Positions 1 to 64,000 of a stretch of 64,000 nt of DNA are shown here, one piece after another. Below the pieces are notes generated by a model, which worked only from the letters and a program-made list of their open reading frames with translations, made no database searches and had not been told where the DNA came from. The position numbers and the translations under genes were made by a program. This DNA comes from Paracoccaceae bacterium (lineage in GTDB: Bacteria; Pseudomonadota; Alphaproteobacteria; Rhodobacterales; Rhodobacteraceae), in assembly GCA_026989355.1 (NCBI GenBank), contig JALSJM010000005.1, positions 186,001 to 250,000 of the forward strand, written 5' to 3'. The number at the start of each line of letters is the position of its first letter. The first letter of the stretch is position 1.

Positions 1-329
1 GGAGCCTCTACATCTGGTCGGCCGTGGTGGTGAAGCGGCTGCATGACCGCGACAAACCGGCAATGCCATGGGCGGTTCTCTTTCTGGCCCCCGGCGTTCT
101 CCTGCAGATCATGAGCATGTTCAAGATCGGCTACAGGGCTGTCAAAGTGGCAGGTGCCCAGTTCATGGTTCCGGGCACCGGCGCCACAATGGTCATGTGG
201 CTGTCCATGGCCGTGGGGCTGTGGATGTTCGTCGAACTGGGATTCCTCAAGGGCACGCCGGGTGAAAACAGCTATGGCCCCGATCCGGCTGGCGGCACCG
301 CCCCCCGCGAAGGCCAGGCGGAAGCATAG
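1..329 (+). CDS. DUF805 family membrane protein, 5' end missing
   Basis: The reading frame is open from the window edge (first full codon at base 3), so the N-terminus lies outside. The visible part begins SLYIWSAVVVKRLHDRDKP. The VKRLHDRDK stretch after a tryptophan-containing helix is the hallmark of DUF805 inner-membrane proteins, whose function is unknown. Two hydrophobic segments follow (around AVLFLAPGVLLQIMSMF and MVMWLSMAVGLWMFVELGF), then a polar Gly/Pro-rich tail. The gene ends 4 bases before the start of a broken DUF3592 gene, so the two were probably cotranscribed. Family assignment is fairly sure; no role can be given. Confidence 0.8.
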   Translation, partial: SLYIWSAVVVKRLHDRDKPAMPWAVLFLAPGVLLQIMSMFKIGYRAVKVAGAQFMVPGTGATMVMWLSMAVGLWMFVELGFLKGTPGENSYGPDPAGGTAPREGQAEA

Positions 330-333
330 GGCC

Positions 334-833
334 ATGGGGCAGATGGAACCGGAGGAAGCGGAATATTTCACGATCAGCTGGGCAAAGCTGATCGCCATTT
401 CCGGCGTCTTCGTGCTGATCGGGGCCATCGTGATCGCGGTCGGCTACCGGATGGGCAGCCAGGCGCGATGCCTTTGGTGTGGAAACGCAGGCAAGGGTGA
501 TTTCAAGATACACCGGCCAAGTGGGCAATGCACGTTCTCGCGCCTACTACAGAATGCAGGTTGAATTCAGCGTGGACAACAGGTTGCACCGGGGGCTTGT
601 GGATACACCCGGCGATTTTTCAAGCGCCACGATGCCCCGGATCGCGTGCCGATCCGCTACCTTCGGGAAGATCCGAAAATTCGTGAGCTGGCCCCGGGTT
701 TGCGCCGCAGATCGGTGAAAACAGCATCGTCATCGTCGTCACCTTTCTGCTCATCGGCCTTGCCAATGGCGGCATGGGGATCGGCAAGGAGGAAGGCAGG
801 CGCATTCAGGCAAAGGGAGAAGAGGAACAATGA
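334..833 (+). pseudogene. DUF3592 family membrane protein, broken by frameshifts
   Basis: Read across frames, this is a complete DUF3592-type protein: an N-terminal membrane helix (AISGVFVLIGAIVIAVGYRMG), a central region beginning VETQARVISRYTGQ, the conserved end DRVPIRYLREDPKIREL, and a C-terminal helix (SIVIVVTFLLIGLANGG) ending with TGA at 831-833. These parts lie in different frames. The frame changes fall near 470-480, 620-645 and 690-700, so no continuous product is possible. The start ATG at 334 follows the DUF805 gene directly. Neighbouring genes further along are intact, so decay is more likely than poor sequence. The homology is by motif recognition; the function of DUF3592 is unknown. 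Confidence 0.75.
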
Positions 834-942
834 CGGTTCATGGTGTCCCGATAAACGAAATTCCGTGGACGACCTGATGCTTGCCGGGCTTCTTTTCCAT
901 GTCCTGTTCCGGATCTATGCCGCCAATTACCTGGTGGACTGA
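830..942 (+). other. Possible remnant of a third small gene
   Basis: An ATG at 830 overlaps the stop of the DUF3592 remnant (ATGA). It reads 15 residues, MTVHGVPINEIPWTT, before a stop. In the next frame a hydrophobic stretch LMLAGLLFHVLFRIYAANYL continues to a TGA at 940-942. Together they look like a small one-helix membrane protein interrupted by one frame change. No family was recognised, and the reading could be chance. Confidence 0.25.
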
Positions 943-964
943 CGGCAGACGATACAAGTAAAAC

Positions 965-1452
965 CGGATCCCCGGAAGCGATCGGGCGCATCCACATGCG
1001 AATTCCCGGTTCAGCGTATTGTCCACCACGACCGACGGCTCGCCGCCATGCTTGCCCGGGCGGCGTCCATGGCCGATCCGGGCCTGGATGCCCGCCAGCC
1101 GGGCCAGTCGCGCCACGCGGTTCGCACCACAGCTCTTGCCCTGATCCGGAAGGTCATCGTGCAGCTTGCGATACCCGTGAACCTTGCCAGCGCGCGTTTC
1201 AGCCGCCGGTTTTCTGCGGCATGATCTTCCCCCGCCTTCCCGGGAGACGGGATCGAAAACTTCCTTGTCCAGACGTGCCGCGAATATGTGCTGGCGCCCA
1301 ATCGCTGTGAAACCTCGCGCACAGGATACCCCCGCACCGTAATCTGGCACACTGCATCATGCTTGGAATCGTCACTGTGATCTGCCTTCCCCACAAGGCC
1401 CTCCTTGCCTCATTTTCAGGAAGAAGGTGACTGCAAATCTGGGGGCCATTCA
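965..1452 (-). mobile_element. IS3-family insertion sequence remnant
   Basis: Read leftwards, a GTG start at 1394 opens an OrfA-like protein containing ITVRGYPVREVSQRLG and WTRKFSIPSPGKAGED, typical of IS3-family OrfA (IS51-like group). After about 65 codons an internal deletion near 1190 joins this to the middle of OrfB in another frame (YRKLHDDLPDQGKSCG, then RRPGKHGGEPSVVVDNTL). OrfB breaks off soon after, before most of the DDE catalytic core. Upstream of OrfA, the sequence beginning TGAATGGCCCCCAG (1452 leftwards) looks like an IS3 terminal repeat. No matching right end was found, so the element is dead. Confidence 0.75.
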
Positions 1453-1525
1453 CAGGCCGCGCTCCCTCTGGGCACAACGCGACAGGGCAAACCGGGCACA
1501 GGGGCAGTCTCGCGATCCGTTCCCG

Positions 1526-2884
1526 TCAGCCGGAAGCCGCGGCGCGTGCGGCGGCGGGCATGGCTGCCGCGATTTCCTCTGCATGGGGGCGCCATCCCAT
1601 CCTGCGATAGAGTTTCCGCAGACAGGTCTGCCATGTATCACTGTCGAAATAGGCGGCATGGCGCTCGGAAGCCACGAAACGGATGCCGCCGCTCAGATCA
1701 GGACGATCTTCACGGATCAGTCGTGCCATTTCGGCCGCTGCCACCGCTTCTTCCAGTTGATCCTTCAGGTGATTGGCCATGGCAAAGGCCATCATGTCGA
1801 ACAGCCGGAAAGCACCGGAATTGGTTTCGATGAAACTGGGCGCGAACAGGTTTTCGTGCTCGCGCGAAAACATCTGCAGATAAAGATCCGGCCGCCCGCC
1901 CGCATAGGTGAAATAATCGCGCGCATAAGGCTGTATCTGGGTATAACCGGTTGCCAGCAGGATCAGATCGAACACCTCGCGCGAACCGTCGCGAAACAGC
2001 ACCTGATCGCCATCGAGGCGCTCGATATCGGGCTTCACCCGCAGATCTCCGTGCTGGAGATAGTGCAGCACCTGGCTGTTGAGGACGGGATGGGCTTCGA
2101 ACAGCCTGTGATCCGGGCGGGGCAGGCCAAGGCGCGTCAGGTTGCCGACATGCATTCGCAGGATCATCGAAAACACCGGCCGCTTCAGCCAGAGCGGCAG
2201 TTTCGGACCACTGCGGGCAAAGACATCGGCCGGCATGCCGAACAGATGCTTGGGAATGAAATGATAGCCCCGGCGGATCGAAAGAAACGCGCTTTCGGCG
2301 CTGACAGCCGCATCGCAGGCGATATCGACGCCCGAGTTCCCGCCCCCCACCACCAGCACCCGCCGCCCCCTGAGTTCGTCGATGCCGCGATAGCTGCGGG
2401 CATGGCGGATCTCGCCGTTGAAATCGCCCTGCAGGTCGGGCATCCGCGGGTGCCAGTTGGCTCCGGTAGCGCAGATCACGGCCATGTAGTCATCTGCCCG
2501 GCCGTCATCGCACATCACCCGCCAGCGCCCGTCGGGGCGCTTTTCGATACCGGTAACCTTCGTTCCGAAAGCGATGGCGCCGCGCAGCGACCAGCGATCG
2601 GCGAAATCACGGACATATTCCAGGATCAGCCGGTGCGAAGGGTAATCGGGAAAATGAGAAGGCATGGGAAAGCCCTCGAAGCCCGACATGGTTTTCGACG
2701 AAATTAAATGCGCGCTTTCATACATCGGCGTATCGCTTCGCGCGATGTCCCAGATACCGCCCACATCGGAATGCACCTCGAACTGATCGTAACCGATACC
2801 ATTGATCCGCAACGCCCGGGCACAGGCCAGACCGGCAGGTCCGGCACCGATGATGCAGGCTTTCGCAGGGCTGGAGGTCATCAT
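1526..2884 (-). CDS. Flavin-containing monooxygenase
   Basis: Predicted FAD- and NADPH-dependent oxygenase (452 aa) that would insert oxygen into a soft nucleophile or ketone. Visible motifs: FAD-binding GAGPAG at residues 13-18, GGIWDIARSDTPMYES around 42-56, the family fingerprint FxGxxxHxxxY (F155, G157, H161, Y165), the NADPH-binding GGGNSG at 180-185, and a later ATGY. The start at 2884 is preceded by GGAAC; the frame extends further upstream but only with non-conserved sequence. It stands alone and reads away from the preceding gene. Substrate unknown: trimethylamine or other N/S-oxidising FMOs and Baeyer-Villiger enzymes share this layout. Confidence 0.85.
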   Translation of the reverse strand: MMTSSPAKACIIGAGPAGLACARALRINGIGYDQFEVHSDVGGIWDIARSDTPMYESAHLISSKTMSGFEGFPMPSHFPDYPSHRLILEYVRDFADRWSLRGAIAFGTKVTGIEKRPDGRWRVMCDDGRADDYMAVICATGANWHPRMPDLQGDFNGEIRHARSYRGIDELRGRRVLVVGGGNSGVDIACDAAVSAESAFLSIRRGYHFIPKHLFGMPADVFARSGPKLPLWLKRPVFSMILRMHVGNLTRLGLPRPDHRLFEAHPVLNSQVLHYLQHGDLRVKPDIERLDGDQVLFRDGSREVFDLILLATGYTQIQPYARDYFTYAGGRPDLYLQMFSREHENLFAPSFIETNSGAFRLFDMMAFAMANHLKDQLEEAVAAAEMARLIREDRPDLSGGIRFVASERHAAYFDSDTWQTCLRKLYRRMGWRPHAEEIAAAMPAAARAAASG

Positions 2885-3044
2885 GCTGTTCCTTTCGCAC
2901 GCATGGAAAACAGAGACCGGAAAGGGCAGACGATCCACCCGCACCACATCGGACCGCACAAGCCCCCAGGCCCGTTCGGTTTTCCTTTTTGCAGAGGCCT
3001 GTCAAGGCCTTGCCCGAATGCACACAGACAGGCCGCTGTCACAT

Positions 3045-4142
3045 CTATCCCGAGTGCAGGAAGTGCATCACATCGCCATCCCGCACCACATAGGCCTTGC
3101 CCTCGACGCGCAGCTTGCCGGCATCGCGCGCACCCGCTTCGCCGCCCTGGGCCACGAAATCATCGTATGAGATGGTTTCGGCACGGATGAAACCCTTCTC
3201 GAAATCGCCGTGGATCACGCCCGCGGCCTCGGGGGCGGTGGTGCCCTTGCGAATTGTCCAGGCGCGGGCTTCCCTGGGGCCGACGGTGAAATATGTCTGC
3301 AGCCCCAGAAGTTCGTAACCCGCCCGGATCAGGCGATCGAGGCCGGCTTCCGCAAGCCCCATCTCGGACAGGAACATTGCCGCTTCATCGGGGGGCAACT
3401 GGGCGATCTCTTCCTCGATCGCGGCCGAAATGACCACATGGGCATTGCCTTCCCCGGCCGCCATCTCCGCCACCGCCGCGGAATGGCGGTTGCCGGTGGC
3501 GGCCGAGGCCTCGTCCACGTTGCACACGTAAAGCACGGGCTTTGCGGTCAGAAGCTGAAGCATCTTCCAGGCCTTCGCATCCTCTTCGCCCACCTCCACC
3601 GAGCGCGCCGGCCGCCCCGCCTCGAGCACCGAAAGCGCCGCGCGCAGCAGGCGTTCCTGCTGCATTGCCTCCTTGTCGCCGCCCCTGAGCTTGCGGGTGA
3701 GATTCTGCAGGCGCCGCTCGATCGATTCCATGTCGGCCAGCATCAGCTCGGTGGCGATGATCCCGGCATCGGCCACCGGATCCACCCGGCCCTCCACATG
3801 GGTCACGTCGTCATCATCGAAACAGCGCAGCACATGGGCGATGGCATCCACCTCGCGGATATTGGCCAGGAACTGGTTTCCCAGCCCTTCGCCCTTCGAA
3901 GCCCCCTTCACCAGCCCGGCAATATCGACAAATGTCATCCGCGCGGGGATCACCTGTTTCGAACCGGCGATTTCGGCCAGCTTGTCAAGCCGGGCGTCCG
4001 GCACCGCCACTTCGCCCACATTTGGCTCGATGGTGCAGAAAGGAAAGTTGGCTGCCTGTGCGGCGGCAGTGCGCGTGAGCGCATTGAAAAGCGTCGATTT
4101 GCCCACGTTCGGCAGGCCGACGATGCCCATCCTGAAGCCCAT
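3045..4142 (-). CDS. ychF: Redox-regulated ATPase/GTPase YchF
   Basis: Universal Obg-family P-loop NTPase (365 aa) that binds ribosomes and, in characterised members, prefers ATP to GTP. The start MGFRMGIVGLPNVGKST gives the P-loop at residues 9-17. Next come the G3 region DIAGLVKGASKGEGLG and the interrupted coiled-coil arm. A C-terminal TGS-type domain follows (TYFTVGPREARAW, then GVIHGDFEKGFIRAE). Length is normal for the family. The ATG at 4142 has AAGGGATC upstream; an in-frame extension to 4286 lacks conserved sequence. It is divergent from trpA, with a 137-bp shared control region. Confidence 0.95.
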   Translation of the reverse strand: MGFRMGIVGLPNVGKSTLFNALTRTAAAQAANFPFCTIEPNVGEVAVPDARLDKLAEIAGSKQVIPARMTFVDIAGLVKGASKGEGLGNQFLANIREVDAIAHVLRCFDDDDVTHVEGRVDPVADAGIIATELMLADMESIERRLQNLTRKLRGGDKEAMQQERLLRAALSVLEAGRPARSVEVGEEDAKAWKMLQLLTAKPVLYVCNVDEASAATGNRHSAAVAEMAAGEGNAHVVISAAIEEEIAQLPPDEAAMFLSEMGLAEAGLDRLIRAGYELLGLQTYFTVGPREARAWTIRKGTTAPEAAGVIHGDFEKGFIRAETISYDDFVAQGGEAGARDAGKLRVEGKAYVVRDGDVMHFLHSG

Positions 4143-4279
4143 GACGGTTGATCCCTTCTGTTTCCAGCGCGCATCTAGGGGGCGCGGGGGGCGGCCGTCA
4201 AGGCAAGGCGTGCACGGGGCATTGATTTTCCCGCCGCTTTCGCGCAAACCGGCAGAAAAGGCAACGAAAGGCCAATGAC

Positions 4280-5071
4280 ATGACACGCATAGAGCGCCGG
4301 TTCGCCGAGCTTTCGCAAGCCGGAAGAAAGGCCTTCGTGGCCTATATCATGGCGGGCGACCCCGACCGCGATACCTCGGCAGCAGTGCTGAAGGGGCTGC
4401 CGGATGCCGGCGTGGACGTGATCGAGCTGGGCATTCCCTTCACCGATCCGATGGCCGACGGCCCCACCATCCAGGCTGCCGGCCAGCGCGCGCTCGAAGC
4501 GGGGATGACACTTGCCGGCGTTCTTGACATGGTGCGCGAATTCCGCCGCGGCGACGACATCACCCCGATCGTGCTGATGGGCTACTACAATCCGATCCAC
4601 GCAATGGGGGTAGATCGTTTTCTCGACGCGGCGAAAGACGCCGGGGCAGACGGGCTGATCGTTGTCGATCTGCCGCCCGAAGAGGATGAGGAACTGTGCC
4701 TGCCGGCGCAGGCCGCGGGGCTGAACTTCATCCGCCTGGCTACCCCCACCACCGATGACGCGCGCCTGCCGAAGGTGCTGCAGAATACATCGGGCTTCGT
4801 CTATTACGTCTCGATCACCGGCATCACCGGCGCGGCCGCAGCGCAGGCCGCAGACGTGGCCCCCGAAGTGGCGCGGATCAAGACAGGAACCAACCTGCCG
4901 GTGGTGGTGGGATTCGGAATTCGCACCCCCGAAGCCGCGCGCGAGATCGCATCCGTTGCCGATGGCGCGGTGGTGGGGTCGGCAATCGTGAAGCTGATCG
5001 GCGAAGGCAGAAACCCCGAAGAGGTGCTGGCCTTCGTCGCCGGACTGGCCGGGGGAGCGCACCGCGCCTGA
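4280..5071 (+). CDS. trpA: Tryptophan synthase alpha chain
   Basis: Cleaves indole-3-glycerol phosphate to indole, which passes to the beta chain TrpB, in the last step of tryptophan synthesis. At 263 aa it has family length. The catalytic pair is in place: E49 (in VIELGIPF) and D60 (in DPMADGPT), the same numbers as in the Salmonella enzyme. The phosphate-binding region [11 protein letters not shown] and later GSAIVK are also present. No trpB or trpF lies next to it here, so the beta chain must be encoded elsewhere. lldD follows after 53 bp. Confidence 0.96.
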
Positions 5072-5124
5072 TCACCACGCCAGCAGCCCCCGCGGAAAGG
5101 ACAACACGGGAAAGAGGAGCTGAC

Positions 5125-6288
5125 ATGACGGTCATTGCCGAAATCGGGGATCTCAGGCGGCTCTATCGCCGGCGCGTGCCGAAGATGTTCTATGACTACT
5201 GCGAAAGCGGCAGCTGGAGCGAACAGACCTTTCGCGAGAACACCGCGGATTTCGCCGATATCCACCTGCGCCAGAGGGTGGCGGTGGATCTTTCCGCACG
5301 CAGCACGAAAACCACGATGATCGGCCAGGATGTGGCGATGCCGGTTGCGCTCGCCCCCGTGGGGCTGACCGGCATGCAGGCCGCCGACGGGGAAATCAAG
5401 GCCGCCCGCGCCGCCCAGAAATTCGGCGTGCCCTTTACGCTCTCCACCATGTCGATCTGCTCGATCGAGGACGTGGCCGAGCACACCACCGCCCCCTTCT
5501 GGTTTCAGCTCTACGTGATGCGCGACGAGGATTACGTGCGCCGCCTGATCGGCCGGGCACGGGATGCAGGCTGCACGGCACTGGTGCTCACGCTTGATCT
5601 GCAGATCCTCGGCCAGCGTCACAAGGATCTGAAGAACGGCCTTTCCGCCCCCCCGAAGCCGACCCTGATGAACATGATCGATCTTGCAACCAGATGGCGC
5701 TGGAGCCTCGGGATGCTGGGCACGAAGCGGCGTTTCTTCGGCAATATCATCGGCCACGTGAAGGATGTGAACGATCCTGCCTCGCTGTTCGAATGGACGG
5801 CACGGCAGTTCGATCTTCAGCTTGACTGGAAAAAGGTCGCGAAAATCCGCGAAATGTGGGACGGCAAGCTGATCCTGAAGGGTATCAACGATCCCGAAGA
5901 TGCGAAGATCGCCGCCGGAACCGGCGCCGATGCAATCGTGGTTTCCAACCACGGCGGACGCCAGCTTGATGGCGCGCTGAGCGCGATCCGCGCCCTGCCG
6001 GCGATCCTTGATGCGGCAGGAGACCGGCTGGAGGTTCACCTTGACAGCGGCATCCGCTCGGGACAGGACGTGCTGAAGGCGGTGGCCATGGGCGCGCAGG
6101 GCACCTATATCGGACGTGCCTATATCTACGGCCTCGGCGCTCTGGGTGAGGCCGGGGTTTCAAGGGCGCTCGAAATCATCCACAAGGAACTGGATCTTTC
6201 GATGGCATTCTGCGGCCACCGCGACATCAACGACGTGAACCGCGATATCCTGCTGATCCCCCGCGGTTTCTCCGGAGACTGGGAATGA
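5125..6288 (+). CDS. lldD: FMN-dependent L-lactate dehydrogenase / alpha-hydroxy-acid oxidase
   Basis: Membrane-associated flavoprotein (387 aa) oxidising L-lactate to pyruvate with electrons going to the respiratory chain, or a related 2-hydroxy-acid oxidase. It has the FMN-binding TIM-barrel layout: N-terminal YDYCESGSWSEQTFREN, APVGLTGM, FQLYVMRD, LTLDLQILGQRHKD, the active-site stretch VVSNHGGRQLDGA with the catalytic histidine, and HLDSGIRSGQDVLKA binding the FMN phosphate. The ATG has GAGGAG upstream. Its stop overlaps the start of the next gene (ATGA at 6285-6288), so the two are translationally coupled. Lactate is the likeliest substrate, but glycolate or mandelate cannot be excluded. 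Confidence 0.88.
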   Translation: MTVIAEIGDLRRLYRRRVPKMFYDYCESGSWSEQTFRENTADFADIHLRQRVAVDLSARSTKTTMIGQDVAMPVALAPVGLTGMQAADGEIKAARAAQKFGVPFTLSTMSICSIEDVAEHTTAPFWFQLYVMRDEDYVRRLIGRARDAGCTALVLTLDLQILGQRHKDLKNGLSAPPKPTLMNMIDLATRWRWSLGMLGTKRRFFGNIIGHVKDVNDPASLFEWTARQFDLQLDWKKVAKIREMWDGKLILKGINDPEDAKIAAGTGADAIVVSNHGGRQLDGALSAIRALPAILDAAGDRLEVHLDSGIRSGQDVLKAVAMGAQGTYIGRAYIYGLGALGEAGVSRALEIIHKELDLSMAFCGHRDINDVNRDILLIPRGFSGDWE

Positions 6289-7244
6289 GGCTGAAGCTTC
6301 TTCTGGCGGCGCTTCTTCTGGCCGCCGGCCCGGCCCCGGCCGCGCCCTTCGAATTCGTGGCGCTTGGCGACATGCCCTATGGCAACAATGAAAAGACCCT
6401 TGCCGCCTATGAATCCCTGATCACGGAAATCAACGCCCGCCAGCCCGCCTTCACCATTCATGTAGGCGATCTGAAATCGGGCCGCATGCCCTGCAGCGAT
6501 GACGTGCTGGAAACCCGGCTCGACTATCTCAACCGTTTCGCGCCCGCGCTGATCTATACCCCGGGCGACAACGAATGGACCGACTGCCACCAGCTTCTTG
6601 CCGGGCGCTTCGATCCGCTGGAACGGCTCGGTTTCCTGCGCCGCACCTTCTTTGCCGATCCGTCGCGCAGCCTCGGAACGGCACCGTTCGCGGTGCAGTC
6701 CCAGGCTCTGGTGATGGGCAGCGCCTTCGCACCCTATGTGGAAAACACCCGCTTCATGCACGAAGACGTGCTGTTCGTTCAGGCGCATGTGGTCGGATCG
6801 AACAACAATTTCCTGGCCTATAACCCTGCCGCCACGGCCGAGCATCTTGCCCGCGACCGCGCCAATCTGGCCTGGCTGCACGACAGTTTTGCACTGGCCG
6901 CGGAACGGGGCGCGCGGGCCGTGGTGGTTTCGGTTCAGGCCGACATGTTCCGCTGGGATTTCGACCGCCCCGGCCACCCCGAGAAATTCGAGCCCCACTC
7001 GGGCTTCGCCAATTTCGGCAATGCCCTGCGCCGGGAAGCAAAACGCTTCGCCCGCCCGGTACTGCTGGTTTATGGAGACAGCCACAGTTTCCTGATCCAC
7101 CGTCCCTTCCGGCGCACCGCCCCGAACCTGATCGCGCTTCAGGTATTCGGAGCGCGCGACATGCACGCTGTCAGGATAGCGGTTGATCCCGAAGCGCCGG
7201 AAGTGTTTTCCTTCGCACCGCTTTTCAACCCGCGGCACCCCTGA
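6285..7244 (+). CDS. Exported calcineurin-like metallophosphoesterase
   Basis: Predicted periplasmic protein (319 aa) with a Sec signal peptide, MRLKLLLAALLLAAGPAPAA, cleaved before PFEF. The mature part shows the metal ligands of the calcineurin-like fold in order: FVALGDMPYG, HVGDLKSG, TPGDNEWTDC and, near the C-terminus, YGDSHSF. The substrate is unknown. The start overlaps the lldD stop by four bases, implying joint expression, although the functional link is not obvious. The gene ends 30 bp from the convergent dacB. Confidence 0.8.
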   Translation: MRLKLLLAALLLAAGPAPAAPFEFVALGDMPYGNNEKTLAAYESLITEINARQPAFTIHVGDLKSGRMPCSDDVLETRLDYLNRFAPALIYTPGDNEWTDCHQLLAGRFDPLERLGFLRRTFFADPSRSLGTAPFAVQSQALVMGSAFAPYVENTRFMHEDVLFVQAHVVGSNNNFLAYNPAATAEHLARDRANLAWLHDSFALAAERGARAVVVSVQADMFRWDFDRPGHPEKFEPHSGFANFGNALRREAKRFARPVLLVYGDSHSFLIHRPFRRTAPNLIALQVFGARDMHAVRIAVDPEAPEVFSFAPLFNPRHP

Positions 7245-7274
7245 CGCCATCGCGCCCCGCAGCTGCGTCGGGCC

Positions 7275-8807
7275 TCAGAGGCCGTAAAGCCCCACCCAGC
7301 GTTCGATCAGACCCTGCTGCAGGCGCCGGGCCCGCTTGTTCCAGCCCCTGGCGCCCGGCGCGGTTTCGCGATCGGCCCGCGCAATGCGGGCCCGGCGCGG
7401 CATGTCCGAGGCAAGGATCGCAAAGGCCAGCTCCGAACCGTCGGGCGTGAAGATGAACCCCGCCAGGGTGCTGACGAAGTTGAGCGTGCCGGTCTTGGCG
7501 CGCACCTCGACGGGATGATTGCGGATCTCCTTTCCCCTGCCGTCGCGCAGCGGAATCCGCTTCAGAAGGCCGGCCAGCGTGCTTCCCGGCCCCTCGTGGA
7601 TCAGGGCGCGCAGAAGATCGTTCACGGTGGCCCTGCTGGCCTCGCCCAGACCGGAATGATCAACGAAATGCGATCCCACCCCCCCGATGCGCCGATCCAG
7701 CCAGCGCGTCATTTCACCCGCCGAAGATCCCAGATCGCCGACCGCCAGACCGCGCGCGCGGGAGGCCGCAAGGCCCACCACCTCGGCGGTGAGGTTGGTC
7801 GAATATTTCAGAAGGTCGCGCAGGATGTCGTGTAAAGGTGCGCTTTGATGCACCACAAGCGCGCGGCCACCCGAAGGCAGCTGCGGCACGAATGCGGCAG
7901 GCGGCAGGCGAATGCCCTCGGCCGCGGCAAGGGTCTGGAATACCTCGGCCGCATAAACGCCCGGCCGACGCACCGGAAGCCAGCGGCTGCCCCCCTTTCC
8001 AAGGGCCCGGCGGGCCACTGTCCAGCGGTCTTCGTTGTCGGCCTCGGCATAGGTGTAGATCGGCTGATCGCGGTTCACGACACGCATCCTGGCCATGTGC
8101 ACCGCCGGACGATAGCGCCGCGCCCGGGCCTCCATGGCAATGGAATAGCCCTGTCCGCCCCGCTTCCACTCGAAATGAACCCGGTTGAAATTCAGGTTGA
8201 GCCCCGAGATCGCCGGGTTGTAGCCCAGATGATCGGGCTGGCCCGGATCGATGGCGCGAATGCGGGGAAGCGCACCATCGTAAACCAGAAAGCCGCCGCG
8301 CACGCCACGCATGCCGGCGCGTTTCAACGCGCCCGCCATATCGCCCAGGGCATCGGTATCGAGCAGCGGATCGCCGCCCCCCGCCAGCACCAGATCGCCC
8401 TCGAGAATTCCGTTCCGCAATGGCCCGGTAGCCACCAGGCGGGTGGTAAAACGGTAACCGGCGCCCAGGGCATCAAGTGCATAGAGCGCGGTGATCGCCT
8501 TGGCCACGCTGGCAGGCGGATACAACTGCCCGGCGGCCCGGCTTTCCAGAACAAGGCCGGTGCGGGCATCGGCAACCGCAAAGCCGACCTGCCCGCCAAG
8601 GTCTGCCTCGCGGATCAGTTCCTCGGCGCTGCGCACCGCCCGCCGAAGCGCGATCAGCGGATCGTTTTCCCCGCGCGTCTCGGGGCGGATCGATCGCGCC
8701 GGAGCGTTGGCCAGGGCCGGTCCGCCCAGTACCGTCAGAGTCCCCCCCTGCAGGAAGGCCCGGCGGGGCAGCACCCCGCCACCCCGGGTGGTTCTTCTGG
8801 CCATCAT
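7275..8807 (-). CDS. dacB: D-alanyl-D-alanine carboxypeptidase/endopeptidase (PBP4 class)
   Basis: Class C penicillin-binding protein of the S13 family that trims peptidoglycan cross-links in the periplasm (510 aa). The serine-hydrolase motifs are present: SVAK at 100-103, YSTN in the middle third, and KTGTLN near the C-terminus. The N-terminus has twin arginines in [10 protein letters not shown] followed by a hydrophobic run to ALANA, which looks like a Tat rather than a Sec signal. The start at 8807 overlaps the stop of nadD (ATGA), which favours it over the in-frame ATG at 8834 that lacks a ribosome-binding site. Confidence 0.88.
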
Positions 8808-9493
8808 GCCGGAAACCAGGCGGTTTTGCCACATCGGGGCAAGATGGCCCCGGACGCGGCGTGCCCCCGCCGGCCTTCTGGCTGGCCGAGGCCCTGCCGG
8901 TGAGCGGCGCGGGTGCGGATCTCGGTAGAGGAAATGTCCAGCATCGGCACGTTTGCCAGGCACCAGGCCGGGGGGCGGCGCGAGGGCAGAAGGCGGCTCA
9001 TGTCTGCACGCAGGCGGTAATGACGATAACGCTGCGCCGCCGGCGACACCCGCGCCCTGATCCTGTCGCCTGGCCGGGCGATCACGCCAACCGGCACGTT
9101 CCCGATGATCCACTGCCAGTTTTCCCAACGGTGAAAGCCGGCCAGATTGTCGGCTCCCATCAGCCAGACAAAGCGTACGGCGGGGTAAAGGCGCATCAGT
9201 GCGGCAAGCGTCTGGGCGGTGTGGCGGGTGCCGATCCGGGCCTCGATATCGCTGATCCGCACCCGCGGATGGCGCATGATCGCGCGCGCCGCGCGCAGCC
9301 GCTCTTCAAGCGGCGCGGGACCCTGCGCCTTGAGCGGGTTGCCGGGGCTGACCAGCCACCAGACCTCATCAAGCCCGAAACGTCTGAGCGCCTCGCGCGT
9401 CACGTGAACATGGCCCGCATGCGGAGGATCGAACGATCCCCCGAGCAGACCGATCCGCCGCCCCGGCCGGGCATATGGAAGCCGATGACGCAT
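8804..9493 (-). CDS. nadD: Nicotinate-nucleotide adenylyltransferase
   Basis: Transfers AMP from ATP to nicotinate mononucleotide in NAD synthesis. The nucleotidyltransferase signature [11 protein letters not shown] lies at residues 18-28, followed by [11 protein letters not shown], the [14 protein letters not shown] region, and a C-terminal ISSTEIR motif that binds the adenylate. At 229 aa it is slightly long, with a tail of about 30 residues beyond ISSTEIR. The start at 9493 is set by similarity; upstream in-frame sequence is not conserved. It is translationally coupled to dacB and divergent from ettA. Confidence 0.93.
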
Positions 9494-9605
9494 GTGCTCT
9501 CCTGTCGCGAACCGCCCCTTTGAACGGCCCTGCGGCGGCCAAGTCAATCCCCGGCACGGCCGAGACCCGCCCTTCGCCGCCTCCGAAGGCCGGGGCGCCG
9601 CCGCA

Positions 9606-9634
9606 TTGCCCTTCGCGCATCAAGCCGCTAAACG
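9606..9634 (+). promoter_or_regulatory. Candidate promoter of ettA
   Basis: TTGCCC (9606-9611) and TAAACG (9629-9634) are 17 bp apart, 37 bp upstream of the ettA start at 9672. This resembles a housekeeping sigma-70 promoter with a moderate -10. It is a visual call only. Confidence 0.35.
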
Positions 9635-9671
9635 AAGGCGAAACACGGCAACATTCGCGCGGAGCATTCAC

Positions 9672-11327
9672 ATGGCCAGCTACCAGTACGTCTATCACAT
9701 GGACGGTGTTTCCAAGACTTACCCCGGCGGCAAGAAGTGCTTTGAAAACATCCGGCTGTCCTTCCTGCCCGGCGTGAAGATCGGCGTGGTCGGCGTCAAC
9801 GGCGCCGGCAAGTCCACCCTGCTGCGCATCATGGCCGGAATCGACACCGATTTCTCGGGCGAGGCCTGGGCGGCCGAGGGCGTGAAGGTGGGCTATCTGC
9901 CCCAGGAACCCCAGCTTGATCCCGATCTGAACGTGCGCGGCAACGTGATGGAAGGCGTCAGGGCCAGGCAGGCCATCCTCGAACGTTACAACGAACTGGC
10001 CATGAACTATTCCGACGAAACCGCCGACGAGATGGCCCGTCTGCAGGACGAGATCGACGCACAGAACCTGTGGGATCTCGATGCCCAGGTCGATGTGGCG
10101 ATGGAAGCCCTGCGCTGCCCCCCCGACGATGCCATGCCCGATCAGCTTTCGGGCGGCGAGGTGCGCCGGGTGGCGCTGTGCCGGCTGCTGCTGGAAGCGC
10201 CCGACATGCTGCTGCTGGACGAACCCACCAACCACCTGGATGCGGAAACCATCGCCTGGCTGCAACAGCACCTGATCGATTACAAGGGCACGATCCTGAT
10301 CGTCACCCATGATCGCTATTTCCTTGACAGCATCACCGGCTGGATCCTCGAACTCGACCGCGGACGCGGCATCCCCTATGAGGGCAACTATTCAAGCTGG
10401 CTGGAGCAGAAGGCGAAGCGGCTGGAGCAGGAGGCGCGCGAAGACAAGGCGCGCACGCGCACCATCGAACGCGAGCTCGAATGGATCCGTCAGGGGGCCA
10501 AGGCACGTCAGGCCAAGCAGAAGGCACGGATCAGGGCCTTCAACGAGCTTGCCAGCCAGTCCGAACGCGAGAAGCTCGCACGCGCCCAGATCATCATCCC
10601 CCGCGGCCCCCGCCTGGGCAGCAAGGTGATCGAGGTGACCGGCCTGAAGAAGGCCATGGGCGACAGGCTTCTGATCGAGGATCTGTCGTTCAGCCTGCCG
10701 CCCGGCGGCATCGTGGGCGTGATCGGCCCCAACGGCGCCGGGAAAACCACGCTGTTCCGCATGCTCACCGGCCAGGTAGCGCCCGATGCCGGCACCGTGG
10801 AATACGGCGATACGGTGGAACTGGCCTATGTGGACCAGTCACGCGATGCGCTTGATCCCGAAAAGACCGTCTGGGAAGAAATCTCGGGCGGTGCCGAGAT
10901 CATCGAGCTGGGCGATGCCCAGATGAACAGCCGCGCCTATTGCTCGGCCTTCAACTTCCGCGGTGGCGATCAGCAGAAGAAGGTCGGCCTGCTTTCGGGG
11001 GGCGAGCGCAACCGCGTGCATCTGGCCAAGCTTCTGAAATCGGGCGGCAACGTGCTGCTGCTGGACGAGCCGACCAACGATCTTGACGTTGAAACCCTGC
11101 GCGCCCTTGAAGATGCGCTGGTGGATTTCGCCGGTTGCGCGGTGGTGATCTCCCACGACCGGTTCTTCCTCGACCGCATCTGCACCCATATCCTGGCCTT
11201 CGAGGGCAACGCCCATGTGGAATGGTTCGAGGGCAACTTCGCCGATTACGAGGAAGACAAGAAGCGCCGCCTCGGCCCGGATGCGCTGGAACCCAAGCGG
11301 CTGAAATACAAGAAGTTCACCCGATGA
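9672..11327 (+). CDS. ettA: ABC-F translational throttle ATPase EttA
   Basis: Ribosome-associated ABC-F protein (551 aa; E. coli EttA is 555) that binds the E site and gates the first steps of elongation according to ATP level. There are two ATP-binding cassettes: GVNGAGKST at 41-49 with LSGGEVRR, and GPNGAGKTT with LSGGERNR. Both have LLLDEPTN Walker B segments, joined by a charged linker rich in Arg/Lys/Glu. There is no membrane segment. The start is chosen at [12 protein letters not shown], preceded by GGAGC; the frame is open upstream but not conserved. Confidence 0.95.
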
Positions 11328-11333
11328 ACGCCG

Positions 11334-11393
11334 GGCCGGGCAAACGCCCCCGGCCGGCCCGCGCCTTTCGCCTCCGGCCCCGCAACCGCGGGG
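11334..11393 (+). terminator. Two GC hairpins after ettA
   Basis: GGCCGGG (11334-11340) pairs with CCCGGCC (11349-11355), and CCCCGC (11378-11383) pairs with GCGGGG (11388-11393). They sit just downstream of the ettA stop. No T-run follows either, so they are a weak terminator call or RNA 3'-end structures. Confidence 0.35.
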
Positions 11394-11470
11394 TTGCAAG
11401 ATTCCCACCCCTGCCAGGAAGGAAACACGCCGCTTCTTCCATTTTGCGCCAATTCCGCTATTTTTAAGGA

Positions 11471-12025
11471 ATGAAAAAGAAAAGGCCGCTAGAATTCGCG
11501 GAAAAGAAAGGGCACTCGGGCAAATCCCGCAAGCAGATCATGACCGCAGCCAGACAGAAACTGCTTCCGGTGCGGCTGGAAACCGCATCCAAACGCGACG
11601 TGCGCACCCAATTCGGAGCGTTGTGCTATCGGTTGCACGACGACAAGGTAAAGATCCTGCTCGTCACCAGCCGGGGCGTCGGGCGCTGGATCATTCCCAA
11701 GGGCTGGCCGGTGGATGGCGTCACACCCTCGGCCGCGGCTGCCGCCGAAGCCTATGAGGAGGCCGGCGCCGAGGGAGAGATTTCAGATGTGGTTCTGGGT
11801 GTCTTTTCCTATCGCAAGGCATTGTCGAACGACGAAAACCTGCCTTGCATCGCCGCCGTTTTCCCGTTGCGGGTAAGGAAACTGCATGCCAAGTTTCCCG
11901 AACACAAGCAGCGCCGGCGCAAATGGTTTTCCCAGAAGAAAGCCGCCGAGATGGTTGAAGAACCCGAGCTTGCCCAGCTGATCCGCAGCTTCCGGCCGGC
12001 ACGGGTTGGCAAGCCGAAGGGTTGA
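11471..12025 (+). CDS. NUDIX hydrolase, diphosphoinositol-polyphosphate-phosphohydrolase-like
   Basis: Small cytosolic NUDIX-fold protein (184 aa) with a very basic N-terminus. It contains RWIIPKGWPVDG followed by AYEEAGAEG, the pattern of bacterial DIPP-like NUDIX enzymes that hydrolyse nucleoside or inositol diphosphate bonds. The two metal-binding glutamates (EExG) are present, but the arginine normally preceding the first conserved Glu of RE is alanine, and the first Glu of the box is valine. AAGGA lies almost on the first ATG; an ATG at 11540 would remove the Lys-rich leader and is a reasonable alternative start. Substrate unknown. Confidence 0.75.
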   Translation: MKKKRPLEFAEKKGHSGKSRKQIMTAARQKLLPVRLETASKRDVRTQFGALCYRLHDDKVKILLVTSRGVGRWIIPKGWPVDGVTPSAAAAAEAYEEAGAEGEISDVVLGVFSYRKALSNDENLPCIAAVFPLRVRKLHAKFPEHKQRRRKWFSQKKAAEMVEEPELAQLIRSFRPARVGKPKG

Positions 12026-12080
12026 AAAAGCGCCGCTGATGCGCCAGATGCGGAAGAAGCGCGCAACGATGGAACATGCC

Positions 12081-12551
12081 ATGATCCGCTATGCCCTGAA
12101 ATGCTCCCGCGATCACCGCTTCGAAAGCTGGTTTGCCTCGGGTGCGGCCTTCGACAAGCTGGCAAGCACGGGCATGATCTCCTGCCCTGAATGCGGCACC
12201 ACGGAAGGTATCGAAAAGGCGCTGATGGCGCCCGGAATCGTGCCTTCCGGCCGGCACGACACACCGGCGCGCCCGGAATCGCAGCAGCCCCGACCCGCCC
12301 CGGACACGCCCCTTTCCGCCCCCGGAGACGAGGCCCGGCGCAAGGTGCTGGCCGAACTGCAGGCCAGGATCGAGGCCAATGCCGATTACGTGGGCATGAA
12401 ATTCGCCAGCGAAGCACGCGCCATTCACGAAGGGCTGGCCCCGGATCGCCCGATCTACGGAGAAACCCGCCCCGAAGAAGCGCGCGCCCTGATCGAAGAG
12501 GGCGTTCCGGTAGCCCCCCTGCCCTTTGCCCCCAGACGCAAGACGAACTGA
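12081..12551 (+). CDS. DUF1178 family protein
   Basis: Small soluble protein (156 aa) of a family common in alpha- and betaproteobacteria and without known function. It has the family start MIRYALKCSRDHRFESWF and a zinc-finger-like pair: Cys in ALKC, then ISCPECG about 27 residues later. A Pro/Ala-rich linker follows, then the conserved C-terminal block ADYVGMKFASEARAIHEG and the ending GVPVAPLPF. The start at 12081 has GGAAC upstream; in-frame ATGs at 12039, 12048 and 12069 are less likely. It follows the NUDIX gene by 55 bp. Confidence 0.85.
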   Translation: MIRYALKCSRDHRFESWFASGAAFDKLASTGMISCPECGTTEGIEKALMAPGIVPSGRHDTPARPESQQPRPAPDTPLSAPGDEARRKVLAELQARIEANADYVGMKFASEARAIHEGLAPDRPIYGETRPEEARALIEEGVPVAPLPFAPRRKTN

Positions 12552-12588
12552 GCCGCACACCAGAGCCGGTGTCTGCGAACCTTGACCC

Positions 12589-12617
12589 TTGTCACTCTTC
12601 CGGTCGGGCCTTATGAG
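12589..12617 (+). promoter_or_regulatory. Candidate promoter of lysC
   Basis: TTGTCA (12589-12594) and TATGAG (12612-12617) with a 17-bp spacer lie 35 bp upstream of the lysC ATG at 12653. The spacing is ideal and the boxes are close to consensus. No leader peptide or riboswitch was recognised. Confidence 0.4.
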
Positions 12618-12652
12618 GGGCAGCGTTTACGCGGCAACCCTGCAGGAATCCC

Positions 12653-13891
12653 ATGTCCGTGCTCGTGATGAAATTCGGCGGCACCTCGGTGGCCAACCCC
12701 GACCGCATCCGCCGCTCGGCCAAGCGCGTGGCCCGCGAAGTGGCCAATGGCCATGACGTGATCGTGGTGGTTTCGGCAATGGCCGGCGAAACCAACAAGC
12801 TGGTGGAGCTTGTGAACGAGATCTCACCGCTGTTCGATGCCCGCGAATACGATGCGATCGTCAGCTCGGGCGAAAACGTGACCGCCGGGATGATGGCGCT
12901 CACGCTTCAGGAAATGGACATCCCGGCCCGCAGCTGGCAGGGCTGGCAGGTGCCGGTGCAGACCACCTCGCAGCACGGCGCGGCGCGCATCCTTGACATT
13001 CCCACCGAGAACATCAGCACCAGGTTTGCCGAAGGCATGAAGGTGGCCGTGGTGGCGGGCTTCCAGGGCATCAGCCCCGAGGGGCGCATCACCACGCTGG
13101 GGCGCGGCGGCTCGGATACCACCGCCGTGGCCTTTGCCGCCGCATTCGGAGCGGTGCGCTGCGATATCTATACCGATGTCGATGGGGTTTATACCACCGA
13201 TCCGCGCATCGAATCGAAAGCCCGCAAGCTTGACAGGATCGCCTTCGAAGAGATGCTGGAGCTTGCCAGCCTCGGCGCCAAGGTCCTGCAGACGCGCAGC
13301 GTCGAACTTGCCATGCGCTACAAGGTCAAGCTTCGGGTGGCTTCAAGCTTTGACGAATACGATGAAACCGCGGGCACTCTTGTCTGCGACGAGGAGGAAA
13401 TCATGGAACAGAACGTGGTGGCCGGCGTGGCCTATCAGCGCGACGAAGCCAAGATGACCCTGATCAGCGTGGCCGACCGCCCCGGCATCGCCGCCGCGAT
13501 CTTCGGCCCCCTCGCCGAAGCGGGCGTGAACGTGGACATGATCGTGCAGAACATCTCGGAAGAAGGCCGCACCGACATGACCTTCTCATGCCCTGTCGAT
13601 CAGGTGGCGCGCGCCGAAAAGGCAATGCTCGAAGCGCGCGAGGGCGGCAGCATCAATTTCCACGACATCGTGGCCGATACCGACGTGGCCAAGGTTTCGG
13701 TGGTGGGGATCGGCATGCGCAGCCATGCGGGGGTGGCGGCGAAAATGTTCGAGGTGCTTGCCTCGGAGGGCATCAACATCAAGATCATCACAACCTCGGA
13801 GATCAAGATTTCCGTGCTGATCGACCGGAAATATATGGAACTGGCGGTTCAGGCGCTGCATGATGCCTTCGAACTGGACAAGGTGGCCTGA
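12653..13891 (+). CDS. lysC: Aspartate kinase
   Basis: Phosphorylates aspartate, the entry step to lysine, threonine, methionine and isoleucine synthesis. It is 412 aa, the size of monofunctional class-II aspartokinases. The kinase core begins VMKFGGTSVANPDR, with LGRGGSDTTAVA and the DVDGVYTTDPRI segment. Two ACT domains follow (SVADRPGIAAAIFGPLAEAG and VVGIGMRSHAGVAAKMFEVL) for feedback control by lysine and/or threonine. ptsP follows 33 bp later, an arrangement I recall from other alphaproteobacteria. Confidence 0.95.
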   Translation: MSVLVMKFGGTSVANPDRIRRSAKRVAREVANGHDVIVVVSAMAGETNKLVELVNEISPLFDAREYDAIVSSGENVTAGMMALTLQEMDIPARSWQGWQVPVQTTSQHGAARILDIPTENISTRFAEGMKVAVVAGFQGISPEGRITTLGRGGSDTTAVAFAAAFGAVRCDIYTDVDGVYTTDPRIESKARKLDRIAFEEMLELASLGAKVLQTRSVELAMRYKVKLRVASSFDEYDETAGTLVCDEEEIMEQNVVAGVAYQRDEAKMTLISVADRPGIAAAIFGPLAEAGVNVDMIVQNISEEGRTDMTFSCPVDQVARAEKAMLEAREGGSINFHDIVADTDVAKVSVVGIGMRSHAGVAAKMFEVLASEGINIKIITTSEIKISVLIDRKYMELAVQALHDAFELDKVA

Positions 13892-13924
13892 ATCGGCCCC
13901 GGTCGGGCTGACAGGTGGGGAACG

Positions 13925-16198
13925 ATGCCGGAAGCAAGGGAAAGCGTCAGCCGCAAGCTGCTTGGCCGTTTGCGCGAAACCCTCGCGCAGGAAACCGCCG
14001 GACAGGCCCGGCTTGACCGGATCACCGATCTGATCGCCGGTTCGCTGGGCACGGATGTGTGCTCGATCTATCTGTTCCGCGACAGCGAAACCCTGGAACT
14101 GTGCGCCACACACGGGCTGAAACCCGAAGCCGTGCACAAGACCCGCATGCGCCTTGGTGAAGGCCTGGTGGGCCGGGTGGCCCGTGACGGGCGCATTGTC
14201 AACACCGCCAATGCCCCCGCCGAGCCGGGATTCCGCTTCATGCCGGAAACCGGCGAGGAACGTTTCAGCTCGTTCATCGGGGTGCCTGTCCAGCGGCTTG
14301 GCGAAACCCTCGGCGTGCTGGTCACACAGACACATGAGCCCCGCCGCTTCACCGAAGACGAGGTCTATGCCCTCGAAGTGGTTGCCATGGTGCTGGCCGA
14401 GATGGCCGAGCTTGGCGCCTTCATCGGAGAGGGCGCGGCGCTTGGCGCCCTGCATCAGCGCCCGGTGCTGTTTCGCGGCATATCGGGGCAGGAAGGCACC
14501 GCCGAAGGCCATGTCTGGCTGCACGAGCCGCGGGTTGTCGTTACCAACCCGATCGCCGACGATCCCGAGGCCGAGAAGGGCCGTCTGCGCGAAGCGCTCG
14601 ATACGCTGCGGCTCTCGGTGGATGAAATGCTGAACTCGGTGGCCAGCGGCGACAAGGAGCAGATGCAGGTTCTTGAAACCTACCGCATGTTCGCCAATTC
14701 GCGCGGCTGGATCCGGCGCATGGAAGAAGCGATCGAAAGCGGGCTTTCGGCCGAGGCCGCGGTCGAGAAGGAACAGACCACAGCGCGTTCGCGCCTGACC
14801 AAGGTGCCCGATACCTATCTGCGCGAACGCCTGCACGATCTCGACGATCTTTCGAACCGCCTGTTGCGGATTCTCACCGGCCAGGGCAATCATACCGGCG
14901 CCGAAATGCCCGCCGATCCCGTTCTGGTGGCGCGCAATATCGGCCCCGGAGAATTGCTCGACTACGGCCGCTCCCTGCGTGGCATCGTGCTCGAGGAAGG
15001 CTCGGTCGGCAGCCACGCGGCAATCGTGGCCCGGGCGCTGGCGATCCCTCTGGTGATCAATGCCGGCCCCATCACCACCGAAGCGCTGAACGGCGATCCG
15101 ATCATGGTGGATGGCGACGAAGGCATCGTTCACCTGCGGCCCGATGAAAACGTGGCCGCTGCCTTTCGCGACAAGACTGCCATGCAGGCCGAGGCCCAGA
15201 AACGCTATGCCACCATCCGCCACAAGCCCTGCATCACCCGTGACGGCACCCGCATCCGGCTGACCATGAACGCCGGGCTGATGGCCGATCTGCCCTCGCT
15301 TGAAAGTTCGGGCGCCGATGGGGTGGGGCTGTTTCGCACCGAACTTCAGTTTCTGGTTCTGAACAAGGTTCCCAAACGCGGCGAACTGGCGGCGCTCTAT
15401 CGCCGGGTGATGGATGCCGCCCGGGGCAAGACGGTGGTGTTCCGCACGCTCGACATCGGCTCCGACAAGGTGCTGCCCTACATGAAACCCCAGGACGAGC
15501 CCAACCCTGCCATGGGCTGGCGCGCAATCCGGGTAGGGCTCGACAAGCCCGGCGTGCTCCGCATGCAGCTTCAGGCCCTGATCCGCGCTGCCGCTGGGCG
15601 GCCATTGCACGTGATGTTCCCCTTCATCGCCCAGTTCGATGAATTCAGGGCCGCACGCGAACAGCTTGACCGCGCCCTTGAACGCGAAAGCCGGCTCAAC
15701 CATCCGCTGCCCTGCGAAATACATGTGGGCGCCATGCTGGAAACGCCCTCGATCGCCTTTGCGCCGCGGCAGTTCTTCGAAATGGCCGATTTCATCTCGA
15801 TCGGCGGGAACGACCTCAAGCAGTTCTTCTTCGCCGCCGACCGCGAAAACGAGCGTGTGCGCCGCCGCTACGACACGCTCAACGTGAGCTTCCTCAATTT
15901 TCTCGAAGGGATCATCAACCGCTGCAGCGAAATCGGCACGCCGCTTTCCTTCTGCGGCGAAGACGCCGGCCGCCCGCTTGAGGCGCTGTGCTTCGCCGCC
16001 ATGGGGCTGCGCGCGCTTTCCATGCGTCCGGCCTCGATCGGACCGGTCAAGCACATGCTCATGAGCCACGATCTGAAGGAACTGCGCAACGTGATCGATG
16101 AAGCCCGCCGCAGCGGCGCACAGTCGGTGCGCCCGGCAGTGCGGGAATGGCTTCGGAAAACCGCCAACCAGCCCCCGGCCGGGGCCGGGCCGGCATGA
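13925..16198 (+). CDS. ptsP: Nitrogen-PTS enzyme I (GAF-PtsP)
   Basis: PEP-protein phosphotransferase (757 aa) that starts the nitrogen-related phosphorelay to NPr and EIIA-Ntr. A GAF domain covers about residues 20-160 (LGTDVCSIYLFRD, GEGLVGRVARDGRIV). It is followed by the enzyme I N-terminal domain, the phosphorylated histidine H364 in GSVGSHAAIVARA, and the PEP-binding barrel (GVGLFRTELQFL, LDIGSDKVLPY, GGNDLKQFFFAADREN). The catalytic cysteine C677 lies in FCGEDAGRP. All catalytic residues are present. GGGGAACG precedes the ATG. The stop overlaps the next gene (ATGA). Confidence 0.94.
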   Translation: MPEARESVSRKLLGRLRETLAQETAGQARLDRITDLIAGSLGTDVCSIYLFRDSETLELCATHGLKPEAVHKTRMRLGEGLVGRVARDGRIVNTANAPAEPGFRFMPETGEERFSSFIGVPVQRLGETLGVLVTQTHEPRRFTEDEVYALEVVAMVLAEMAELGAFIGEGAALGALHQRPVLFRGISGQEGTAEGHVWLHEPRVVVTNPIADDPEAEKGRLREALDTLRLSVDEMLNSVASGDKEQMQVLETYRMFANSRGWIRRMEEAIESGLSAEAAVEKEQTTARSRLTKVPDTYLRERLHDLDDLSNRLLRILTGQGNHTGAEMPADPVLVARNIGPGELLDYGRSLRGIVLEEGSVGSHAAIVARALAIPLVINAGPITTEALNGDPIMVDGDEGIVHLRPDENVAAAFRDKTAMQAEAQKRYATIRHKPCITRDGTRIRLTMNAGLMADLPSLESSGADGVGLFRTELQFLVLNKVPKRGELAALYRRVMDAARGKTVVFRTLDIGSDKVLPYMKPQDEPNPAMGWRAIRVGLDKPGVLRMQLQALIRAAAGRPLHVMFPFIAQFDEFRAAREQLDRALERESRLNHPLPCEIHVGAMLETPSIAFAPRQFFEMADFISIGGNDLKQFFFAADRENERVRRRYDTLNVSFLNFLEGIINRCSEIGTPLSFCGEDAGRPLEALCFAAMGLRALSMRPASIGPVKHMLMSHDLKELRNVIDEARRSGAQSVRPAVREWLRKTANQPPAGAGPA

Positions 16199-17394
16199 CA
16201 CCGGAAACCCTGGCGATCGGCGCCGTTACCCTGCTTGTGCTTGCGCTGCTCCTTTCCCCCCGCGTGGCCAACGCCCCGGGCTGGCGGGCCATGATCACGC
16301 CGCTGGCTTCGATCATCGGCAGCGGCTTTCTGGTGCTCGGGCCGATCCTCGGTGCATCCTATGGTGCCTGGGCACCGCTGATGATGCTGGTGCTGTGCGC
16401 CCTGGCCTGGCTGTTCGGCGCCGCCATCCGTTTCAACATCGCCACCATCGCCAAGGGCACGCGCCCTGCCGCGGCCAGGCATCTCGAGCAGCTGGCCAGC
16501 TGGGTGCTGGCCTTCGCCTATGTGATTTCGGTTGCCTATTACCTCAATCTTCTCGGGGCTTTCGGAATGCGCCTTACCCCCTGGAACACGGCCCATGATG
16601 CCCGCCTTCTGACAACCGCCGTGTTCCTCGTGATCCTTGGGGTGGGCTGGTTCAGGGGGTTTCGGGCCATGGAGCGCATGGAAGAATACAGCGTCGGCCT
16701 GAAGCTGGCGGTGATTGCGGGGATGTTCACGGGGCTGGCCTTCTTCTTTGCCGGCAAGCTGCGCGAGGGCACTCTGGTGGTTACCCCCGCAGAAACAAGC
16801 GGCTGGAGCGCCCTCACGCTGGCCTTCGGCCTGCTCATCACCGTTCAGGGGTTCGAAACCACGCGCTATCTTGCCGGAGCCTATGACGCCCGCACCCGGA
16901 TCCGGGCCATGCTCCGTGCCCAGGGGCTCTCTACCCTGATCTATGTGGTCTATATTGCTCTTGTTGCCTATGCCTTTTCCCCCGATCAGATGCCGCTTTC
17001 GGAAACCGGCATCATCGACATGATGCGCCTCGTGGCCCCGATCCTGCCGCTGATGCTGATCGTGGCCGCGCTTGCCGCACAGTTCAGCGCCGCCGTGGCC
17101 GATACGGCCGGTGCCGGCGGGCTTTTCGAGGAACTCACCCGACACCGCCTGCGCGAACGCGATGCCTATGTTCTGCTGGCGGTAATCGGTATCGCGCTTA
17201 CCTGGACGGCGGACATTTTCCAGATCATTTCCCATGCCTCGCGGGCCTTTGCGCTCTATTACACGCTGCAGGCTGCCATCGCCACCGTCACCGCCCGGGC
17301 GCAGGGGCAGAAGGGGCGGGCTGCGCTGCTGGCGATGCTGGTCCTGCTCGGCCTTGCGGTCGCGCTCTTCGGACGCACGGCTGAAGGCGGCTGA
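16195..17394 (+). CDS. Multi-pass membrane protein, possibly APC-superfamily transporter
   Basis: Integral membrane protein (399 aa) with about eleven hydrophobic segments from residue 5 to the end. The start region (SIIGSGFLVLGPILGASYG) resembles the first helix of LeuT-fold transporters with an unwound Gly-rich centre, and GFLLITVQGFETTRYLAGAYD-like spacing occurs midway. I did not recognise a specific family. Start and ptsP stop share ATGA, so it is coupled to ptsP. Whether it is a permease regulated by the nitrogen PTS is only a suggestion from position. Confidence 0.6.
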   Translation: MTPETLAIGAVTLLVLALLLSPRVANAPGWRAMITPLASIIGSGFLVLGPILGASYGAWAPLMMLVLCALAWLFGAAIRFNIATIAKGTRPAAARHLEQLASWVLAFAYVISVAYYLNLLGAFGMRLTPWNTAHDARLLTTAVFLVILGVGWFRGFRAMERMEEYSVGLKLAVIAGMFTGLAFFFAGKLREGTLVVTPAETSGWSALTLAFGLLITVQGFETTRYLAGAYDARTRIRAMLRAQGLSTLIYVVYIALVAYAFSPDQMPLSETGIIDMMRLVAPILPLMLIVAALAAQFSAAVADTAGAGGLFEELTRHRLRERDAYVLLAVIGIALTWTADIFQIISHASRAFALYYTLQAAIATVTARAQGQKGRAALLAMLVLLGLAVALFGRTAEGG

Positions 17395-17491
17395 GCCGCA
17401 CCGGCCGGGCGTGTCTCTTCCCCTTTTCCATTGCATATGCAACAGATGTTCAGGCAACAGCATCGGCATTCAAAACCCGGAGAAATCTCTT

Positions 17492-19123
17492 ATGCCCGAA
17501 ACCATCGCCACCGCTCTGCTTTCCGCTCTCAAGGCGCGCGGCGCCGATCGCCTGTTCGGCATTCCGGGCGATTTCGTGCTGCCCTTCTTCCGGGTGATCG
17601 AGGAAAGCGCCATCCTGCCCTGGCATACGCTCAGCCACGAACCGGGCGTAGGCTATGCCGCCGATGCCCAGGGGCGCTTCAACTGCCGGCTCGGGGTGGC
17701 AGTTGTCACCTATGGGGCGGGGGCGCTCAACATGGTCAATGCGGTAGCCCAGGCCTATGCCGAGAAATCGCCGCTGGTGGTGATCTCGGGCGCGCCGGGG
17801 CGCGACGAGGGCAAGCTCGGGCTCGGGCTGCACCATCAGGTCAAGACGCTCGGTTCGCAGATGGAAATCTATCGCGAACTGACCTGCGCCCAGGGCGTTC
17901 TTGACGATCCCGACACCGCCCCGGCCGAAATTGCCCGGGTGCTTGATGCGGCGCGGCGGATGTCGCGCCCCGTCTATCTGGAAATTCCGCGCGACATGGT
18001 GAATACCCCCTGCGAACCTGCCCCGCCCCATGATCCCGGCCTGCCCGACCGCGAAGCCGCGCGCGCCTGCGCCGCCGAAATCCTGACCCGCCTGCGCGCC
18101 GCCGAACGGCCGGCAATCCTTGTGGGCGTGGAGGCGCGCCGTTACGATCTGGAAGACAGGATCGCACACCTGTGTCAGAAGCTTGCGATCCCGGTCGCCA
18201 CCAGTTTCATGGGCCGCGGACTGCTGGCAGGGCGCGATCTGCCGCTGGTGGGCACCTATCTGGGCAGCGCCGGCGATGAACGGCCCGCACGCACCATCGA
18301 GGGCGCCGACTGCCTTCTGATGCTGGGCGTCATCCTTTCGGATACCAATTTCGGCGTTTCAGGGCGCAACATCGACATGCAGAAGACGATCCGCGCCCTT
18401 GATCGCTCGGTAACCTTCGCCCATCACCGGTATGACGGCATCCCCCTGTATCCGCTGGTGGAGGCGCTTGAGGAACTGGCCCAACCGATCGGCAACGCCA
18501 CCCCCGATTTCCGGCCGCAATACCGCTTCGGCCTGCCCGAAGGCGACATGGCGCTCGAACCCTCGCATGTGGCGGTTGCGCTCAACGACCTGTTTGCCGA
18601 GCACGGCCCCATGCCCGTTGCCTCGGATGTGGGCGACTGCCTGTTCACCGGCATGGAAATCATGGATACCGAATTCGTGGCGCCGGGCTATTATGCCTCG
18701 ATGGGAATGGGGGTGCCGGCGGGCATTGCCATTGCCGCCACGGGACGGCGGCCGGTTGTCCTGGTGGGCGATGGCGCCTTCCAGATGACAGGCTGGGAGC
18801 TTGGCAACTGCCGCAGATACGGCCTGGCACCGATCGTGATCCTGTTCAACAACCGGAGCTGGGAAATGCTGCGCGCCTTCCAGCCGGGCCCCTCCTACCA
18901 TGATCTCGACGACTGGAACTATGCCGCCATCGCACCCCATCTTGGCGGACGGGGGCTGCGTGTGCACACCACCGGCGAACTGAAACAGGCCCTGGCTGCG
19001 GCGCATGCCGATGACAGCCGCTTTCACCTGATCGAGGCGATACTGCCACGCGGGGAAACTTCGCAGACCCTTGCACGCTTTGCCAATGCGGTTCGCAAGA
19101 TGTCGGCGCTGAGAAACGAATAG
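17492..19123 (+). CDS. ThDP-dependent decarboxylase, indolepyruvate/phenylpyruvate type
   Basis: Thiamine diphosphate enzyme (543 aa) of the pyruvate-decarboxylase/acetolactate-synthase fold. The N-terminal domain has FGIPGDFVLPFF and the catalytic glutamate in SHEPGVGYAADAQGR. The C-terminal domain carries the ThDP/Mg motif GDGAFQMTGWELGN ending in ILFNNRSWEM (GDG...NN). HHQVKTLGSQMEIYRELT is typical of phenylpyruvate or indolepyruvate decarboxylases, which would yield an aldehyde from an aromatic 2-oxo acid. CCCGGAG precedes the ATG. It stands alone, so pathway context is missing. Indolepyruvate, phenylpyruvate, benzoylformate or another 2-oxo acid remain possible substrates. Confidence 0.8.
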   Translation: MPETIATALLSALKARGADRLFGIPGDFVLPFFRVIEESAILPWHTLSHEPGVGYAADAQGRFNCRLGVAVVTYGAGALNMVNAVAQAYAEKSPLVVISGAPGRDEGKLGLGLHHQVKTLGSQMEIYRELTCAQGVLDDPDTAPAEIARVLDAARRMSRPVYLEIPRDMVNTPCEPAPPHDPGLPDREAARACAAEILTRLRAAERPAILVGVEARRYDLEDRIAHLCQKLAIPVATSFMGRGLLAGRDLPLVGTYLGSAGDERPARTIEGADCLLMLGVILSDTNFGVSGRNIDMQKTIRALDRSVTFAHHRYDGIPLYPLVEALEELAQPIGNATPDFRPQYRFGLPEGDMALEPSHVAVALNDLFAEHGPMPVASDVGDCLFTGMEIMDTEFVAPGYYASMGMGVPAGIAIAATGRRPVVLVGDGAFQMTGWELGNCRRYGLAPIVILFNNRSWEMLRAFQPGPSYHDLDDWNYAAIAPHLGGRGLRVHTTGELKQALAAAHADDSRFHLIEAILPRGETSQTLARFANAVRKMSALRNE

Positions 19124-19232
19124 GACGGAAATCGGCGCACAAGGGGGCAAAAGGGGCGAATGCGGGGCAATATTCACTTTTTGGCAATATCCTCGCCCCA
19201 TTTTCGCCACATAGGTGAACTCAGGATGGGGC

Positions 19233-19397
19233 ATGATCAGGTTTGTTCTCACAGGATGCGCAGCCGGGGGTGTTGAAGCCGCCCTGCTGCTGAATGCCGG
19301 CCAATCGGTGCCGGTTGCCCTGCTGGGCTATGCGGTTGCCGGCAGCATCGCAATGGTGATGAGCGCGTTCTATTTCGCCCATGGCAAACCGGGCTGA
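19233..19397 (+). CDS. Small hydrophobic protein, unknown
   Basis: A 54-residue protein starting MIRFVLTGCAAGGVEAALLL, with two predicted membrane helices and a short loop (NAGQSVPV), ending FYFAHGKPG. AGGATGGGG lies directly upstream of the ATG. An in-frame ATG at 19215 is less well placed. No family recognised. It ends 128 bp before the convergent acetyltransferase; that gap contains only a weak GGGG/CCCC hairpin. Confidence 0.5.
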   Translation: MIRFVLTGCAAGGVEAALLLNAGQSVPVALLGYAVAGSIAMVMSAFYFAHGKPG

Positions 19398-19525
19398 GCC
19401 GACCGGGCCGGCAAGGCCAGGCATACAAGACCGAGACAGACAAGATCGAAACAGACAGGGGATCTGCAGCCCCCTTTCCAGGCATTTACAGATGCAATCG
19501 CATCGCCTTTCGATCTTCGCCCGTT

Positions 19526-20083
19526 TCAGGCCGGAGCCGATGATGTATCCTGCCAGCGTTGCACCCGGCCTTCGACCCCGCTCCAGCCACCACTGACAAG
19601 CGCACGCCCCAGAACCCGGGCCGGATTGGTGGGCGGTGGCATCATCACCGACGAAAGGCGATGAAAGCCGAAGCGGCCATAATAGGGCTCGTCCCCCACC
19701 AGCAACACGCGCGCCCAGCTTTCCGCCGCCCGTTCCAGGCTTTCCCCGATCAGCATCCCACCAAGCCCCTCGCCCTGATGGGTGGGATGCACGGCCACCG
19801 GCCCCAGCAGCAGGGCCGGCGCACCCTGAGATCCGATCCGCACCGGCCAGTAACGGATCGCGCCGGCCAGAACCCCGGTGCAATCACGCGCCACCATGCA
19901 CAGCGCGGCCACCGGGGGCACGCCTTCGCGCAGCCGATAAGACGAAAGCGCCTCGCGGCCGGGCGCAAAACAGAGATCGAAGAGCGCCTCCACCTCCCAC
20001 CAGTCCGCTTCTTCTTCCGGTTTCAGTTCGAATGCCACCCGCAGCCCCGCTTCTGCGTTTTTCGCTGGAAACGCCCCTAGCAT
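19526..20083 (-). CDS. GNAT-family N-acetyltransferase
   Basis: Acetyl-CoA-dependent transferase (185 aa). The core shows LLLGPVAVHPTHQGEGLGGMLIGESLE, i.e. the V-x-P-x-x-Q-G-x-G-x-G/G motif A that binds the pantetheine pyrophosphate. Strands ALCMVARDCTGVLAGAIRYW precede it and LLVGDEPYYGRFGF follows it, typical of the YhbS-like subgroup. The start at 20083 (MLGAFPAKNAE) is chosen because an in-frame ATG at 20119 would run into the divergent neighbour. Substrate unknown. It shares a 34-bp divergent region with the flavin reductase gene. Confidence 0.8.
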   Translation of the reverse strand: MLGAFPAKNAEAGLRVAFELKPEEEADWWEVEALFDLCFAPGREALSSYRLREGVPPVAALCMVARDCTGVLAGAIRYWPVRIGSQGAPALLLGPVAVHPTHQGEGLGGMLIGESLERAAESWARVLLVGDEPYYGRFGFHRLSSVMMPPPTNPARVLGRALVSGGWSGVEGRVQRWQDTSSAPA

Positions 20084-20117
20084 GGCGCTAGCTCTGGGGC
20101 AAACGGAGGATCCGCGC

Positions 20118-20723
20118 ATGTTCTATCGCCCCGAGGAAGGCCACAACCTGCCGCACAACCCCTTCAGCGCCATCATCAGCCCGCGCCCGATCGGCTGGAT
20201 CTCGACGCGCGACAAGGCCGGGCACGACAACCTTGCGCCCTATTCCTTTTTCAATGCCGTGGCCTATGAGCCGCCGCAGGTGATGTTCGCTTCGACCAGC
20301 AACAAGGCCGACCGCCACATGGGAAAGGACAGCGTGGCCAATATCGACGAAACCGGGGTGTTCTGCGTCAATATCGTGGAATTCGCCGCCCGCGAGGCAA
20401 TGAACGCCACCTCTGCATCGCATGATGCAGAAGTCGATGAATTTGCCAGCGCCGGCATTGCCAAGAACGAATGCCACACGATTTCCTGCGCGCGGGTAGC
20501 CGATGCACCTGCGGCGCTTGAATGCCGGCTGGTGCGCATCCTGCGGCTGGAGGGTGCCACCAACTACATGGTGATCGGCCGGGTCAGCGGGGTGCATCTG
20601 CGCGACGACTGCCTGAAGAACGGGGTATTCGATGTTACCACCTATCAGCCTCTGGCACGGCTTGGTTACCGCGATTACACCCGGGTGAGCGAACTGTTCA
20701 GCCTGCAGCGCCCTGACGACTGA
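20118..20723 (+). CDS. Flavin reductase-like FMN-binding protein
   Basis: FMN-binding split-barrel protein (201 aa) of the flavin reductase / DIM6-NTAB family (COG1853 type). Visible: NPFSAIISPRPIGWISTRD, LAPYSFFNAVAYEPPQVMFAS, and MVIGRVSGVHLRDD near the end. The close spacing of SPRPIGW and APYSFFN is the family signature. The ATG at 20118 follows GGAGGATCCGCGC. It may supply reduced flavin to an oxygenase or reduce small organic compounds; no partner is adjacent. Confidence 0.85.
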   Translation: MFYRPEEGHNLPHNPFSAIISPRPIGWISTRDKAGHDNLAPYSFFNAVAYEPPQVMFASTSNKADRHMGKDSVANIDETGVFCVNIVEFAAREAMNATSASHDAEVDEFASAGIAKNECHTISCARVADAPAALECRLVRILRLEGATNYMVIGRVSGVHLRDDCLKNGVFDVTTYQPLARLGYRDYTRVSELFSLQRPDD

Positions 20724-20815
20724 CCGCAAGGCCCCGATTGCCACCGCCCCCTTTCCCCGCGCGGCACCTTCGGCTAGCCTGCCGCGAGACAACACAGGAT
20801 CGCGCAGGAGGCACG

Positions 20816-21694
20816 ATGGCACAGGAAACCATGATCGGGGTGATCGGCGGCTCGGGGGTTTACGAAATCGAAGGGCTGGAGAATGCCGAATGGCGCTCTG
20901 TCGATACCCCCTGGGGGCCGCCCTCCGACGAAATCCTCACCGGCAGGCTTGACGGTATCACAATGGCCTTTCTGCCCCGCCACGGGCGCGGCCATCGCCA
21001 TTCGCCCAGCACCGTGCCCTATCGCGCCAATATCGATGCGCTGAAGCGGATCGGCGTGAGCGACGTGATCTCGGTTTCCGCCTGCGGTTCCTTCCGCCAG
21101 GAAATGGCCCCCGGAGATTTCGTGATCGTCGATCAGTTCATCGACCGCACCTTCGCGCGCGAGAAATCCTTCTTCGGCACCGGCTGTGTGGCGCATGTCA
21201 GCGTGGCACATCCTACCTGTGCCCGCCTTTCGGCCGCCTGCGCACAAGCCGCGCGCGCCGAAGGCATCACCGTGCATGAGGGCGGCACCTATCTGGCAAT
21301 GGAGGGGCCGCAGTTTTCAACCGTGGCCGAAAGCCGGATGTATCGCGAAAGCTGGGGGGCCGACGTGATCGGGATGACGAACATGCCCGAGGCCAAGCTC
21401 GCCCGCGAGGCAGAGCTTTGCTATGCCTCCGTGGCCATGATCACCGATTACGACAGCTGGCACCCCGATCACGGCGCGGTGGACATTTCCGAGATCATCG
21501 CCACCCTCGCCGGCAATGCCGACAAGGCCCGTGCCCTGGTGGCCCGCCTGCCCGCGCTGCTGGGCACCGCGCGCGCGCCCTGCGAACACGGCTGCGACCG
21601 GGCGCTGGACCACGCCATTCTCACCGCCCCCGAGGCGCGCGATCCGGCGCTGGTGCAGAAGCTTGATGCCGTGGCCGGCCGCGTCCTGGGATAG
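20816..21694 (+). CDS. mtnP: S-methyl-5'-thioadenosine phosphorylase
   Basis: Splits methylthioadenosine (from polyamine synthesis) into adenine and methylthioribose-1-phosphate. At 292 aa it has family length. It has the N-terminal phosphate site GVIGGSGVYEI, the LPRHGRGHRHSPS segment, NIDALKRIGV, and the purine-binding region AMEGPQFSTVAESRMYR with GMTNMPEAKLAREAELCYA. CAGGAGGCACG precedes the ATG. The adenine released can be salvaged by Apt, encoded 157 bp downstream. Confidence 0.94.
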   Translation: MAQETMIGVIGGSGVYEIEGLENAEWRSVDTPWGPPSDEILTGRLDGITMAFLPRHGRGHRHSPSTVPYRANIDALKRIGVSDVISVSACGSFRQEMAPGDFVIVDQFIDRTFAREKSFFGTGCVAHVSVAHPTCARLSAACAQAARAEGITVHEGGTYLAMEGPQFSTVAESRMYRESWGADVIGMTNMPEAKLAREAELCYASVAMITDYDSWHPDHGAVDISEIIATLAGNADKARALVARLPALLGTARAPCEHGCDRALDHAILTAPEARDPALVQKLDAVAGRVLG

Positions 21695-21768
21695 TTCGGA
21701 AACGGTTTCACGATAATCGGCTGAACGGCCCGCTTTCTACCCGCTCCGGCCTTGCGGCAATATCGCCG

Positions 21769-21797
21769 TTGTCTCGCTCCGGCGGCTCGCTTATCTG
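21769..21797 (+). promoter_or_regulatory. Candidate promoter of apt
   Basis: TTGTCT (21769-21774) and TATCTG (21792-21797) with a 17-bp spacer lie 54 bp before the apt start at 21852. This suggests apt can be transcribed separately from mtnP. Confidence 0.35.
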
Positions 21798-21851
21798 TTG
21801 TCACGGCCCGAAACCGGGGCCAGACCGGAAGATGCAGCAAGGGAAGGCCCC

Positions 21852-22382
21852 ATGAAAACCGTCAGGGATTACATCCGCACCATTGTCGATTTCCCCCACG
21901 AGGGGATCATGTTCCGCGATGTCACCACGCTGTTTGCCGATGCACGCGGCTTTCGCATGGCGGTGGACCAGATGCTGCACCCCTATGCCGGCCAGGAGAT
22001 CGACAAGGTAGTGGGCCTTGAAGCCCGCGGCTTCATTCTTGGCGGCGCCATCGCCCATCAGCTGACAAAGGGTTTCGTGCCGATCCGCAAGAAGGGCAAA
22101 CTTCCGGGGCCCACGATCTCCGAAGCCTACACGCTGGAATACGGCGAAGCGGTGATGGAAATCCACAGCGACGCGATCACCCCCGGCGAAAAGATCCTGC
22201 TGGTCGATGATCTGCTGGCCACCGGCGGCACCGCCGAAGCCGGCATCAAGCTGATCGAGCGCCTCGGCGGCGAGATCGTGGGATGTGCGTTCATCATAGA
22301 TCTGCCCGATCTCGGCGGACGCCAACGGCTTGAAAAGCTGGGCATGAAGGTGGACACGCTCTGCGCATTCGAAGGCGCGTAA
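21852..22382 (+). CDS. apt: Adenine phosphoribosyltransferase
   Basis: Converts adenine and PRPP to AMP (176 aa, family length). It shows [20 protein letters not shown] at the N-terminus, [13 protein letters not shown], and the PRPP-binding loop [16 protein letters not shown]. Placed after mtnP, it completes salvage of adenine from methylthioadenosine. GGAAGGCCCC precedes the ATG. Confidence 0.96.
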
Positions 22383-22452
22383 CCCTTTCGAAAGGGAATC
22401 GGGCTAGACACGATCATGCCTGACGGGAGCAGGCGCTGTTTGCACAAGACCG

Positions 22453-22483
22453 GATCGCCCCGTTGCCCCCCAACGGGGCGATC
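22453..22483. terminator. Perfect 12-bp hairpin between convergent apt and pmtA
   Basis: GATCGCCCCGTT (22453-22464) pairs perfectly with AACGGGGCGATC (22472-22483) around a seven-base loop GCCCCCC. It lies in the 232-bp gap between apt (+) and pmtA (-) and could end transcription from both sides, although no T-run follows on either strand. Smaller hairpins follow at 22540-22559 (GCCGGG/CCCGGC) and 22585-22610 (ATCCCGCC/GGCGGGAT). Nothing else was seen in the gap. Confidence 0.5.
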
Positions 22484-22614
22484 ATTCGCCCTGCCCCCGC
22501 TGTCCTGCCCGGTGCCCGGGGTTCGCACCGCGCGGCAACGCCGGGCCCGTGCACCCGGCAGCCATGCCCCGCCGCACCGGCCCCATCCCGCCCCGCTCGT
22601 CAGGCGGGATCTCG

Positions 22615-23238
22615 TCAGGCAAGGGCGGCCTTGCGAAATGCCAGAAAGGTCATCATGCCGAACGGCGGCAGGGGTTTCTTTTCGATCAGCTGCAGGGCAG
22701 CTTCCTGCATGACCGCATCGATCGGAAAATCCGAATGCCAGCCAAGCAGCTTCTCCAGCGGCACGGCCAGGCGTTCCAGCACCGCCAGAACCCCCTTGTC
22801 GCGGGCAAAGTGATTGCTGATCACTACCTGTCCACCCGGCTTGCAGACCCTGACCATCTCGGCCATGACACGCTCGGGCTGCGGCACCACCGAAAGCACA
22901 TGCATGGCCGTCACCGTATCGAAATGATCGTCGGGAAAGGCCAGTTCGCGCGCGTCCATCTGCTGCAACGCCTTCACATGCGTCAGCCCGAAGCGTTCGA
23001 CCTTGGCACTTGCCTTGGCCAGCATTTCCTCGCTGAAATCGATGCCGATCACTTCCATCTCGGGGCTGTAATGGGGAAGCGCCAGCCCGGTGCCAACCCC
23101 GACTTCCAGAACCCGTCCCGGATTCTGGCTGATATATCTCACAACCTGCCGGCGTCCGCGATTGGTAACCGCTCCGAAACTCCTGTCATATATCGGTGCC
23201 CAGCGCGCGTAGGAAACCTTTACAGCATCAAGATCCAT
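22615..23238 (-). CDS. pmtA: Phosphatidylethanolamine N-methyltransferase, Rhodobacter type
   Basis: SAM-dependent methyltransferase (207 aa) converting phosphatidylethanolamine by three methylations to phosphatidylcholine. It begins MDLDAVKVSYARWAPIYDRSFG, characteristic of the soluble Rhodobacter-type PmtA. The SAM site is VLEVGVGTGLALPHY (residues about 43-57), followed by IGIDFSEEMLAKA and GGQVVISNHFA. The gene lies 12 bp downstream of pssA in a psd-pssA-pmtA series supplying its substrate, which strengthens this call over a ubiquinone-type methyltransferase. Confidence 0.85.
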   Translation of the reverse strand: MDLDAVKVSYARWAPIYDRSFGAVTNRGRRQVVRYISQNPGRVLEVGVGTGLALPHYSPEMEVIGIDFSEEMLAKASAKVERFGLTHVKALQQMDARELAFPDDHFDTVTAMHVLSVVPQPERVMAEMVRVCKPGGQVVISNHFARDKGVLAVLERLAVPLEKLLGWHSDFPIDAVMQEAALQLIEKKPLPPFGMMTFLAFRKAALA

Positions 23239-23250
23239 CCGGCCCTCATA

Positions 23251-24009
23251 TCACTTGTTTGTCACATGGTCACATTCGTTTCCGCGGCGGCGAACGAGAT
23301 CCGCCACCACCCAGCCCACATAGGCAAGGCAGATCGCAATCAGGGTCATCCAGGGGTATGTCAGGACAGCCGCGCCCAGAAAGGCAACCCCGACGATCAC
23401 GAACTTGACATTCCTGCCCGCCACCCTGATCCGGGTCAGTGAAGGCGTGGGGATACGGCTGATCATCAGCAGCCCGATGGCAACCAGATTGCCCGCCACC
23501 AGCCCCGCCGGCAGAACCGAGGCATTTGCCGAAAGAAAGGAAACATAGAGCGGCCACATCGCCAGCAGGGCGCCGGCCGGGGCAGGAATACCGGCAAAAT
23601 CTCTGCTTTTCCCGTTATTCCGCGTCCGGCTTGTCACATTGAAACGCGCCAGGCGCAATACGCAGCAGACTGCATAGACAAGTACCGCCAGCCAGCCGGC
23701 CGAGCGCATGTCCTCAAGCGCCCAGAGATAGACGACCAGCGGCGCCGCCACCCCGAAATTCACGAAATCGGAAAGTGAATCCAGCTCCGCCCCAAGCATC
23801 CCCTCGCATTTCAGAAGCCGCGCGATGCGCCCGTCAATTCCGTCAAGCACCGCGGCCAGAACGATCAGCAGCACCGCCAGATCGTACCGCTCCTGGGTGG
23901 CAAAGCGGATCGCCGTCAGCCCCGCCGTCAGTGCCCCGATGGTGATCAGGTTCGGCAACAGCTGGATGATGCCGAATTCCTGGTCGGAGGAAAGCCTTGC
24001 CTTTCCCAT
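23251..24009 (-). CDS. pssA: CDP-diacylglycerol-serine O-phosphatidyltransferase
   Basis: Integral membrane CDP-alcohol phosphotransferase (252 aa) making phosphatidylserine from CDP-diacylglycerol and serine. The catalytic pattern DGxxGRxAR...G...DxxxD is seen as DGIDGRIARLL, then CEGMLGAELDSLSDF. About six to eight hydrophobic segments follow, and LLPNLITIGALTAGL starts the first. It ends 12 bp before pmtA and begins 2 bp after psd ends, so the three form one operon. Confidence 0.93.
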   Translation of the reverse strand: MGKARLSSDQEFGIIQLLPNLITIGALTAGLTAIRFATQERYDLAVLLIVLAAVLDGIDGRIARLLKCEGMLGAELDSLSDFVNFGVAAPLVVYLWALEDMRSAGWLAVLVYAVCCVLRLARFNVTSRTRNNGKSRDFAGIPAPAGALLAMWPLYVSFLSANASVLPAGLVAGNLVAIGLLMISRIPTPSLTRIRVAGRNVKFVIVGVAFLGAAVLTYPWMTLIAICLAYVGWVVADLVRRRGNECDHVTNK

Positions 24010-24011
24010 GA

Positions 24012-24704
24012 TCAGCTTGTCCGGCCCGTGCGCGGCCCCTCGTCGGATTGAAGGTCCGCCAGCACCGTCTCGCCGGCAATCATCGTCTGTCCGGGGCAGA
24101 CCAGCGGCGCAACCCCGCCCGGCAGATAGACATCAAGGCGCGACCCGAACCGGATCAGGCCGAATCGCTCTCCGGTTTCCAGACGGGCGCCTTCGCGGGT
24201 GAAGCACACGATGCGCCGGGCCACCAGACCGGCAATCTGCACCACCGCCAGTTCGCGGCCGTCATCCATGCGCAGCACAAGCGAATTGCGCTCGTTATCC
24301 TCGCTCGCCTTGTCGAGCGACGCGTTGAGGAACTTTCCCGGACGATAGGCGATCGACCGCACCTCTCCTCCGATCGGGGCCCGGTTCACGTGGCAGTTGA
24401 ATACATTCATGAATACGCTGATGCGGGTCAGGGGCGTATCACCCATGCCCAGTTCGGCCGGCGGCGCGGCAGGCTCGATCATCGACACCACCCCGTCGGC
24501 CGGGCTGACGATCAGCCCCGCGCGCTCGGGAGTGGTCCGCCTGGGGTCGCGGAAGAAGTAATAGCACCAGATGGTCAGGCCCAGCCCGATCCAGCCAAGC
24601 GGAGCCCACAGCCAGAACAGCACAAGGGTAACGATCGCGAAGGCCGCAACAAACCGCACACCCTCGCGGTGCATCGGCTTCAGGAACGTTTCGAGCATGT
24701 TCAT
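24012..24704 (-). CDS. psd: Phosphatidylserine decarboxylase proenzyme, short form
   Basis: Converts phosphatidylserine to phosphatidylethanolamine. It is synthesised as a proenzyme (230 aa) that cleaves itself at the Gly-Ser of [13 protein letters not shown] to create the pyruvoyl group. Membrane-anchoring hydrophobic helices lie at about residues 17-48, then [12 protein letters not shown] and the conserved [11 protein letters not shown] and [13 protein letters not shown] blocks. It is the first gene of the psd-pssA-pmtA operon. The unusual order, with the second enzyme of the pathway first, is common in bacteria. Confidence 0.93.
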
Positions 24705-24844
24705 GCAGATGATACCGCCTGTTCTGGTTCGCGCTTCATAACCGCCGGGTGCGCGGGGTGCAACCGCCTGCGTGCCACAGGGGATGCCACAGGGCAGGAT
24801 TTCCCTCTGGCTGCGAATGCGCGCTGGCGAAAACGCGCCGACGC

Positions 24845-26275
24845 TCAGCCCAGCACCGCGCCCGGATTCATGATTCCGTTCGGATCAAGCGCCACCTTCA
24901 GGGCGCGCATGGCGGCCAGCCTGGCGCTGTCTTCATGGCGTGCCAGATCGGCGGCCTTCAGGCGCCCGATCCCGTGTTCGGCACTGATCGTGCCGCCAAG
25001 CGCCAGAACCCGCTCCTGCACCAGTTCCTTCAGTTCCGCGCGCCTGTCATCGTATTTTTCGCGCCGGGCGCCTTTCTCGGGAAAGATGTTGTAATGCAGA
25101 TTGCCATCGCCCAGATGCCCGAAGCAGTTCACGCGAAACGGGCCCCGCGCGGCAATCTCGGCCCCGGTCGCAGCGATGAAGCCGGGGATTTCCGAAAGCG
25201 GCAGGGCGATGTCGTTCGACACGATGGCACCGATCCTGCGGTTGCCCTCGGGAATGCTTTCGCGCAGATGCCAGAAATCGCTGCGCTGACCTTCCGACTG
25301 CGCAATCAGACCTTCGCCTGCGATCCCCGCCCCGGCGGCGCGTTCGTAAAGCCGCTCCAGCAATGCTGCCGCGCGAATACCCCCCGACACCCCGAGATCC
25401 ACCAGCACCACCCACGCGGGCGGCGTTGCGAAGGGCTGGCGCAGCCCGGGCATGGTTTCGGCAAGAAAGCGCAGCCCCTGCCCCGATATCAGTTCGAAGG
25501 CCGAGATCATCTCGCCCGCCACGGCACGCGCAATATCCAGAAGCGCCAGCGCAGCCGCCGGCGAGGGCACCACCAGAAGCGCCACAGACCGATCTTCCGG
25601 GCGGGGAAAAAGGCGCAGCACCGCTGCGGTGATCACCCCGAGCGTGCCTTCCGCACCGATCAGAAGATCGCGCAGGTCATAACCGGTGTTGTCCTTGTAA
25701 AGCCGCTTCAGCCCGTGCCAGATACGGCCATCGGGCAGCACCGCCTCAAGCCCCAGACACAGCGCACGGGCATTGCCGTAACGCAGCACATTGACGCCGC
25801 CGGCGTTGGTGGAAAGCGCCCCGCCCACCTGTGCCGATCCCCCCGAGGCCAGCGACAGCGGAAACAGTCGGCCGGCCTTCTCTGCCGCGGTCTGCACCTC
25901 GTGCAGGGCCAGCCCGGCTTCGGCGATCATCAGGTTTTCGTCAGGCCAGAGGCCGCGCACGGCCCGCATCCGCCCGAGGCTCAGGATCACCGGCGCCGGC
26001 GGATCGGGTTTCACCTGGCCGCCCACAAGGCCGGTGCCCCCGCCAAAGGGCACCACCCCGACCCGCGCCGCATTGCAGCTGCGCAGGATGATCGACACCT
26101 GTTCGGCGCTTTCGGGGGCCAGCACAAGCCCCCCGGCGCCATGAAACCGCCCGCGCGGCTCTTCAAGGAATTCCGGTGCAAGGGGGCGGAAACAGGATTC
26201 GGGCAGAAGCCCGCGCAGGCGGGTTTCGAATGCGCCGTCGGCGGGAAGCAGCCTGTTGTCTGCGGGCAATGTCAT
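24845..26275 (-). CDS. FAD-linked oxidase, D-2-hydroxyglutarate / glycolate dehydrogenase-like
   Basis: VAO/PCMH-fold flavoprotein (476 aa) oxidising a D-2-hydroxy acid. The FAD domain has [33 protein letters not shown] and [12 protein letters not shown]. The C-terminal domain has [14 protein letters not shown] (metal/substrate histidines) and [11 protein letters not shown]. This layout fits GlcD, D-lactate dehydrogenase and D-2-hydroxyglutarate dehydrogenase. The last is likeliest given the absence of glcE/glcF neighbours, and serine synthesis via SerA produces that substrate. The start at 26275 is chosen over 26302. The GNAT gene ends 23 bp upstream, suggesting cotranscription. Confidence 0.8.
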
Positions 26276-26298
26276 GCTCGGACCCTCATGCACTGCCC

Positions 26299-26889
26299 TC
26301 ATGCCTGGCCGATATCGGTGCGGCCGCGCCTGTCGGCCCTGAGATTGGCATAGAGCACGTGATTGCGCCAGCGGCCATTGATCTGAAGATAGGCCTGGGC
26401 CACGCCCTCATACTTGAAACCGCATTTCTCAAGCACCCCGCGCGAAGCGGCATTTTCGGGCAGGCAGGCAGCCTCGATGCGGCTGAGATCGAGCACTTCG
26501 AAAGCGTGGTGCACCACCGCATCGATTGCCTCGCGCATATAGCCCTGACGGGCAAAGGGCGCACCGATCCAGTAGCCGAGCGTGCCGGCCTGGGCCGGGC
26601 CGCGGCGAATGTTGTCAAGGGTGATGGCGCCAAGCAGCACCTGATCATCGCGCCGGATCATGAACAGCGGCAGCGCCGTGCCATTGGCAATCGAACGATG
26701 CGACCAGTAAACCCGGTTGGTGAACGACCGGCGCTTCAGGTGCCCGGTGCTCCACATCGGTTCCCAGGGAACAAGGAAATCGCGACTGTCGCTGCGCAGG
26801 CCGCTCCAGGCGGCAAAATCGCCGTGCTGCGGCGGCCGCAGGGTCATGCGTCCGGTTTCGATCCGAAGCCTGCGTATGCGGCGCAGCAT
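26299..26889 (-). CDS. GNAT acetyltransferase, RimJ-like
   Basis: N-acetyltransferase (196 aa) of the RimI/RimJ/RimL group that acetylates protein or peptide alpha-amino groups. It shows GRMTLRPPQHGDFAAW near the start, LGYWIGAPFARQGYMREAID (acetyl-CoA motif A, Q/R-x-x-G), and the closing ENAASRGVLEKCGFKYEG. The ATG shares one base with the stop of the M16 peptidase gene (TGATG), indicating coupled translation. Target unknown; RimJ acts on ribosomal protein S5 in E. coli. Confidence 0.83.
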   Translation of the reverse strand: MLRRIRRLRIETGRMTLRPPQHGDFAAWSGLRSDSRDFLVPWEPMWSTGHLKRRSFTNRVYWSHRSIANGTALPLFMIRRDDQVLLGAITLDNIRRGPAQAGTLGYWIGAPFARQGYMREAIDAVVHHAFEVLDLSRIEAACLPENAASRGVLEKCGFKYEGVAQAYLQINGRWRNHVLYANLRADRRGRTDIGQA

Positions 26890-28151
26890 CAGGCCACCAG
26901 CCGTTCTTTCAGGGCGTCGAGGGCCGGTGCATCCGCAACCGGCCCGTAAAGCGCCAGCGCCGCACGGCCCTGCCCTGCCATCTGCCCGGCAAGGCGGCGC
27001 ACATCGTCAAGCGTTACCGCATCAAGACGCTCGACCGTCTCGGATACCGGCGGCACCCGCCCCCAGATCGAAACCATGCGCGCCAGCCGCTCGGCCCGCC
27101 GGTCGGCGCTTTCAAGCCCCATCAGAAGCCCCGCCTTCAGCTGTGCGCGTGCGCGTTCCATCTCGGGGGTACTCATGTCTCCGGCGGCGCGCTTCAACTC
27201 GTCTGCCATGAGGTTGGCCAATGTCTCGATCTGCTCACCGCTGGTGCCCGCATAGACCGTTACCAGGCCGCTGTCGGACCAGGCGCTGGCCTGAGCATGG
27301 ATCGTATAGCAGAGCCCCCGGCGTTCGCGGATTTCCTGGAACAGGCGCGACGACATCCCCCCGCCCAGCGCCATGGCCAGGATCTGCATGGCATGAACGT
27401 CGGGATCCCGGAAATGCGGCGCCTCGAACGCCAGCGCGAAATGGGCCTGCTCCAGCGCCTTGATCCGCCGCACCTCGCCCCCGCCGAAACGGGCCGGCGC
27501 CGGCCTGGGGGCCGGGCGCGCGGCAAGATGGCCAAACAGGTTTTCGGCCTGGCGCAGGATCGCCCCGTGGTCCACCGCGCCGGCCGCGGCAAGGATCATC
27601 TGTCCCGGCCCATAGTGACGCGCCACGAAGCGCAGCAGATCATCGCGCGAAAAGCGCTGCACCCGCTCGGCCGTGCCAAGGATCATCCGCCCCATCGGCT
27701 GATCGGGATAGGCTTCGGCCTGAAGCCAGTCGAAGATCACGTCGTCGGGGGTATCAAGCACCTGACCGATCTCCTGCAGGATCACCCCGCGCTCCACCTC
27801 GATCTCTTCGGGTGCGAACAGGGGATCGAGCAGGATGTCGGAAAGGATATCAAGCGCCAGCGGCACGTCTCCGGCCAGCACCCGGGCGTAATAGGCGGTG
27901 TTCTCGCGCGAAGTATAGGCGTTGATGTAGCCGCCCACATCTTCGATCTGTTCGGCAATATCAAGGGCGCTGCGGCGGCTGGTGCCCTTGAAGGCCATGT
28001 GCTCAAGGAAATGGGCGATGCCGTTTTCCTGCGGATCCTCGTGCCGCCCGCCGGCCGTTATCCAGATGCCGATCGCCGCCGATTCCAGGCCCGGCATGCG
28101 TTCGGTGACAACGCGCAGGCCATTGGACAGGGTATCCAGCCGCACACTCAT
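26889..28151 (-). CDS. M16 family zinc peptidase (mitochondrial processing peptidase-like)
   Basis: Zinc metallopeptidase (420 aa) with the inverted motif HFLEH at residues 47-51 (H47, E50, H51), the substrate-side MAFKGTSRRSALDIA, and GGYINAYTSRENTAYYARVL. A single-chain protein of this size resembles the beta subunit of mitochondrial processing peptidase and the bacterial protein PepR/YmxG. It is coupled to thrC by an ATGA overlap, an arrangement I recall from other alphaproteobacteria. No signal peptide. Confidence 0.88.
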   Translation of the reverse strand: MSVRLDTLSNGLRVVTERMPGLESAAIGIWITAGGRHEDPQENGIAHFLEHMAFKGTSRRSALDIAEQIEDVGGYINAYTSRENTAYYARVLAGDVPLALDILSDILLDPLFAPEEIEVERGVILQEIGQVLDTPDDVIFDWLQAEAYPDQPMGRMILGTAERVQRFSRDDLLRFVARHYGPGQMILAAAGAVDHGAILRQAENLFGHLAARPAPRPAPARFGGGEVRRIKALEQAHFALAFEAPHFRDPDVHAMQILAMALGGGMSSRLFQEIRERRGLCYTIHAQASAWSDSGLVTVYAGTSGEQIETLANLMADELKRAAGDMSTPEMERARAQLKAGLLMGLESADRRAERLARMVSIWGRVPPVSETVERLDAVTLDDVRRLAGQMAGQGRAALALYGPVADAPALDALKERLVA

Positions 28152-29542
28152 CCGCCCCGTTGCTCCCGCACCAGCGCCTGAAGGGCCGCCAGATCATCGG
28201 GCACGCGGGTGACGCGCTCGGGACGTTCGAAAAGATCGGCCATCTGCGGCGGCAATGCCGGCCGGATGCCGGTGGCCTTCTCGACCGCATCCGGAAACTT
28301 GGCCGGGTGCGCGGTGGCAAGGGTGACCATGGGGGCCCGGCTGCCGGCCAGACGAGCGCGCGCCACCTTCACCCCCACCGCGCTGTGCGGGCAGATCACC
28401 TGCCCGCTGCGGGCGAAGGTATCGGCGATCGTGGCGCGGGTTTCATCCTCGTCCGCGCGGCCGGTGGCATAAAGGGCACGCAGATTCCCGAGCGCCTCCT
28501 GCGGAATGGCGAAACGGCCGGTTTCGCCAAGCTCGGCCATCAGCCGGGCCACCGCCCCCCCCTCGCGCCCCGTTGCATCGAACAATGCACGTTCGAAATT
28601 GGACGAAACCTGGATATCCATCGAAGGGCTGATCGAGGGAATCACGCCCCGGGTTTCGTAAACCCCGGTTTCCAGCGCCCGGTGCAGGATGTCATTCTGA
28701 TTCGTGGCGATCACCAGCTGTTCGATTGGCAGGCCCATGCGCCGCGCGATCGAACCTGCGTAGATGTCGCCGAAATTGCCGGTGGGCACGGCAAACCGCA
28801 CGGGGCGATACGGCGCCCCGAGAGTAACGGCGGCCGTGAAGTAATAGACGATCTGCGCCAGCACCCGCGCCCAGTTGATCGAATTGACACCTGCCAGCCC
28901 CACCTCGTCGCGGAAGGCATGATCGTTGAACATGTCTTTCAGGCGCGCCTGGCAAGCGTCGAAATCACCATCAAGGGCAAGTGCGTGCACATTGGATTCG
29001 TCCGGGGTTGTCATCTGGCGGCGCTGCACCTCGGAAACCCGACCATGCGGGAACAGGATGAACACATCCACATTGGAAAGCCCGCGAAACGCCTCGATCG
29101 CGGCGCTACCGGTATCGCCCGAGGTGGCGCCGACAATGGTGATCCGCTCGCCCCGGCGTGCCAGAACCGCCTGAAACATCTGGCCGATCAGCTGCATGGC
29201 GAAGTCCTTGAACGCCAGTGTGGGGCCGTGGAACAGCTCAAGCAGGAAGTGATTGGCTCCAAGCTGCACCAGGGGGGCGCGCGCCTCATGGGAAAATCCC
29301 GCATGGGCGCGCGCGATGAGGGCCTTCAGCTGCTCATCGTCGAAACTGTCGCCCAGAAAGGGACGTATCACCCGAAAGGCGGTTTCCTCATACGAACGCC
29401 CGGCCAGCGCGGCGATTTCGGCGGTGCTCATCTGCGGCACCTCTGCCGGAACGTAAAGCCCGCCATCGCGGGCCAGCCCGGCAAGCATCGCATCTTCAAA
29501 GGAAAGCTCGGGCGCCTGCCCGCGGGTCGAGATGTATTTCAT
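28148..29542 (-). CDS. thrC: Threonine synthase
   Basis: PLP enzyme (464 aa) converting O-phosphohomoserine to threonine. The start MKYISTRGQAPELSFEDAML and DGGLYVP are typical of the bacterial long form. The PLP lysine is K112 in GPTLAFKDFAMQ; the phosphate loop GATSGDTGSAAIEAF and the C-terminal HPAKFPDAVEKA are visible. It lies 12 bp after surf1 and overlaps the peptidase gene, so it is at least partly read from the cytochrome oxidase operon. Confidence 0.95.
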   Translation of the reverse strand: MKYISTRGQAPELSFEDAMLAGLARDGGLYVPAEVPQMSTAEIAALAGRSYEETAFRVIRPFLGDSFDDEQLKALIARAHAGFSHEARAPLVQLGANHFLLELFHGPTLAFKDFAMQLIGQMFQAVLARRGERITIVGATSGDTGSAAIEAFRGLSNVDVFILFPHGRVSEVQRRQMTTPDESNVHALALDGDFDACQARLKDMFNDHAFRDEVGLAGVNSINWARVLAQIVYYFTAAVTLGAPYRPVRFAVPTGNFGDIYAGSIARRMGLPIEQLVIATNQNDILHRALETGVYETRGVIPSISPSMDIQVSSNFERALFDATGREGGAVARLMAELGETGRFAIPQEALGNLRALYATGRADEDETRATIADTFARSGQVICPHSAVGVKVARARLAGSRAPMVTLATAHPAKFPDAVEKATGIRPALPPQMADLFERPERVTRVPDDLAALQALVREQRGG

Positions 29543-29554
29543 CGGGATAAGGCC

Positions 29555-30229
29555 TCAGTCGGTTTTGCGCCTGATACGCCAAATCCAGTAGCCTGTCATC
29601 CCAAACCACACAAGCGCAAGGCCGAACCAGGTAACCACATATTCCAGGTGTCGGTTGGGAATATCGGCGGTGCTGACCGGATAGGGTGTGGCGCGGTGCA
29701 CCGCTTCGTCGCTTTCGCGCAGAACCACCAGCACCGGCTCGGTGTCGAGCACCCGGGCCATGGCCTCGATATCGCGGGCAAACCAGATGCCGCGCTCCAT
29801 ATCGGTGACAGGCGTGCTGGCATCGCGCTCGTCGGGCCAGTGCAGGTTGCCGGTGATGGTCGCATGCACCGGCGGGCGCGGGGCATCCTTGGCGGAAAGC
29901 GCCACGAAACCGCGATCCAGCAGGATGCGGCGGCCATCGTCCAGTTCGAAGGGGGCGATCACGCGATACCCGGGGCCGACGCCGCGCACACTGGCCAGAA
30001 CCTCGAGATCGGGTTCGCCGATGGTGCCGGAAAGGCGCACCGGAAGATACTGATGTGCTTCGGGATCGGGGCTGGCCGGCAGAGCGACGGGCACATCGTG
30101 AATCCGTGCCTCGATGGCCTCCAGCATGCCCTGCTTCCAGGCCATGCGCTGCAGCTGCCAGACCCCGAGCGAAATCAGGATGCCACCGCCGATCAGCCCG
30201 ATCAGCAGGGGCGCGAGCAGTTTGTTCAC
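29555..30229 (-). CDS. SURF1 family cytochrome oxidase assembly protein
   Basis: Inner-membrane protein (224 aa) that helps insert heme a into subunit I of aa3-type cytochrome c oxidase. Two membrane helices flank a periplasmic domain: one at the start (PLLIGLIGGGILISLGVWQLQRM) and one at the end (VVTWFGLALVWFGMTGYWIW). The conserved GxWQxxR-type motif LGVWQLQRMAWK and RILLDRGFV are present. Translation starts at GTG with GGAGGG upstream. It follows ctaE, consistent with its role. Confidence 0.9.
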   Translation of the reverse strand: MNKLLAPLLIGLIGGGILISLGVWQLQRMAWKQGMLEAIEARIHDVPVALPASPDPEAHQYLPVRLSGTIGEPDLEVLASVRGVGPGYRVIAPFELDDGRRILLDRGFVALSAKDAPRPPVHATITGNLHWPDERDASTPVTDMERGIWFARDIEAMARVLDTEPVLVVLRESDEAVHRATPYPVSTADIPNRHLEYVVTWFGLALVWFGMTGYWIWRIRRKTD

Positions 30230-30334
30230 GTCATTCCCTCCATGAAGGAAAGCGCGAAGGCCTGCCCCCGCGCTTTCCGCTCATCGCCATTTTGCCCCGC
30301 CGCCGCAGCGCAGGGAGAAGCCGCAAGCCGCTGC

Positions 30335-31135
30335 TCAACTGCCCCAGATGTAGATGGCACCGAACAGAAACAGCCAGACCACATCGACAAAGTGCCAATA
30401 CCATGCGGCCGCCTCGAAGCCCACATGCTGCTCGGGGGTGAAATCGCCCTTGAGCGCACGGATCAGGCAGACCGTCAGGAAGATCGTGCCGATGATCACG
30501 TGGAAACCGTGAAATCCGGTGGCCATGAAGAAGGTGGCGCCATAGATGTTGCCCGAAAAGCTGAACTGCGCCTCGGCGTATTCGACAGCCTGGAAAACGG
30601 TGAACAGAAGCCCCAGAACGATGGCCGTGGCCAGCCCCCGCACCAGCGCCTTGCGGTCATTCCTGTGCACCAGAGCATGGTGGGCCCAGGTCACGGCAGC
30701 CCCCGACAGCAGCAGGATCAGGGTGTTGATCAGCGGCAGTTGCCAGGGGTTGAAGGGCTCGACCCCTTCGGGCGGCCAGGTGCCCATGACCTGCGGATAG
30801 CCCTCGGCCATCGGATAGAGCGCATGCTTGAAGAAGGTCCAGAACCAGGCCGCAAAGAACATCACCTCGGACAGGATGAACAGGATGAACCCATAGCGCA
30901 GCCCGATCTGCACCACCGGGGTGTGATCGCCGGTATTGGCCTCATGGATCACATCGGCCCACCAGGCAAACATCACGTAAAGCACCCCGACAAGTCCGAT
31001 CAGCGCCATCCAGGGGCTTCCGTCATGGAAATAGAGCGTTGCCCCGAACAGCATGACAAACGCCGATACCGCCCCGAGGAACGGATAAACCGAGGGGTTG
31101 AGAATGTGATAGTCGTGATTTTTTGCGTGCGCCAT
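30335..31135 (-). CDS. ctaE: Cytochrome c oxidase subunit III
   Basis: Integral membrane subunit (266 aa, seven predicted helices) of the aa3-type cytochrome c oxidase. It begins [41 protein letters not shown] and [14 protein letters not shown] are signature blocks of subunit III, ending [22 protein letters not shown]. It lies between ctaG and surf1. Subunit I (ctaD) is not in this window. Confidence 0.96.
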
Positions 31136-31156
31136 TTCGTGTCCCCTGTTCTGGGC

Positions 31157-31846
31157 CTAGTTCAGTTTCTTGCGTGCGGAAACGGCAGCGGGCTCGCCCC
31201 CTTCCCGCGCCGTTACGGTTACAGCTGCCGAAGCTGCCCCGGCATCACCGGCGACAGACGCCGCTGTCGTGCCTGCCGGGGCCAGCCTTGCCTCGGAAAC
31301 ATCCTCCACCTTCACCACATGGAAGGTGTAGGAAAGGGTGATGTGCTTCACGTGTTTCGCGTCCGGATCCTCCACAAGTTCGGGATCCACATAGAAGGTT
31401 ACCGGCATTTCAACCCGCTCACCCGGCTCGAGTGTCTGTTCCTCGAAGCAGAAACAGGCAATCTTCGAGAAATGCCCCCCCGCCTCATAGGGAAACACGT
31501 TGTAGCTTGCGGTTCCGGTAATGCGCTTGTCGGTCGGGTTGTGGGCCTCGTAGAACATCATGCCGGTTTCGCCGATCCGCAGTTCCATCTCGCGCTGTAC
31601 GGGGCGAAATTCCCACGGCATGTCACGGGCGGTGCTGGCATCGAAACGCACCTTGATGGTACGCTCCAGAACCTTGTCTGCCGCACCCGCCGCCACCGAG
31701 GTGGTGCCGCCGAACCCCGTCACCCGGCAGAACCAGTCATAGAACGGCACCGCTGCCCAGGCCAGCGATCCCATCAGCAGCACCACGCCCACGGTAACCG
31801 TCACGATGCGGCGGTTCGGATCCATGTTGCGGAACCAGGCTCTCAT
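31157..31846 (-). CDS. ctaG: Cytochrome c oxidase assembly protein CtaG (Cox11)
   Basis: Copper chaperone that delivers copper to the CuB site of subunit I. It has one N-terminal membrane helix (IVTVTVGVVLLMGSLAWAAVPFYDWFC) and a periplasmic domain with the copper-binding pair in IACFCFEEQ, followed by VEMPVTFYVDPEL. At 229 aa it is longer than usual because of an Ala-rich C-terminal tail of about 50 residues. The start overlaps the stop of the small upstream gene (ATGA). Confidence 0.94.
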   Translation of the reverse strand: MRAWFRNMDPNRRIVTVTVGVVLLMGSLAWAAVPFYDWFCRVTGFGGTTSVAAGAADKVLERTIKVRFDASTARDMPWEFRPVQREMELRIGETGMMFYEAHNPTDKRITGTASYNVFPYEAGGHFSKIACFCFEEQTLEPGERVEMPVTFYVDPELVEDPDAKHVKHITLSYTFHVVKVEDVSEARLAPAGTTAASVAGDAGAASAAVTVTAREGGEPAAVSARKKLN

Positions 31847-32031
31847 TGCACGATCCTCCGCCCCTGTTCTGCAGGGCTGATCTTTTCGTAGCTGCGCATC
31901 TCGTCCCCCCGCTTGACCTTGACCACAGTCATCCCGAAAACGATGCCGACAAAGGCCGCAAGGGTCAGCCCCACGCCCAGATTGCGCCCGAAGCGGCGCT
32001 TGTGCATGTCGTGTTCGTGTGCCAGCCCCAT
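31843..32031 (-). CDS. Small membrane protein between ctaB and ctaG
   Basis: A 62-residue protein with a His/Arg-rich start (MGLAHEHDMHKRRFGRN), one membrane helix (LGVGLTLAAFVGIVFGMTVVKV) and a charged tail ending GRRIVQ. It is tied by overlaps to both neighbours: TGATG with ctaB and ATGA with ctaG. A similar small protein is commonly found at this place in alphaproteobacterial cta operons, and it probably takes part in oxidase assembly. The precise role is unknown to me. The start at 32031 is preferred because the upstream extension would lie entirely within ctaB. Confidence 0.75.
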   Translation of the reverse strand: MGLAHEHDMHKRRFGRNLGVGLTLAAFVGIVFGMTVVKVKRGDEMRSYEKISPAEQGRRIVQ

Positions 32032-32963
32032 CAGATCCACCCCCATCCCGCATGCCGCAGCGCCGCCTCGACGAGAAGCGCCAGGAAATGTCCGAACAGA
32101 TAGATCAGGGAAAAGGCGAAAAAGCGCCTTTCGGCACGATAGCCATCTGCTCGGGCAGCCTTCTCGTCGCGTTTCCACAGCTTCAGGGCGCCAGACACGA
32201 AGATCACGTTCAGTGCCAGCGAAACCGTCAGGTAAAGCGGCCCGCCGATCCCGGTGAACGCGGTTCCAACCGCAACCGGAGCCAGCAGCAGCGCATAAAC
32301 CAGAATATGGGCACGGGTGGTGCGGCGGCCATGGGTGACGGTCAGCATCGGTACCCCGGCGCGGGTGTAATCATCGTTCATGAACAGGCAGAGGGCCCAG
32401 AAATGCGGCGGTGTCCACATGAAGATGATCAGGAACATCAGCACGCTTTCAAGGCCGATTCCCCCCGTTGCCGCCGCCCAGCCGATCATCGGCGGAAAGG
32501 CCCCGGCGGCGCCGCCGATCACGATGTTCTGCGGAGTCCAGCGCTTCAGCCACATGGTGTAGATCACCACATAGAAGAAGATGGTGAAGGCCAGCAGCCC
32601 CGCGGCCACGAAATTGGCGGCAAGCCCCAGCATGATCACCGCCATCGCCGAAAGGGCGATGCCGATGGCGAAGGCCTCTTCGCGCGTTACCCGCCCCGAA
32701 GGCACCGGGCGGCCGCGGGTGCGTTTCATCCTGGCGTCGATATCGGCGTCATACCACATGTTGAGCGCCCCCGACGCGCCCCCGCCGACAGCGATGAACA
32801 GCACCGAAACGAAGGCAATGAACGGATGCACCGGCACCGGGGCCACCACCAGGCCCACCAGCGCCGTGAACACCACCAGCGACATCACGCGCGGCTTCAG
32901 CAGGGCGAAGTAATCGCCGAAACCCGCCTCGCCCGCGTCAATCCTGATGCTCGTGTCGCTCAT
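32031..32963 (-). CDS. ctaB: Protoheme IX farnesyltransferase
   Basis: UbiA-superfamily membrane enzyme (310 aa) that attaches a farnesyl chain to heme b, giving heme o on the way to heme a. The first prenyl-diphosphate site is NMWYDADIDARMKRTRGRP, typical of the heme O synthase subgroup. About nine helices are predicted, starting with YFALLKPRVMSLVVFTALVG. It lies between ctaC and the assembly genes. The 110-bp gap to ctaC contains no convincing gene. Confidence 0.95.
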   Translation of the reverse strand: MSDTSIRIDAGEAGFGDYFALLKPRVMSLVVFTALVGLVVAPVPVHPFIAFVSVLFIAVGGGASGALNMWYDADIDARMKRTRGRPVPSGRVTREEAFAIGIALSAMAVIMLGLAANFVAAGLLAFTIFFYVVIYTMWLKRWTPQNIVIGGAAGAFPPMIGWAAATGGIGLESVLMFLIIFMWTPPHFWALCLFMNDDYTRAGVPMLTVTHGRRTTRAHILVYALLLAPVAVGTAFTGIGGPLYLTVSLALNVIFVSGALKLWKRDEKAARADGYRAERRFFAFSLIYLFGHFLALLVEAALRHAGWGWI

Positions 32964-33073
32964 CCGTTTCCTCGCGTGTTTCCTTCCGGAAAGACAGCCC
33001 CGAAGCCCGTTCGGACATGGCGGACCGGCACTGTCCCGCTGCCCGTGCCCACGCGCACCGCAGCCGTCTTGCG

Positions 33074-33949
33074 TCAGTCGTTCGCCGCCAGCCGCACCGG
33101 AGCCGGGGCTGTCGGGGCTTCGGCGAATTCCTCTCTGGCACCTTCAAGCCAGGCATCGTATTTTTCCTGGCTCACCGCCTTCACGACGATCGGCATATAG
33201 GCATGATCCTTGCCGCACAGTTCGGAGCACTGCCCGAAATAGACGCCTTCCTTCTCGACGCTGAACCACAGTTCGGCCAGCCGTCCGGGCACGCCATCCT
33301 GCTTGACGCCGAAGGCCGGGATCGTCCAGCTGTGGATCACGTCGGACGCGGTAACCTGCATCACCACCACCTTGCCCACGGGCACCACCACGGCATTGTC
33401 GGTGGCCAGAAGGTATTCATCTTCGCTGTAGCCGTAATCGGCCAGTTCTTCCTTCTCCAGCAGGAGGCTGTCGAATTCGAAACCGTCATCCACGTATTCG
33501 TAGGTCCAGAACCACTGGTTGCCGGTTACCTTGATGGTCAGGTCGGCCTCGGGGATTTCCTGCTGCTTGAACAGGATCGGCAACGAGAACGCACCAAGCA
33601 CCACCAGTATGACTATCGGGATCAGAGTCCAGGCAACCTCGATCGGTGCGTAATGGCTGAAGGTGGCCGGCGCATGGCCGCGGCTGCTGCGGAAGCGGCC
33701 GATGGCAAAGGCCAGAAGCAGAACGACGAGCAGAACGATCAGGATGCTCAGGTAAAGCACCGCATCATCAAGCCAGTAGGTATCGCGCGCAATTTCGGTT
33801 GCCGCCGGCTGGAAACCCGTGCCCTTTGGAATCGGCTTGCCGACCCGGTCGAGATCCTGCAGATTGTCCTGTGCCCATGCCCCGCCCGAAAGCGCCCCGG
33901 CCATCGTCAACCCCACAGCAGTGCCCAGAAGGGCCGAAACTTTGCGCAT
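33074..33949 (-). CDS. ctaC: Cytochrome c oxidase subunit II
   Basis: Carries the CuA centre that accepts electrons from cytochrome c (291 aa). A signal peptide ([26 protein letters not shown]) precedes two membrane helices ([40 protein letters not shown]). The periplasmic cupredoxin domain has [10 protein letters not shown] and the CuA ligands in [15 protein letters not shown]. It is the first gene of the cta operon, with its own recognisable promoter upstream (34053-34080). Divergent from tldD. Confidence 0.96.
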
Positions 33950-34052
33950 GATTTCCAAGTCCTCTTCCTGTTCCGTCCGGTCTTTGCTGCCAGTTTCTCC
34001 GTCCGGCAGGCGCCGCGCCGGCCTTGCGTTGCCTTCCGGAAACCTGAAACCA

Positions 34053-34080
34053 TATATACCGGAATGTGACAAGCTCACAA
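34053..34080 (-). promoter_or_regulatory. Candidate promoter of the cta operon
   Basis: On the minus strand, TTGTGA (34080-34075) and TATATA (34058-34053) are separated by 16 bp, about 105 bp upstream of the ctaC start. A perfect palindrome overlaps the -35 box and spacer. Confidence 0.45.
34065..34079. promoter_or_regulatory. Palindromic operator-like site at the ctaC promoter
   Basis: TGTGA-CAAGC-TCACA is a perfect 5+5+5 inverted repeat placed over the -35 region of the ctaC promoter. A further inverted pair, GTGAT-TTC-ATCAC, lies at 34103-34115, and another GTGAT half-site follows at 34124. The repeated GTGA/TCAC half-sites suggest binding of a dimeric regulator. The spacing (N5) differs from the CRP consensus (N6), and the factor is unknown. 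Confidence 0.35.
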
Positions 34081-34166
34081 ATCATGGCAAGCGATTGTTT
34101 CCGTGATTTCATCACACAAGCTGCGTGATTTTGTCGCGCATGAGAACAGGATCCGGAGAAGAGCCC

Positions 34167-35591
34167 ATGCCTGAATCCCCTTTTCGCCCCTTCGAAACAC
34201 TGCTCGAAGAGAATCGGGCGCTCGCGCTCCTGCGCAGGGCCGTGGCGGGGGGCGATGACGGCGAGCTGTTCCTCGAACGGCGCCGCTCGGAAATCCTGGC
34301 ATTCGATGACGGCCGCCTCAGGACCGCAAGTTTCAATGTTGCCGAAGGCTTTGGCCTGCGCGCGGTCCGGGGGGAAACCGCCGGCTATGCCCACGCCACC
34401 GAGATCAGCGAAAAGGCCCTGAAGCGGGCTGCCGAAACCGCACGCCTTGCCGTGGGAGCCGGCGGCGGCACCCTGGCCGCCCCCCCTTCGCCCACCAACC
34501 GGCGCCTTTACCGCGACATCAATCCGCTCGGCGAAACGGAATTTGCCCCGAAGGTCGAAACCCTGGCCGAGATCGATGCCTTCCTGCGCGGGCTTGACCG
34601 CCGCGTGGTCCAGGTAGGCGCCAGCATCGCCGCCAGCCTGCAGGAAATCGAAATCCTGCGCCCGGAAGGCAGGCGGCTGCGCGATGTGCGGCCCATGGCA
34701 CGGCTTGGCATCTCGGTGATCGTCGAAGATGCGAACGGGCGGCGCGAAAGCGGCAGCCACGGCGGCGGCGGGCGCATCGGCCTTGCCGGCATGATGGAGC
34801 GCTCCCACTGGGAAGGTGTTGCGCGCGAGGCGCTCAGGATCGCGCTTGTCAATCTGGAAGCCGAACCCGCCCCGGCCGGACAGCTGGACGTGGTGCTCGG
34901 CCCCGGCTGGCCCGGCATCCTGCTGCACGAAGCCGTGGGCCACGGGCTTGAGGGCGATTTCAACCGCAAGGGCACCTCGGCCTTTTCAGGACGCATCGGC
35001 GAACGGGTAGCGGCACCGGGCGTTACCGTGGTGGACGATGGCACCATCCCCGACAGGCGCGGCTCGATCACCTTCGATGACGAGGGCACCCCCAGCCGCC
35101 GCAACGTGCTGATCGAGGACGGCATCCTGACGGGCTACATGCAGGACCGCCAGAACGCCCGCCTCATGGGTGTCGCACCCACCGGCAACGGGCGGCGCGA
35201 AAGCTTCGCCCACGCCCCAATGCCGCGCATGACCAACACCATCATGGAAAGCGGAAATGCCGATCCCGCAGGCATCCTTGCCGATCTGAAGGACGGCATC
35301 CATGCCGTGGGCTTCGGCGGCGGGCAGGTAGACATCACCAACGGCAAGTTCGTCTTTTCCTGCACCGAGGCCTATCGCGTGAAGAACGGCAGGGTTATCG
35401 CACCGATCAAGGGGGCCACCCTGATCGGCGATGGCCCCGCCGCGATGCAGAAGATCCGTGCCATCGGCAATGACATGGCGCTTGATCCCGGTATCGGAAA
35501 TTGCGGAAAGGCCGGGCAATGGGTGCCGGTGGGAGTGGGGCAGCCCACGGTACTGATTGGCGGACTCACGGTGGGTGGTTCGGCAACCTGA
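34167..35591 (+). CDS. tldD: TldD family metalloprotease
   Basis: Zinc protease subunit (474 aa) that with TldE (PmbA) forms a heterodimer degrading unfolded peptides. It is known for processing microcin B17 and CcdA antitoxin in E. coli. The metal motif HEAVGHGLEGDF (HExxxH) lies in ILLHEAVGHGLE, followed by YMQDRQNARLMG, FGGGQVDITNGKFVFSC and the GQPTVLIGGLTVGG end. The ATG at 34167 follows GGAGAAG. No tldE/pmbA gene is nearby. Divergent from ctaC, as I recall from other Rhodobacterales. Confidence 0.95.
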   Translation: MPESPFRPFETLLEENRALALLRRAVAGGDDGELFLERRRSEILAFDDGRLRTASFNVAEGFGLRAVRGETAGYAHATEISEKALKRAAETARLAVGAGGGTLAAPPSPTNRRLYRDINPLGETEFAPKVETLAEIDAFLRGLDRRVVQVGASIAASLQEIEILRPEGRRLRDVRPMARLGISVIVEDANGRRESGSHGGGGRIGLAGMMERSHWEGVAREALRIALVNLEAEPAPAGQLDVVLGPGWPGILLHEAVGHGLEGDFNRKGTSAFSGRIGERVAAPGVTVVDDGTIPDRRGSITFDDEGTPSRRNVLIEDGILTGYMQDRQNARLMGVAPTGNGRRESFAHAPMPRMTNTIMESGNADPAGILADLKDGIHAVGFGGGQVDITNGKFVFSCTEAYRVKNGRVIAPIKGATLIGDGPAAMQKIRAIGNDMALDPGIGNCGKAGQWVPVGVGQPTVLIGGLTVGGSAT

Positions 35592-35738
35592 ACATACAGA
35601 CAGACGGCGGAAAAACGGGGCGCCCCCGCCCGACCTTGCAGACGGTCAGCGGGGCAATGGAAACCGGAACGTTCGGGATTCGGAAAAATCCCGGAAAATG
35701 CGAAAAAATGCGATACGCCGCAATTTTACCCGATTCCG

Positions 35739-35753
35739 TTCACCTTCCATTAA
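35739..35753. promoter_or_regulatory. CtrA-like binding site upstream of dprA
   Basis: TTCA-CCTTCCA-TTAA (followed by CC) matches the CtrA consensus TTAA-N7-TTAA with one mismatch, 39 bp before the dprA start at 35793. CtrA is known to control competence-type genes needed for gene-transfer-agent uptake, including dprA, in Rhodobacter capsulatus. The surrounding 200-bp spacer (35592-35792) is clearly more AT-rich than its neighbours and holds no gene. Confidence 0.5.
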
Positions 35754-35792
35754 CCACCGCCTCCCATAGTGAACCCCGCAGGAGGCGGTGTG

Positions 35793-36941
35793 ATGACGGA
35801 TGCAGAGTTGTTTTCTTCTCCCCATACCCTCACCCCACCCACCACGAAGGAACAGCAGCTGTCATGGCTCCGCCTTCTGCGCTCGCGCCGCGTTGGCGTG
35901 GCTACCTTCTTTCGCCTGATGGCCGAGCATGGCGATGCCGAGGCGGCGCTGGCGGCACTTCCGGAAGTGGCGCGCGCGGCCGGCGTCAGGGACTATACCC
36001 CCTGCCCCCCCGAAACCGCCCGGGCCGAAATGCGCGCCGCACATCGTGCCGGAGCGCAGATGATCTGTTACGGCACCCCGGAATATCCCCCGTCTCTGGC
36101 CGAAATTCCCGACCCGCCGCCCTTGTTGTGGGCAATTGGCGACAGCGCGCTTCTGCACCGGCCGATGGTGGCCCTGGTAGGCGCGCGCAATGCCTCGTCA
36201 CTCGGAATGCGCATGGCCCGGCGCATGGCGGGCGAACTTTCGCAGAAGGGGGCGGTTGTCGTTTCGGGGCTGGCCCGGGGCATTGATGCCGCCGCACATG
36301 AAGCAGCGCTTGAGGGCGGCACGATCGCCGTTCAGGCGGGCGGAGTTGATGTGCTCTATCCGCGGGAAAACAGGGAACTTTTCACAAGAATCGGCAGGCA
36401 TGGCCTGCGCCTGTCCGAAGACCCGCCCGGCACCCGGCCGCTGGCACGCCATTTTCCCAGGCGCAACCGCATCATCTCGGGGCTGGCGCGCGTTGTCGTG
36501 GTGGTTGAGGCCGCCGCCCGCTCGGGCAGCCTGGGCACCGCACGCGGCGCCCTTGATCAGGGGCGCGAGGTGCTGGCCGTGCCCGGGCACCCCTTTGACG
36601 GGCGCGCCGCCGGCTGCAACATGCTGATCCGCGACGGCGCAACGCTGGTCCGCTCGGCCGCGGATGTGATCGAGGCGCTGGCGGCGCATCCTCAGCCCCC
36701 CCCTGCCCAATCCGGCGGCAAGGCGCCGCCTCCGGTCGGGGAGCATCGCTCCGGAAACCTGCACGACATCAATGCGCTGCATGACGAGATCCTCGGCCGC
36801 CTGAACCCCAGCCCGATTCCGGAAGATCAGCTGATCCGCGATCTTGCCCTGCCCGTGCACCGCATCGCGCCCGAACTTGTTGTTCTCGAACTTGATGGCA
36901 AGATCCGCCGCGCCCCGGGCGGTATGGTCATGCTGGCCTGA
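35793..36941 (+). CDS. dprA: DNA processing protein DprA
   Basis: Loads RecA on incoming single-stranded DNA during natural transformation or gene-transfer-agent uptake (382 aa). A helical N-terminal domain (WLRLLRSRRVGVATFFRL) precedes the Rossmann-like core (VALVGARNASSLGMRMARRMA, VVSGLARGIDAAAHEAAL, SGLARVVVVVEAAARSGSL, VPGHPFDGRAAGCNMLI). A C-terminal winged-helix (DML1-like) domain covers about residues 330-382. The ATG at 35793 follows GCAGGAGGCG; a GTG at 35769 would add eight residues and is less likely. A CtrA-like box lies upstream. Confidence 0.94.
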   Translation: MTDAELFSSPHTLTPPTTKEQQLSWLRLLRSRRVGVATFFRLMAEHGDAEAALAALPEVARAAGVRDYTPCPPETARAEMRAAHRAGAQMICYGTPEYPPSLAEIPDPPPLLWAIGDSALLHRPMVALVGARNASSLGMRMARRMAGELSQKGAVVVSGLARGIDAAAHEAALEGGTIAVQAGGVDVLYPRENRELFTRIGRHGLRLSEDPPGTRPLARHFPRRNRIISGLARVVVVVEAAARSGSLGTARGALDQGREVLAVPGHPFDGRAAGCNMLIRDGATLVRSAADVIEALAAHPQPPPAQSGGKAPPPVGEHRSGNLHDINALHDEILGRLNPSPIPEDQLIRDLALPVHRIAPELVVLELDGKIRRAPGGMVMLA

Positions 36942-36942
36942 G

Positions 36943-36957
36943 GAAGGCCGCGCCTTC
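36943..36957 (+). terminator. Hairpin directly after dprA
   Basis: GAAGGC-CGC-GCCTTC is a perfect 6-bp stem starting two bases after the dprA stop codon. No T-run follows, so its terminator value is weak. Confidence 0.25.
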
Positions 36958-37084
36958 AGGGGTGGCGATTGCGGGGCGGCTTCCGTTGCACACTGCCCGT
37001 CCCTGATCGCATGCCATTGACAATCCCGCCATGCCCCGCGCATCTTGCGCCGCCAGAGCCCGTCCCCGAGTCGAGAGGAATTTC

Positions 37085-39661
37085 ATGCCCGTCGTCGTTG
37101 TCGAATCCCCGGCCAAGGCCAGGACCATCAACAAGTATCTTGGAAATGACTACACGGTGCTTGCCTCTTACGGCCATGTGCGCGATCTGCCGCCGAAGGA
37201 TGGCTCTGTCGATCCCGAGCACGACTTCGAGATGAAATGGGAGGTAAGCCCCCAATCGAAGAAACACGTGAAGGCCATTGCCGATGCGCTGAAAACCGAC
37301 AACGAGCTGATCCTCGCCACCGACCCCGACCGCGAGGGCGAGGCGATCAGCTGGCACCTTGAGGAAACCCTGCGCAAGCGCCGGGCGCTGAAGAAGGATA
37401 CGCCGGTGAAGCGCGTGGTGTTCAACGCGATCACCAAGGCGGCCGTGACCGAAGCCATGAAGACCCCCCGCCAGGTGGACGAACCGCTGGTAAACGCCTA
37501 TCTGGCACGCCGCGCGCTTGACTATCTTGTGGGATTCAACCTCAGCCCCGTGCTGTGGCGAAAGCTGCCGGGGGCGAAATCGGCGGGGCGGGTGCAGTCG
37601 GTCGCGCTGCGCCTCATTGTCGAGCGGGAAATGGAGATCGAGGCTTTCCGCCCGCGCGAATACTGGAGCGTCACCGCCCGCCTTGTCTCCTTGCGGGGGC
37701 AGGAATTCGAGACCCGCCTCACCCATTTTGCCGGCCGCAAGCTGGACAAGTTCGATCTTTCCGATGCCACCGCCGCCGAAATGGCCGCCCAGGCGGTGAG
37801 CGCGCGCGATCTGTCTGTCGAAAAGGTCGAGGCAAAGCCCGCATCTCGCAACCCGCCTCCCCCCTTCATGACATCCACCCTTCAGCAGGAAGCCAGCCGC
37901 AAGTTCGGCTTCGGCGCGCGCCAGACCATGAGCCTGGCCCAGCGCCTTTATGAGGCGGGCTACATCACCTACATGCGCACCGACGGCATCGACATGGCCC
38001 CCGAGGCGGTCATGGCCGCGCGCGACGAGATCAAGGCCCGCTACGGCGAAAATTACGTGCCCGGATCCCCGCGCATGTACAAGAACAAGGCGAAGAACGC
38101 CCAGGAGGCGCATGAATGCATCCGCCCCACCGACATGAGCCTTGACGCCGGCAAGCTGGCACGCCTCGAAGCCGATCAGCGCAAGCTCTACGATCTGATC
38201 TGGAAGCGCACGCTGGCCAGCCAGATGGCCGCCGCCCGCCTTGAGCGCACCGCGGCGGAGATCACCAGCAAGGACGAACAGGTGCGCCTGCGGGCCACCG
38301 GCCAGGTGGTGCTGTTCGACGGCTTCATGAGGGTTTACACCGAGGGGCGCGACGAGCCCGCACAGAACGAAGGCGAGCGCCATCTGCCCCAGTTGCACGA
38401 AGGCGAACCCACCGAGAAGAAAGCCGTTACCCCCGAACAGCATTTCACCCAGCCACCGCCGCGCTATACCGAAGCCACGCTGGTGAAGCGCATGGAAGAA
38501 CTGGGGATCGGCCGCCCCTCGACCTATGCCAGCATCGTCACCACGATCCAGGAGCGCGGCTATGTGCGCAAGGAAAAGGGGCGGCTCATCCCTGAAGACA
38601 AGGGCCGCCTCGTCACCGCCTTTCTGGTGAACTACTTCCGCAAATACGTGGGCTACGAATTCACCGCCAATCTCGAGAACGAGCTTGATGAAATCTCGGC
38701 CGGACACGAGGACTACAAGGACGTTCTGCGCCGCTTCTGGCGTGATTTCTCGGCTGCCATTGCCGAAACCGCCGATCTGCGCATTTCAGAGGTGCTCGAA
38801 AAGATCGACGAGGTTCTTGCTCCCCACCTTTACCCCCCTCGCGACGACGGCACCGATCCCCGCCTTTGCCCGCTCTGTGGCCGGGGGCGGCTTTCCATGC
38901 GCACCTCGCGCGCGGGCGGCGCCTTCATCGGCTGCTCGAACTATCCCGAATGCCGCTTCACCCGCCCCTTCGGCCCGCCGGGCCTTGAGGACGAGGGCGA
39001 GATCGGCCCCGACGGCAAGCTGCTGGGCCACGATCCCGAAGGCCGCCCCGTGACCCTGCGCAAGGGCCGCTTCGGGCCCTATGTGCAGCTTGGCGAGGCC
39101 ACCGAAGATGCGCCCAAACCCCCCCGCGCCAGCGTGCCCGGGGGCTGGGCGCCCGAAGAGATGACCCTTGAAAAGGCCCTGCAGCTTCTCAGCCTCCCGA
39201 GGCATATCGGCACACACCCTGACGGGGGTATCGTCGAGGCGGCAATCGGCCGCTACGGGCCTTACGTGATGCATCTGATGGTGGATGACGACGGCCGGGA
39301 GCAGAAACTTTATGCCAATCTGCCGGATGTGGAGGAAGTCTTTAGCATCGGAATGAACCGTGCGGTGGAACTGCTGGCCGAAAAGAAAGCCGGTGGCGGG
39401 CGACGCGGCCGAGGCACCACGGCGAAACCCCTGAAGGAACTGGGCGAGCATCCCGAAGAAGGCGGCCCGGTGAACGTGATGGACGGCCGCTACGGCCCCT
39501 ATGTGAAATGGGGCAGGATCAACGCCACCCTGCCCAAGGGCGTGGACCCCGAAAGCGTGACGCTTGAACTGGCCCTTGAGCTGATCGCCGACAAGGCCGC
39601 GAAAAAGGGTAAGGGGCGTCGGAAGAAGACCCCGGCAAAACGAAAGGCCACGGCAAGATAG
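37085..39661 (+). CDS. topA: DNA topoisomerase I
   Basis: Type IA topoisomerase (858 aa) that relaxes negative supercoils. The Toprim domain starts VVVVESPAKARTINKYLG and holds ATDPDREGEAISWHLEE with the metal-binding acidic triad. The active-site tyrosine is Y296 in YITYMRTDG. One four-cysteine zinc ribbon is visible (LCPLCGRGRLSM, then GCSNYPECRFTR). Two or three topo C-terminal repeats follow (GRYGPYVMHLM, GRYGPYVKWG), with a Lys/Arg-rich tail. The start at MPVVVVES fits homologues. Confidence 0.96.
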   Translation: MPVVVVESPAKARTINKYLGNDYTVLASYGHVRDLPPKDGSVDPEHDFEMKWEVSPQSKKHVKAIADALKTDNELILATDPDREGEAISWHLEETLRKRRALKKDTPVKRVVFNAITKAAVTEAMKTPRQVDEPLVNAYLARRALDYLVGFNLSPVLWRKLPGAKSAGRVQSVALRLIVEREMEIEAFRPREYWSVTARLVSLRGQEFETRLTHFAGRKLDKFDLSDATAAEMAAQAVSARDLSVEKVEAKPASRNPPPPFMTSTLQQEASRKFGFGARQTMSLAQRLYEAGYITYMRTDGIDMAPEAVMAARDEIKARYGENYVPGSPRMYKNKAKNAQEAHECIRPTDMSLDAGKLARLEADQRKLYDLIWKRTLASQMAAARLERTAAEITSKDEQVRLRATGQVVLFDGFMRVYTEGRDEPAQNEGERHLPQLHEGEPTEKKAVTPEQHFTQPPPRYTEATLVKRMEELGIGRPSTYASIVTTIQERGYVRKEKGRLIPEDKGRLVTAFLVNYFRKYVGYEFTANLENELDEISAGHEDYKDVLRRFWRDFSAAIAETADLRISEVLEKIDEVLAPHLYPPRDDGTDPRLCPLCGRGRLSMRTSRAGGAFIGCSNYPECRFTRPFGPPGLEDEGEIGPDGKLLGHDPEGRPVTLRKGRFGPYVQLGEATEDAPKPPRASVPGGWAPEEMTLEKALQLLSLPRHIGTHPDGGIVEAAIGRYGPYVMHLMVDDDGREQKLYANLPDVEEVFSIGMNRAVELLAEKKAGGGRRGRGTTAKPLKELGEHPEEGGPVNVMDGRYGPYVKWGRINATLPKGVDPESVTLELALELIADKAAKKGKGRRKKTPAKRKATAR

Positions 39662-39693
39662 GCACACCCCGCATCGGCGGGAAACGGCCATCC

Positions 39694-39714
39694 GGGCAGA
39701 TCTGCCCAGATTTT
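39694..39714 (+). terminator. Candidate terminator after topA
   Basis: GGGCA-GATC-TGCCC forms a short perfect hairpin followed after AGA by TTTT, 33 bp downstream of the topA stop. It would separate topA from the UPF0104-dprE operon. Confidence 0.45.
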
Positions 39715-39784
39715 GGCGCATTACTGTTCACGTTCGCGAAACAGCTTCATATTGTTGCCCGAATCTGTCGATAGATCGCGGGCA

Positions 39785-40804
39785 ATGATGATGAGCAGCG
39801 CCAAACCTGATCCCAAACCCGCCATCGCCCCGCAGCCTGCGGCGGCGCATGCGGCCGTTGAACGGCGCTGGCGCGGCATGGTTGTCCCGGGTGGGCTGTT
39901 TCTGCTGATGATCGCCGGCATCATCGCCATGGCCGCAGGTGTCGGCTGGGAAGAAACCCGCACCCAGCTTTCACGCCTTGGCTGGAGCGAGGTAACGGCA
40001 CTGCTGGCGCTTTCGCTTGTCAATTACCTGATGCGCGGCCTGCGCTGGCACCTGTTCACCCGCCGCCTCGGCCTTGGCACCGGCCTTGTGCAGGACATGC
40101 GCCATTTCCTGGGCGGATTCGCCATGAGCGTTACCCCGGGGCGGCTGGGCGAACTGGTGCGGATGCGCTGGCTCCGGCGCGAAACCGGCCGCCCCTTCGA
40201 ACAGACCGCACCCTTGGTGCTGATGGATCGCGCTGCCGATCTTGTGGCCATGGCGATGATCCTGGCCCTTGCCCTTGGCTTCGCCGCCGTGGGCATCACC
40301 GGCGCGATGCCGGTAGCTGCACTGGCGCTGGCGGGGGGCTTCGTGGCCACCCGGCCGCGGCTTCTGGGCGGGCTTGCCGATCTGGGCTATCGGCTGACAG
40401 GCCGGGCCCCCCGGCTGTTTGCCCGGGTGCGCACGGCGGCGCGTGCACTGGGGCAGTTTTCATCGCCGCAGGTGCTTGTTCCGGCCATTGCGCTTGGCCT
40501 CGTCGGCTGGGCGGCCGAAGGCTGGGCCTTCGATCTGCTGCTGGGCTGGCTCGGGGCCGAAGTGGGCTTTGCCAAGGCGCTGGCGATCTTCGTCTTTGCC
40601 ACGCTGGCCGGCGGCCTGACCGGTGCGCCCGGCGGCGTGGGCGGTGCCGAGGCGGCGATGGTCGGGCTGCTGATGCTCGAAGGGGTGCCGCTCGAGGTGA
40701 GCCTGCCGGCCACCATCATCATCCGCGTCACCACGCTGTGGTTTGCGATCGCCATCGGGCTGGTGGTGTTTCCGATCGCCGAACGCTTGTCGGGAAAGGC
40801 CTGA
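39785..40804 (+). CDS. UPF0104 / lysylphosphatidylglycerol-synthase-like membrane protein
   Basis: Multi-pass membrane protein (339 aa) of the UPF0104 family, related to the flippase half of MprF and to AglD-type proteins. A polar Pro/Ala-rich N-terminus is followed by eight or so helices, with conserved LVNYLMRGLRWHLFTRRLG, SVTPGRLGELVRMRWLRR and TGAPGGVGGAEAAMVGLLM. Only one base separates its stop from the DprE1-like gene, so they are one operon. A role in flipping the lipid-linked sugar made by the next two enzymes is plausible but only inferred from position. Confidence 0.75.
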   Translation: MMMSSAKPDPKPAIAPQPAAAHAAVERRWRGMVVPGGLFLLMIAGIIAMAAGVGWEETRTQLSRLGWSEVTALLALSLVNYLMRGLRWHLFTRRLGLGTGLVQDMRHFLGGFAMSVTPGRLGELVRMRWLRRETGRPFEQTAPLVLMDRAADLVAMAMILALALGFAAVGITGAMPVAALALAGGFVATRPRLLGGLADLGYRLTGRAPRLFARVRTAARALGQFSSPQVLVPAIALGLVGWAAEGWAFDLLLGWLGAEVGFAKALAIFVFATLAGGLTGAPGGVGGAEAAMVGLLMLEGVPLEVSLPATIIIRVTTLWFAIAIGLVVFPIAERLSGKA

Positions 40805-40805
40805 A

Positions 40806-42122
40806 ATGAACTGGAAAAGCGAAACCAATACCGGCTGGGGCCGGGTGTTGCAGGCAGAAGAAAGCGTAGCCCGCCCCGAGCGCCAGCCGACACTGGCCGC
40901 CACCCTCGGGGAAACGCCCGCGCCGGCGGCGGGGCTGCGCCGCTCATACGGTGATGCGCCGCTCAATGATGGCGGCCGGGTGATCGACATGACCCGCCTT
41001 GACCGTATCCTTGGCTTCGATCCGCAAAGCGGCGTGATCGAGGTGGAAGGCGGCTGCACCATCGGCGAACTGGCCCGCCTGTTCGCGCCACGCGGCTGGC
41101 TGCCCGCCGTGATGCCGGGCACCGGCTTTGCCACCATCGCCGGCTGCATCGCCAATGACGTGCACGGCAAGAACCACCACCACATGGGCAGTTTCGGCCA
41201 GCATGTGAAAAGCATCACCCTGATCGGCTCCGACGGCAAGCCCCGCGTGATCGGCCCACGCCGGAGCGGGGCCCTGTTCCGCGCTACCGTCGGCGGGCTG
41301 GGCCAGACCGGGGTGATTGCCTCGGCGAAGCTGCAGATGATCCCCTGCAAGGGTGACGTGATGATGGTGACCGAGCGCCGCGCCGAAAACTTCGAACAGT
41401 TCCTCGAACTGCTCGACGGTTCTTCCGCCACCTATACCGTGGGCTGGATTGACGCCACCGCGCGGGGCGAAGCGCTCGGACGTGGCATTCTGGAAGAGGG
41501 CGAAACCGGCTCCGGCCTGATGCCCCGGCCCCGGAAGGCCCGCCGGGTGCCCGTGAACGCCCCCCACTTCGCCCTGTCGAAACCGGTGGTGAGGCTGTTC
41601 AACCGCGCCTATTTCGCCCGGGTGCCTGCCCAGGGGCGCACCAGCGTCAGGCGGATCGGCCAATTCTTCTTCCCGCTCGACAGGATCCATGACTGGAACC
41701 GGCTTTACGGCCGGCGCGGTTTTCATCAGTTTCAGTGCGTGGTGCCCATTGCGGCGGCGGACACCCTGCGCGAAATGATTGAAACAATTGCGAATTCCGG
41801 CCTGGCATCGCCCCTTGCGGTTCTCAAGCGCATGGGGCCGGGGCGTGGGGGGATGCTGTCGTTTCCGATGGAAGGATATACGCTTGCGGTCGATTTCCCC
41901 AACCGCCCCCAGGCCCGTCTTCTGATCGCCCGCCTCGAAGAAATGACGGCAACGGCCGGCGGGCGGATCTATCTCGCCAAGGATTCGCTTGCAACCGGAA
42001 CACGGGTGAAGGCGATGTATGAAGAACACCCTGCCTGGAGCGCCGAAGTTGCCAAGGCCGACCCGGCAGGCCATTTCACCACCGATCTTGTCCGCCGCCT
42101 TGACCTGAGGAATCCGGCATGA
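40806..42122 (+). CDS. DprE1-like FAD-dependent decaprenylphosphoryl-ribose oxidase
   Basis: VAO-fold flavoprotein (438 aa) closely resembling mycobacterial DprE1, which oxidises the 2-OH of decaprenylphosphoryl-ribose. FAD domain: GLRRSYGDAPLNDGG, VIDMTRLDRILGFD, VMPGTGFATIAGCIANDVHG, KNHHHMGSFGQHVKS. Substrate domain: LKRMGPGRGGMLSFPMEGY, LAVDFPN, GRIYLAKDSLATG. The lysine of AKDS is 31 residues after the alanine of LAVDFP, the same distance as K418 from C387 in the M. tuberculosis enzyme, so this protein has Ala in place of that Cys. It overlaps the DprE2-like gene by ATGA. Confidence 0.88.
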   Translation: MNWKSETNTGWGRVLQAEESVARPERQPTLAATLGETPAPAAGLRRSYGDAPLNDGGRVIDMTRLDRILGFDPQSGVIEVEGGCTIGELARLFAPRGWLPAVMPGTGFATIAGCIANDVHGKNHHHMGSFGQHVKSITLIGSDGKPRVIGPRRSGALFRATVGGLGQTGVIASAKLQMIPCKGDVMMVTERRAENFEQFLELLDGSSATYTVGWIDATARGEALGRGILEEGETGSGLMPRPRKARRVPVNAPHFALSKPVVRLFNRAYFARVPAQGRTSVRRIGQFFFPLDRIHDWNRLYGRRGFHQFQCVVPIAAADTLREMIETIANSGLASPLAVLKRMGPGRGGMLSFPMEGYTLAVDFPNRPQARLLIARLEEMTATAGGRIYLAKDSLATGTRVKAMYEEHPAWSAEVAKADPAGHFTTDLVRRLDLRNPA

Positions 42123-42868
42123 ACAGCACCCGCCCCGAAACCTGGATCATTCTTGGCGCCACCTCCTCGATGGCGCGCGCCTTTGCCCGCAAGGTGGCCG
42201 AAGCGGGTGCAACCGTCATCCTTGCCGGACGCGACATCGATGACATGAAGCGCACCGCCGCCGATTGCCGGGCCCGTGGCGCCGACGCCGCCGAGGTGAT
42301 GAAATGCGATGCCCGCCGTCCCGAAACCTTTGCCCCCCTGATCGCCCGCGCGGACAGGGCCCCGGGCACCCTCAATGCCGCCGTCTTCATCGGCGCGATG
42401 CCCGCGCAGACAGAGATCGATACCGATCCCGCCCTGCTGCGCAGCGTGGTAACCGACAATTTCACCGGCCCGGCAGAATTTCTTCAGCGCCTTGCGCCCC
42501 TGCTTGAAGAACGCGGCGCAGGCACCATTGTCGGGGTCGGCTCGGTGGCCGGTGATCGCGGCCGCATCGGAAACTATGTTTACGGTGCCGCGAAGGCGGG
42601 CTTTGCAACCCATCTTTCCGGCCTGCGCAACCGCCTCGGGCGCAGCGGCGCCCATGTGCTGACCGTCAAGCCCGGCTTTGTCGATACCGCGATGACCTGG
42701 GGAATCGAGGGCATGTTCCTGGTGGCCAGCCCGGAAAAGATCGCCGACGACATCCTGAAGGCGGTACGCAGGCGGCGCAACATCCTTTATACCCCGTTCT
42801 TCTGGCGCTACATCATGGCCATCATCCGCGCCATCCCCGAACCGATCTTCAAGAAGCTTTCGGTCTGA
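42119..42868 (+). CDS. DprE2-like short-chain dehydrogenase
   Basis: NAD(P)H-dependent SDR (249 aa) expected to reduce the 2-keto intermediate made by the DprE1-like enzyme, completing ribose-to-arabinose epimerisation on a polyprenyl phosphate. The coenzyme site is IILGATSSMARAFARKVAEAG (TGxxxGxG variant), with catalytic serine in GVGSVAGDRG, the YxxxK motif YGAAK, and VKPGFVDTAMTWG. Start and DprE1-like stop overlap by four bases, as in two-subunit epimerase operons elsewhere. The reaction is inferred from its partner; SDR sequences alone do not fix substrate. Confidence 0.82.
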   Translation: MNSTRPETWIILGATSSMARAFARKVAEAGATVILAGRDIDDMKRTAADCRARGADAAEVMKCDARRPETFAPLIARADRAPGTLNAAVFIGAMPAQTEIDTDPALLRSVVTDNFTGPAEFLQRLAPLLEERGAGTIVGVGSVAGDRGRIGNYVYGAAKAGFATHLSGLRNRLGRSGAHVLTVKPGFVDTAMTWGIEGMFLVASPEKIADDILKAVRRRRNILYTPFFWRYIMAIIRAIPEPIFKKLSV

Positions 42869-42896
42869 ACAGACGGCCGGCGGGGGCTGACGCGGT

Positions 42897-43691
42897 TCAA
42901 TCCCTGAACCGAGGCGTGGCGTTCTGCAGACCGGCCATCACCGCCTCGGTCTGGTTGGGGGTGCCGATCAGGCTTTCCTGGTGGCGCGATTCCGCCAGCA
43001 GGATCGTTTCGGGATCGGCGAAATCGCTTTCGTTGATCAGCGCCTTTGCCGCGCGCACCGCATCGGGGCTGCGGGTTGCGATTATCCCGGCAAGCTCTTG
43101 CGCGCGCGCCTGGGGGTCCTCTCCGATCTCGGTGACAAACCCCCATTCAAGGGCCTGTTCAGCGGAAAATTCCTCGGCCGTATAGACAAGGCGGCGGATC
43201 ACGTCGCTGCGCGCCACCCGCCGCATCAGAACCATGCCCCCCATGTCGGGCACCAGCCCCCAGCGCCCTTCCATGATCGAGAACCGGCAGCCGGGGGCCG
43301 CCACCCGGATATCGGCCCCGAGCATGATCTGGAAGGCGCCGCCCAGAACATGGCCATGCACGGCCGCGATCACCGGCACCGGGATTTCACGCCAGATGAG
43401 CGAAGCCTGCTGGAACAGGTTGGCCGGCCCGTGGCTGCGCCGCATCAGCCCCCCCGCCTCGTGCACAAGCCGGGCCATCTCGGGCAAGGCCGAAAGATCA
43501 ACACCTGCCGAAAAGGCCGGGCCCGCACCGCGCAGCACCACTGCGCGGATATTCCGCTGCGCCTTCAAGCGCTCTCCTGCTTCGACCAGTGCCTCGAACA
43601 TGGCCGGGTCAAGGGCATTGCGCTTCTCGGGACGGTTCAGGACAACCGTCGCCACATGAGCCGCAGTTTCAAGGAATATGCGATCCTTCAT
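42897..43691 (-). CDS. Enoyl-CoA hydratase/isomerase family protein
   Basis: Crotonase-fold protein (264 aa). It shows VVLNRPEKRNALDPAMFEAL, the oxyanion-hole regions GAGPAFSAGVDLSAL and HGHVLGGAFQIMLGADIRVAA, and LVPDMGGMVLMRRV. The position where hydratases carry the first catalytic Glu is not obviously acidic here. It may therefore be an isomerase or a hydrolase rather than a beta-oxidation hydratase. A strong AGAAGGAGG precedes the ATG at 43691, which decides the start over an upstream one at 43775. Single gene, convergent with the dprE pair and divergent from the LytTR regulator. Confidence 0.83.
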   Translation of the reverse strand: MKDRIFLETAAHVATVVLNRPEKRNALDPAMFEALVEAGERLKAQRNIRAVVLRGAGPAFSAGVDLSALPEMARLVHEAGGLMRRSHGPANLFQQASLIWREIPVPVIAAVHGHVLGGAFQIMLGADIRVAAPGCRFSIMEGRWGLVPDMGGMVLMRRVARSDVIRRLVYTAEEFSAEQALEWGFVTEIGEDPQARAQELAGIIATRSPDAVRAAKALINESDFADPETILLAESRHQESLIGTPNQTEAVMAGLQNATPRFRD

Positions 43692-43829
43692 GTATCCTCC
43701 TTCTGTCGGATGCGCCTCTGCCGAAAGGCCTGCATGACGCACGGGAAGAGGTTTCAATAGTTGCATGAATTGCATTTTATCGCTAGTCAGCCGGGGCCGA
43801 CCGATACGGCAACCGTTACGAGTGAACAG

Positions 43830-44573
43830 ATGCGTGTCATATTTCGGAAATTCAGACAGGATCTGAACACGCCGACGAAGAAACTTGTCTTCGTGTTCCT
43901 TACGCTTGTGGTCGGGTTTGCGGGGCCCTTCGGAACATATGTTTCCATGTCACCCCTGGAACGCCTGTTCTATTGGGGGCTGGTCATCGGTTCTTCGATC
44001 CTGCTCGTGACCGCCGTCAGGGTAGTGCTGATGCATCAGCGCCCGGGCTGGTCCTACTGGAAACTGGCGATCGCTGCTTCCTGCATCTTTGCCCTGATCT
44101 ATGCAACGCTGCTCGCCTGGGTCATCAATCCGATAACCGGCATCACGCATTACGACCACTACGGGTGGTCCTTCCTGTTCATGATGGTTCTGGTCATCGC
44201 CATTGCGGTTCACGGCATCCGCTATTTCACGATGGAAATACGCCCCCCCCGCATGCCCCGCATTCTTGAACGCCTGCCCGAAGAAAAGCGCGGCCGGATC
44301 ATCCGGCTGACGGCGCGCGATCATTTCGTCGATGTCTATACCGACAAGGGCATGTATTCGATCCGCATACGCTTTGCCGATGCGGTGAACGAAACCGAAG
44401 GGGTTGACGGAATCTGCGTTCACCGCTCGCACTGGGTTGCCATTGATGCGATCTGTGCCGCGCAGAAGGCCAACGGCAGGATTTCTCTGCTGCTGTGCGA
44501 CGGCACGGTGGTTCCCGTCAGCCGGAAATACCATTCCGAAGTCCGGTCCCGGGGGATTGTGAAAGACCCGTGA
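43830..44573 (+). CDS. Membrane-bound LytTR-type DNA-binding regulator
   Basis: Transcription factor (247 aa) with four predicted membrane helices in the first 150 residues (KKLVFVFLTLVVGFAGPFG, LFYWGLVIGSSILLVTAVRVV, LAIAASCIFALIYATLLAWV, WSFLFMMVLVIAIAVHGI). These are followed by a LytTR DNA-binding domain at the C-terminus (IRLTARDHFVDVYTDKGMY, ICVHRSHWVAIDAI, VVPVSRKYHSEVRSRG). The first ATG of the frame (43830) is taken as start; a TTG at 43761 is possible. Signal and targets are unknown. Its neighbours suggest control of the adjacent ATPase, glycosyltransferase or Tad genes. Confidence 0.8.
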   Translation: MRVIFRKFRQDLNTPTKKLVFVFLTLVVGFAGPFGTYVSMSPLERLFYWGLVIGSSILLVTAVRVVLMHQRPGWSYWKLAIAASCIFALIYATLLAWVINPITGITHYDHYGWSFLFMMVLVIAIAVHGIRYFTMEIRPPRMPRILERLPEEKRGRIIRLTARDHFVDVYTDKGMYSIRIRFADAVNETEGVDGICVHRSHWVAIDAICAAQKANGRISLLLCDGTVVPVSRKYHSEVRSRGIVKDP

Positions 44574-44574
44574 A

Positions 44575-44611
44575 GGGAAAGGGCCCGCCCCGGCAGAACA
44601 GACCCTTTCCC
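44575..44611. terminator. Hairpin between convergent LytTR and AAA+ genes
   Basis: GGGAAAGGG (44575-44583) pairs perfectly with CCCTTTCCC (44603-44611) across a 19-base loop. It starts one base after the LytTR stop codon and lies 21 bp from the stop of the opposing ATPase gene, so it probably serves both as terminator. Confidence 0.5.
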
Positions 44612-44631
44612 GTGCATCTTCCGTCATGCCA

Positions 44632-45942
44632 CTAATGCACGATGGATTCGTCCTTCACGAACATGTTCGACCAGGCCCTGTCGATCAGTTCGGGCGTCAT
44701 CTGATAGGGAATCCCTTCGAATTCACAGATCGAGATCATCTGATCGATCAGGAACACCGGCTGGTAGTTGGCATAGACATTGTCGATCGTCGGATATTTC
44801 TTCTTCAGAAGATGCACCAGCGCCTTTTCGTTCAGCGGCATCTTCTTCTTGCGGGCCACCATGGCGAATATCTTCAGGAAATCCTCCTGGTTGGGGCCGT
44901 CGATCTTGATCTTGTAGAAGATCCGGCGCAGGGCCGCCTTGTCGAAGATCTCGTTGGGGTGGAAGTTGGTCGAAAAGATCACCAGCGTGTCGAAGGGCAC
45001 TTCGAATTTTTCACCCGACTGCAGGGCAAGGATATCCTTGCCCTCTTCCAGCGGCACGATCCAGCGGTTGATCAGCGCCTGCGGGGGCTCTTCCTGGCGG
45101 CCAAGGTCGTCAACGATGAACACGCCGCCCGTGGCCTTCAGCTGCAGCGGTGCCTGATAGGTGCGCGCCGTGGGGTTGTAAACCAGATCGAGCATGGACA
45201 GCGTCAGTTCGCCGCCAGTGATCACCGTGGGCCGGTCGCACAGCACATAGCGGGAGTCGAAGCGGTTGGCGGTGCGGCGCAGGCTGGTGGGATCTTCCTC
45301 CTGTTCTTCGGCGGCCGAATGCACGATCGGATCATAGACGGTAATCACCTGGCCCGCGTATTCAATGGCGCGCGGCACATAGATCTTGTCGCCCAGGGCA
45401 TCGCGGATACCGTTCGAAATCGACGACTTGCCGTTCCCCGGCGGACCATACATCAGGATCGACCGCCCCGCACCCACCGCGGGGCCGAGATGATCGAGCA
45501 ACGCGTCAGGCAGGATCAGGTGCCCCATCGCATCTGTCAGCTGTTCGCGGGTGATCTTGATGTTGCGGATCGACTGGCGCTTCACCTGTTCGCTGTAAAC
45601 TTCGAGCGGCACCGGCATCGCGCCGTAATATTCCGATTGCGAAAGCGCATCTAGCGCGCGCGCCTTGCCCGCGTCGGTCAGTTCATAACCCATTTCGCCA
45701 CCCGAATTGGCATGCAGCGTGCCGGTGGCCTGCAGCAGCTTCTGGCTGCGGGCAAGATCGATCAGTTCCTGGGCAACCGGAATCGGCAGACAGATTGCCC
45801 TGGAAATTTCCCCCACCGCCTGAAGGTTCTTGCGAAAGATCGTCTTCAGCAGCAGATCGCGCATCATCACGACCGGCAGCCGCATTTCCTCAAGCGAGCG
45901 CGGCGCCGGCGGCGCCATGACATTGACGACGGGCATGTTCAT
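44632..45942 (-). CDS. AAA+ ATPase of unknown role beside Tad locus
   Basis: Cytosolic P-loop ATPase (436 aa). The N-terminal 140 residues resemble winged-helix folding (LLLKTIFRKNLQAVGEISRAI). The ATPase core has Walker A GPPGNGKSSISNGIR, Walker B GGVFIVDDLGRQ, a sensor-1-like LVIFSTNFHPNEIFD, and an arginine-rich ALRRIFYKIKIDG. The lid domain follows to the end. I recall such proteins beside Tad/Flp genes in Rhodobacterales, but no function has been assigned to my knowledge. It is transcribed divergently from the GT-C protein across a spacer with two inverted repeats. Confidence 0.8.
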   Translation of the reverse strand: MNMPVVNVMAPPAPRSLEEMRLPVVMMRDLLLKTIFRKNLQAVGEISRAICLPIPVAQELIDLARSQKLLQATGTLHANSGGEMGYELTDAGKARALDALSQSEYYGAMPVPLEVYSEQVKRQSIRNIKITREQLTDAMGHLILPDALLDHLGPAVGAGRSILMYGPPGNGKSSISNGIRDALGDKIYVPRAIEYAGQVITVYDPIVHSAAEEQEEDPTSLRRTANRFDSRYVLCDRPTVITGGELTLSMLDLVYNPTARTYQAPLQLKATGGVFIVDDLGRQEEPPQALINRWIVPLEEGKDILALQSGEKFEVPFDTLVIFSTNFHPNEIFDKAALRRIFYKIKIDGPNQEDFLKIFAMVARKKKMPLNEKALVHLLKKKYPTIDNVYANYQPVFLIDQMISICEFEGIPYQMTPELIDRAWSNMFVKDESIVH

Positions 45943-45976
45943 CAGCTTGCCTTTCCCTTGTCCTCATCTCGTCAAA

Positions 45977-45996
45977 CCTGTCGCCCATACGACAGG
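45977..45996. promoter_or_regulatory. Inverted repeat in the ATPase/GT-C spacer (left)
   Basis: CCTGTCG-CCCATA-CGACAGG is a perfect 7+6+7 palindrome 35 bp upstream of the ATPase start. It could be an operator for the divergent pair or an RNA hairpin in the ATPase leader. Confidence 0.35.
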
Positions 45997-46014
45997 GACA
46001 GAACCAGTATCGAA

Positions 46015-46030
46015 AATCCCACGCGGGATT
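46015..46030. promoter_or_regulatory. Inverted repeat in the ATPase/GT-C spacer (right)
   Basis: AATCCC-ACGC-GGGATT is a perfect 6+4+6 palindrome in the same 184-bp divergent spacer, 97 bp upstream of the glycosyltransferase start. Confidence 0.3.
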
Positions 46031-46126
46031 CGAAGAAACAATAGAAACGAATTTTGGCTTTTGCATGGCGACATGGGAACGGTTATGTTGCGAGGAAAAA
46101 CAGAAAACAACCCGAACGAGGCACCG

Positions 46127-47776
46127 ATGAGCAGCAGTGTCAGCCCATTGCGTCTGTTTTCCTTTCTCGCGTTGTCGCTGCTGATTCTGGGCGCAACGGC
46201 GGCCCTGCGGGGCGGCCTGATGATCGACGGGCACGAGGGCGATACCCTGCACCTGATCGAGATCCTGCTGCGGATCGACGCCGGAGAGTGGCCGCACAAG
46301 GATTTCATGACACCGATCGGCATTCTGGCCTTTGCCCCGATCAACCTGTTCATGAAACTGGGCAACGGGATCGGCGCGGCCTTCATCCATGCCAACATTC
46401 TTGTGGCCGCGCTGCTGCTGCCCATGCTCTGGTGGGCCACATGGAGCCGCCTGCGCGGGGGGATGGCCTATCTTCTTGGCTTTTATGTCATCGTACTGGT
46501 CATGGCGCTGGTCTATGGTGGCGCTTCCCCGACAATCGCCGTTTCGATGCATTACAACCGCTGGGCCTGGGGTATTGCCCATGTTGCCGTGCTGCTGGCC
46601 GTATTGCCGCCGCACAACCATGCGCGCCCGGTGCTTGACGGGGTGCTGATCGGCCTGTCACTGGCCGCGCTGGCCCTGATCAAGGTAACCTATTTCCTGG
46701 CCCTCGCCCCGGTGCTGGCGCTGGCGCTGGCGCTTCGCAAATGCTGGCGCGGCCTGCTTTCCGGCCTGATTGCCGGCCTCGCCGTTGCCGCTTTCATGAC
46801 CTTTCTGGCCGGCCCCGGATACTGGTTGGCCTACATGAACGATCTTCTGGTGGTTTCGCAATCTCAGGTGCGCCCCGAACCGGGCCATGCCTTTACCGAC
46901 ATACTTTCGGCACCCGAGTTCGTTGCCGGAACCGCCCTGATGCTGCTGGCCGTCGTCCTGCTGCGCCAGATCGGATGCAAATACGAAGGCCTGCTGCTGC
47001 TGCTGCTGCTGCCGGGCTTTGCCTATATCACCTATCAGAACTTCGGCAACGACCCCCAGTGGCTGCTGCTGTTTGCGGCGCTGCTGTTTGCCTTTCGCCC
47101 CGCAAGTGGCACCGCAAACCGCTGGGGATGGGATGCGCACAGCCTGTTCAACCTTGCCATTGCCGCGGTTCTGGCCCTGAGCTCGGCCTCGTTCTTCAAC
47201 ATGGCCACAAGCCCCTTCCGGCTGCTGGCCAAGGAGCGCGGCGAATACACGCCGCTTCTGGGCAGGAACAGCCCCCATGACGACATATTGATGCGCAAGG
47301 AACGCGTTCTGCCCGTTGTCGGCAGGACAACCCTTGAAATCCCCGGTCTTGATCTGGCGCTTTACGGTGTCGAGGATTCCGGAAGCGGGAACGGCAAGGA
47401 CGAAACCGCCACCCTGATGGGCGAGGTGCTGCAGGATTGCGAACTGGAGGGCGGCCTTGAAATCTGGCTGACCGCCATGACCCGCGATATCGAACAGGCC
47501 GGCCTGGCCCGGAACAAGCGCATTCTGGCCGCCGATCTGATTTCCAGCCACTGGCTGTTCAGTCGCCAGCTTCTGCCGCTGCGGGGCGGCGCGCCGTGGT
47601 ATTACGGCGGCCTTCCCGGCATCGAAAGCGCCGATTACCTTCTGGTGCCTCAATGCCCGCTGCTGCGCCGGGCCCGCAGGATGATCCTTGAAGAAATCGA
47701 CAAGGCAGACCAGATCACCCTGCGCGAACTGCGGCGCACCTCCTATTACATCCTGCTCGAGATCCGCCGCGAATAG
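46127..47776 (+). CDS. Putative GT-C membrane glycosyltransferase
   Basis: Large membrane protein (549 aa). About ten or eleven helices lie in the first 380 residues, followed by a soluble C-terminal part of about 170 residues. After the first helix comes a loop with acidic residues and a histidine (MIDGHEGDTLHLIEILLRID), then PHKDFMTPIG. This is the place where GT-C enzymes using polyprenyl-phosphate sugars carry their catalytic acids. No exact family was recognised. The start at 46127 has GAGG upstream; an ATG at 46085 is possible. Its neighbours (Tad locus; polyprenyl-pentose genes on both sides) suggest an arabinosyl- or ribosyl-transferase, which is an inference. Confidence 0.6.
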   Translation: MSSSVSPLRLFSFLALSLLILGATAALRGGLMIDGHEGDTLHLIEILLRIDAGEWPHKDFMTPIGILAFAPINLFMKLGNGIGAAFIHANILVAALLLPMLWWATWSRLRGGMAYLLGFYVIVLVMALVYGGASPTIAVSMHYNRWAWGIAHVAVLLAVLPPHNHARPVLDGVLIGLSLAALALIKVTYFLALAPVLALALALRKCWRGLLSGLIAGLAVAAFMTFLAGPGYWLAYMNDLLVVSQSQVRPEPGHAFTDILSAPEFVAGTALMLLAVVLLRQIGCKYEGLLLLLLLPGFAYITYQNFGNDPQWLLLFAALLFAFRPASGTANRWGWDAHSLFNLAIAAVLALSSASFFNMATSPFRLLAKERGEYTPLLGRNSPHDDILMRKERVLPVVGRTTLEIPGLDLALYGVEDSGSGNGKDETATLMGEVLQDCELEGGLEIWLTAMTRDIEQAGLARNKRILAADLISSHWLFSRQLLPLRGGAPWYYGGLPGIESADYLLVPQCPLLRRARRMILEEIDKADQITLRELRRTSYYILLEIRRE

Positions 47777-47818
47777 CGCCGCGCCCCACCCCGTCCGGCC
47801 TGGGAAAACAAGTGCCCG

Positions 47819-48346
47819 TCAGCCGCCGGACAGCGGCGTTCCGACACCGTAACGAACGACCATGACAAGATAAAAGACCAGCACACTGCCAAGGGCAAGG
47901 CCCATGGGGAAATCCTTGGTATCCCAGGATTCCCAGCCTTCGGTCATGCGGCGAAAGGCTTTCGAACTCTGGAACAGGCGATGCGTGAGAAAAGCCGCGA
48001 TCAGAACGGCGGCGAAGAACAGCATCATCTCCAATGCGTCCTCGCGGGCGATGAAGGGGGCCATCGCCGCGGCGAATTTCGCATCGCCCGCACCGATCAA
48101 CCGCGCCATGTTCAGAACGAAGCCGATCACCAGCACCACCACCAGGTGCAGCAGCCGCCACAGGTAATCGTCAAGCGGCAGGGCGATCGGCCCCACCACC
48201 AGATAGACCCCCGTCAGCGCCAGCACCGCGGCATTGGGAATCTTCAGATATTTCATGTCGCTCCAGGCGGCCCAGATGCAGATCGGAAGCACGAAGGGCA
48301 GAAACCACAGCGCGGCCGTAGCCGGGGTTACAAGTGCCGGTTCCAT
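47819..48346 (-). CDS. cpaA: Prepilin peptidase of the Tad system (CpaA/TadV)
   Basis: Inner-membrane aspartic protease (175 aa) that removes the leader peptide of Flp prepilins. The short form lacks the methyltransferase domain of PilD. Both catalytic aspartates are visible: in AAWSDMKYLKIPN and in the GxGD motif of LIGAGDAKF. Five to six helices are predicted. It is the last gene of the leftward tad series, one base after the TPR lipoprotein gene, and convergent with the GT-C gene. Confidence 0.9.
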   Translation of the reverse strand: MEPALVTPATAALWFLPFVLPICIWAAWSDMKYLKIPNAAVLALTGVYLVVGPIALPLDDYLWRLLHLVVVLVIGFVLNMARLIGAGDAKFAAAMAPFIAREDALEMMLFFAAVLIAAFLTHRLFQSSKAFRRMTEGWESWDTKDFPMGLALGSVLVFYLVMVVRYGVGTPLSGG

Positions 48347-48347
48347 G

Positions 48348-49205
48348 TCAGTTCGTCACATTTGCTTCCAGCGCCCGCAGCGAACGGGCCGCGGCCTCGA
48401 AATGCTGCGGATGCGTATCGATCGCTTCCTTCAGCAGGCCCTTGCCGATCGAGACATCGCCCTGCTTGATGGCGGTCAGCGCCAGGGTGTAAAGCAGCTC
48501 GGCCCGTTCGGTCTGGGTCATCGGGACGACCGGCAACTGATAGTTGCGTTGCGCGCCGCGGGCCAGAACCATGTTGTTCTTGGCCGTGAACAGGCTCTTG
48601 TCATAGGTCAGCGCCTGGGCAAACAGCTTTTCGGCGGCTTTGTAATCACCGCGCGCAAGCTTGGAATAGCCCCAGTTGTTGTAAACCCCGGCGGGTCTGG
48701 TGGTCAGCCCCACGGCCGTTTCATAGAAACTGTCGGCTTTCTTCCATTCCTTGTTGCTGTCGGCAATCATCGCCTCGAGCCGGTAGCGCTGATAGGTTTC
48801 GTGGGTCGGGGGGATCTGATCAAGCACTGCCTCGGCTTCTTTCCAGTTGCCGTTGCGGATCAGGGCATCGGCCCATTGGACCCTGTCTTCATTGGTGCCC
48901 TCGGGGCTGGAGACAACCGCTTCCCACACCTTCGTGGCTTCGGGATACATCTTGGCGCGGATCAGCGAAATCGCCAGCCCGCGTTTCAGATCGATCCGGT
49001 CCGGGTTGTCGGTCGATGCACGGCGGAAATAGGCCACGGCCTCTTTCGGATCGCCTACCGTCAGCATGATATCGTTGAGGTTGGTTTCGTCGATCGCGTT
49101 CACGCCCTTGACGGCACGCGCGACGGACGCCTTGTTGTTGTTTTCACAGCCTGTCAGGATGACTGCGCCGGACAGGCACAGCGAAATTATGATCTTCTGG
49201 CGCAT
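48348..49205 (-). CDS. tadD: TPR-repeat lipoprotein, TadD-like
   Basis: Predicted lipoprotein (285 aa). The signal peptide ends in the lipobox LTGC (Cys at about 20). It is followed by several tetratricopeptide repeats (AVAYFRRASTDNPDRIDLKRG, KEAEAVLDQIPPTHETYQRYR, VYNNWGYSKLARGDYKAAEKL). TadD-type proteins act as pilotins or assembly factors for the Tad secretin complex. It lies between the second TPR lipoprotein gene and cpaA. Which of the two TPR proteins is the true TadD cannot be decided here. Confidence 0.82.
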   Translation of the reverse strand: MRQKIIISLCLSGAVILTGCENNNKASVARAVKGVNAIDETNLNDIMLTVGDPKEAVAYFRRASTDNPDRIDLKRGLAISLIRAKMYPEATKVWEAVVSSPEGTNEDRVQWADALIRNGNWKEAEAVLDQIPPTHETYQRYRLEAMIADSNKEWKKADSFYETAVGLTTRPAGVYNNWGYSKLARGDYKAAEKLFAQALTYDKSLFTAKNNMVLARGAQRNYQLPVVPMTQTERAELLYTLALTAIKQGDVSIGKGLLKEAIDTHPQHFEAAARSLRALEANVTN

Positions 49206-49235
49206 TCTTGCGTCCTTTTTTCTGCTCGGTCCCCG

Positions 49236-49802
49236 TCATGGCGTGGCCAGCAGCAGATATTTCCCGCCACCGCGCCGCACCAGGACAAACTTGCTTTCCT
49301 CTGGCGCATCATATGCGGTTTTGCGGGTTTTTTCGATAGCAAGGCGCAGATTATCGCGGATCGAGTCACTTTGGCCACTGTCAAGGGCATAGGCGCGCTT
49401 GAAAACTTCCATCGCCTCGGCGGTATTGCCGCGCTCCATCAGCACCACGCCAAGGTTGTTCCAGGCGGCGGGGAATTCCGGATCCTTCATGACGGCCTGC
49501 CGCAATATCCGCTCGGCCTGCCCAAGGCGCCCCAGGCGCAGGTTGGCCGAACCGATGGCGCTGAGCACATCGGCCGTCATGCCCTGCCGGGCTGCCGCGC
49601 GGTAATAGGCCTTGAGGGCAAGCTCGTATTCTCCGGCTGCCATGAGCCGGTGGCCGACCAGCAGCCCGTCAACCCCGCCCTCCCGTGTTGCGGCTGTGCC
49701 CGGTGCATAGGGGTTGCCCTTCTTCAGGCCCGGGCCGCCCGCCGGCTGGCAGGCGGCCAGCAAGACCGTTGCCGCGATGATCCCCACCCATTTTCTGCCC
49801 AT
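49236..49802 (-). CDS. Second TPR-repeat lipoprotein of the Tad locus
   Basis: Predicted lipoprotein (188 aa) with lipobox LLAAC at the end of a short signal peptide. Three tetratricopeptide repeats follow (AAGEYELALKAYYRAAARQG, SANLRLGRLGQAERILRQAV, NNLGVVLMERGNTAEAMEVF), then a tail ending VRRGGGKYLLLATP. It begins two bases after tadC ends. Pairs of TPR lipoproteins at this place are usual in Tad loci of related bacteria. Likely role: assembly or stability of the outer-membrane pore. Confidence 0.8.
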   Translation of the reverse strand: MGRKWVGIIAATVLLAACQPAGGPGLKKGNPYAPGTAATREGGVDGLLVGHRLMAAGEYELALKAYYRAAARQGMTADVLSAIGSANLRLGRLGQAERILRQAVMKDPEFPAAWNNLGVVLMERGNTAEAMEVFKRAYALDSGQSDSIRDNLRLAIEKTRKTAYDAPEESKFVLVRRGGGKYLLLATP

Positions 49803-49804
49803 GG

Positions 49805-50788
49805 CTAGATGCCGAGTTGCTTGAATGTCTGCGCGATTCCGTAAACCGAAGGACCAAGCAGGATGATCAGCAGCGGCGGAACCGTCAGCATCATGGTGGC
49901 AAGAGTCATCTTGGTTGGCAAGGTGTTTGCCTTTTCCTCAGCCCGCATCACCCGCTTGTCGCGCATCTCGGATGCATAAACCCGAAGCGCATCGGCGATC
50001 GAAGTGCCGAAGGTAGAGGACTGGATCAGAACGGTGACAAAGCTTGCCACGTCATCAACCCCGGTGCGTTCCGACATGTCGCGCAGCACGGCGGTGCGGT
50101 CCTTGCCGGCCTTCATCTCGTTGGCGACGGTTTCGAATTCATCGGCCAGATCGGGAAAGCCGGCGCGAATCTCGCGCGCCACGCGGATGATCGCCTGATC
50201 AAGCGACTGCCCCGCCTCGACGCAGACCAGCATCATGTCCAGCGCATCGGGGAAACCGTTGGTGATGGCCTCGATCCGTGCCTCGCGCCGCCGCGTCACC
50301 CAGTATTTCGGCCCCATATAGCCGACCAGGCCCGGAATCATCACGGTCAGCATCAGGTTGGTGGTCGTCGGCTCTCCGTTGGCCATCTTGACGATTGCCC
50401 AGATGCTGCCGAAGATCAGGCCGATAATGCCCAGCGCAAACTGCAGGAAATGGAAGGTGCGCACCGCGGTCTTGCTGCGGTATCCTGCCTGCAGCAGCTT
50501 CAGGCGAATGGCGGAATATTCCTCTTCATCCTGGGGCTCCAGAAAGTTGGAATATTTCTCCAGCTTGTCCTTCTTGTTGTCAAAACGCAGCGTGGCGCCC
50601 TTTTCCTTGGGCAACCGGCTGCCGGCCTGCGCCTTGCGCAGCTTGTCCAGAGGGTCTTCCTCCTTCTTCAGAAGCACGGGCAGGGTGAGCAGGATCAGGA
50701 ACATGCCCAGTACCCCGACCGCCAGCAAGGGGCCGAAGGGGCCGAAGCTGTCTGTCAGAAACGTGTTGATACGGCCGAAGAATTCCAT
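49805..50788 (-). CDS. tadC: Tad pilus inner-membrane protein TadC
   Basis: GspF-like platform protein (327 aa) that with TadB forms the inner-membrane base on which the ATPase CpaF works. It has an N-terminal helix (FGPLLAVGVLGMFLILLTLPVLL), a cytosolic part and two GspF/T2SSF segments. Those include DALDMMLVCVEAGQSLDQAI and the EEKANTLPTKMTLATMMLTVPPLL-type C-terminus. Nine bases separate it from tadB. Confidence 0.92.
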   Translation of the reverse strand: MEFFGRINTFLTDSFGPFGPLLAVGVLGMFLILLTLPVLLKKEEDPLDKLRKAQAGSRLPKEKGATLRFDNKKDKLEKYSNFLEPQDEEEYSAIRLKLLQAGYRSKTAVRTFHFLQFALGIIGLIFGSIWAIVKMANGEPTTTNLMLTVMIPGLVGYMGPKYWVTRRREARIEAITNGFPDALDMMLVCVEAGQSLDQAIIRVAREIRAGFPDLADEFETVANEMKAGKDRTAVLRDMSERTGVDDVASFVTVLIQSSTFGTSIADALRVYASEMRDKRVMRAEEKANTLPTKMTLATMMLTVPPLLIILLGPSVYGIAQTFKQLGI

Positions 50789-50797
50789 CTTGTCCCC

Positions 50798-51766
50798 CTA
50801 GACCTTGATGTTCACGAGCGCCCGCATGACGAACATGTTGGCAATCAGGAAGGCCGCCACGATCAGCGCCGCCGGAATGAAGGCCGATGTTTCCTGCACA
50901 TCCTTGTAATAATCGGGCTCGATCAGGTTGATGCCGATCAGGGCCACGATCGGAAAGCCCGACAGGAACATGCCCGACCATTTTGCCTCGGCGGTGATCG
51001 CCTTGACACGGCGGAACAGCTTGAAGCGGGCCCGGATCACCTTGGCCAGGCCGTCAAGGATCTCGGCCAGGTTGCCGCCCGATGTCTGCTGGATCGAAAC
51101 CGCAACCGCAAGAAAGCGCAGATCCTGCATGTCAAGGCGTTCGGCCATGGCTTTCAGCGCCTCGCCCACGTCGCGGCCATAGGCGGCCTCGTCGGCGATC
51201 ACGCCCATTTCCGTGCCCAGAGGATCGGGAACCTCCTTGGCGACGATCTGGATCGCCGAGGTAAACGGATGCCCCACCCTGAGCGAGCGCACCATCAGCT
51301 CCACCGCATCCGGAAGCTGTTCCTCGATCATGGCAAGGCGCTTCTTGGCCTTCTTGTTGATCCAGTGATAGACGCCCCCGACCCCCATCACGACCGAAAT
51401 CAGCAGGCGCACCGGCAGCGAGGCACTGGTGCCCACGGTCAGCCCGACGAAGGAAAACATCCCGAGCATCACCATCAGCAGGATCAGCTGGTTGGGTGAA
51501 AAGGCGATATTGGCCTTCTGCGCCTTGTTGGCGAGGATCGAATAGATCGGAATCGACCGCGCCCGCATGTGCTGGCTCATCTCCTTGCGGAGCTGTTCCA
51601 GCACCTGTTCGCGGCCCATGCCCTTTTCAAGCATCTCGAGGCGGCGGTTCACCCGGTTGTTGAGGCTGATCGACTTGCCGAAGACAGTCAGGTATATACC
51701 CTCGACCAGCAGCAGGACCGCCACGAAGATCAGGCCATAGACGATAAGCTCGGTGTTGAACGTCAT
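50798..51766 (-). CDS. tadB: Tad pilus inner-membrane protein TadB
   Basis: GspF-like platform protein (322 aa), partner of TadC. Features: first helix YGLIFVAVLLLVEGIYLTVFG, then LPDAVELMVRSLRVGHPFTSAI and MQDLRFLAVAVSIQQTSGGNLAEIL, the conserved T2SSF blocks, with final helices near KWSGMFLSGFPIVALIGINL. It begins five bases after cpaF ends. Confidence 0.92.
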   Translation of the reverse strand: MTFNTELIVYGLIFVAVLLLVEGIYLTVFGKSISLNNRVNRRLEMLEKGMGREQVLEQLRKEMSQHMRARSIPIYSILANKAQKANIAFSPNQLILLMVMLGMFSFVGLTVGTSASLPVRLLISVVMGVGGVYHWINKKAKKRLAMIEEQLPDAVELMVRSLRVGHPFTSAIQIVAKEVPDPLGTEMGVIADEAAYGRDVGEALKAMAERLDMQDLRFLAVAVSIQQTSGGNLAEILDGLAKVIRARFKLFRRVKAITAEAKWSGMFLSGFPIVALIGINLIEPDYYKDVQETSAFIPAALIVAAFLIANMFVMRALVNIKV

Positions 51767-51771
51767 GGCAT

Positions 51772-53208
<1,437 letters not shown>

Positions 53209-53288
53209 TATGCTAGCCTCTTGTTACAACAAACGCATAAACACGATGCATCACCTTTCATGGCAGCCGCGTCAGCAGCTTCATCCGC

Positions 53289-54536
53289 TCACTTGTCACC
53301 CGCAGCCTCGGAAACATTCAGTTCGTGCACCGAATGCGCCAGCTTCTGGATTTCCTTGCGCAGCGGGTTCTTGGGCGATGTTTCGGCCAGCGGCAGCCCG
53401 TGATCCCCGGCCTGCAGCACCTGCTTGCCGCCATCGGGCAGAAGCACCTCGATCTTGATGTCAAGGCTCTCGGCCAGGCGCTTGACACGCGACTTGCCGC
53501 TGAGATCGGTGAACTTCGGCGCCCGGTTCAACAGATAGCGCAGCTTGTTGAAGGGCAGATCCTCGCCCTTCAGCGCACGGATCAGCCGCAGCGTATTCTG
53601 GGCCGAGCGCATGTCAAGTTCGAGCGTCGCGAAATAGACATGCGCCTCGTTCAGAACCACCTCGGTCCAGCTGACCAGGGTCGAGGGCATGTCGATGATC
53701 ACGTAATCGAAGTTCAGGCGGGCCTTTTCGATGATCCGGGCGATGTCTTCGGATGTCAGCAGATCAAGCGGCAGCATTTCCGCAGGCGATGTCAGCACAT
53801 GCAGCTTTTCATTGAAGGTCAGAAGCGCCTGCATGAAAGCTTCGCTGTCCATCGATTCGGTGTCGGAAAGCAGTTCATAGACCGCCTCGCGCCGGGGCAG
53901 ATCAAGATAGGTTGCAACCGTGCCGAACTGCAGATCAAGATCGATCAGACAGACCCGCGGCGGGTTGTCCTTGTCGATATTCGCCAGCTCCCAGGCCAGG
54001 TTCACCGCATAGGTGGTGGCGCCGGTACCGCCGGCCAGCCCGTGCACGGCCATCACCACGGCATCGTGGTTGTTTGTGGCCTTGAGCGCGGTCTGCTGCC
54101 CCGCATTTTCCAGTTTTTCGGTGGCAGGGGCCGCGCGCAGGCGCTCGATGGCCTGGTGCAGCTCGCCCTCGGGCAGGGGATAGGGCACGAAATCATCGGC
54201 CCCGAGGCGCAGCAGCTGATGCAGGGCAATGGGACTTACTTCCTCGGCAATGAGGATGACCTTGATACCCTTTTCCTTGGCGATCCTGATCAGTTCGCCG
54301 ATCTTCGGAAGCTCGGCCTCGTCCTTGTCGTCAACCGCGATGGCAACGAATTCAAGATGCTCGGCCTCGGGCTGGTTCAGGAAAACCCTGGCATCCTGAA
54401 ACGAAAGATCGCCCCAGCTTTCGCCAAGCTCGGCCTCCATGTCGTCGATCAGCAGATCGAAATTCTGCACGTCACGCGAAATCGTGCAGGCCACGATCGG
54501 TGACGGTTCTGGCTGCAACATTGCATTACTCGCCAT
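53289..54536 (-). CDS. cpaE: Tad localisation ATPase CpaE/TadZ
   Basis: MinD/ParA-like protein (415 aa) that places the Tad machine at its site, often a cell pole. A receiver-like N-terminal domain (about residues 10-140) lacks a clear phosphorylation site. The ATPase domain has the atypical P-loop HGLAGGTGATTYAVNLAWEL without the usual signature lysines, as known for TadZ proteins. It continues with CLIDLDLQFGTVATYLDLP and YVIIDMPSTLVSWTEVVL. The start at 54536 is preferred: AAGGA lies ten bases upstream. In-frame ATGs at 54554 and 54632 are alternatives. Confidence 0.9.
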   Translation of the reverse strand: MASNAMLQPEPSPIVACTISRDVQNFDLLIDDMEAELGESWGDLSFQDARVFLNQPEAEHLEFVAIAVDDKDEAELPKIGELIRIAKEKGIKVILIAEEVSPIALHQLLRLGADDFVPYPLPEGELHQAIERLRAAPATEKLENAGQQTALKATNNHDAVVMAVHGLAGGTGATTYAVNLAWELANIDKDNPPRVCLIDLDLQFGTVATYLDLPRREAVYELLSDTESMDSEAFMQALLTFNEKLHVLTSPAEMLPLDLLTSEDIARIIEKARLNFDYVIIDMPSTLVSWTEVVLNEAHVYFATLELDMRSAQNTLRLIRALKGEDLPFNKLRYLLNRAPKFTDLSGKSRVKRLAESLDIKIEVLLPDGGKQVLQAGDHGLPLAETSPKNPLRKEIQKLAHSVHELNVSEAAGDK

Positions 54537-54756
54537 AGCCAATACATCCTTCATCTCTGATGACAACGGCGGGACCTGCCGGCGCTGTCGCCTTTCGGTG
54601 AGCAGCCGCAGACCGCCATCATCTGCACACAACGGTATTGTCGTGTGAATACTTCCCTTACCGCATGAAGGTGGCCTGAAATCTTGGCAACATTAGGGCC
54701 AAAAAGCCGTAATTATTCGGTATCGTGCGACGATCCCTGCCGTTTCCGCTTTCCCG

Positions 54757-55398
54757 TCACTGACCGGTGTTGGCATATACCGGCTCTTCGGTTGCACTGC
54801 TGACATATTCCCTGAAGACGATATCAGCGTATTTTCCGTTCATTACCAGCGGGTTGTTCTTCACGAAGCCAGAAACTTCCGTCACCGTCCGGCGATTCCG
54901 GCGCTCGCGGCCCTCGGTCACGACCAGCGGCTGCGTTTCCCCGTAGGAAACAACCGCCTCCAGCCGCTTGCGGCTGATTCCCTGCCGCGTCAGGTAATTC
55001 ACCACAGCCTGGGCCCGGCGCATGCCGAGTCGCTTGTTATAGGCGTTCGTCCCCACCTTGTCGGTATGTCCATAAACGCGGAACCGCACTTCGGGGAACT
55101 GACGGATCCAGTCGGCCTGCTGGCGCAGGGCCGCCTTGGCATTCTCGTCAAGGCGCGCGCTGTCGAAATCGAAGGTGACCATCGAGGGCACTTCCCGGGC
55201 AAAACGCTGCGCCAGGTTGATCGTGTAATCCCGTGCGCCGCTCTGAACCAGCATGTTGTTCATGGTCGGGTTGCCGAAGCTGCCTTCGTCAAGATCGCTG
55301 CCCGCTTCGGAACGGAACTTGCTTGCCGCATCCGGGGTGCAGGCGGAAAGCGCGGCCACGGCAGCCAGGATCGCGATCGGTTTCATGTTAGCGCGCAT
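54757..55398 (-). CDS. OmpA-family lipoprotein of the Tad locus
   Basis: Predicted outer-membrane lipoprotein (213 aa) with lipobox LSAC and a C-terminal OmpA domain that binds peptidoglycan. Key parts: VTFDFDSARLDENAKAAL, RVYGHTDKVGTNAYNKRLGMRRA, and GRERRNRRTVTEVSG. It lies four bases after the secretin gene, the place where cpaD/rcpB is found in other Tad loci, so it may fix the secretin to the cell wall. Family assignment is good; the Tad role is inferred. 220 bp separate it from cpaE. Confidence 0.85.
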   Translation of the reverse strand: MRANMKPIAILAAVAALSACTPDAASKFRSEAGSDLDEGSFGNPTMNNMLVQSGARDYTINLAQRFAREVPSMVTFDFDSARLDENAKAALRQQADWIRQFPEVRFRVYGHTDKVGTNAYNKRLGMRRAQAVVNYLTRQGISRKRLEAVVSYGETQPLVVTEGRERRNRRTVTEVSGFVKNNPLVMNGKYADIVFREYVSSATEEPVYANTGQ

Positions 55399-55402
55399 AG
55401 CC

Positions 55403-56803
55403 TTACTCCATCACATAGCCGTAGGAACCGGTGAAATCCTGGCGGGCCACTTCTCCGGCCGCTCCGCGCAGGCGGGGCTTGCCTGCCACCTCGCCCGAAA
55501 GGAACAGTTCGCTCTCGGAAGGCGGGCGGACCCGGTCGGTGGGCAGGGCCAGGGCCTCGCCACGTGTCGGAGTCACCAGATGCGGGGTCACGATGATCAC
55601 CAGTTCGCTCTGATCCCGGCGGTAATTCGTGCTGCGGAACAGCGCACCCAGAACCGGCAGGTCTCCCAGCCACGGGATCTGGTTGACCTGGTCGCGGAAA
55701 TCATCCTGCAGCAGCCCGGCAATGGCAAAGCTCTGGCCATCGCGCATCTCGACGGTTGTCGAGGTCTTGCGGGTGCGGAAGGCTGGCACCGAGAAGGTGT
55801 CGCCGACCAGGAAGGAATTGGTGGTGTCGATCCCCGAAACCTCGGCCTCCATCTTGAGATTGATGATGTCACCCTCGATCACCCGTGGCGTGAACTTCAT
55901 CAGAACACCGAATTCCTTCCATTCCACGGTGATGGTGTTGTTTTCCTGAGCAACCGGGATCGGCACTTCGCCACCGGCAAGGAACTGGGCTTCCTGCCCG
56001 GAAAGGGCGGTCAGGTTGGGTTCGGCCAGGGTGCGCACCAGACCCTTCGTTTCAAGAGCCTCAAGCAGCACGCCAAACTGCACCGAACCGATGGTGAAAC
56101 CAAGGCGCGTGGCACCCGAAATTCCCGGGCGGGTGGTGACCACGGGGTTGTTCACAGCATTGGCGCCGCTCAGCCAGGTGCCGCCTTCATGCTGCACATC
56201 GTTGCCGGCGATGCCGAAAGAGGTGGAAAGCTCCTTGACCACCGAGCGCTGAACCTCGGCAAAACGCACCTTCAGCATCACCTGCTGGGTGCCGCCAACG
56301 CTCATCAGGTTCGAAACCCGGTCAGGTGCATAGCGCTTGGCAAGGTCAAGCGCGCGATCAAGCTTGGCGATGCTCGACACGGTGCCGGAAAGCACGATGC
56401 CATCATTGGCGGTGCGCACCTCGATCTGTTCGCCCGGCAGGATCTGGCGCAGGCGCTCCTTGAACTCGGCGATATCAGGGGTGACATGCACCTCTACATT
56501 GGTGATCAGCCGGCCGTCGGCCCCCAGCAGCGTCAGCGTGGTGCGCCCCGGCGTCTTGCCCAGCACATAGATGGTGCGATCGGACAGGGTTGAAATATCG
56601 GCAATTTCGGGATTGGCGATCGACAGTTCCGTGAAGGGTTCTTCGCTTTCCACGACAACCGCACGGCTCATCGAAACCTTGAGTGCGGCCGAAGGTGCGC
56701 CCCGCATCACCTTGATCGTTTCAGCGCCCGCAATCGTCGGAACCGCTGTTACACACACGGCAAAACCCAGAAGGGCCGCCTTCAGAAACCTGCTCATATT
56801 CAT
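55403..56803 (-). CDS. cpaC: Tad outer-membrane secretin CpaC/RcpA
   Basis: Forms the outer-membrane channel for the Flp pilus (466 aa). A signal peptide (FLKAALLGFAVCVTAVPTIAGA) precedes the N-terminal pilus-assembly domain (VVVESEEPFTELSIANPEIAD, IYVLGKTPGRTTLTLLG). A BON/N1-type domain follows (EVRTANDGIVLSGTVSSIAKL), then the secretin domain (VRTLAEPNLTALSGQEAQFLAG, VPIPVAQENNTITVEWKEFGV, ELVIIVTPHLVTP). AGGATCACC before the ATG at 56803 decides the start. Confidence 0.94.
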   Translation of the reverse strand: MNMSRFLKAALLGFAVCVTAVPTIAGAETIKVMRGAPSAALKVSMSRAVVVESEEPFTELSIANPEIADISTLSDRTIYVLGKTPGRTTLTLLGADGRLITNVEVHVTPDIAEFKERLRQILPGEQIEVRTANDGIVLSGTVSSIAKLDRALDLAKRYAPDRVSNLMSVGGTQQVMLKVRFAEVQRSVVKELSTSFGIAGNDVQHEGGTWLSGANAVNNPVVTTRPGISGATRLGFTIGSVQFGVLLEALETKGLVRTLAEPNLTALSGQEAQFLAGGEVPIPVAQENNTITVEWKEFGVLMKFTPRVIEGDIINLKMEAEVSGIDTTNSFLVGDTFSVPAFRTRKTSTTVEMRDGQSFAIAGLLQDDFRDQVNQIPWLGDLPVLGALFRSTNYRRDQSELVIIVTPHLVTPTRGEALALPTDRVRPPSESELFLSGEVAGKPRLRGAAGEVARQDFTGSYGYVME

Positions 56804-57040
56804 GGTGATCCTGCCTCTCTGACCACAGTGATGGATACGGATCTCGATGCCCGTTTGGACAGCACCATGCCGGAAACTGTATTTTATTGCAAGAATCAAC
56901 AGATTGCGGACCACAAGTCATGTGGATAACCGGCAACACCACACAAATTGTAGCGAACGGCAGAAAGCGCGCACCCACATACGGGCATGCGCACCTCTGT
57001 CAGTTTTCACGGAAAATCACGCCTTGCGCCCGGGCCCGTC
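56804..57040. other. 237-bp spacer between cpaB and cpaC
   Basis: These two genes usually abut. The spacer has no coding sequence. It holds an imperfect GC hairpin near the cpaB end (GCGCACCC with GGGCATGCGC, about 56969-56992) and an AT-richer patch at 56877-56912 that could contain a separate promoter for cpaC. No clear -35/-10 pair was found. Confidence 0.3.
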
Positions 57041-57877
57041 TCAGTCCGGACACTTGATTTCGACTTCCACCATCTCGCCCCCCTTGCGTGTGCGGATGGT
57101 GCAAACCTTTTCGGGCGCGCTTTCCACCACGGTTTCGCGCCTGATCCCGAGCAGGTTGTCCTGATCGATCTCGATCTTGCCGCTGAAAATATCCTCGGCA
57201 TTGCCCACCAGCGAAAGCGAAAGCCGCCCCGTTGCCTGAGCCTGGGCCAGCGCGGCCACCTGCTCGGGTGTCACTTCAACCGTCACGGTACGGGCAATGG
57301 AGGCAGTGCTCACGTCCGAGTCGGTCTGCTGATCGACAGCGATCAGCTTCAGGCCCGAAACGATCAGCTTGGTCACTTCCTGATCAAGCGCCCGGCCCGT
57401 CCAGTAGACATCAACAACATCGCCGGGGCGCAGGAAACCGGAAACGCCGCTGGTTGCATCAACCTTGATGGCGAATGCCCGCATGCCCTTGCTGAGGCGC
57501 GAGGTAATGCCGACGATCTTGCCCGGTTCGGTTACCTTCACCGCAAGGATCGGCTCGTGCTTTTCAAACTGGCGCGTGGCCCGGCGCGGCACGCCTTCAC
57601 CCTTCGGGAACAGCTCTTCGGTTGTTCTGAACACGCCTTCGGGCAGCGAATCCTCGGGCCATTTCGTCAGGCGCACGTCCTCGGGCCTGATTTCCTCACC
57701 ATACTTGATCTGCCGGGTCGCCACGAACACCTCGACGGTGGGCACGATCTGGGCGCGCGCGGCACGCTCGGCCTCAAGCTTCGCCTGATAGCTGTCCACA
57801 TACCCTTTCGCCATGTATACTGCGAAACCGGCAAGAGCGAGCCCCAGGAGCAGGACAAGTCCGAATACCATTCGCAT
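57041..57877 (-). CDS. cpaB: Flp pilus assembly protein CpaB/RcpC
   Basis: Periplasmic protein (278 aa) anchored by one N-terminal helix (VFGLVLLLGLALAGFAVYMA), with an SAF domain (VEVFVATRQIKYGEEIRPEDVRL) and the RcpC domain (GMRAFAIKVDATSGVSGFLRPG, VVDVYWTG). It is thought to help the secretin and may bind peptidoglycan. It is the first machinery gene downstream of the three flp pilin genes, separated from flp1 by 222 bp with two hairpins. Confidence 0.92.
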   Translation of the reverse strand: MRMVFGLVLLLGLALAGFAVYMAKGYVDSYQAKLEAERAARAQIVPTVEVFVATRQIKYGEEIRPEDVRLTKWPEDSLPEGVFRTTEELFPKGEGVPRRATRQFEKHEPILAVKVTEPGKIVGITSRLSKGMRAFAIKVDATSGVSGFLRPGDVVDVYWTGRALDQEVTKLIVSGLKLIAVDQQTDSDVSTASIARTVTVEVTPEQVAALAQAQATGRLSLSLVGNAEDIFSGKIEIDQDNLLGIRRETVVESAPEKVCTIRTRKGGEMVEVEIKCPD

Positions 57878-57937
57878 AGCGTTTCCTTTTCTCTTTACCT
57901 ATCCGGCCCCGGGGCGATAGCAGCAAGTTCCCGGTTT

Positions 57938-57964
57938 TTCCATACGGCAATCTGCCGTATGGAA
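57938..57964. repeat. Perfect 12-bp hairpin upstream of cpaB
   Basis: TTCCATACGGCA (57938-57949), three-base loop ATC, TGCCGTATGGAA (57953-57964). It lies 61 bp before the cpaB start, between the pilin gene and the machinery genes. There is no T-run on the minus strand, so it is either an operator or an RNA structure separating or stabilising pilin and machinery messages. Confidence 0.5.
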
Positions 57965-58014
57965 GGTTTCGTAGCGGATAATTGCGTCAATACCGTGGTC
58001 AAAGAATGAAATTA

Positions 58015-58032
58015 TGCGGAATTGTTTCCGCA
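58015..58032 (-). terminator. Candidate terminator after flp1
   Basis: TGCGGAA and TTCCGCA form a perfect 7-bp stem with a four-base loop. On the minus strand it is followed by TAATTTCATTC. It lies 68 bp downstream of the flp1 stop and may partly end transcription before cpaB. Confidence 0.4.
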
Positions 58033-58099
58033 TCGGGTCTGCGTCAGCCAACATGCAAAACACCTAGCCAGCGCCCCGGTGATATTGTTGTCGGCAGGA

Positions 58100-58279
58100 T
58101 CAATCCACACTGACGCTGTCGATGAAGGTTGCGATCTCACTGGATTTCGCAACCGATGCCTGACGAAGCGGAATGGCGGCGGCCACGCCGAACAGCACGA
58201 TCCCTGCGGTTATCACCACCCAGTCAACAGTTACCGCCGCGCTTTCGTCCCGGGCGAACCGTTTCACCATACCCAACAT
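58100..58279 (-). CDS. Divergent Flp-type pilin (flp1)
   Basis: A 59-residue prepilin starting MLGMVKRFARDESAAVTVDW, with a hydrophobic stem VVITAGIVLFGVAAAIPL and a polar end ATFIDSVSVD. It shares the layout DES-x-AVTVDWVV with the two main pilins but has Ala instead of Gly just before the predicted cleavage site. Its C-terminal half is different (RQASVAKSSEIATF). GGAG lies eight bases before the ATG. It is transcribed towards cpaB and could be a minor pilin or a specialised second pilin. Confidence 0.75.
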   Translation of the reverse strand: MLGMVKRFARDESAAVTVDWVVITAGIVLFGVAAAIPLRQASVAKSSEIATFIDSVSVD

Positions 58280-58459
58280 TATCCGATCTCCACTTGTCTT
58301 CTCATCGTTTTGCTACGCAGCCGCAACGGCAATGCTCTGGCTGCTCCCGTGCATATTCCCTGCAGTCCAAATATGGCAAGAACATGCAGGCGGAGAGGAT
58401 TTTCCTTGAAGATCATCCTTTTGAGCGAGTGATCACTCGATGACGCACGCATCCCGAAA
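58280..58459. other. Spacer between flp1 and flp2
   Basis: 180 bp without a gene, ending at the repeat that carries flp2. It must hold any separate promoter for flp1; none could be recognised with confidence. Confidence 0.3.
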
Positions 58460-58461
58460 GC

Positions 58462-58492
58462 AAAAGGGCCGCGCCCTTGCCAGGCGCGGCCC
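58462..58492 (-). terminator. Rho-independent terminator of flp2
   Basis: GGGCCGCGCC (58466-58475) pairs with GGCGCGGCCC (58483-58492). On the minus strand the stem is followed by TTTTG. It lies 34 bp after the flp2 stop codon. Confidence 0.75.
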
Positions 58493-58526
58493 CTTTCGAT
58501 CATTCCGATCAGACGTGGCGTGACGC

Positions 58527-58706
58527 TCAGTTCACGGTCACGCTGCCGATCGCGCTCGAAATCTTGGTGCCCAGAGCGTCGGTCGAGCTGCGGACCGAAG
58601 CCACAACGGCAATCCCCAGACCAACGATCGCCGCGGTCAGCACAACCCAGTCAACGGTCACGGCGCCGGATTCGTCCTTGGCGAAGTTCTTGATGTAGTT
58701 CAGCAT
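58527..58706 (-). CDS. Flp-type major pilin (flp2)
   Basis: A 59-residue prepilin: positively charged leader MLNYIKNFAKDESG, predicted cleavage after that Gly, then AVTVDWVVLTAAIVGLGIAV as the hydrophobic assembly stem, and the end SSTDALGTKISSAIGSVTVN. The usual Glu-Tyr pair of Flp pilins is replaced by Asp-Trp. The product is identical to that of flp3. It is processed by CpaA and polymerised by the Tad machine encoded to the left. AAGGGAAAAGATC precedes the ATG. Confidence 0.9.
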   Translation of the reverse strand: MLNYIKNFAKDESGAVTVDWVVLTAAIVGLGIAVVASVRSSTDALGTKISSAIGSVTVN

Positions 58707-58894
58707 GATCTTTTCCCTTCGATACACTTGCATTCCGTTTCCACCTCCGCCGCAAAAGGATCTGGCGTGATCCCCGCCGCTTCGGCCATGAGGGCATATA
58801 ACCCGGGGATTCGGGCGGGAATTTGGCGCGTCTTGCACCAATTTAAGAAATTAAAAACACTTTTTGGCGGCATCCGGACGGGGAACAGCAATGC

Positions 58895-58925
58895 AAAAGG
58901 GCCGCGCCCTTGCCAGGCGCGGCCC
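58895..58925 (-). terminator. Rho-independent terminator of flp3
   Basis: Same GC stem and T-run as the flp2 terminator (stem arms 58899-58908 and 58916-58925). Having a terminator after each pilin gene implies separate transcripts. Confidence 0.75.
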
Positions 58926-58959
58926 CTTTCGATCATTCCGATCAGACGTGGTGTGACGC

Positions 58960-59139
58960 TCAGTTCACGGTCACGCTGCCGATCGCGCTCGAAATCTTGG
59001 TGCCCAGAGCGTCGGTCGAGCTGCGGACCGAAGCCACAACGGCAATCCCCAGACCAACGATCGCCGCGGTCAGCACAACCCAGTCAACGGTCACGGCGCC
59101 GGATTCGTCCTTGGCGAAGTTCTTGATGTAGTTCAGCAT
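58960..59139 (-). CDS. Flp-type major pilin (flp3)
   Basis: 59-residue prepilin identical in protein, and by my reading in DNA, to flp2: leader MLNYIKNFAKDESG, stem AVTVDWVVLTAAIVGLG, end GSVTVN. It is the outermost gene of the leftward Tad series. A TATATA-like element lies about 100 bp upstream (near 59241), and a similar TATAT occurs at a like distance before flp2 (near 58797). These may be the -10 boxes of separate promoters. Confidence 0.9.
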   Translation of the reverse strand: MLNYIKNFAKDESGAVTVDWVVLTAAIVGLGIAVVASVRSSTDALGTKISSAIGSVTVN

Positions 59140-59500
59140 GATCTTTTCCCTTCGATACACTTGCTATTCATTCTCAACCTTGGCGGCCCTGTGGCGCATG
59201 CTCGCTCGCTATCCGCACCTCGCCGTTTCGGTGTGACGGTATATAGACTGCGGAATAGGGCAAGAGTTAGGCAGCAATTGCAGAAAATTCTCTTACCTGT
59301 GCTTTTTTCCAACACAAGGCGCCAAGTCATTGATATAAAATGAATAAAAATATGGTATTGTTACACCTCAACGGTTCTGATTCAAAAACTGTGCCGCCAT
59401 TTTCACGAAACTGTTTCTGTTTCCGACAGAAAAACTGGCCAATTGCTTCAATTTTTGCAAGAAAGATCCCAACGAAACACCGAGGCAGAGCAGGAACCGC
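59140..59500. other. Divergent control region between flp3 and the transglycosylase gene
   Basis: 361 bp without a gene apart from the repeat end. The part at 59270-59460 is strikingly AT-rich for this genome (for example TTGATATAAAATGAATAAAA near 59332). It likely contains promoters for flp3 (leftwards) and the transglycosylase (rightwards). A perfect inverted repeat lies at 59414-59432. Confidence 0.5.
59414..59432. promoter_or_regulatory. Inverted repeat upstream of the transglycosylase gene
   Basis: TTTCTGT-TTCCG-ACAGAAA, a perfect 7+5+7 palindrome 69 bp before the start at 59501. It is a candidate operator; the binding factor is unknown. Confidence 0.35.
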
Positions 59501-60376
59501 ATGAAGCGGCGCTTCGCAACAGGACTGACAGCGGCGGCGATCTTCCTGGCCGCGCCGGCATTGGCGGAATCGCCAAAGCCTTATCCTTCGTTCACCTTCA
59601 AGCGCGTGAAAGCGCCCCCAAAGGGCACGATCGGGCGCATCACCGTCCAGATAGATCCCGAAGCCCGGCGCCGCTGGATGGCCGCCATGCCCACGGCAGA
59701 CAGCGCCATGATGCAAACCGCCCCCGAAACGGAGAAAACGGCGAGCCTGCCGGCACCGGCACACGCCCCCCCGGCCATGGACTGGTACTGGAGCGCGATC
59801 TCGCCGAAACGGGCAGATCCCGAGGGCCGGCAGCTTGCGGCGGCAGTTGCACATCTGAAAAATGCTCCCGCGGGCAAGGCCGTGCCCGCTCCGCGCCTGC
59901 AACTGCTGCAGGCCATCGCCACGTCGCATGGCCCCGACATCCTGAAGGCCACCGCCGGCACCCGCGTTTCGCCGGCTCTGGTGCTGGCGATAATCAGCGT
60001 GGAATCGGCCGGACGGACCGATGCGCTTTCCAGCGCCGGCGCACAGGGGCTGATGCAGCTCATCCCCGACACGGCCGCGCGCTTCGGCGTGCAGGATGCA
60101 ACCGACGCCACCCAGAACATCCGGGGCGGCGTTGCCTATCTGGACTGGCTGATGAATGAATTCGACAATGATCCGCTGATGGTGCTTGCGGCCTACAACG
60201 CAGGCGAAAATGCGGTAAAGTCCAGCGACGGCGTGCCGCCCTATGCGGAAACCCGTGCCTATGTGCCCAAGGTTCTGGCGGCGTGGAGCGTGGCCCGAAG
60301 GCTGTGTCTCACACCTCCCGAACTGATCAGCGACGGCTGTGTTCTTGCCGCCGACAGGAGCCCTTCGGATGGTTGA
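59501..60376 (+). CDS. Exported lytic transglycosylase (SLT domain)
   Basis: Periplasmic muramidase (291 aa) cleaving the glycan strand with formation of anhydromuramic acid. A signal peptide (FATGLTAAAIFLAAPALA) and a Pro/Ala-rich region precede the SLT domain at about residues 155-265. The catalytic Glu is in IISVESAGRTDALSS, followed by GAQGLMQLIPDTAARFGV, NIRGGVAYLDWLM and LAAYNAGENAV. Its place beside the pilin genes suggests that it opens the cell wall for the Tad apparatus, but it may be general. It overlaps the HAD-UbiA gene by eight bases. Confidence 0.88.
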   Translation: MKRRFATGLTAAAIFLAAPALAESPKPYPSFTFKRVKAPPKGTIGRITVQIDPEARRRWMAAMPTADSAMMQTAPETEKTASLPAPAHAPPAMDWYWSAISPKRADPEGRQLAAAVAHLKNAPAGKAVPAPRLQLLQAIATSHGPDILKATAGTRVSPALVLAIISVESAGRTDALSSAGAQGLMQLIPDTAARFGVQDATDATQNIRGGVAYLDWLMNEFDNDPLMVLAAYNAGENAVKSSDGVPPYAETRAYVPKVLAAWSVARRLCLTPPELISDGCVLAADRSPSDG

Positions 60377-61817
60377 CGACAAACCGCTTGTTCTGGATGT
60401 GGACGGCACGTTCCTCAGAACCGACATCCTGTATGAATGTTTCTGGGCCGGGCTCGGGCGGAATCCGAAGGAAACGCTGAAGGCCACCCTTGCCCATTTC
60501 AACGATCCCGCCCGCCTGAAACGGCGGCTGTGCGATATCGTTTCGCTGCGTACTGATCTTCTGCCCGTCAACCCGGCGATCGCGGCACTGGCCGATGAAA
60601 TGAAGCAGCAGGGGCGCGAGGTCGTGCTGGCCTCGGCTTCGGATGAGCGGATCGTATCGCAAATCGCACGAGACCATGGATTGAGCGAAACGGTATTTGC
60701 ATCCGACGGCAGAACCAACCTCAAGGGCAGGGCCAAGGCCGAGGCTCTGGTTGCCGCCTATGGCGAGCAGGGGTTTCATTACGCCGGCGACGACAGAAGC
60801 GACATCGAGATCTGGAACCGATCCGACGGGGCAATCATGGTGGGCCGGCTGCCCGCTGCCGAACAATCGCTGATCGCGGCGGGAAGAAGCATTGCCAAAT
60901 ATGCGGGCGGCTGGAGCTGGCGCGATCTTCTGCGCGCGCTGCGCCCGCACCAGTGGGTGAAGAACCTGCTGCTGTTCCTGCCCATGCTGGCCGCCCATGA
61001 TTTCCGCCTGCAGCCATTTCTGCTGGTGCTGCTGGGAATCGTGGCCTTCTCGGCGGCTGCTTCGGCGATCTATATCGTCAACGATCTGCTCGATCTCGAA
61101 GCCGACCGCCTGCACCCGAAGAAGAAGAACCGCCCCTTCGCCAGCGGCGCGGTGCCCATCAGGGTGGGTATGGCGGCCTTTGGGATTCTGACTGCAGTCT
61201 CGCTTGGTATCGGCGCATGGCTCGGTGCCGAATTCCTGCTGGTGGCCATCATCTACATGGCCCTTTCCCTGGCCTATTCGCTGAAACTCAAGCGCATGCG
61301 CTGGGTGGATATCGCTGTGCTGGCCACGCTTTACACGCTGCGCGTGGTGGCCGGCGCGGCGGCAAGCAGGGTTGATGCCTCGATCTTCATGCTGGTCTTC
61401 ATCTTTCCCGTGTTCCTGGCGCTTGGCTGTGTGAAGCGGATGACGGAACTGGCCCTGGCCACGAGCGACGGGCGCCTGCCCGGACGCGGCTATGCCCGCA
61501 GCGACCGTGACGATCTTCTGAATGTGGCCGGCATAGGTATTGTCGGGGCGCTGGTGATCTTCTTTCTCTACAGTTTCTCGGAGCAGGCCCGGTCACTTTA
61601 CCCCACGCGCTGGCTGCTGTGGGCGGCGCTCGCGCCTATGGCATGGTGGCTCGTTCGCATGGTGCGCCTCGGCTATCTGGGCAAGCAGGACTACGACCCG
61701 ATCGTCTTCGCCATGACCGACAAGCGCGGTATCGGAATCATCATGCTGACGGTTTCGCTGATATTCTATGCCGCGGGCCTGTGGCAGAAGTGGTTTGCCA
61801 TGCTGTTCGGCAGCTGA
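60369..61817 (+). CDS. HAD phosphatase-UbiA prenyltransferase fusion, DPPR-synthase-like
   Basis: Two-domain protein (482 aa). Residues 1-180: HAD hydrolase with the nucleophile motif LDVDGTFLRTD and later YAGDDRSDIEIW. Residues 190-482: UbiA-fold prenyltransferase with about nine helices. Its first site YIVNDLLDLEADRLHPKKKN plus RPFASG closely follows mycobacterial decaprenyl-phosphate phosphoribosyltransferase (Rv3806c), which joins PRPP to a polyprenyl phosphate. The HAD part could remove the 5-phosphate from the product. AGGAG precedes the ATG at 60369. Ubiquinone or heme roles are unlikely from this motif, but the substrate is not proven. Confidence 0.8.
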   Translation: MVDDKPLVLDVDGTFLRTDILYECFWAGLGRNPKETLKATLAHFNDPARLKRRLCDIVSLRTDLLPVNPAIAALADEMKQQGREVVLASASDERIVSQIARDHGLSETVFASDGRTNLKGRAKAEALVAAYGEQGFHYAGDDRSDIEIWNRSDGAIMVGRLPAAEQSLIAAGRSIAKYAGGWSWRDLLRALRPHQWVKNLLLFLPMLAAHDFRLQPFLLVLLGIVAFSAAASAIYIVNDLLDLEADRLHPKKKNRPFASGAVPIRVGMAAFGILTAVSLGIGAWLGAEFLLVAIIYMALSLAYSLKLKRMRWVDIAVLATLYTLRVVAGAAASRVDASIFMLVFIFPVFLALGCVKRMTELALATSDGRLPGRGYARSDRDDLLNVAGIGIVGALVIFFLYSFSEQARSLYPTRWLLWAALAPMAWWLVRMVRLGYLGKQDYDPIVFAMTDKRGIGIIMLTVSLIFYAAGLWQKWFAMLFGS

Positions 61818-61849
61818 AACCCTGGCCGGAAGGTGTTCTCCCTGGCGGA

Positions 61850-62317
61850 TCAGGCGGGGCCGCTCGTATCGCCCGGCCCGAACCGCGCCCTGATCCGGGA
61901 CATGAGCTGATCGCGGGTCTGACGATAGGCCGCAAGCTTCTGTGCCCGGGTTTCGCCAAGGCCGGTCGGATCGAGCACCGGCCAGTATTCCACTTCAAGG
62001 CTGTGAACGCGGGTCAGTTCAAGCACCCGGCGCTGACTGGCCGGCGAAAGCGCGACGATCAGATCGAAAGCCGAAAGATCATCGCCCCACTCTTCCATTT
62101 CGTCGAAGGAACGCACGCGGTGGCGCGAAAGCTCTACCCCGATTTCCTGACATACGGAAATGGCGAATCCGTCGATTTCAAGATCATTGCGCACCCCGGC
62201 CGACTGAACATAGATGTCGTGCCCGTAAAGCCTTTTGGTGATGCCCTCGGCCATGGGCGAACGCACCGCGTTGTGATCGCAGCAGAACAGCACGGAACCG
62301 GGACGCAGCCGGTTCAT
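61850..62317 (-). CDS. Low-molecular-weight protein-tyrosine-phosphatase-like protein
   Basis: Small cytosolic phosphatase (155 aa) with the P-loop CDHNAVRS (C-x5-R-S) near residue 13, MAEGITKRL after it, and the acid loop WPVLDPTG, where LMW-PTPs have DP. Arsenate reductases share this fold, but the extra ArsC cysteines are not evident. It is coupled by ATGA to the UPF0262 gene, an association I recall from other alphaproteobacteria. Substrate unknown. Confidence 0.8.
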   Translation of the reverse strand: MNRLRPGSVLFCCDHNAVRSPMAEGITKRLYGHDIYVQSAGVRNDLEIDGFAISVCQEIGVELSRHRVRSFDEMEEWGDDLSAFDLIVALSPASQRRVLELTRVHSLEVEYWPVLDPTGLGETRAQKLAAYRQTRDQLMSRIRARFGPGDTSGPA

Positions 62318-62814
62318 CCCGCGCCACCGAAATGCAGTACGCAGATCAGGGTGAACAGCCGGCGCGCCGTATCACGGTCAACCTCGGCCTTGCCTTCAAG
62401 ACGCTCGATCAGCACCCGAGCGCCTTCGTCATGGATGCCGCGCCGGGCCATGTCGATGGTTTCGATCTGGCTGGGGGGCAGCTTTTTCACCGCGTCGAAA
62501 TAGCTTTCGCAGATCTGGAAGTAATCCTTCACCACCTGCCGGAAGGGGCCCAGTGCCAGATGGAACTGGGCCGCCGGCGCGCCGGTTTCGGTGCGGATAT
62601 CGAACACCAGGCGGCGGTCGTGGATCGCCAGGCGCAGATGATAGGGGCCTTCGGGGGGCTGGCGGCCGGCCCGCGGTGGCAGGGCAAAGCTGTTTTCCTC
62701 GAGCAGATCGAAGATTGCCACCTTGCGTTCCTGCTCGATCTCGGGGGTGGGGGGCGGCAGGGCGCTGTCATCGATCTCGATACGGCTGATGCGATTGCGG
62801 CTGACGGCTGTCAT
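62314..62814 (-). CDS. UPF0262 family protein
   Basis: Conserved alphaproteobacterial protein of unknown function (166 aa, soluble). Typical stretches: SRISRIEIDDSALPPPTPEI-like start, EQERKVAIFDLLEENSF, GPYHLRLAIHDRRLVFDI, LGPFRQVVKDYFQICESYFDAV, and IDMARRGIHDEGARVL. ATGA overlaps join it to hisD upstream and to the phosphatase gene downstream, so the three form one tightly coupled operon. Confidence 0.88.
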   Translation of the reverse strand: MTAVSRNRISRIEIDDSALPPPTPEIEQERKVAIFDLLEENSFALPPRAGRQPPEGPYHLRLAIHDRRLVFDIRTETGAPAAQFHLALGPFRQVVKDYFQICESYFDAVKKLPPSQIETIDMARRGIHDEGARVLIERLEGKAEVDRDTARRLFTLICVLHFGGAG

Positions 62815-64000
62815 GGGCGGTTCAGCCTGTCGAGCCGGGTGCGCACGGAAAGCCCGTGCGCTTCCAGGCTTTCGCTGATCGCCAGGCGCTCGGCGGCCGG
62901 ACCGACGGCGGCCAGCGCTTCGGGGGTCATGCGGGCGATGGTGGTGCGCTTCATGAAATCAAGCACCGACAGCCCCGAGGAAAACCGCGCCGAGCGCGCC
63001 GTGGGCAGCACGTGATTCGGCCCGCCCACGTAATCGCCGATGGCCTCGGGGGTCCAGGCCCCGAGAAAGATCGCCCCGGCGTGGCGGATCCGCGCGGCCA
63101 GCGCCGTGGCATCGCTTACGCAGATTTCCAGGTGCTCGGGCGCGATCCGGTTGGAAAGTTCCGCCGCCTCGCCAAGATCGCGCACCAGGATCACCGCGCC
63201 GAAATCGCGCCAGCTGGCCGCCGCGATAGCACGCCGTTCAAGGCTTTCAAGCCGCCGTTCCACCGCCTTTACCACCCGGTCGGCGAAAACCGCATCGGGG
63301 GTGATCAGGATGGCTTGCGCGCTTTCGTCATGTTCTGCCTGGCTGAGCAGATCAAGTGCAATCCAGTCGGGATCGTTGTCGCCGTCGGCGATGACCAGGA
63401 TCTCGCTCGGGCCGGCGATCATGTCGATCCCCACGCGCCCGAACACACGACGCTTGGCCGCCGCCACATAGGCGTTGCCAGGGCCGGTGATCTTGTCAAC
63501 CGGGCGGATCGTTTCGGTGCCGTAGGCCAGCGCGGCAATCGCCTGGGCGCCGCCGATGCGGTAGATCTCGTCAACCTCCGCGATCCGGGCTGCTGCCAGC
63601 ACCAGCGGGTTCACTTCCCCCCCCGGCGTGGGCACGCAGATCGCCAGCCGCTCAACCCCGGCAACCCGTGCCGGGATCGCATTCATCAGAACGCTTGACG
63701 GATAGGAGGCAAGCCCCCCCGGCACATAAAGCCCCGCCGCCCCGACCGCGCTCCAGCGCCAGCCAAGCGTTGCCCCGGTATCGTCCTGCCATTCGTCATC
63801 CCTCGGAAGCTGGCGGGCGTGATAGGCGCGGATGCGCTCGGCCGCCAGTTCCAGCGCCGCGCGCTCTTCGGGCAGGATGCGGGCCGCATGGGCGGCAATC
63901 TCGTCAGGCGAGAAGGCAAGCGTTTCAGGAGCAAGCTGCAGGTTGTCGAATTTCGCGGTAAGTTCGATCAGCGCCAGGTCGCCCCCGGCACGCACCCGTT
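62811..64000 (-). CDS. hisD: Histidinol dehydrogenase, N-terminus beyond the window
   Basis: Zinc- and NAD-dependent enzyme oxidising histidinol to histidine in two steps, the end of histidine synthesis. The frame is open to the right edge; about 396 of some 430 residues are visible. Key parts: GLYVPGGLASYPSSVLMNAI, RIGGAQAIAALAYGTETI, DKITGPGNAYVAAAKR, AGPSEILVIAD, LLSQAEHDESAQAILIT, and ending near GPNHVLPTARSARFSSGLSV. The catalytic Glu-His pair is in NRIAPEHLEI. First gene of the hisD-UPF0262-phosphatase operon as far as visible. Confidence 0.95.
   Translation of the reverse strand, partial: RVRAGGDLALIELTAKFDNLQLAPETLAFSPDEIAAHAARILPEERAALELAAERIRAYHARQLPRDDEWQDDTGATLGWRWSAVGAAGLYVPGGLASYPSSVLMNAIPARVAGVERLAICVPTPGGEVNPLVLAAARIAEVDEIYRIGGAQAIAALAYGTETIRPVDKITGPGNAYVAAAKRRVFGRVGIDMIAGPSEILVIADGDNDPDWIALDLLSQAEHDESAQAILITPDAVFADRVVKAVERRLESLERRAIAAASWRDFGAVILVRDLGEAAELSNRIAPEHLEICVSDATALAARIRHAGAIFLGAWTPEAIGDYVGGPNHVLPTARSARFSSGLSVLDFMKRTTIARMTPEALAAVGPAAERLAISESLEAHGLSVRTRLDRLNRP

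Follow-up and report, generated by a model that had tools for sequence, protein, structure and literature searches.

A candidate D-arabinofuranosylation system for Tad (type IVc) pili in Rhodobacteraceae, comprising a GT-C protein family, HAD-UbiA, DprE1/E2 and a YbhN-type flippase

According to passages of PMC11127046, lipid-linked pentofuranose systems consist of a PRPP-dependent UbiA enzyme with an HAD phosphatase, an epimerase, a flippase and a GT-C glycosyltransferase, and homologues of DprE1 and DprE2 accompany those systems whose sugar is arabinofuranose (Araf). The same passages define GT-C enzymes by 7-13 membrane helices and an outer domain that follows helix 1 (PMC11127046). In Pseudomonas, TfpW puts D-Araf on the type IVa pilin, and the effect described in parts of two papers is protection against phages (PMC11841053, PMC12369383). 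The tad cluster is presented, in passages of PMC8383342, as the defining feature of presumed diatom-colonising Rhodobacterales; a word search of that text on Rhodobacterales Tad genes gave no glycosyl, decaprenyl, UbiA or arabin. A passage of a Tad structure paper implicates RcpC in Flp glycosylation (PMC12307814), the passages of PMC7762298 and PMC7643831 contain nothing on Tad pilus sugars, and the open-licence literature searched yielded no report of arabinosylated Tad pili. Here we describe a locus whose GT-C enzyme may be an arabinosyltransferase that puts D-Araf on a component of the Tad pilus, probably the Flp pilin, a reading to which we give a probability of roughly 0.55. For this locus we computed the fold class, the conserved acids, the homology of the pathway enzymes, the gene linkage and the joint presence and absence of the genes. 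The chances are about even that its GT-C family, HAD-UbiA, DprE1/E2 and YbhN-type flippase make up a previously unrecorded system by which Rhodobacteraceae arabinofuranosylate their Tad (type IVc) pili with D-Araf, the genes around one tad locus being retained or lost together; the GT-C family would then be new, a word that refers to comparison with published descriptions of TfpW and GT136 (ORF12).

The window, that is, the whole stretch of DNA analysed, comprises 64,000 nucleotides of a Paracoccaceae bacterium (GenBank assembly GCA_026989355.1, contig JALSJM010000005.1, positions 186,001 to 250,000 of the forward strand). The gene under study occupies 46127-47776 on the plus strand and encodes a membrane protein of 549 aa, assigned the GT-C fold from its ORF, its relatives and an AlphaFold model. 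Its frame is open from 45830 to 47776 (+), and the start taken here, the ATG at 46127, agrees with the relatives, whose full-length alignments begin at residues 3-17. Because relatives are encoded in 71 of the 248 genomes of the family (70 at E ≤ 1e-66, the last, G139, at 3e-18), the ORF is not a chance frame. As the sequence-only reading of this DNA had described, the gene is divergent to an AAA+ ATPase gene (44632-45942, minus strand) and convergent to the prepilin peptidase gene cpaA (47819-48346, minus strand; Peptidase_A24 E = 3e-10). That reading had recognised no named family, and this was borne out: the window protein gave no match above cut-off against Pfam, NCBIfam or PDB sequences, and neither did a profile of 55 relatives against PDB sequences. 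The Emb and Aft families are absent from the Pfam matches up to an E of 1 and from the PDB-sequence matches up to an E of 10, and PADLOC returned no match to the protein. Two families were rejected as too weak, namely DUF6804 (E 0.04) and GT87 (PF09594), which 7 of the 55 members match at E ≤ 1 (best 3e-4) and the window protein does not match.

The AlphaFold model, built from 55 sequences (pLDDT 90.1, pTM 0.90), begins with helix 1, after which come an outer loop of 55 residues that includes a helix (residues 37-51), ten further membrane helices and, lying by helix count on the outer (periplasmic) side, the C-terminal domain (189 residues). Its total of about 11 membrane helices, and the size and outside position of its C-terminal domain, are in line with the ten or so helices and the soluble C-terminal domain proposed earlier from the letters. 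When the model was compared with solved structures by VIA-align, rows 1-37 were all GT-C enzymes, with Z from 13.0 to 7.1, a count that takes in three rows of a GPI-transamidase subunit, which we take to be GT-C-like. Pmt4 (Z 13.0), AftA (Z 12.7 over 401 residues) and ArnT (Z 12.5 over 368, the alignment spanning model residues 15-548) head the list, and AglB, OST, AftD, PglB and ALG6 are among the other GT-C rows, down to Emb, the last of the 37 (Z 7.1). Among the other arabinosyltransferases, AftD scores Z 10.7 and AftB Z 6.7. Since Z values below about 13 may be due to chance for helical bundles, our GT-C call rests on the consistency of many rows and not on any single Z. Foldseek also places proteins of the GT-C kind in rows 1-11, the best E being only 4.9e-3, led by AftA, AftD, ArnT, the GPI-transamidase subunit, ALG3, AftB and DPY19. 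A protein with many membrane helices might instead have the fold of a transporter or of an O-antigen polymerase or ligase, the case that had been named beforehand as speaking against a GT-C enzyme, and transporters do follow in the Foldseek list, at probabilities of 0.12 or less. This is not what the structure searches gave; the top rows of both Foldseek and VIA-align are GT-C and invariant acids follow helix 1, so that we consider this alternative highly improbable and reject a transporter fold on the two comparisons.

The first outer loop carries the motif DGHEGDTLH (46226-46252, plus strand; residues 34-42), already singled out in the sequence-only reading for its acidic and His residues. 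E37 and D39 of this motif are invariant in the alignment of the protein with its relatives (55 sequences), as are H57 and D59 further along the loop and R108, R145, K186, W233, D239, R249, N308 and D309 elsewhere; in a wider set (n = 20 sequences), E37 and D39 are kept in at least 90%. Of the two, D39 is our candidate for the catalytic base. The C-terminal domain (47207-47773, plus strand; residues 361-549), predicted to be periplasmic, has two cysteines, C438 and C510, conserved in at least 90% of the 55 sequences. In a separate VIA-align comparison it shows weak similarity to the corresponding domains of DPY19, AglB and AftD (Z from 5.2 down to 4.7); Foldseek found nothing for it at E ≤ 0.001, and no carbohydrate-binding module was seen in the VIA list, absence from which excludes nothing. 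With 11 helices and a 55-residue first outer loop in the model, conserved acids in that loop (E37, D39 and D59 in the 55 sequences) and a match to solved GT-C enzymes in VIA-align rows 1-37 and Foldseek rows 1-11, the modelled protein is almost certainly a GT-C glycosyltransferase. The class had been proposed as GT-C-like before any comparison of structures, and the comparison then recommended, now carried out, has GT-C enzymes leading both lists.

All three arabinose-lipid genes, DprE1, DprE2 and HAD-UbiA, are present in the window. On the upstream side of the GT-C gene lie, on the plus strand, a gene for a flippase-like protein of the YbhN / LPG_synthase_TM kind, our candidate flippase (39713-40804; the frame opens at 39713 and the start is not settled), a homologue of DprE1, the polyprenylphosphoryl-ribose oxidase (40806-42122; frame open from 40743), and a short-chain reductase that is DprE2-like by homology (42119-42868). 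A minus-strand enoyl-CoA hydratase gene separates the latter from a plus-strand gene (43761-44573) whose DNA-binding product has a LytTR domain and, apparently, a membrane part; the LytTR gene adjoins the locus in some relatives too. The AAA+ gene is a constant neighbour in genomes with the GT-C gene (carriers) and without it (non-carriers) alike, and we therefore place it outside the module. Its product is 62-91% identical in most mapped regions, has no Pfam match over cut-off and is weakly similar to the defence-system protein IetA. On the other side, cpaA is followed by the tad assembly genes (48348-57877, minus strand), presumably tadD, a second TPR gene, tadC, tadB, tadA, tadZ, cpaD, cpaC and cpaB, labels that we give by position and usual gene order; cpaB and tadZ were identified by Pfam. 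Beyond them are three minus-strand pilin genes, a third, Flp-like one at 58100-58279 and two Flp genes at 58527-58706 and 58960-59139, the last being our candidate acceptor. These two encode the same protein and have near-identical flanks, by the look of it a recent tandem duplication. A lytic transglycosylase gene (SLT; 59501-60376, plus strand) likewise stays next to the tad locus whether or not the GT-C gene is present. It is followed on the same strand by a gene for an HAD-UbiA fusion (60369-61817; frame open from 60339), a candidate polyprenyl-phosphate phosphoribosyltransferase and 5'-phosphatase.

The DprE1 of the window aligns along its length with mycobacterial DprE1 (E 1e-73) and keeps the NHH and AKDS motifs. 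Since neither DprE1 (380 of 500 bits) nor DprE2 (162 of 250 bits) reaches its NCBI equivalog cut-off, we call both homologues and not certified equivalents. Benzothiazinones attack a cysteine of mycobacterial DprE1; in our alignment, the window protein has Ala at that position. The HAD-UbiA protein scores above the NCBIfam cut-off for PRK08238, and its best solved relative in the PDB is decaprenyl-phosphate phosphoribosyltransferase (2e-29). There are two other UbiA proteins in the genome, which are taken to be CtaB and the ubiquinone enzyme.

To compare the layout of the locus across genomes, we used the proteins of the window as tblastn queries against 114 regions, the window among them. Of these, 96 contain cpaA as well as the AAA+ gene, 58 from carriers and 38 from non-carriers, and these were counted; the other 18 were left out. 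On the carrier side the regions represent 62 of the 71 carriers and one genome, G002, from a set of 61 related genomes, whereas the non-carriers are 40 genomes hand-picked, not at random, from the TadA matches (140 non-carriers have TadA), 38 of which show both genes. In every counted carrier region (58 of 58) the interval from cpaA to the AAA+ gene holds the GT-C gene; no non-carrier region has it there (0 of 38), and in all 38 of the latter the gap between the two neighbours is 31-288 bp. One of the 58, that of G090, has an inverted tad segment, which puts the GT-C gene about 12 kb from cpaA; in two further carriers, retrieved once the counting was finished (G188 and G185), the gene occupies this slot too, and in G096 it adjoins the AAA+ gene on one contig, with cpaA on another. 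In another region (G203, L247) two adjacent GT-C genes occupy the interval. The usual carrier order is YbhN, DprE1, DprE2, HAD-UbiA (reversed), transglycosylase, Flp, tad, cpaA, GT-C (reversed) and AAA+; in the window and one relative (L083) the DprE genes are on the AAA+ side instead. Of 45 carrier regions with both the transglycosylase gene and cpaB, 43 have DprE1 and DprE2 beside the locus, 32 of these with HAD-UbiA as well; one of the remaining two has HAD-UbiA alone and the other has none. Conversely, DprE1, DprE2 and HAD-UbiA are missing from 32 of 32 non-carrier regions with the transglycosylase gene and cpaB, one of which keeps YbhN. The sequence-only reading was thus right about the GT-C class and the gene orientation; the linkage to arabinose-lipid genes and the association with the entire tad locus escaped it.

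Joint presence and absence were scored over the 248 genomes of the family, with limits for the class-I enzymes set after the lists had been seen (DprE1 at E < 1e-100, leaving out the borderline G180; HAD-UbiA at an identity of at least 47%). Within these limits, 62 genomes have both GT-C and class-I DprE1, 9 GT-C only, 2 DprE1 only and 175 neither. The corresponding counts are 51, 20, 1 and 176 for class-I HAD-UbiA and 59, 12, 4 and 173 for YbhN. TadA occurs with GT-C in 69 genomes and alone in 140, GT-C without TadA in 2, and neither in 37; because TadA is present in 69 of 71 carriers and also in 140 of 177 others, we regard the module as an optional addition to a widespread pilus. On a quick tree of pilus proteins (TadA, TadB and TadC of 97 genomes, 57 of them carriers; LG+G4, SH-aLRT only), which cannot separate gain from loss, the distribution of GT-C calls for 10 changes or more, and strongly supported branches force 7 of these. 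In independent pairs on supported branches, DprE1 changes in the same direction as GT-C in an average of 5.7 of 7 and never in the opposite one (p median 0.03, range 0.03-0.13). The two genomes with class-I DprE1 and no GT-C gene (G001 and G148) also lack TadA, a pattern that fits joint loss or an assembly gap.

These data bear on which pentose is transferred. Citrobacter ORF12, in passages of PMC11127046, takes Ribf or Xylf, and nine carriers do not have class-I DprE1; the sugar that the GT-C enzyme brings to the pilus could be a different lipid-linked pentose (ribose, or some other epimer), and the DprE pair would then serve to make something else. We find this rather improbable, given that class-I DprE1 is present in 62 of the 71 carriers and that the DprE pair adjoins the locus in 43 of the 45 carrier regions with the transglycosylase gene and cpaB. 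Moreover, four of the nine others (G138, G196, G218 and G231) have a second DprE1 type and in G096 DprE1 is cut by a contig end; G022, G129, G139 and G249 have neither type, and in G129 the GT-C gene is on a 5.8-kb contig without other locus genes. The second DprE1 type, 40-43% identical to that of the window, adjoins a second HAD-UbiA type in G128, G225, G248, G138, G231 and others, and the pair occurs also in genomes without a GT-C gene; it probably belongs to another pentofuranose system. Counting against the arabinose-lipid reading, class-I HAD-UbiA is absent from 20 of the 71 carriers, 11 of which have a relative of 35-43% identity elsewhere and 9 none at E ≤ 1e-50. Five of these 9 (G106, G177, G184, G186 and G243) keep DprE1, DprE2, GT-C and tad genes; the regions of G106, G177, G243, G184 and G186 are L063, L198, L199, L200 and L209/L210, respectively. 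In each of G177 and G243, no more than two UbiA-type proteins are present. A UbiA replacement was sought beside topA/YbhN in L073, L199 and L210, and the genes there resemble, by eye, CoA-transferase subunits.

Returning to D-arabinose as the sugar, we propose the following route. HAD-UbiA would transfer phosphoribosyl from PRPP onto polyprenyl phosphate and then remove the 5'-phosphate; DprE1 and DprE2 would oxidise and then reduce C2, giving polyprenyl-phosphate-D-arabinofuranose, and YbhN, or another flippase, would flip this lipid to the outer face. There the GT-C enzyme, residing in the inner membrane and acting in the periplasm with an acid of the first outer loop, probably D39, as base, would transfer D-Araf onto a hydroxyl group in some component of the Tad pilus; a Ser or Thr of the small Flp pilin, before its assembly, would be the most likely site. 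We infer the reaction, flippase, sugar, acceptor and sites from the data above, and one or several residues might be added. GT-C enzymes draw on polyprenyl- or dolichyl-linked sugars, and here the strong linkage to the DprE1/E2 and UbiA genes makes polyprenyl-P-D-Araf a likely donor. The position of the gene mildly favours a Tad pilin as acceptor, though a different Tad protein may take that role. The same enzyme and donor could instead serve a surface polysaccharide, lipopolysaccharide or another envelope molecule, the place beside tad reflecting shared regulation or a chance insertion. Known GT-C pentofuranose transferases do act on polysaccharides, as passages of PMC11127046 describe, and one carrier (G143) keeps the GT-C gene with most of the tad locus gone, apparently through a deletion that runs from DprE2 to within tadD. 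We nevertheless think an envelope target unlikely: the place in the tad neighbourhood is kept in every counted carrier region, TadA is commoner in carriers than in the other genomes, and the C-terminal domain matches no carbohydrate-binding module in a search that excludes nothing.

The pilin sequences were compared for signs of an acceptor site. Ser or Thr is commoner in the pilins of carriers (48 genomes) than of non-carriers (36 genomes) at the C-terminal columns 39 (36 versus 7), 46 (29 versus 11) and 50 (31 versus 7), and Thr at column 31 occurs in 34 carriers versus 7 non-carriers. Tests of these columns on independent pairs were not significant (best median p 0.25). With relatedness uncontrolled, the Ser/Thr fraction is 0.311 in carriers versus 0.256 in non-carriers (p 0.004), and the acidic fraction 7.7% versus 13.1% (p 1e-5). 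Relatedness can explain such differences, and we keep the pilin columns as a lead only and name no acceptor site from them.

Relatives of the GT-C protein, mostly 31-56% identical to it, occur also in 12 of the 61 related genomes. When a profile was run against 240 genomes from across the class, it matched the genome of the window itself and, distantly and in part, G314 (E 5e-17). Scanning named genomes for a sequence pattern gave 344 coding places, 80 of which were kept; the names on these 80 are genera and groups that we take to belong to Rhodobacterales, or broader alphaproteobacterial names, and include Marivivens, Octadecabacter, Tropicimonas, Loktanella and Aliiroseovarius. Judged from these sequence searches, the family seems nearly confined to one bacterial family. 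Speaking against a fixed tie to the pilus, the relative in G249, G139 and G314 stands away from tad and DprE genes; the coordinates of distant relatives so placed are 8933-10555 (-) of region L256, 8905-10698 (-) of L255 and about 9400-10200 (+) of L261.

Should the proposed function be true, it would give a role to a nameless enzyme family, extend the chemistry of DprE1/E2 to a further class of pilus and point to members of the YbhN family as flippases for pentose-carrying lipids. By analogy with TfpW, a sugar coat would hide the pilus from phages or tune adhesion, and a coat that is switched on or off among Tad pili would bear on phage resistance and host attachment.

How the locus stands to described systems can be summarised as follows. 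It shares with ArnT, the Ara4N transferase to lipid A, the fold, the size and a C-terminal domain, but the donor genes nearby are different and we found no sequence match. With mycobacterial AftA, AftB, AftD and Emb it has in common the fold and the same kind of donor pathway, although there is no sequence match to the solved chains and no Pfam match, and the organisms belong to another group. To our knowledge, no galactan is to be expected here. The three-component systems of Citrobacter ORF12 (GT136), as passages of PMC11127046 describe them, share with our locus an HAD-UbiA synthase and a GT-C enzyme; their flippase is of the MATE type, whereas our candidate flippase is of the YbhN type, and they lie in an O-antigen locus and not beside a pilus locus. 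ORF12 has a C-terminal carbohydrate-binding module, whereas the best matches of the C-terminal domain described here are GT-C C-terminal domains (Z ≤ 5.2). The TfpW system resembles ours in a pilus-linked GT-C gene, in DprE/UbiA-type arabinose-lipid genes in the genome and in being an optional module (passages of PMC11841053, PMC12369383 and PMC11127046). Here, in contrast, the pilus is of the Tad/Flp kind, the HAD phosphatase is fused to UbiA and the transferase gene neighbours cpaA of the Tad locus and not pilA, for which reason we do not file the protein as TfpW.
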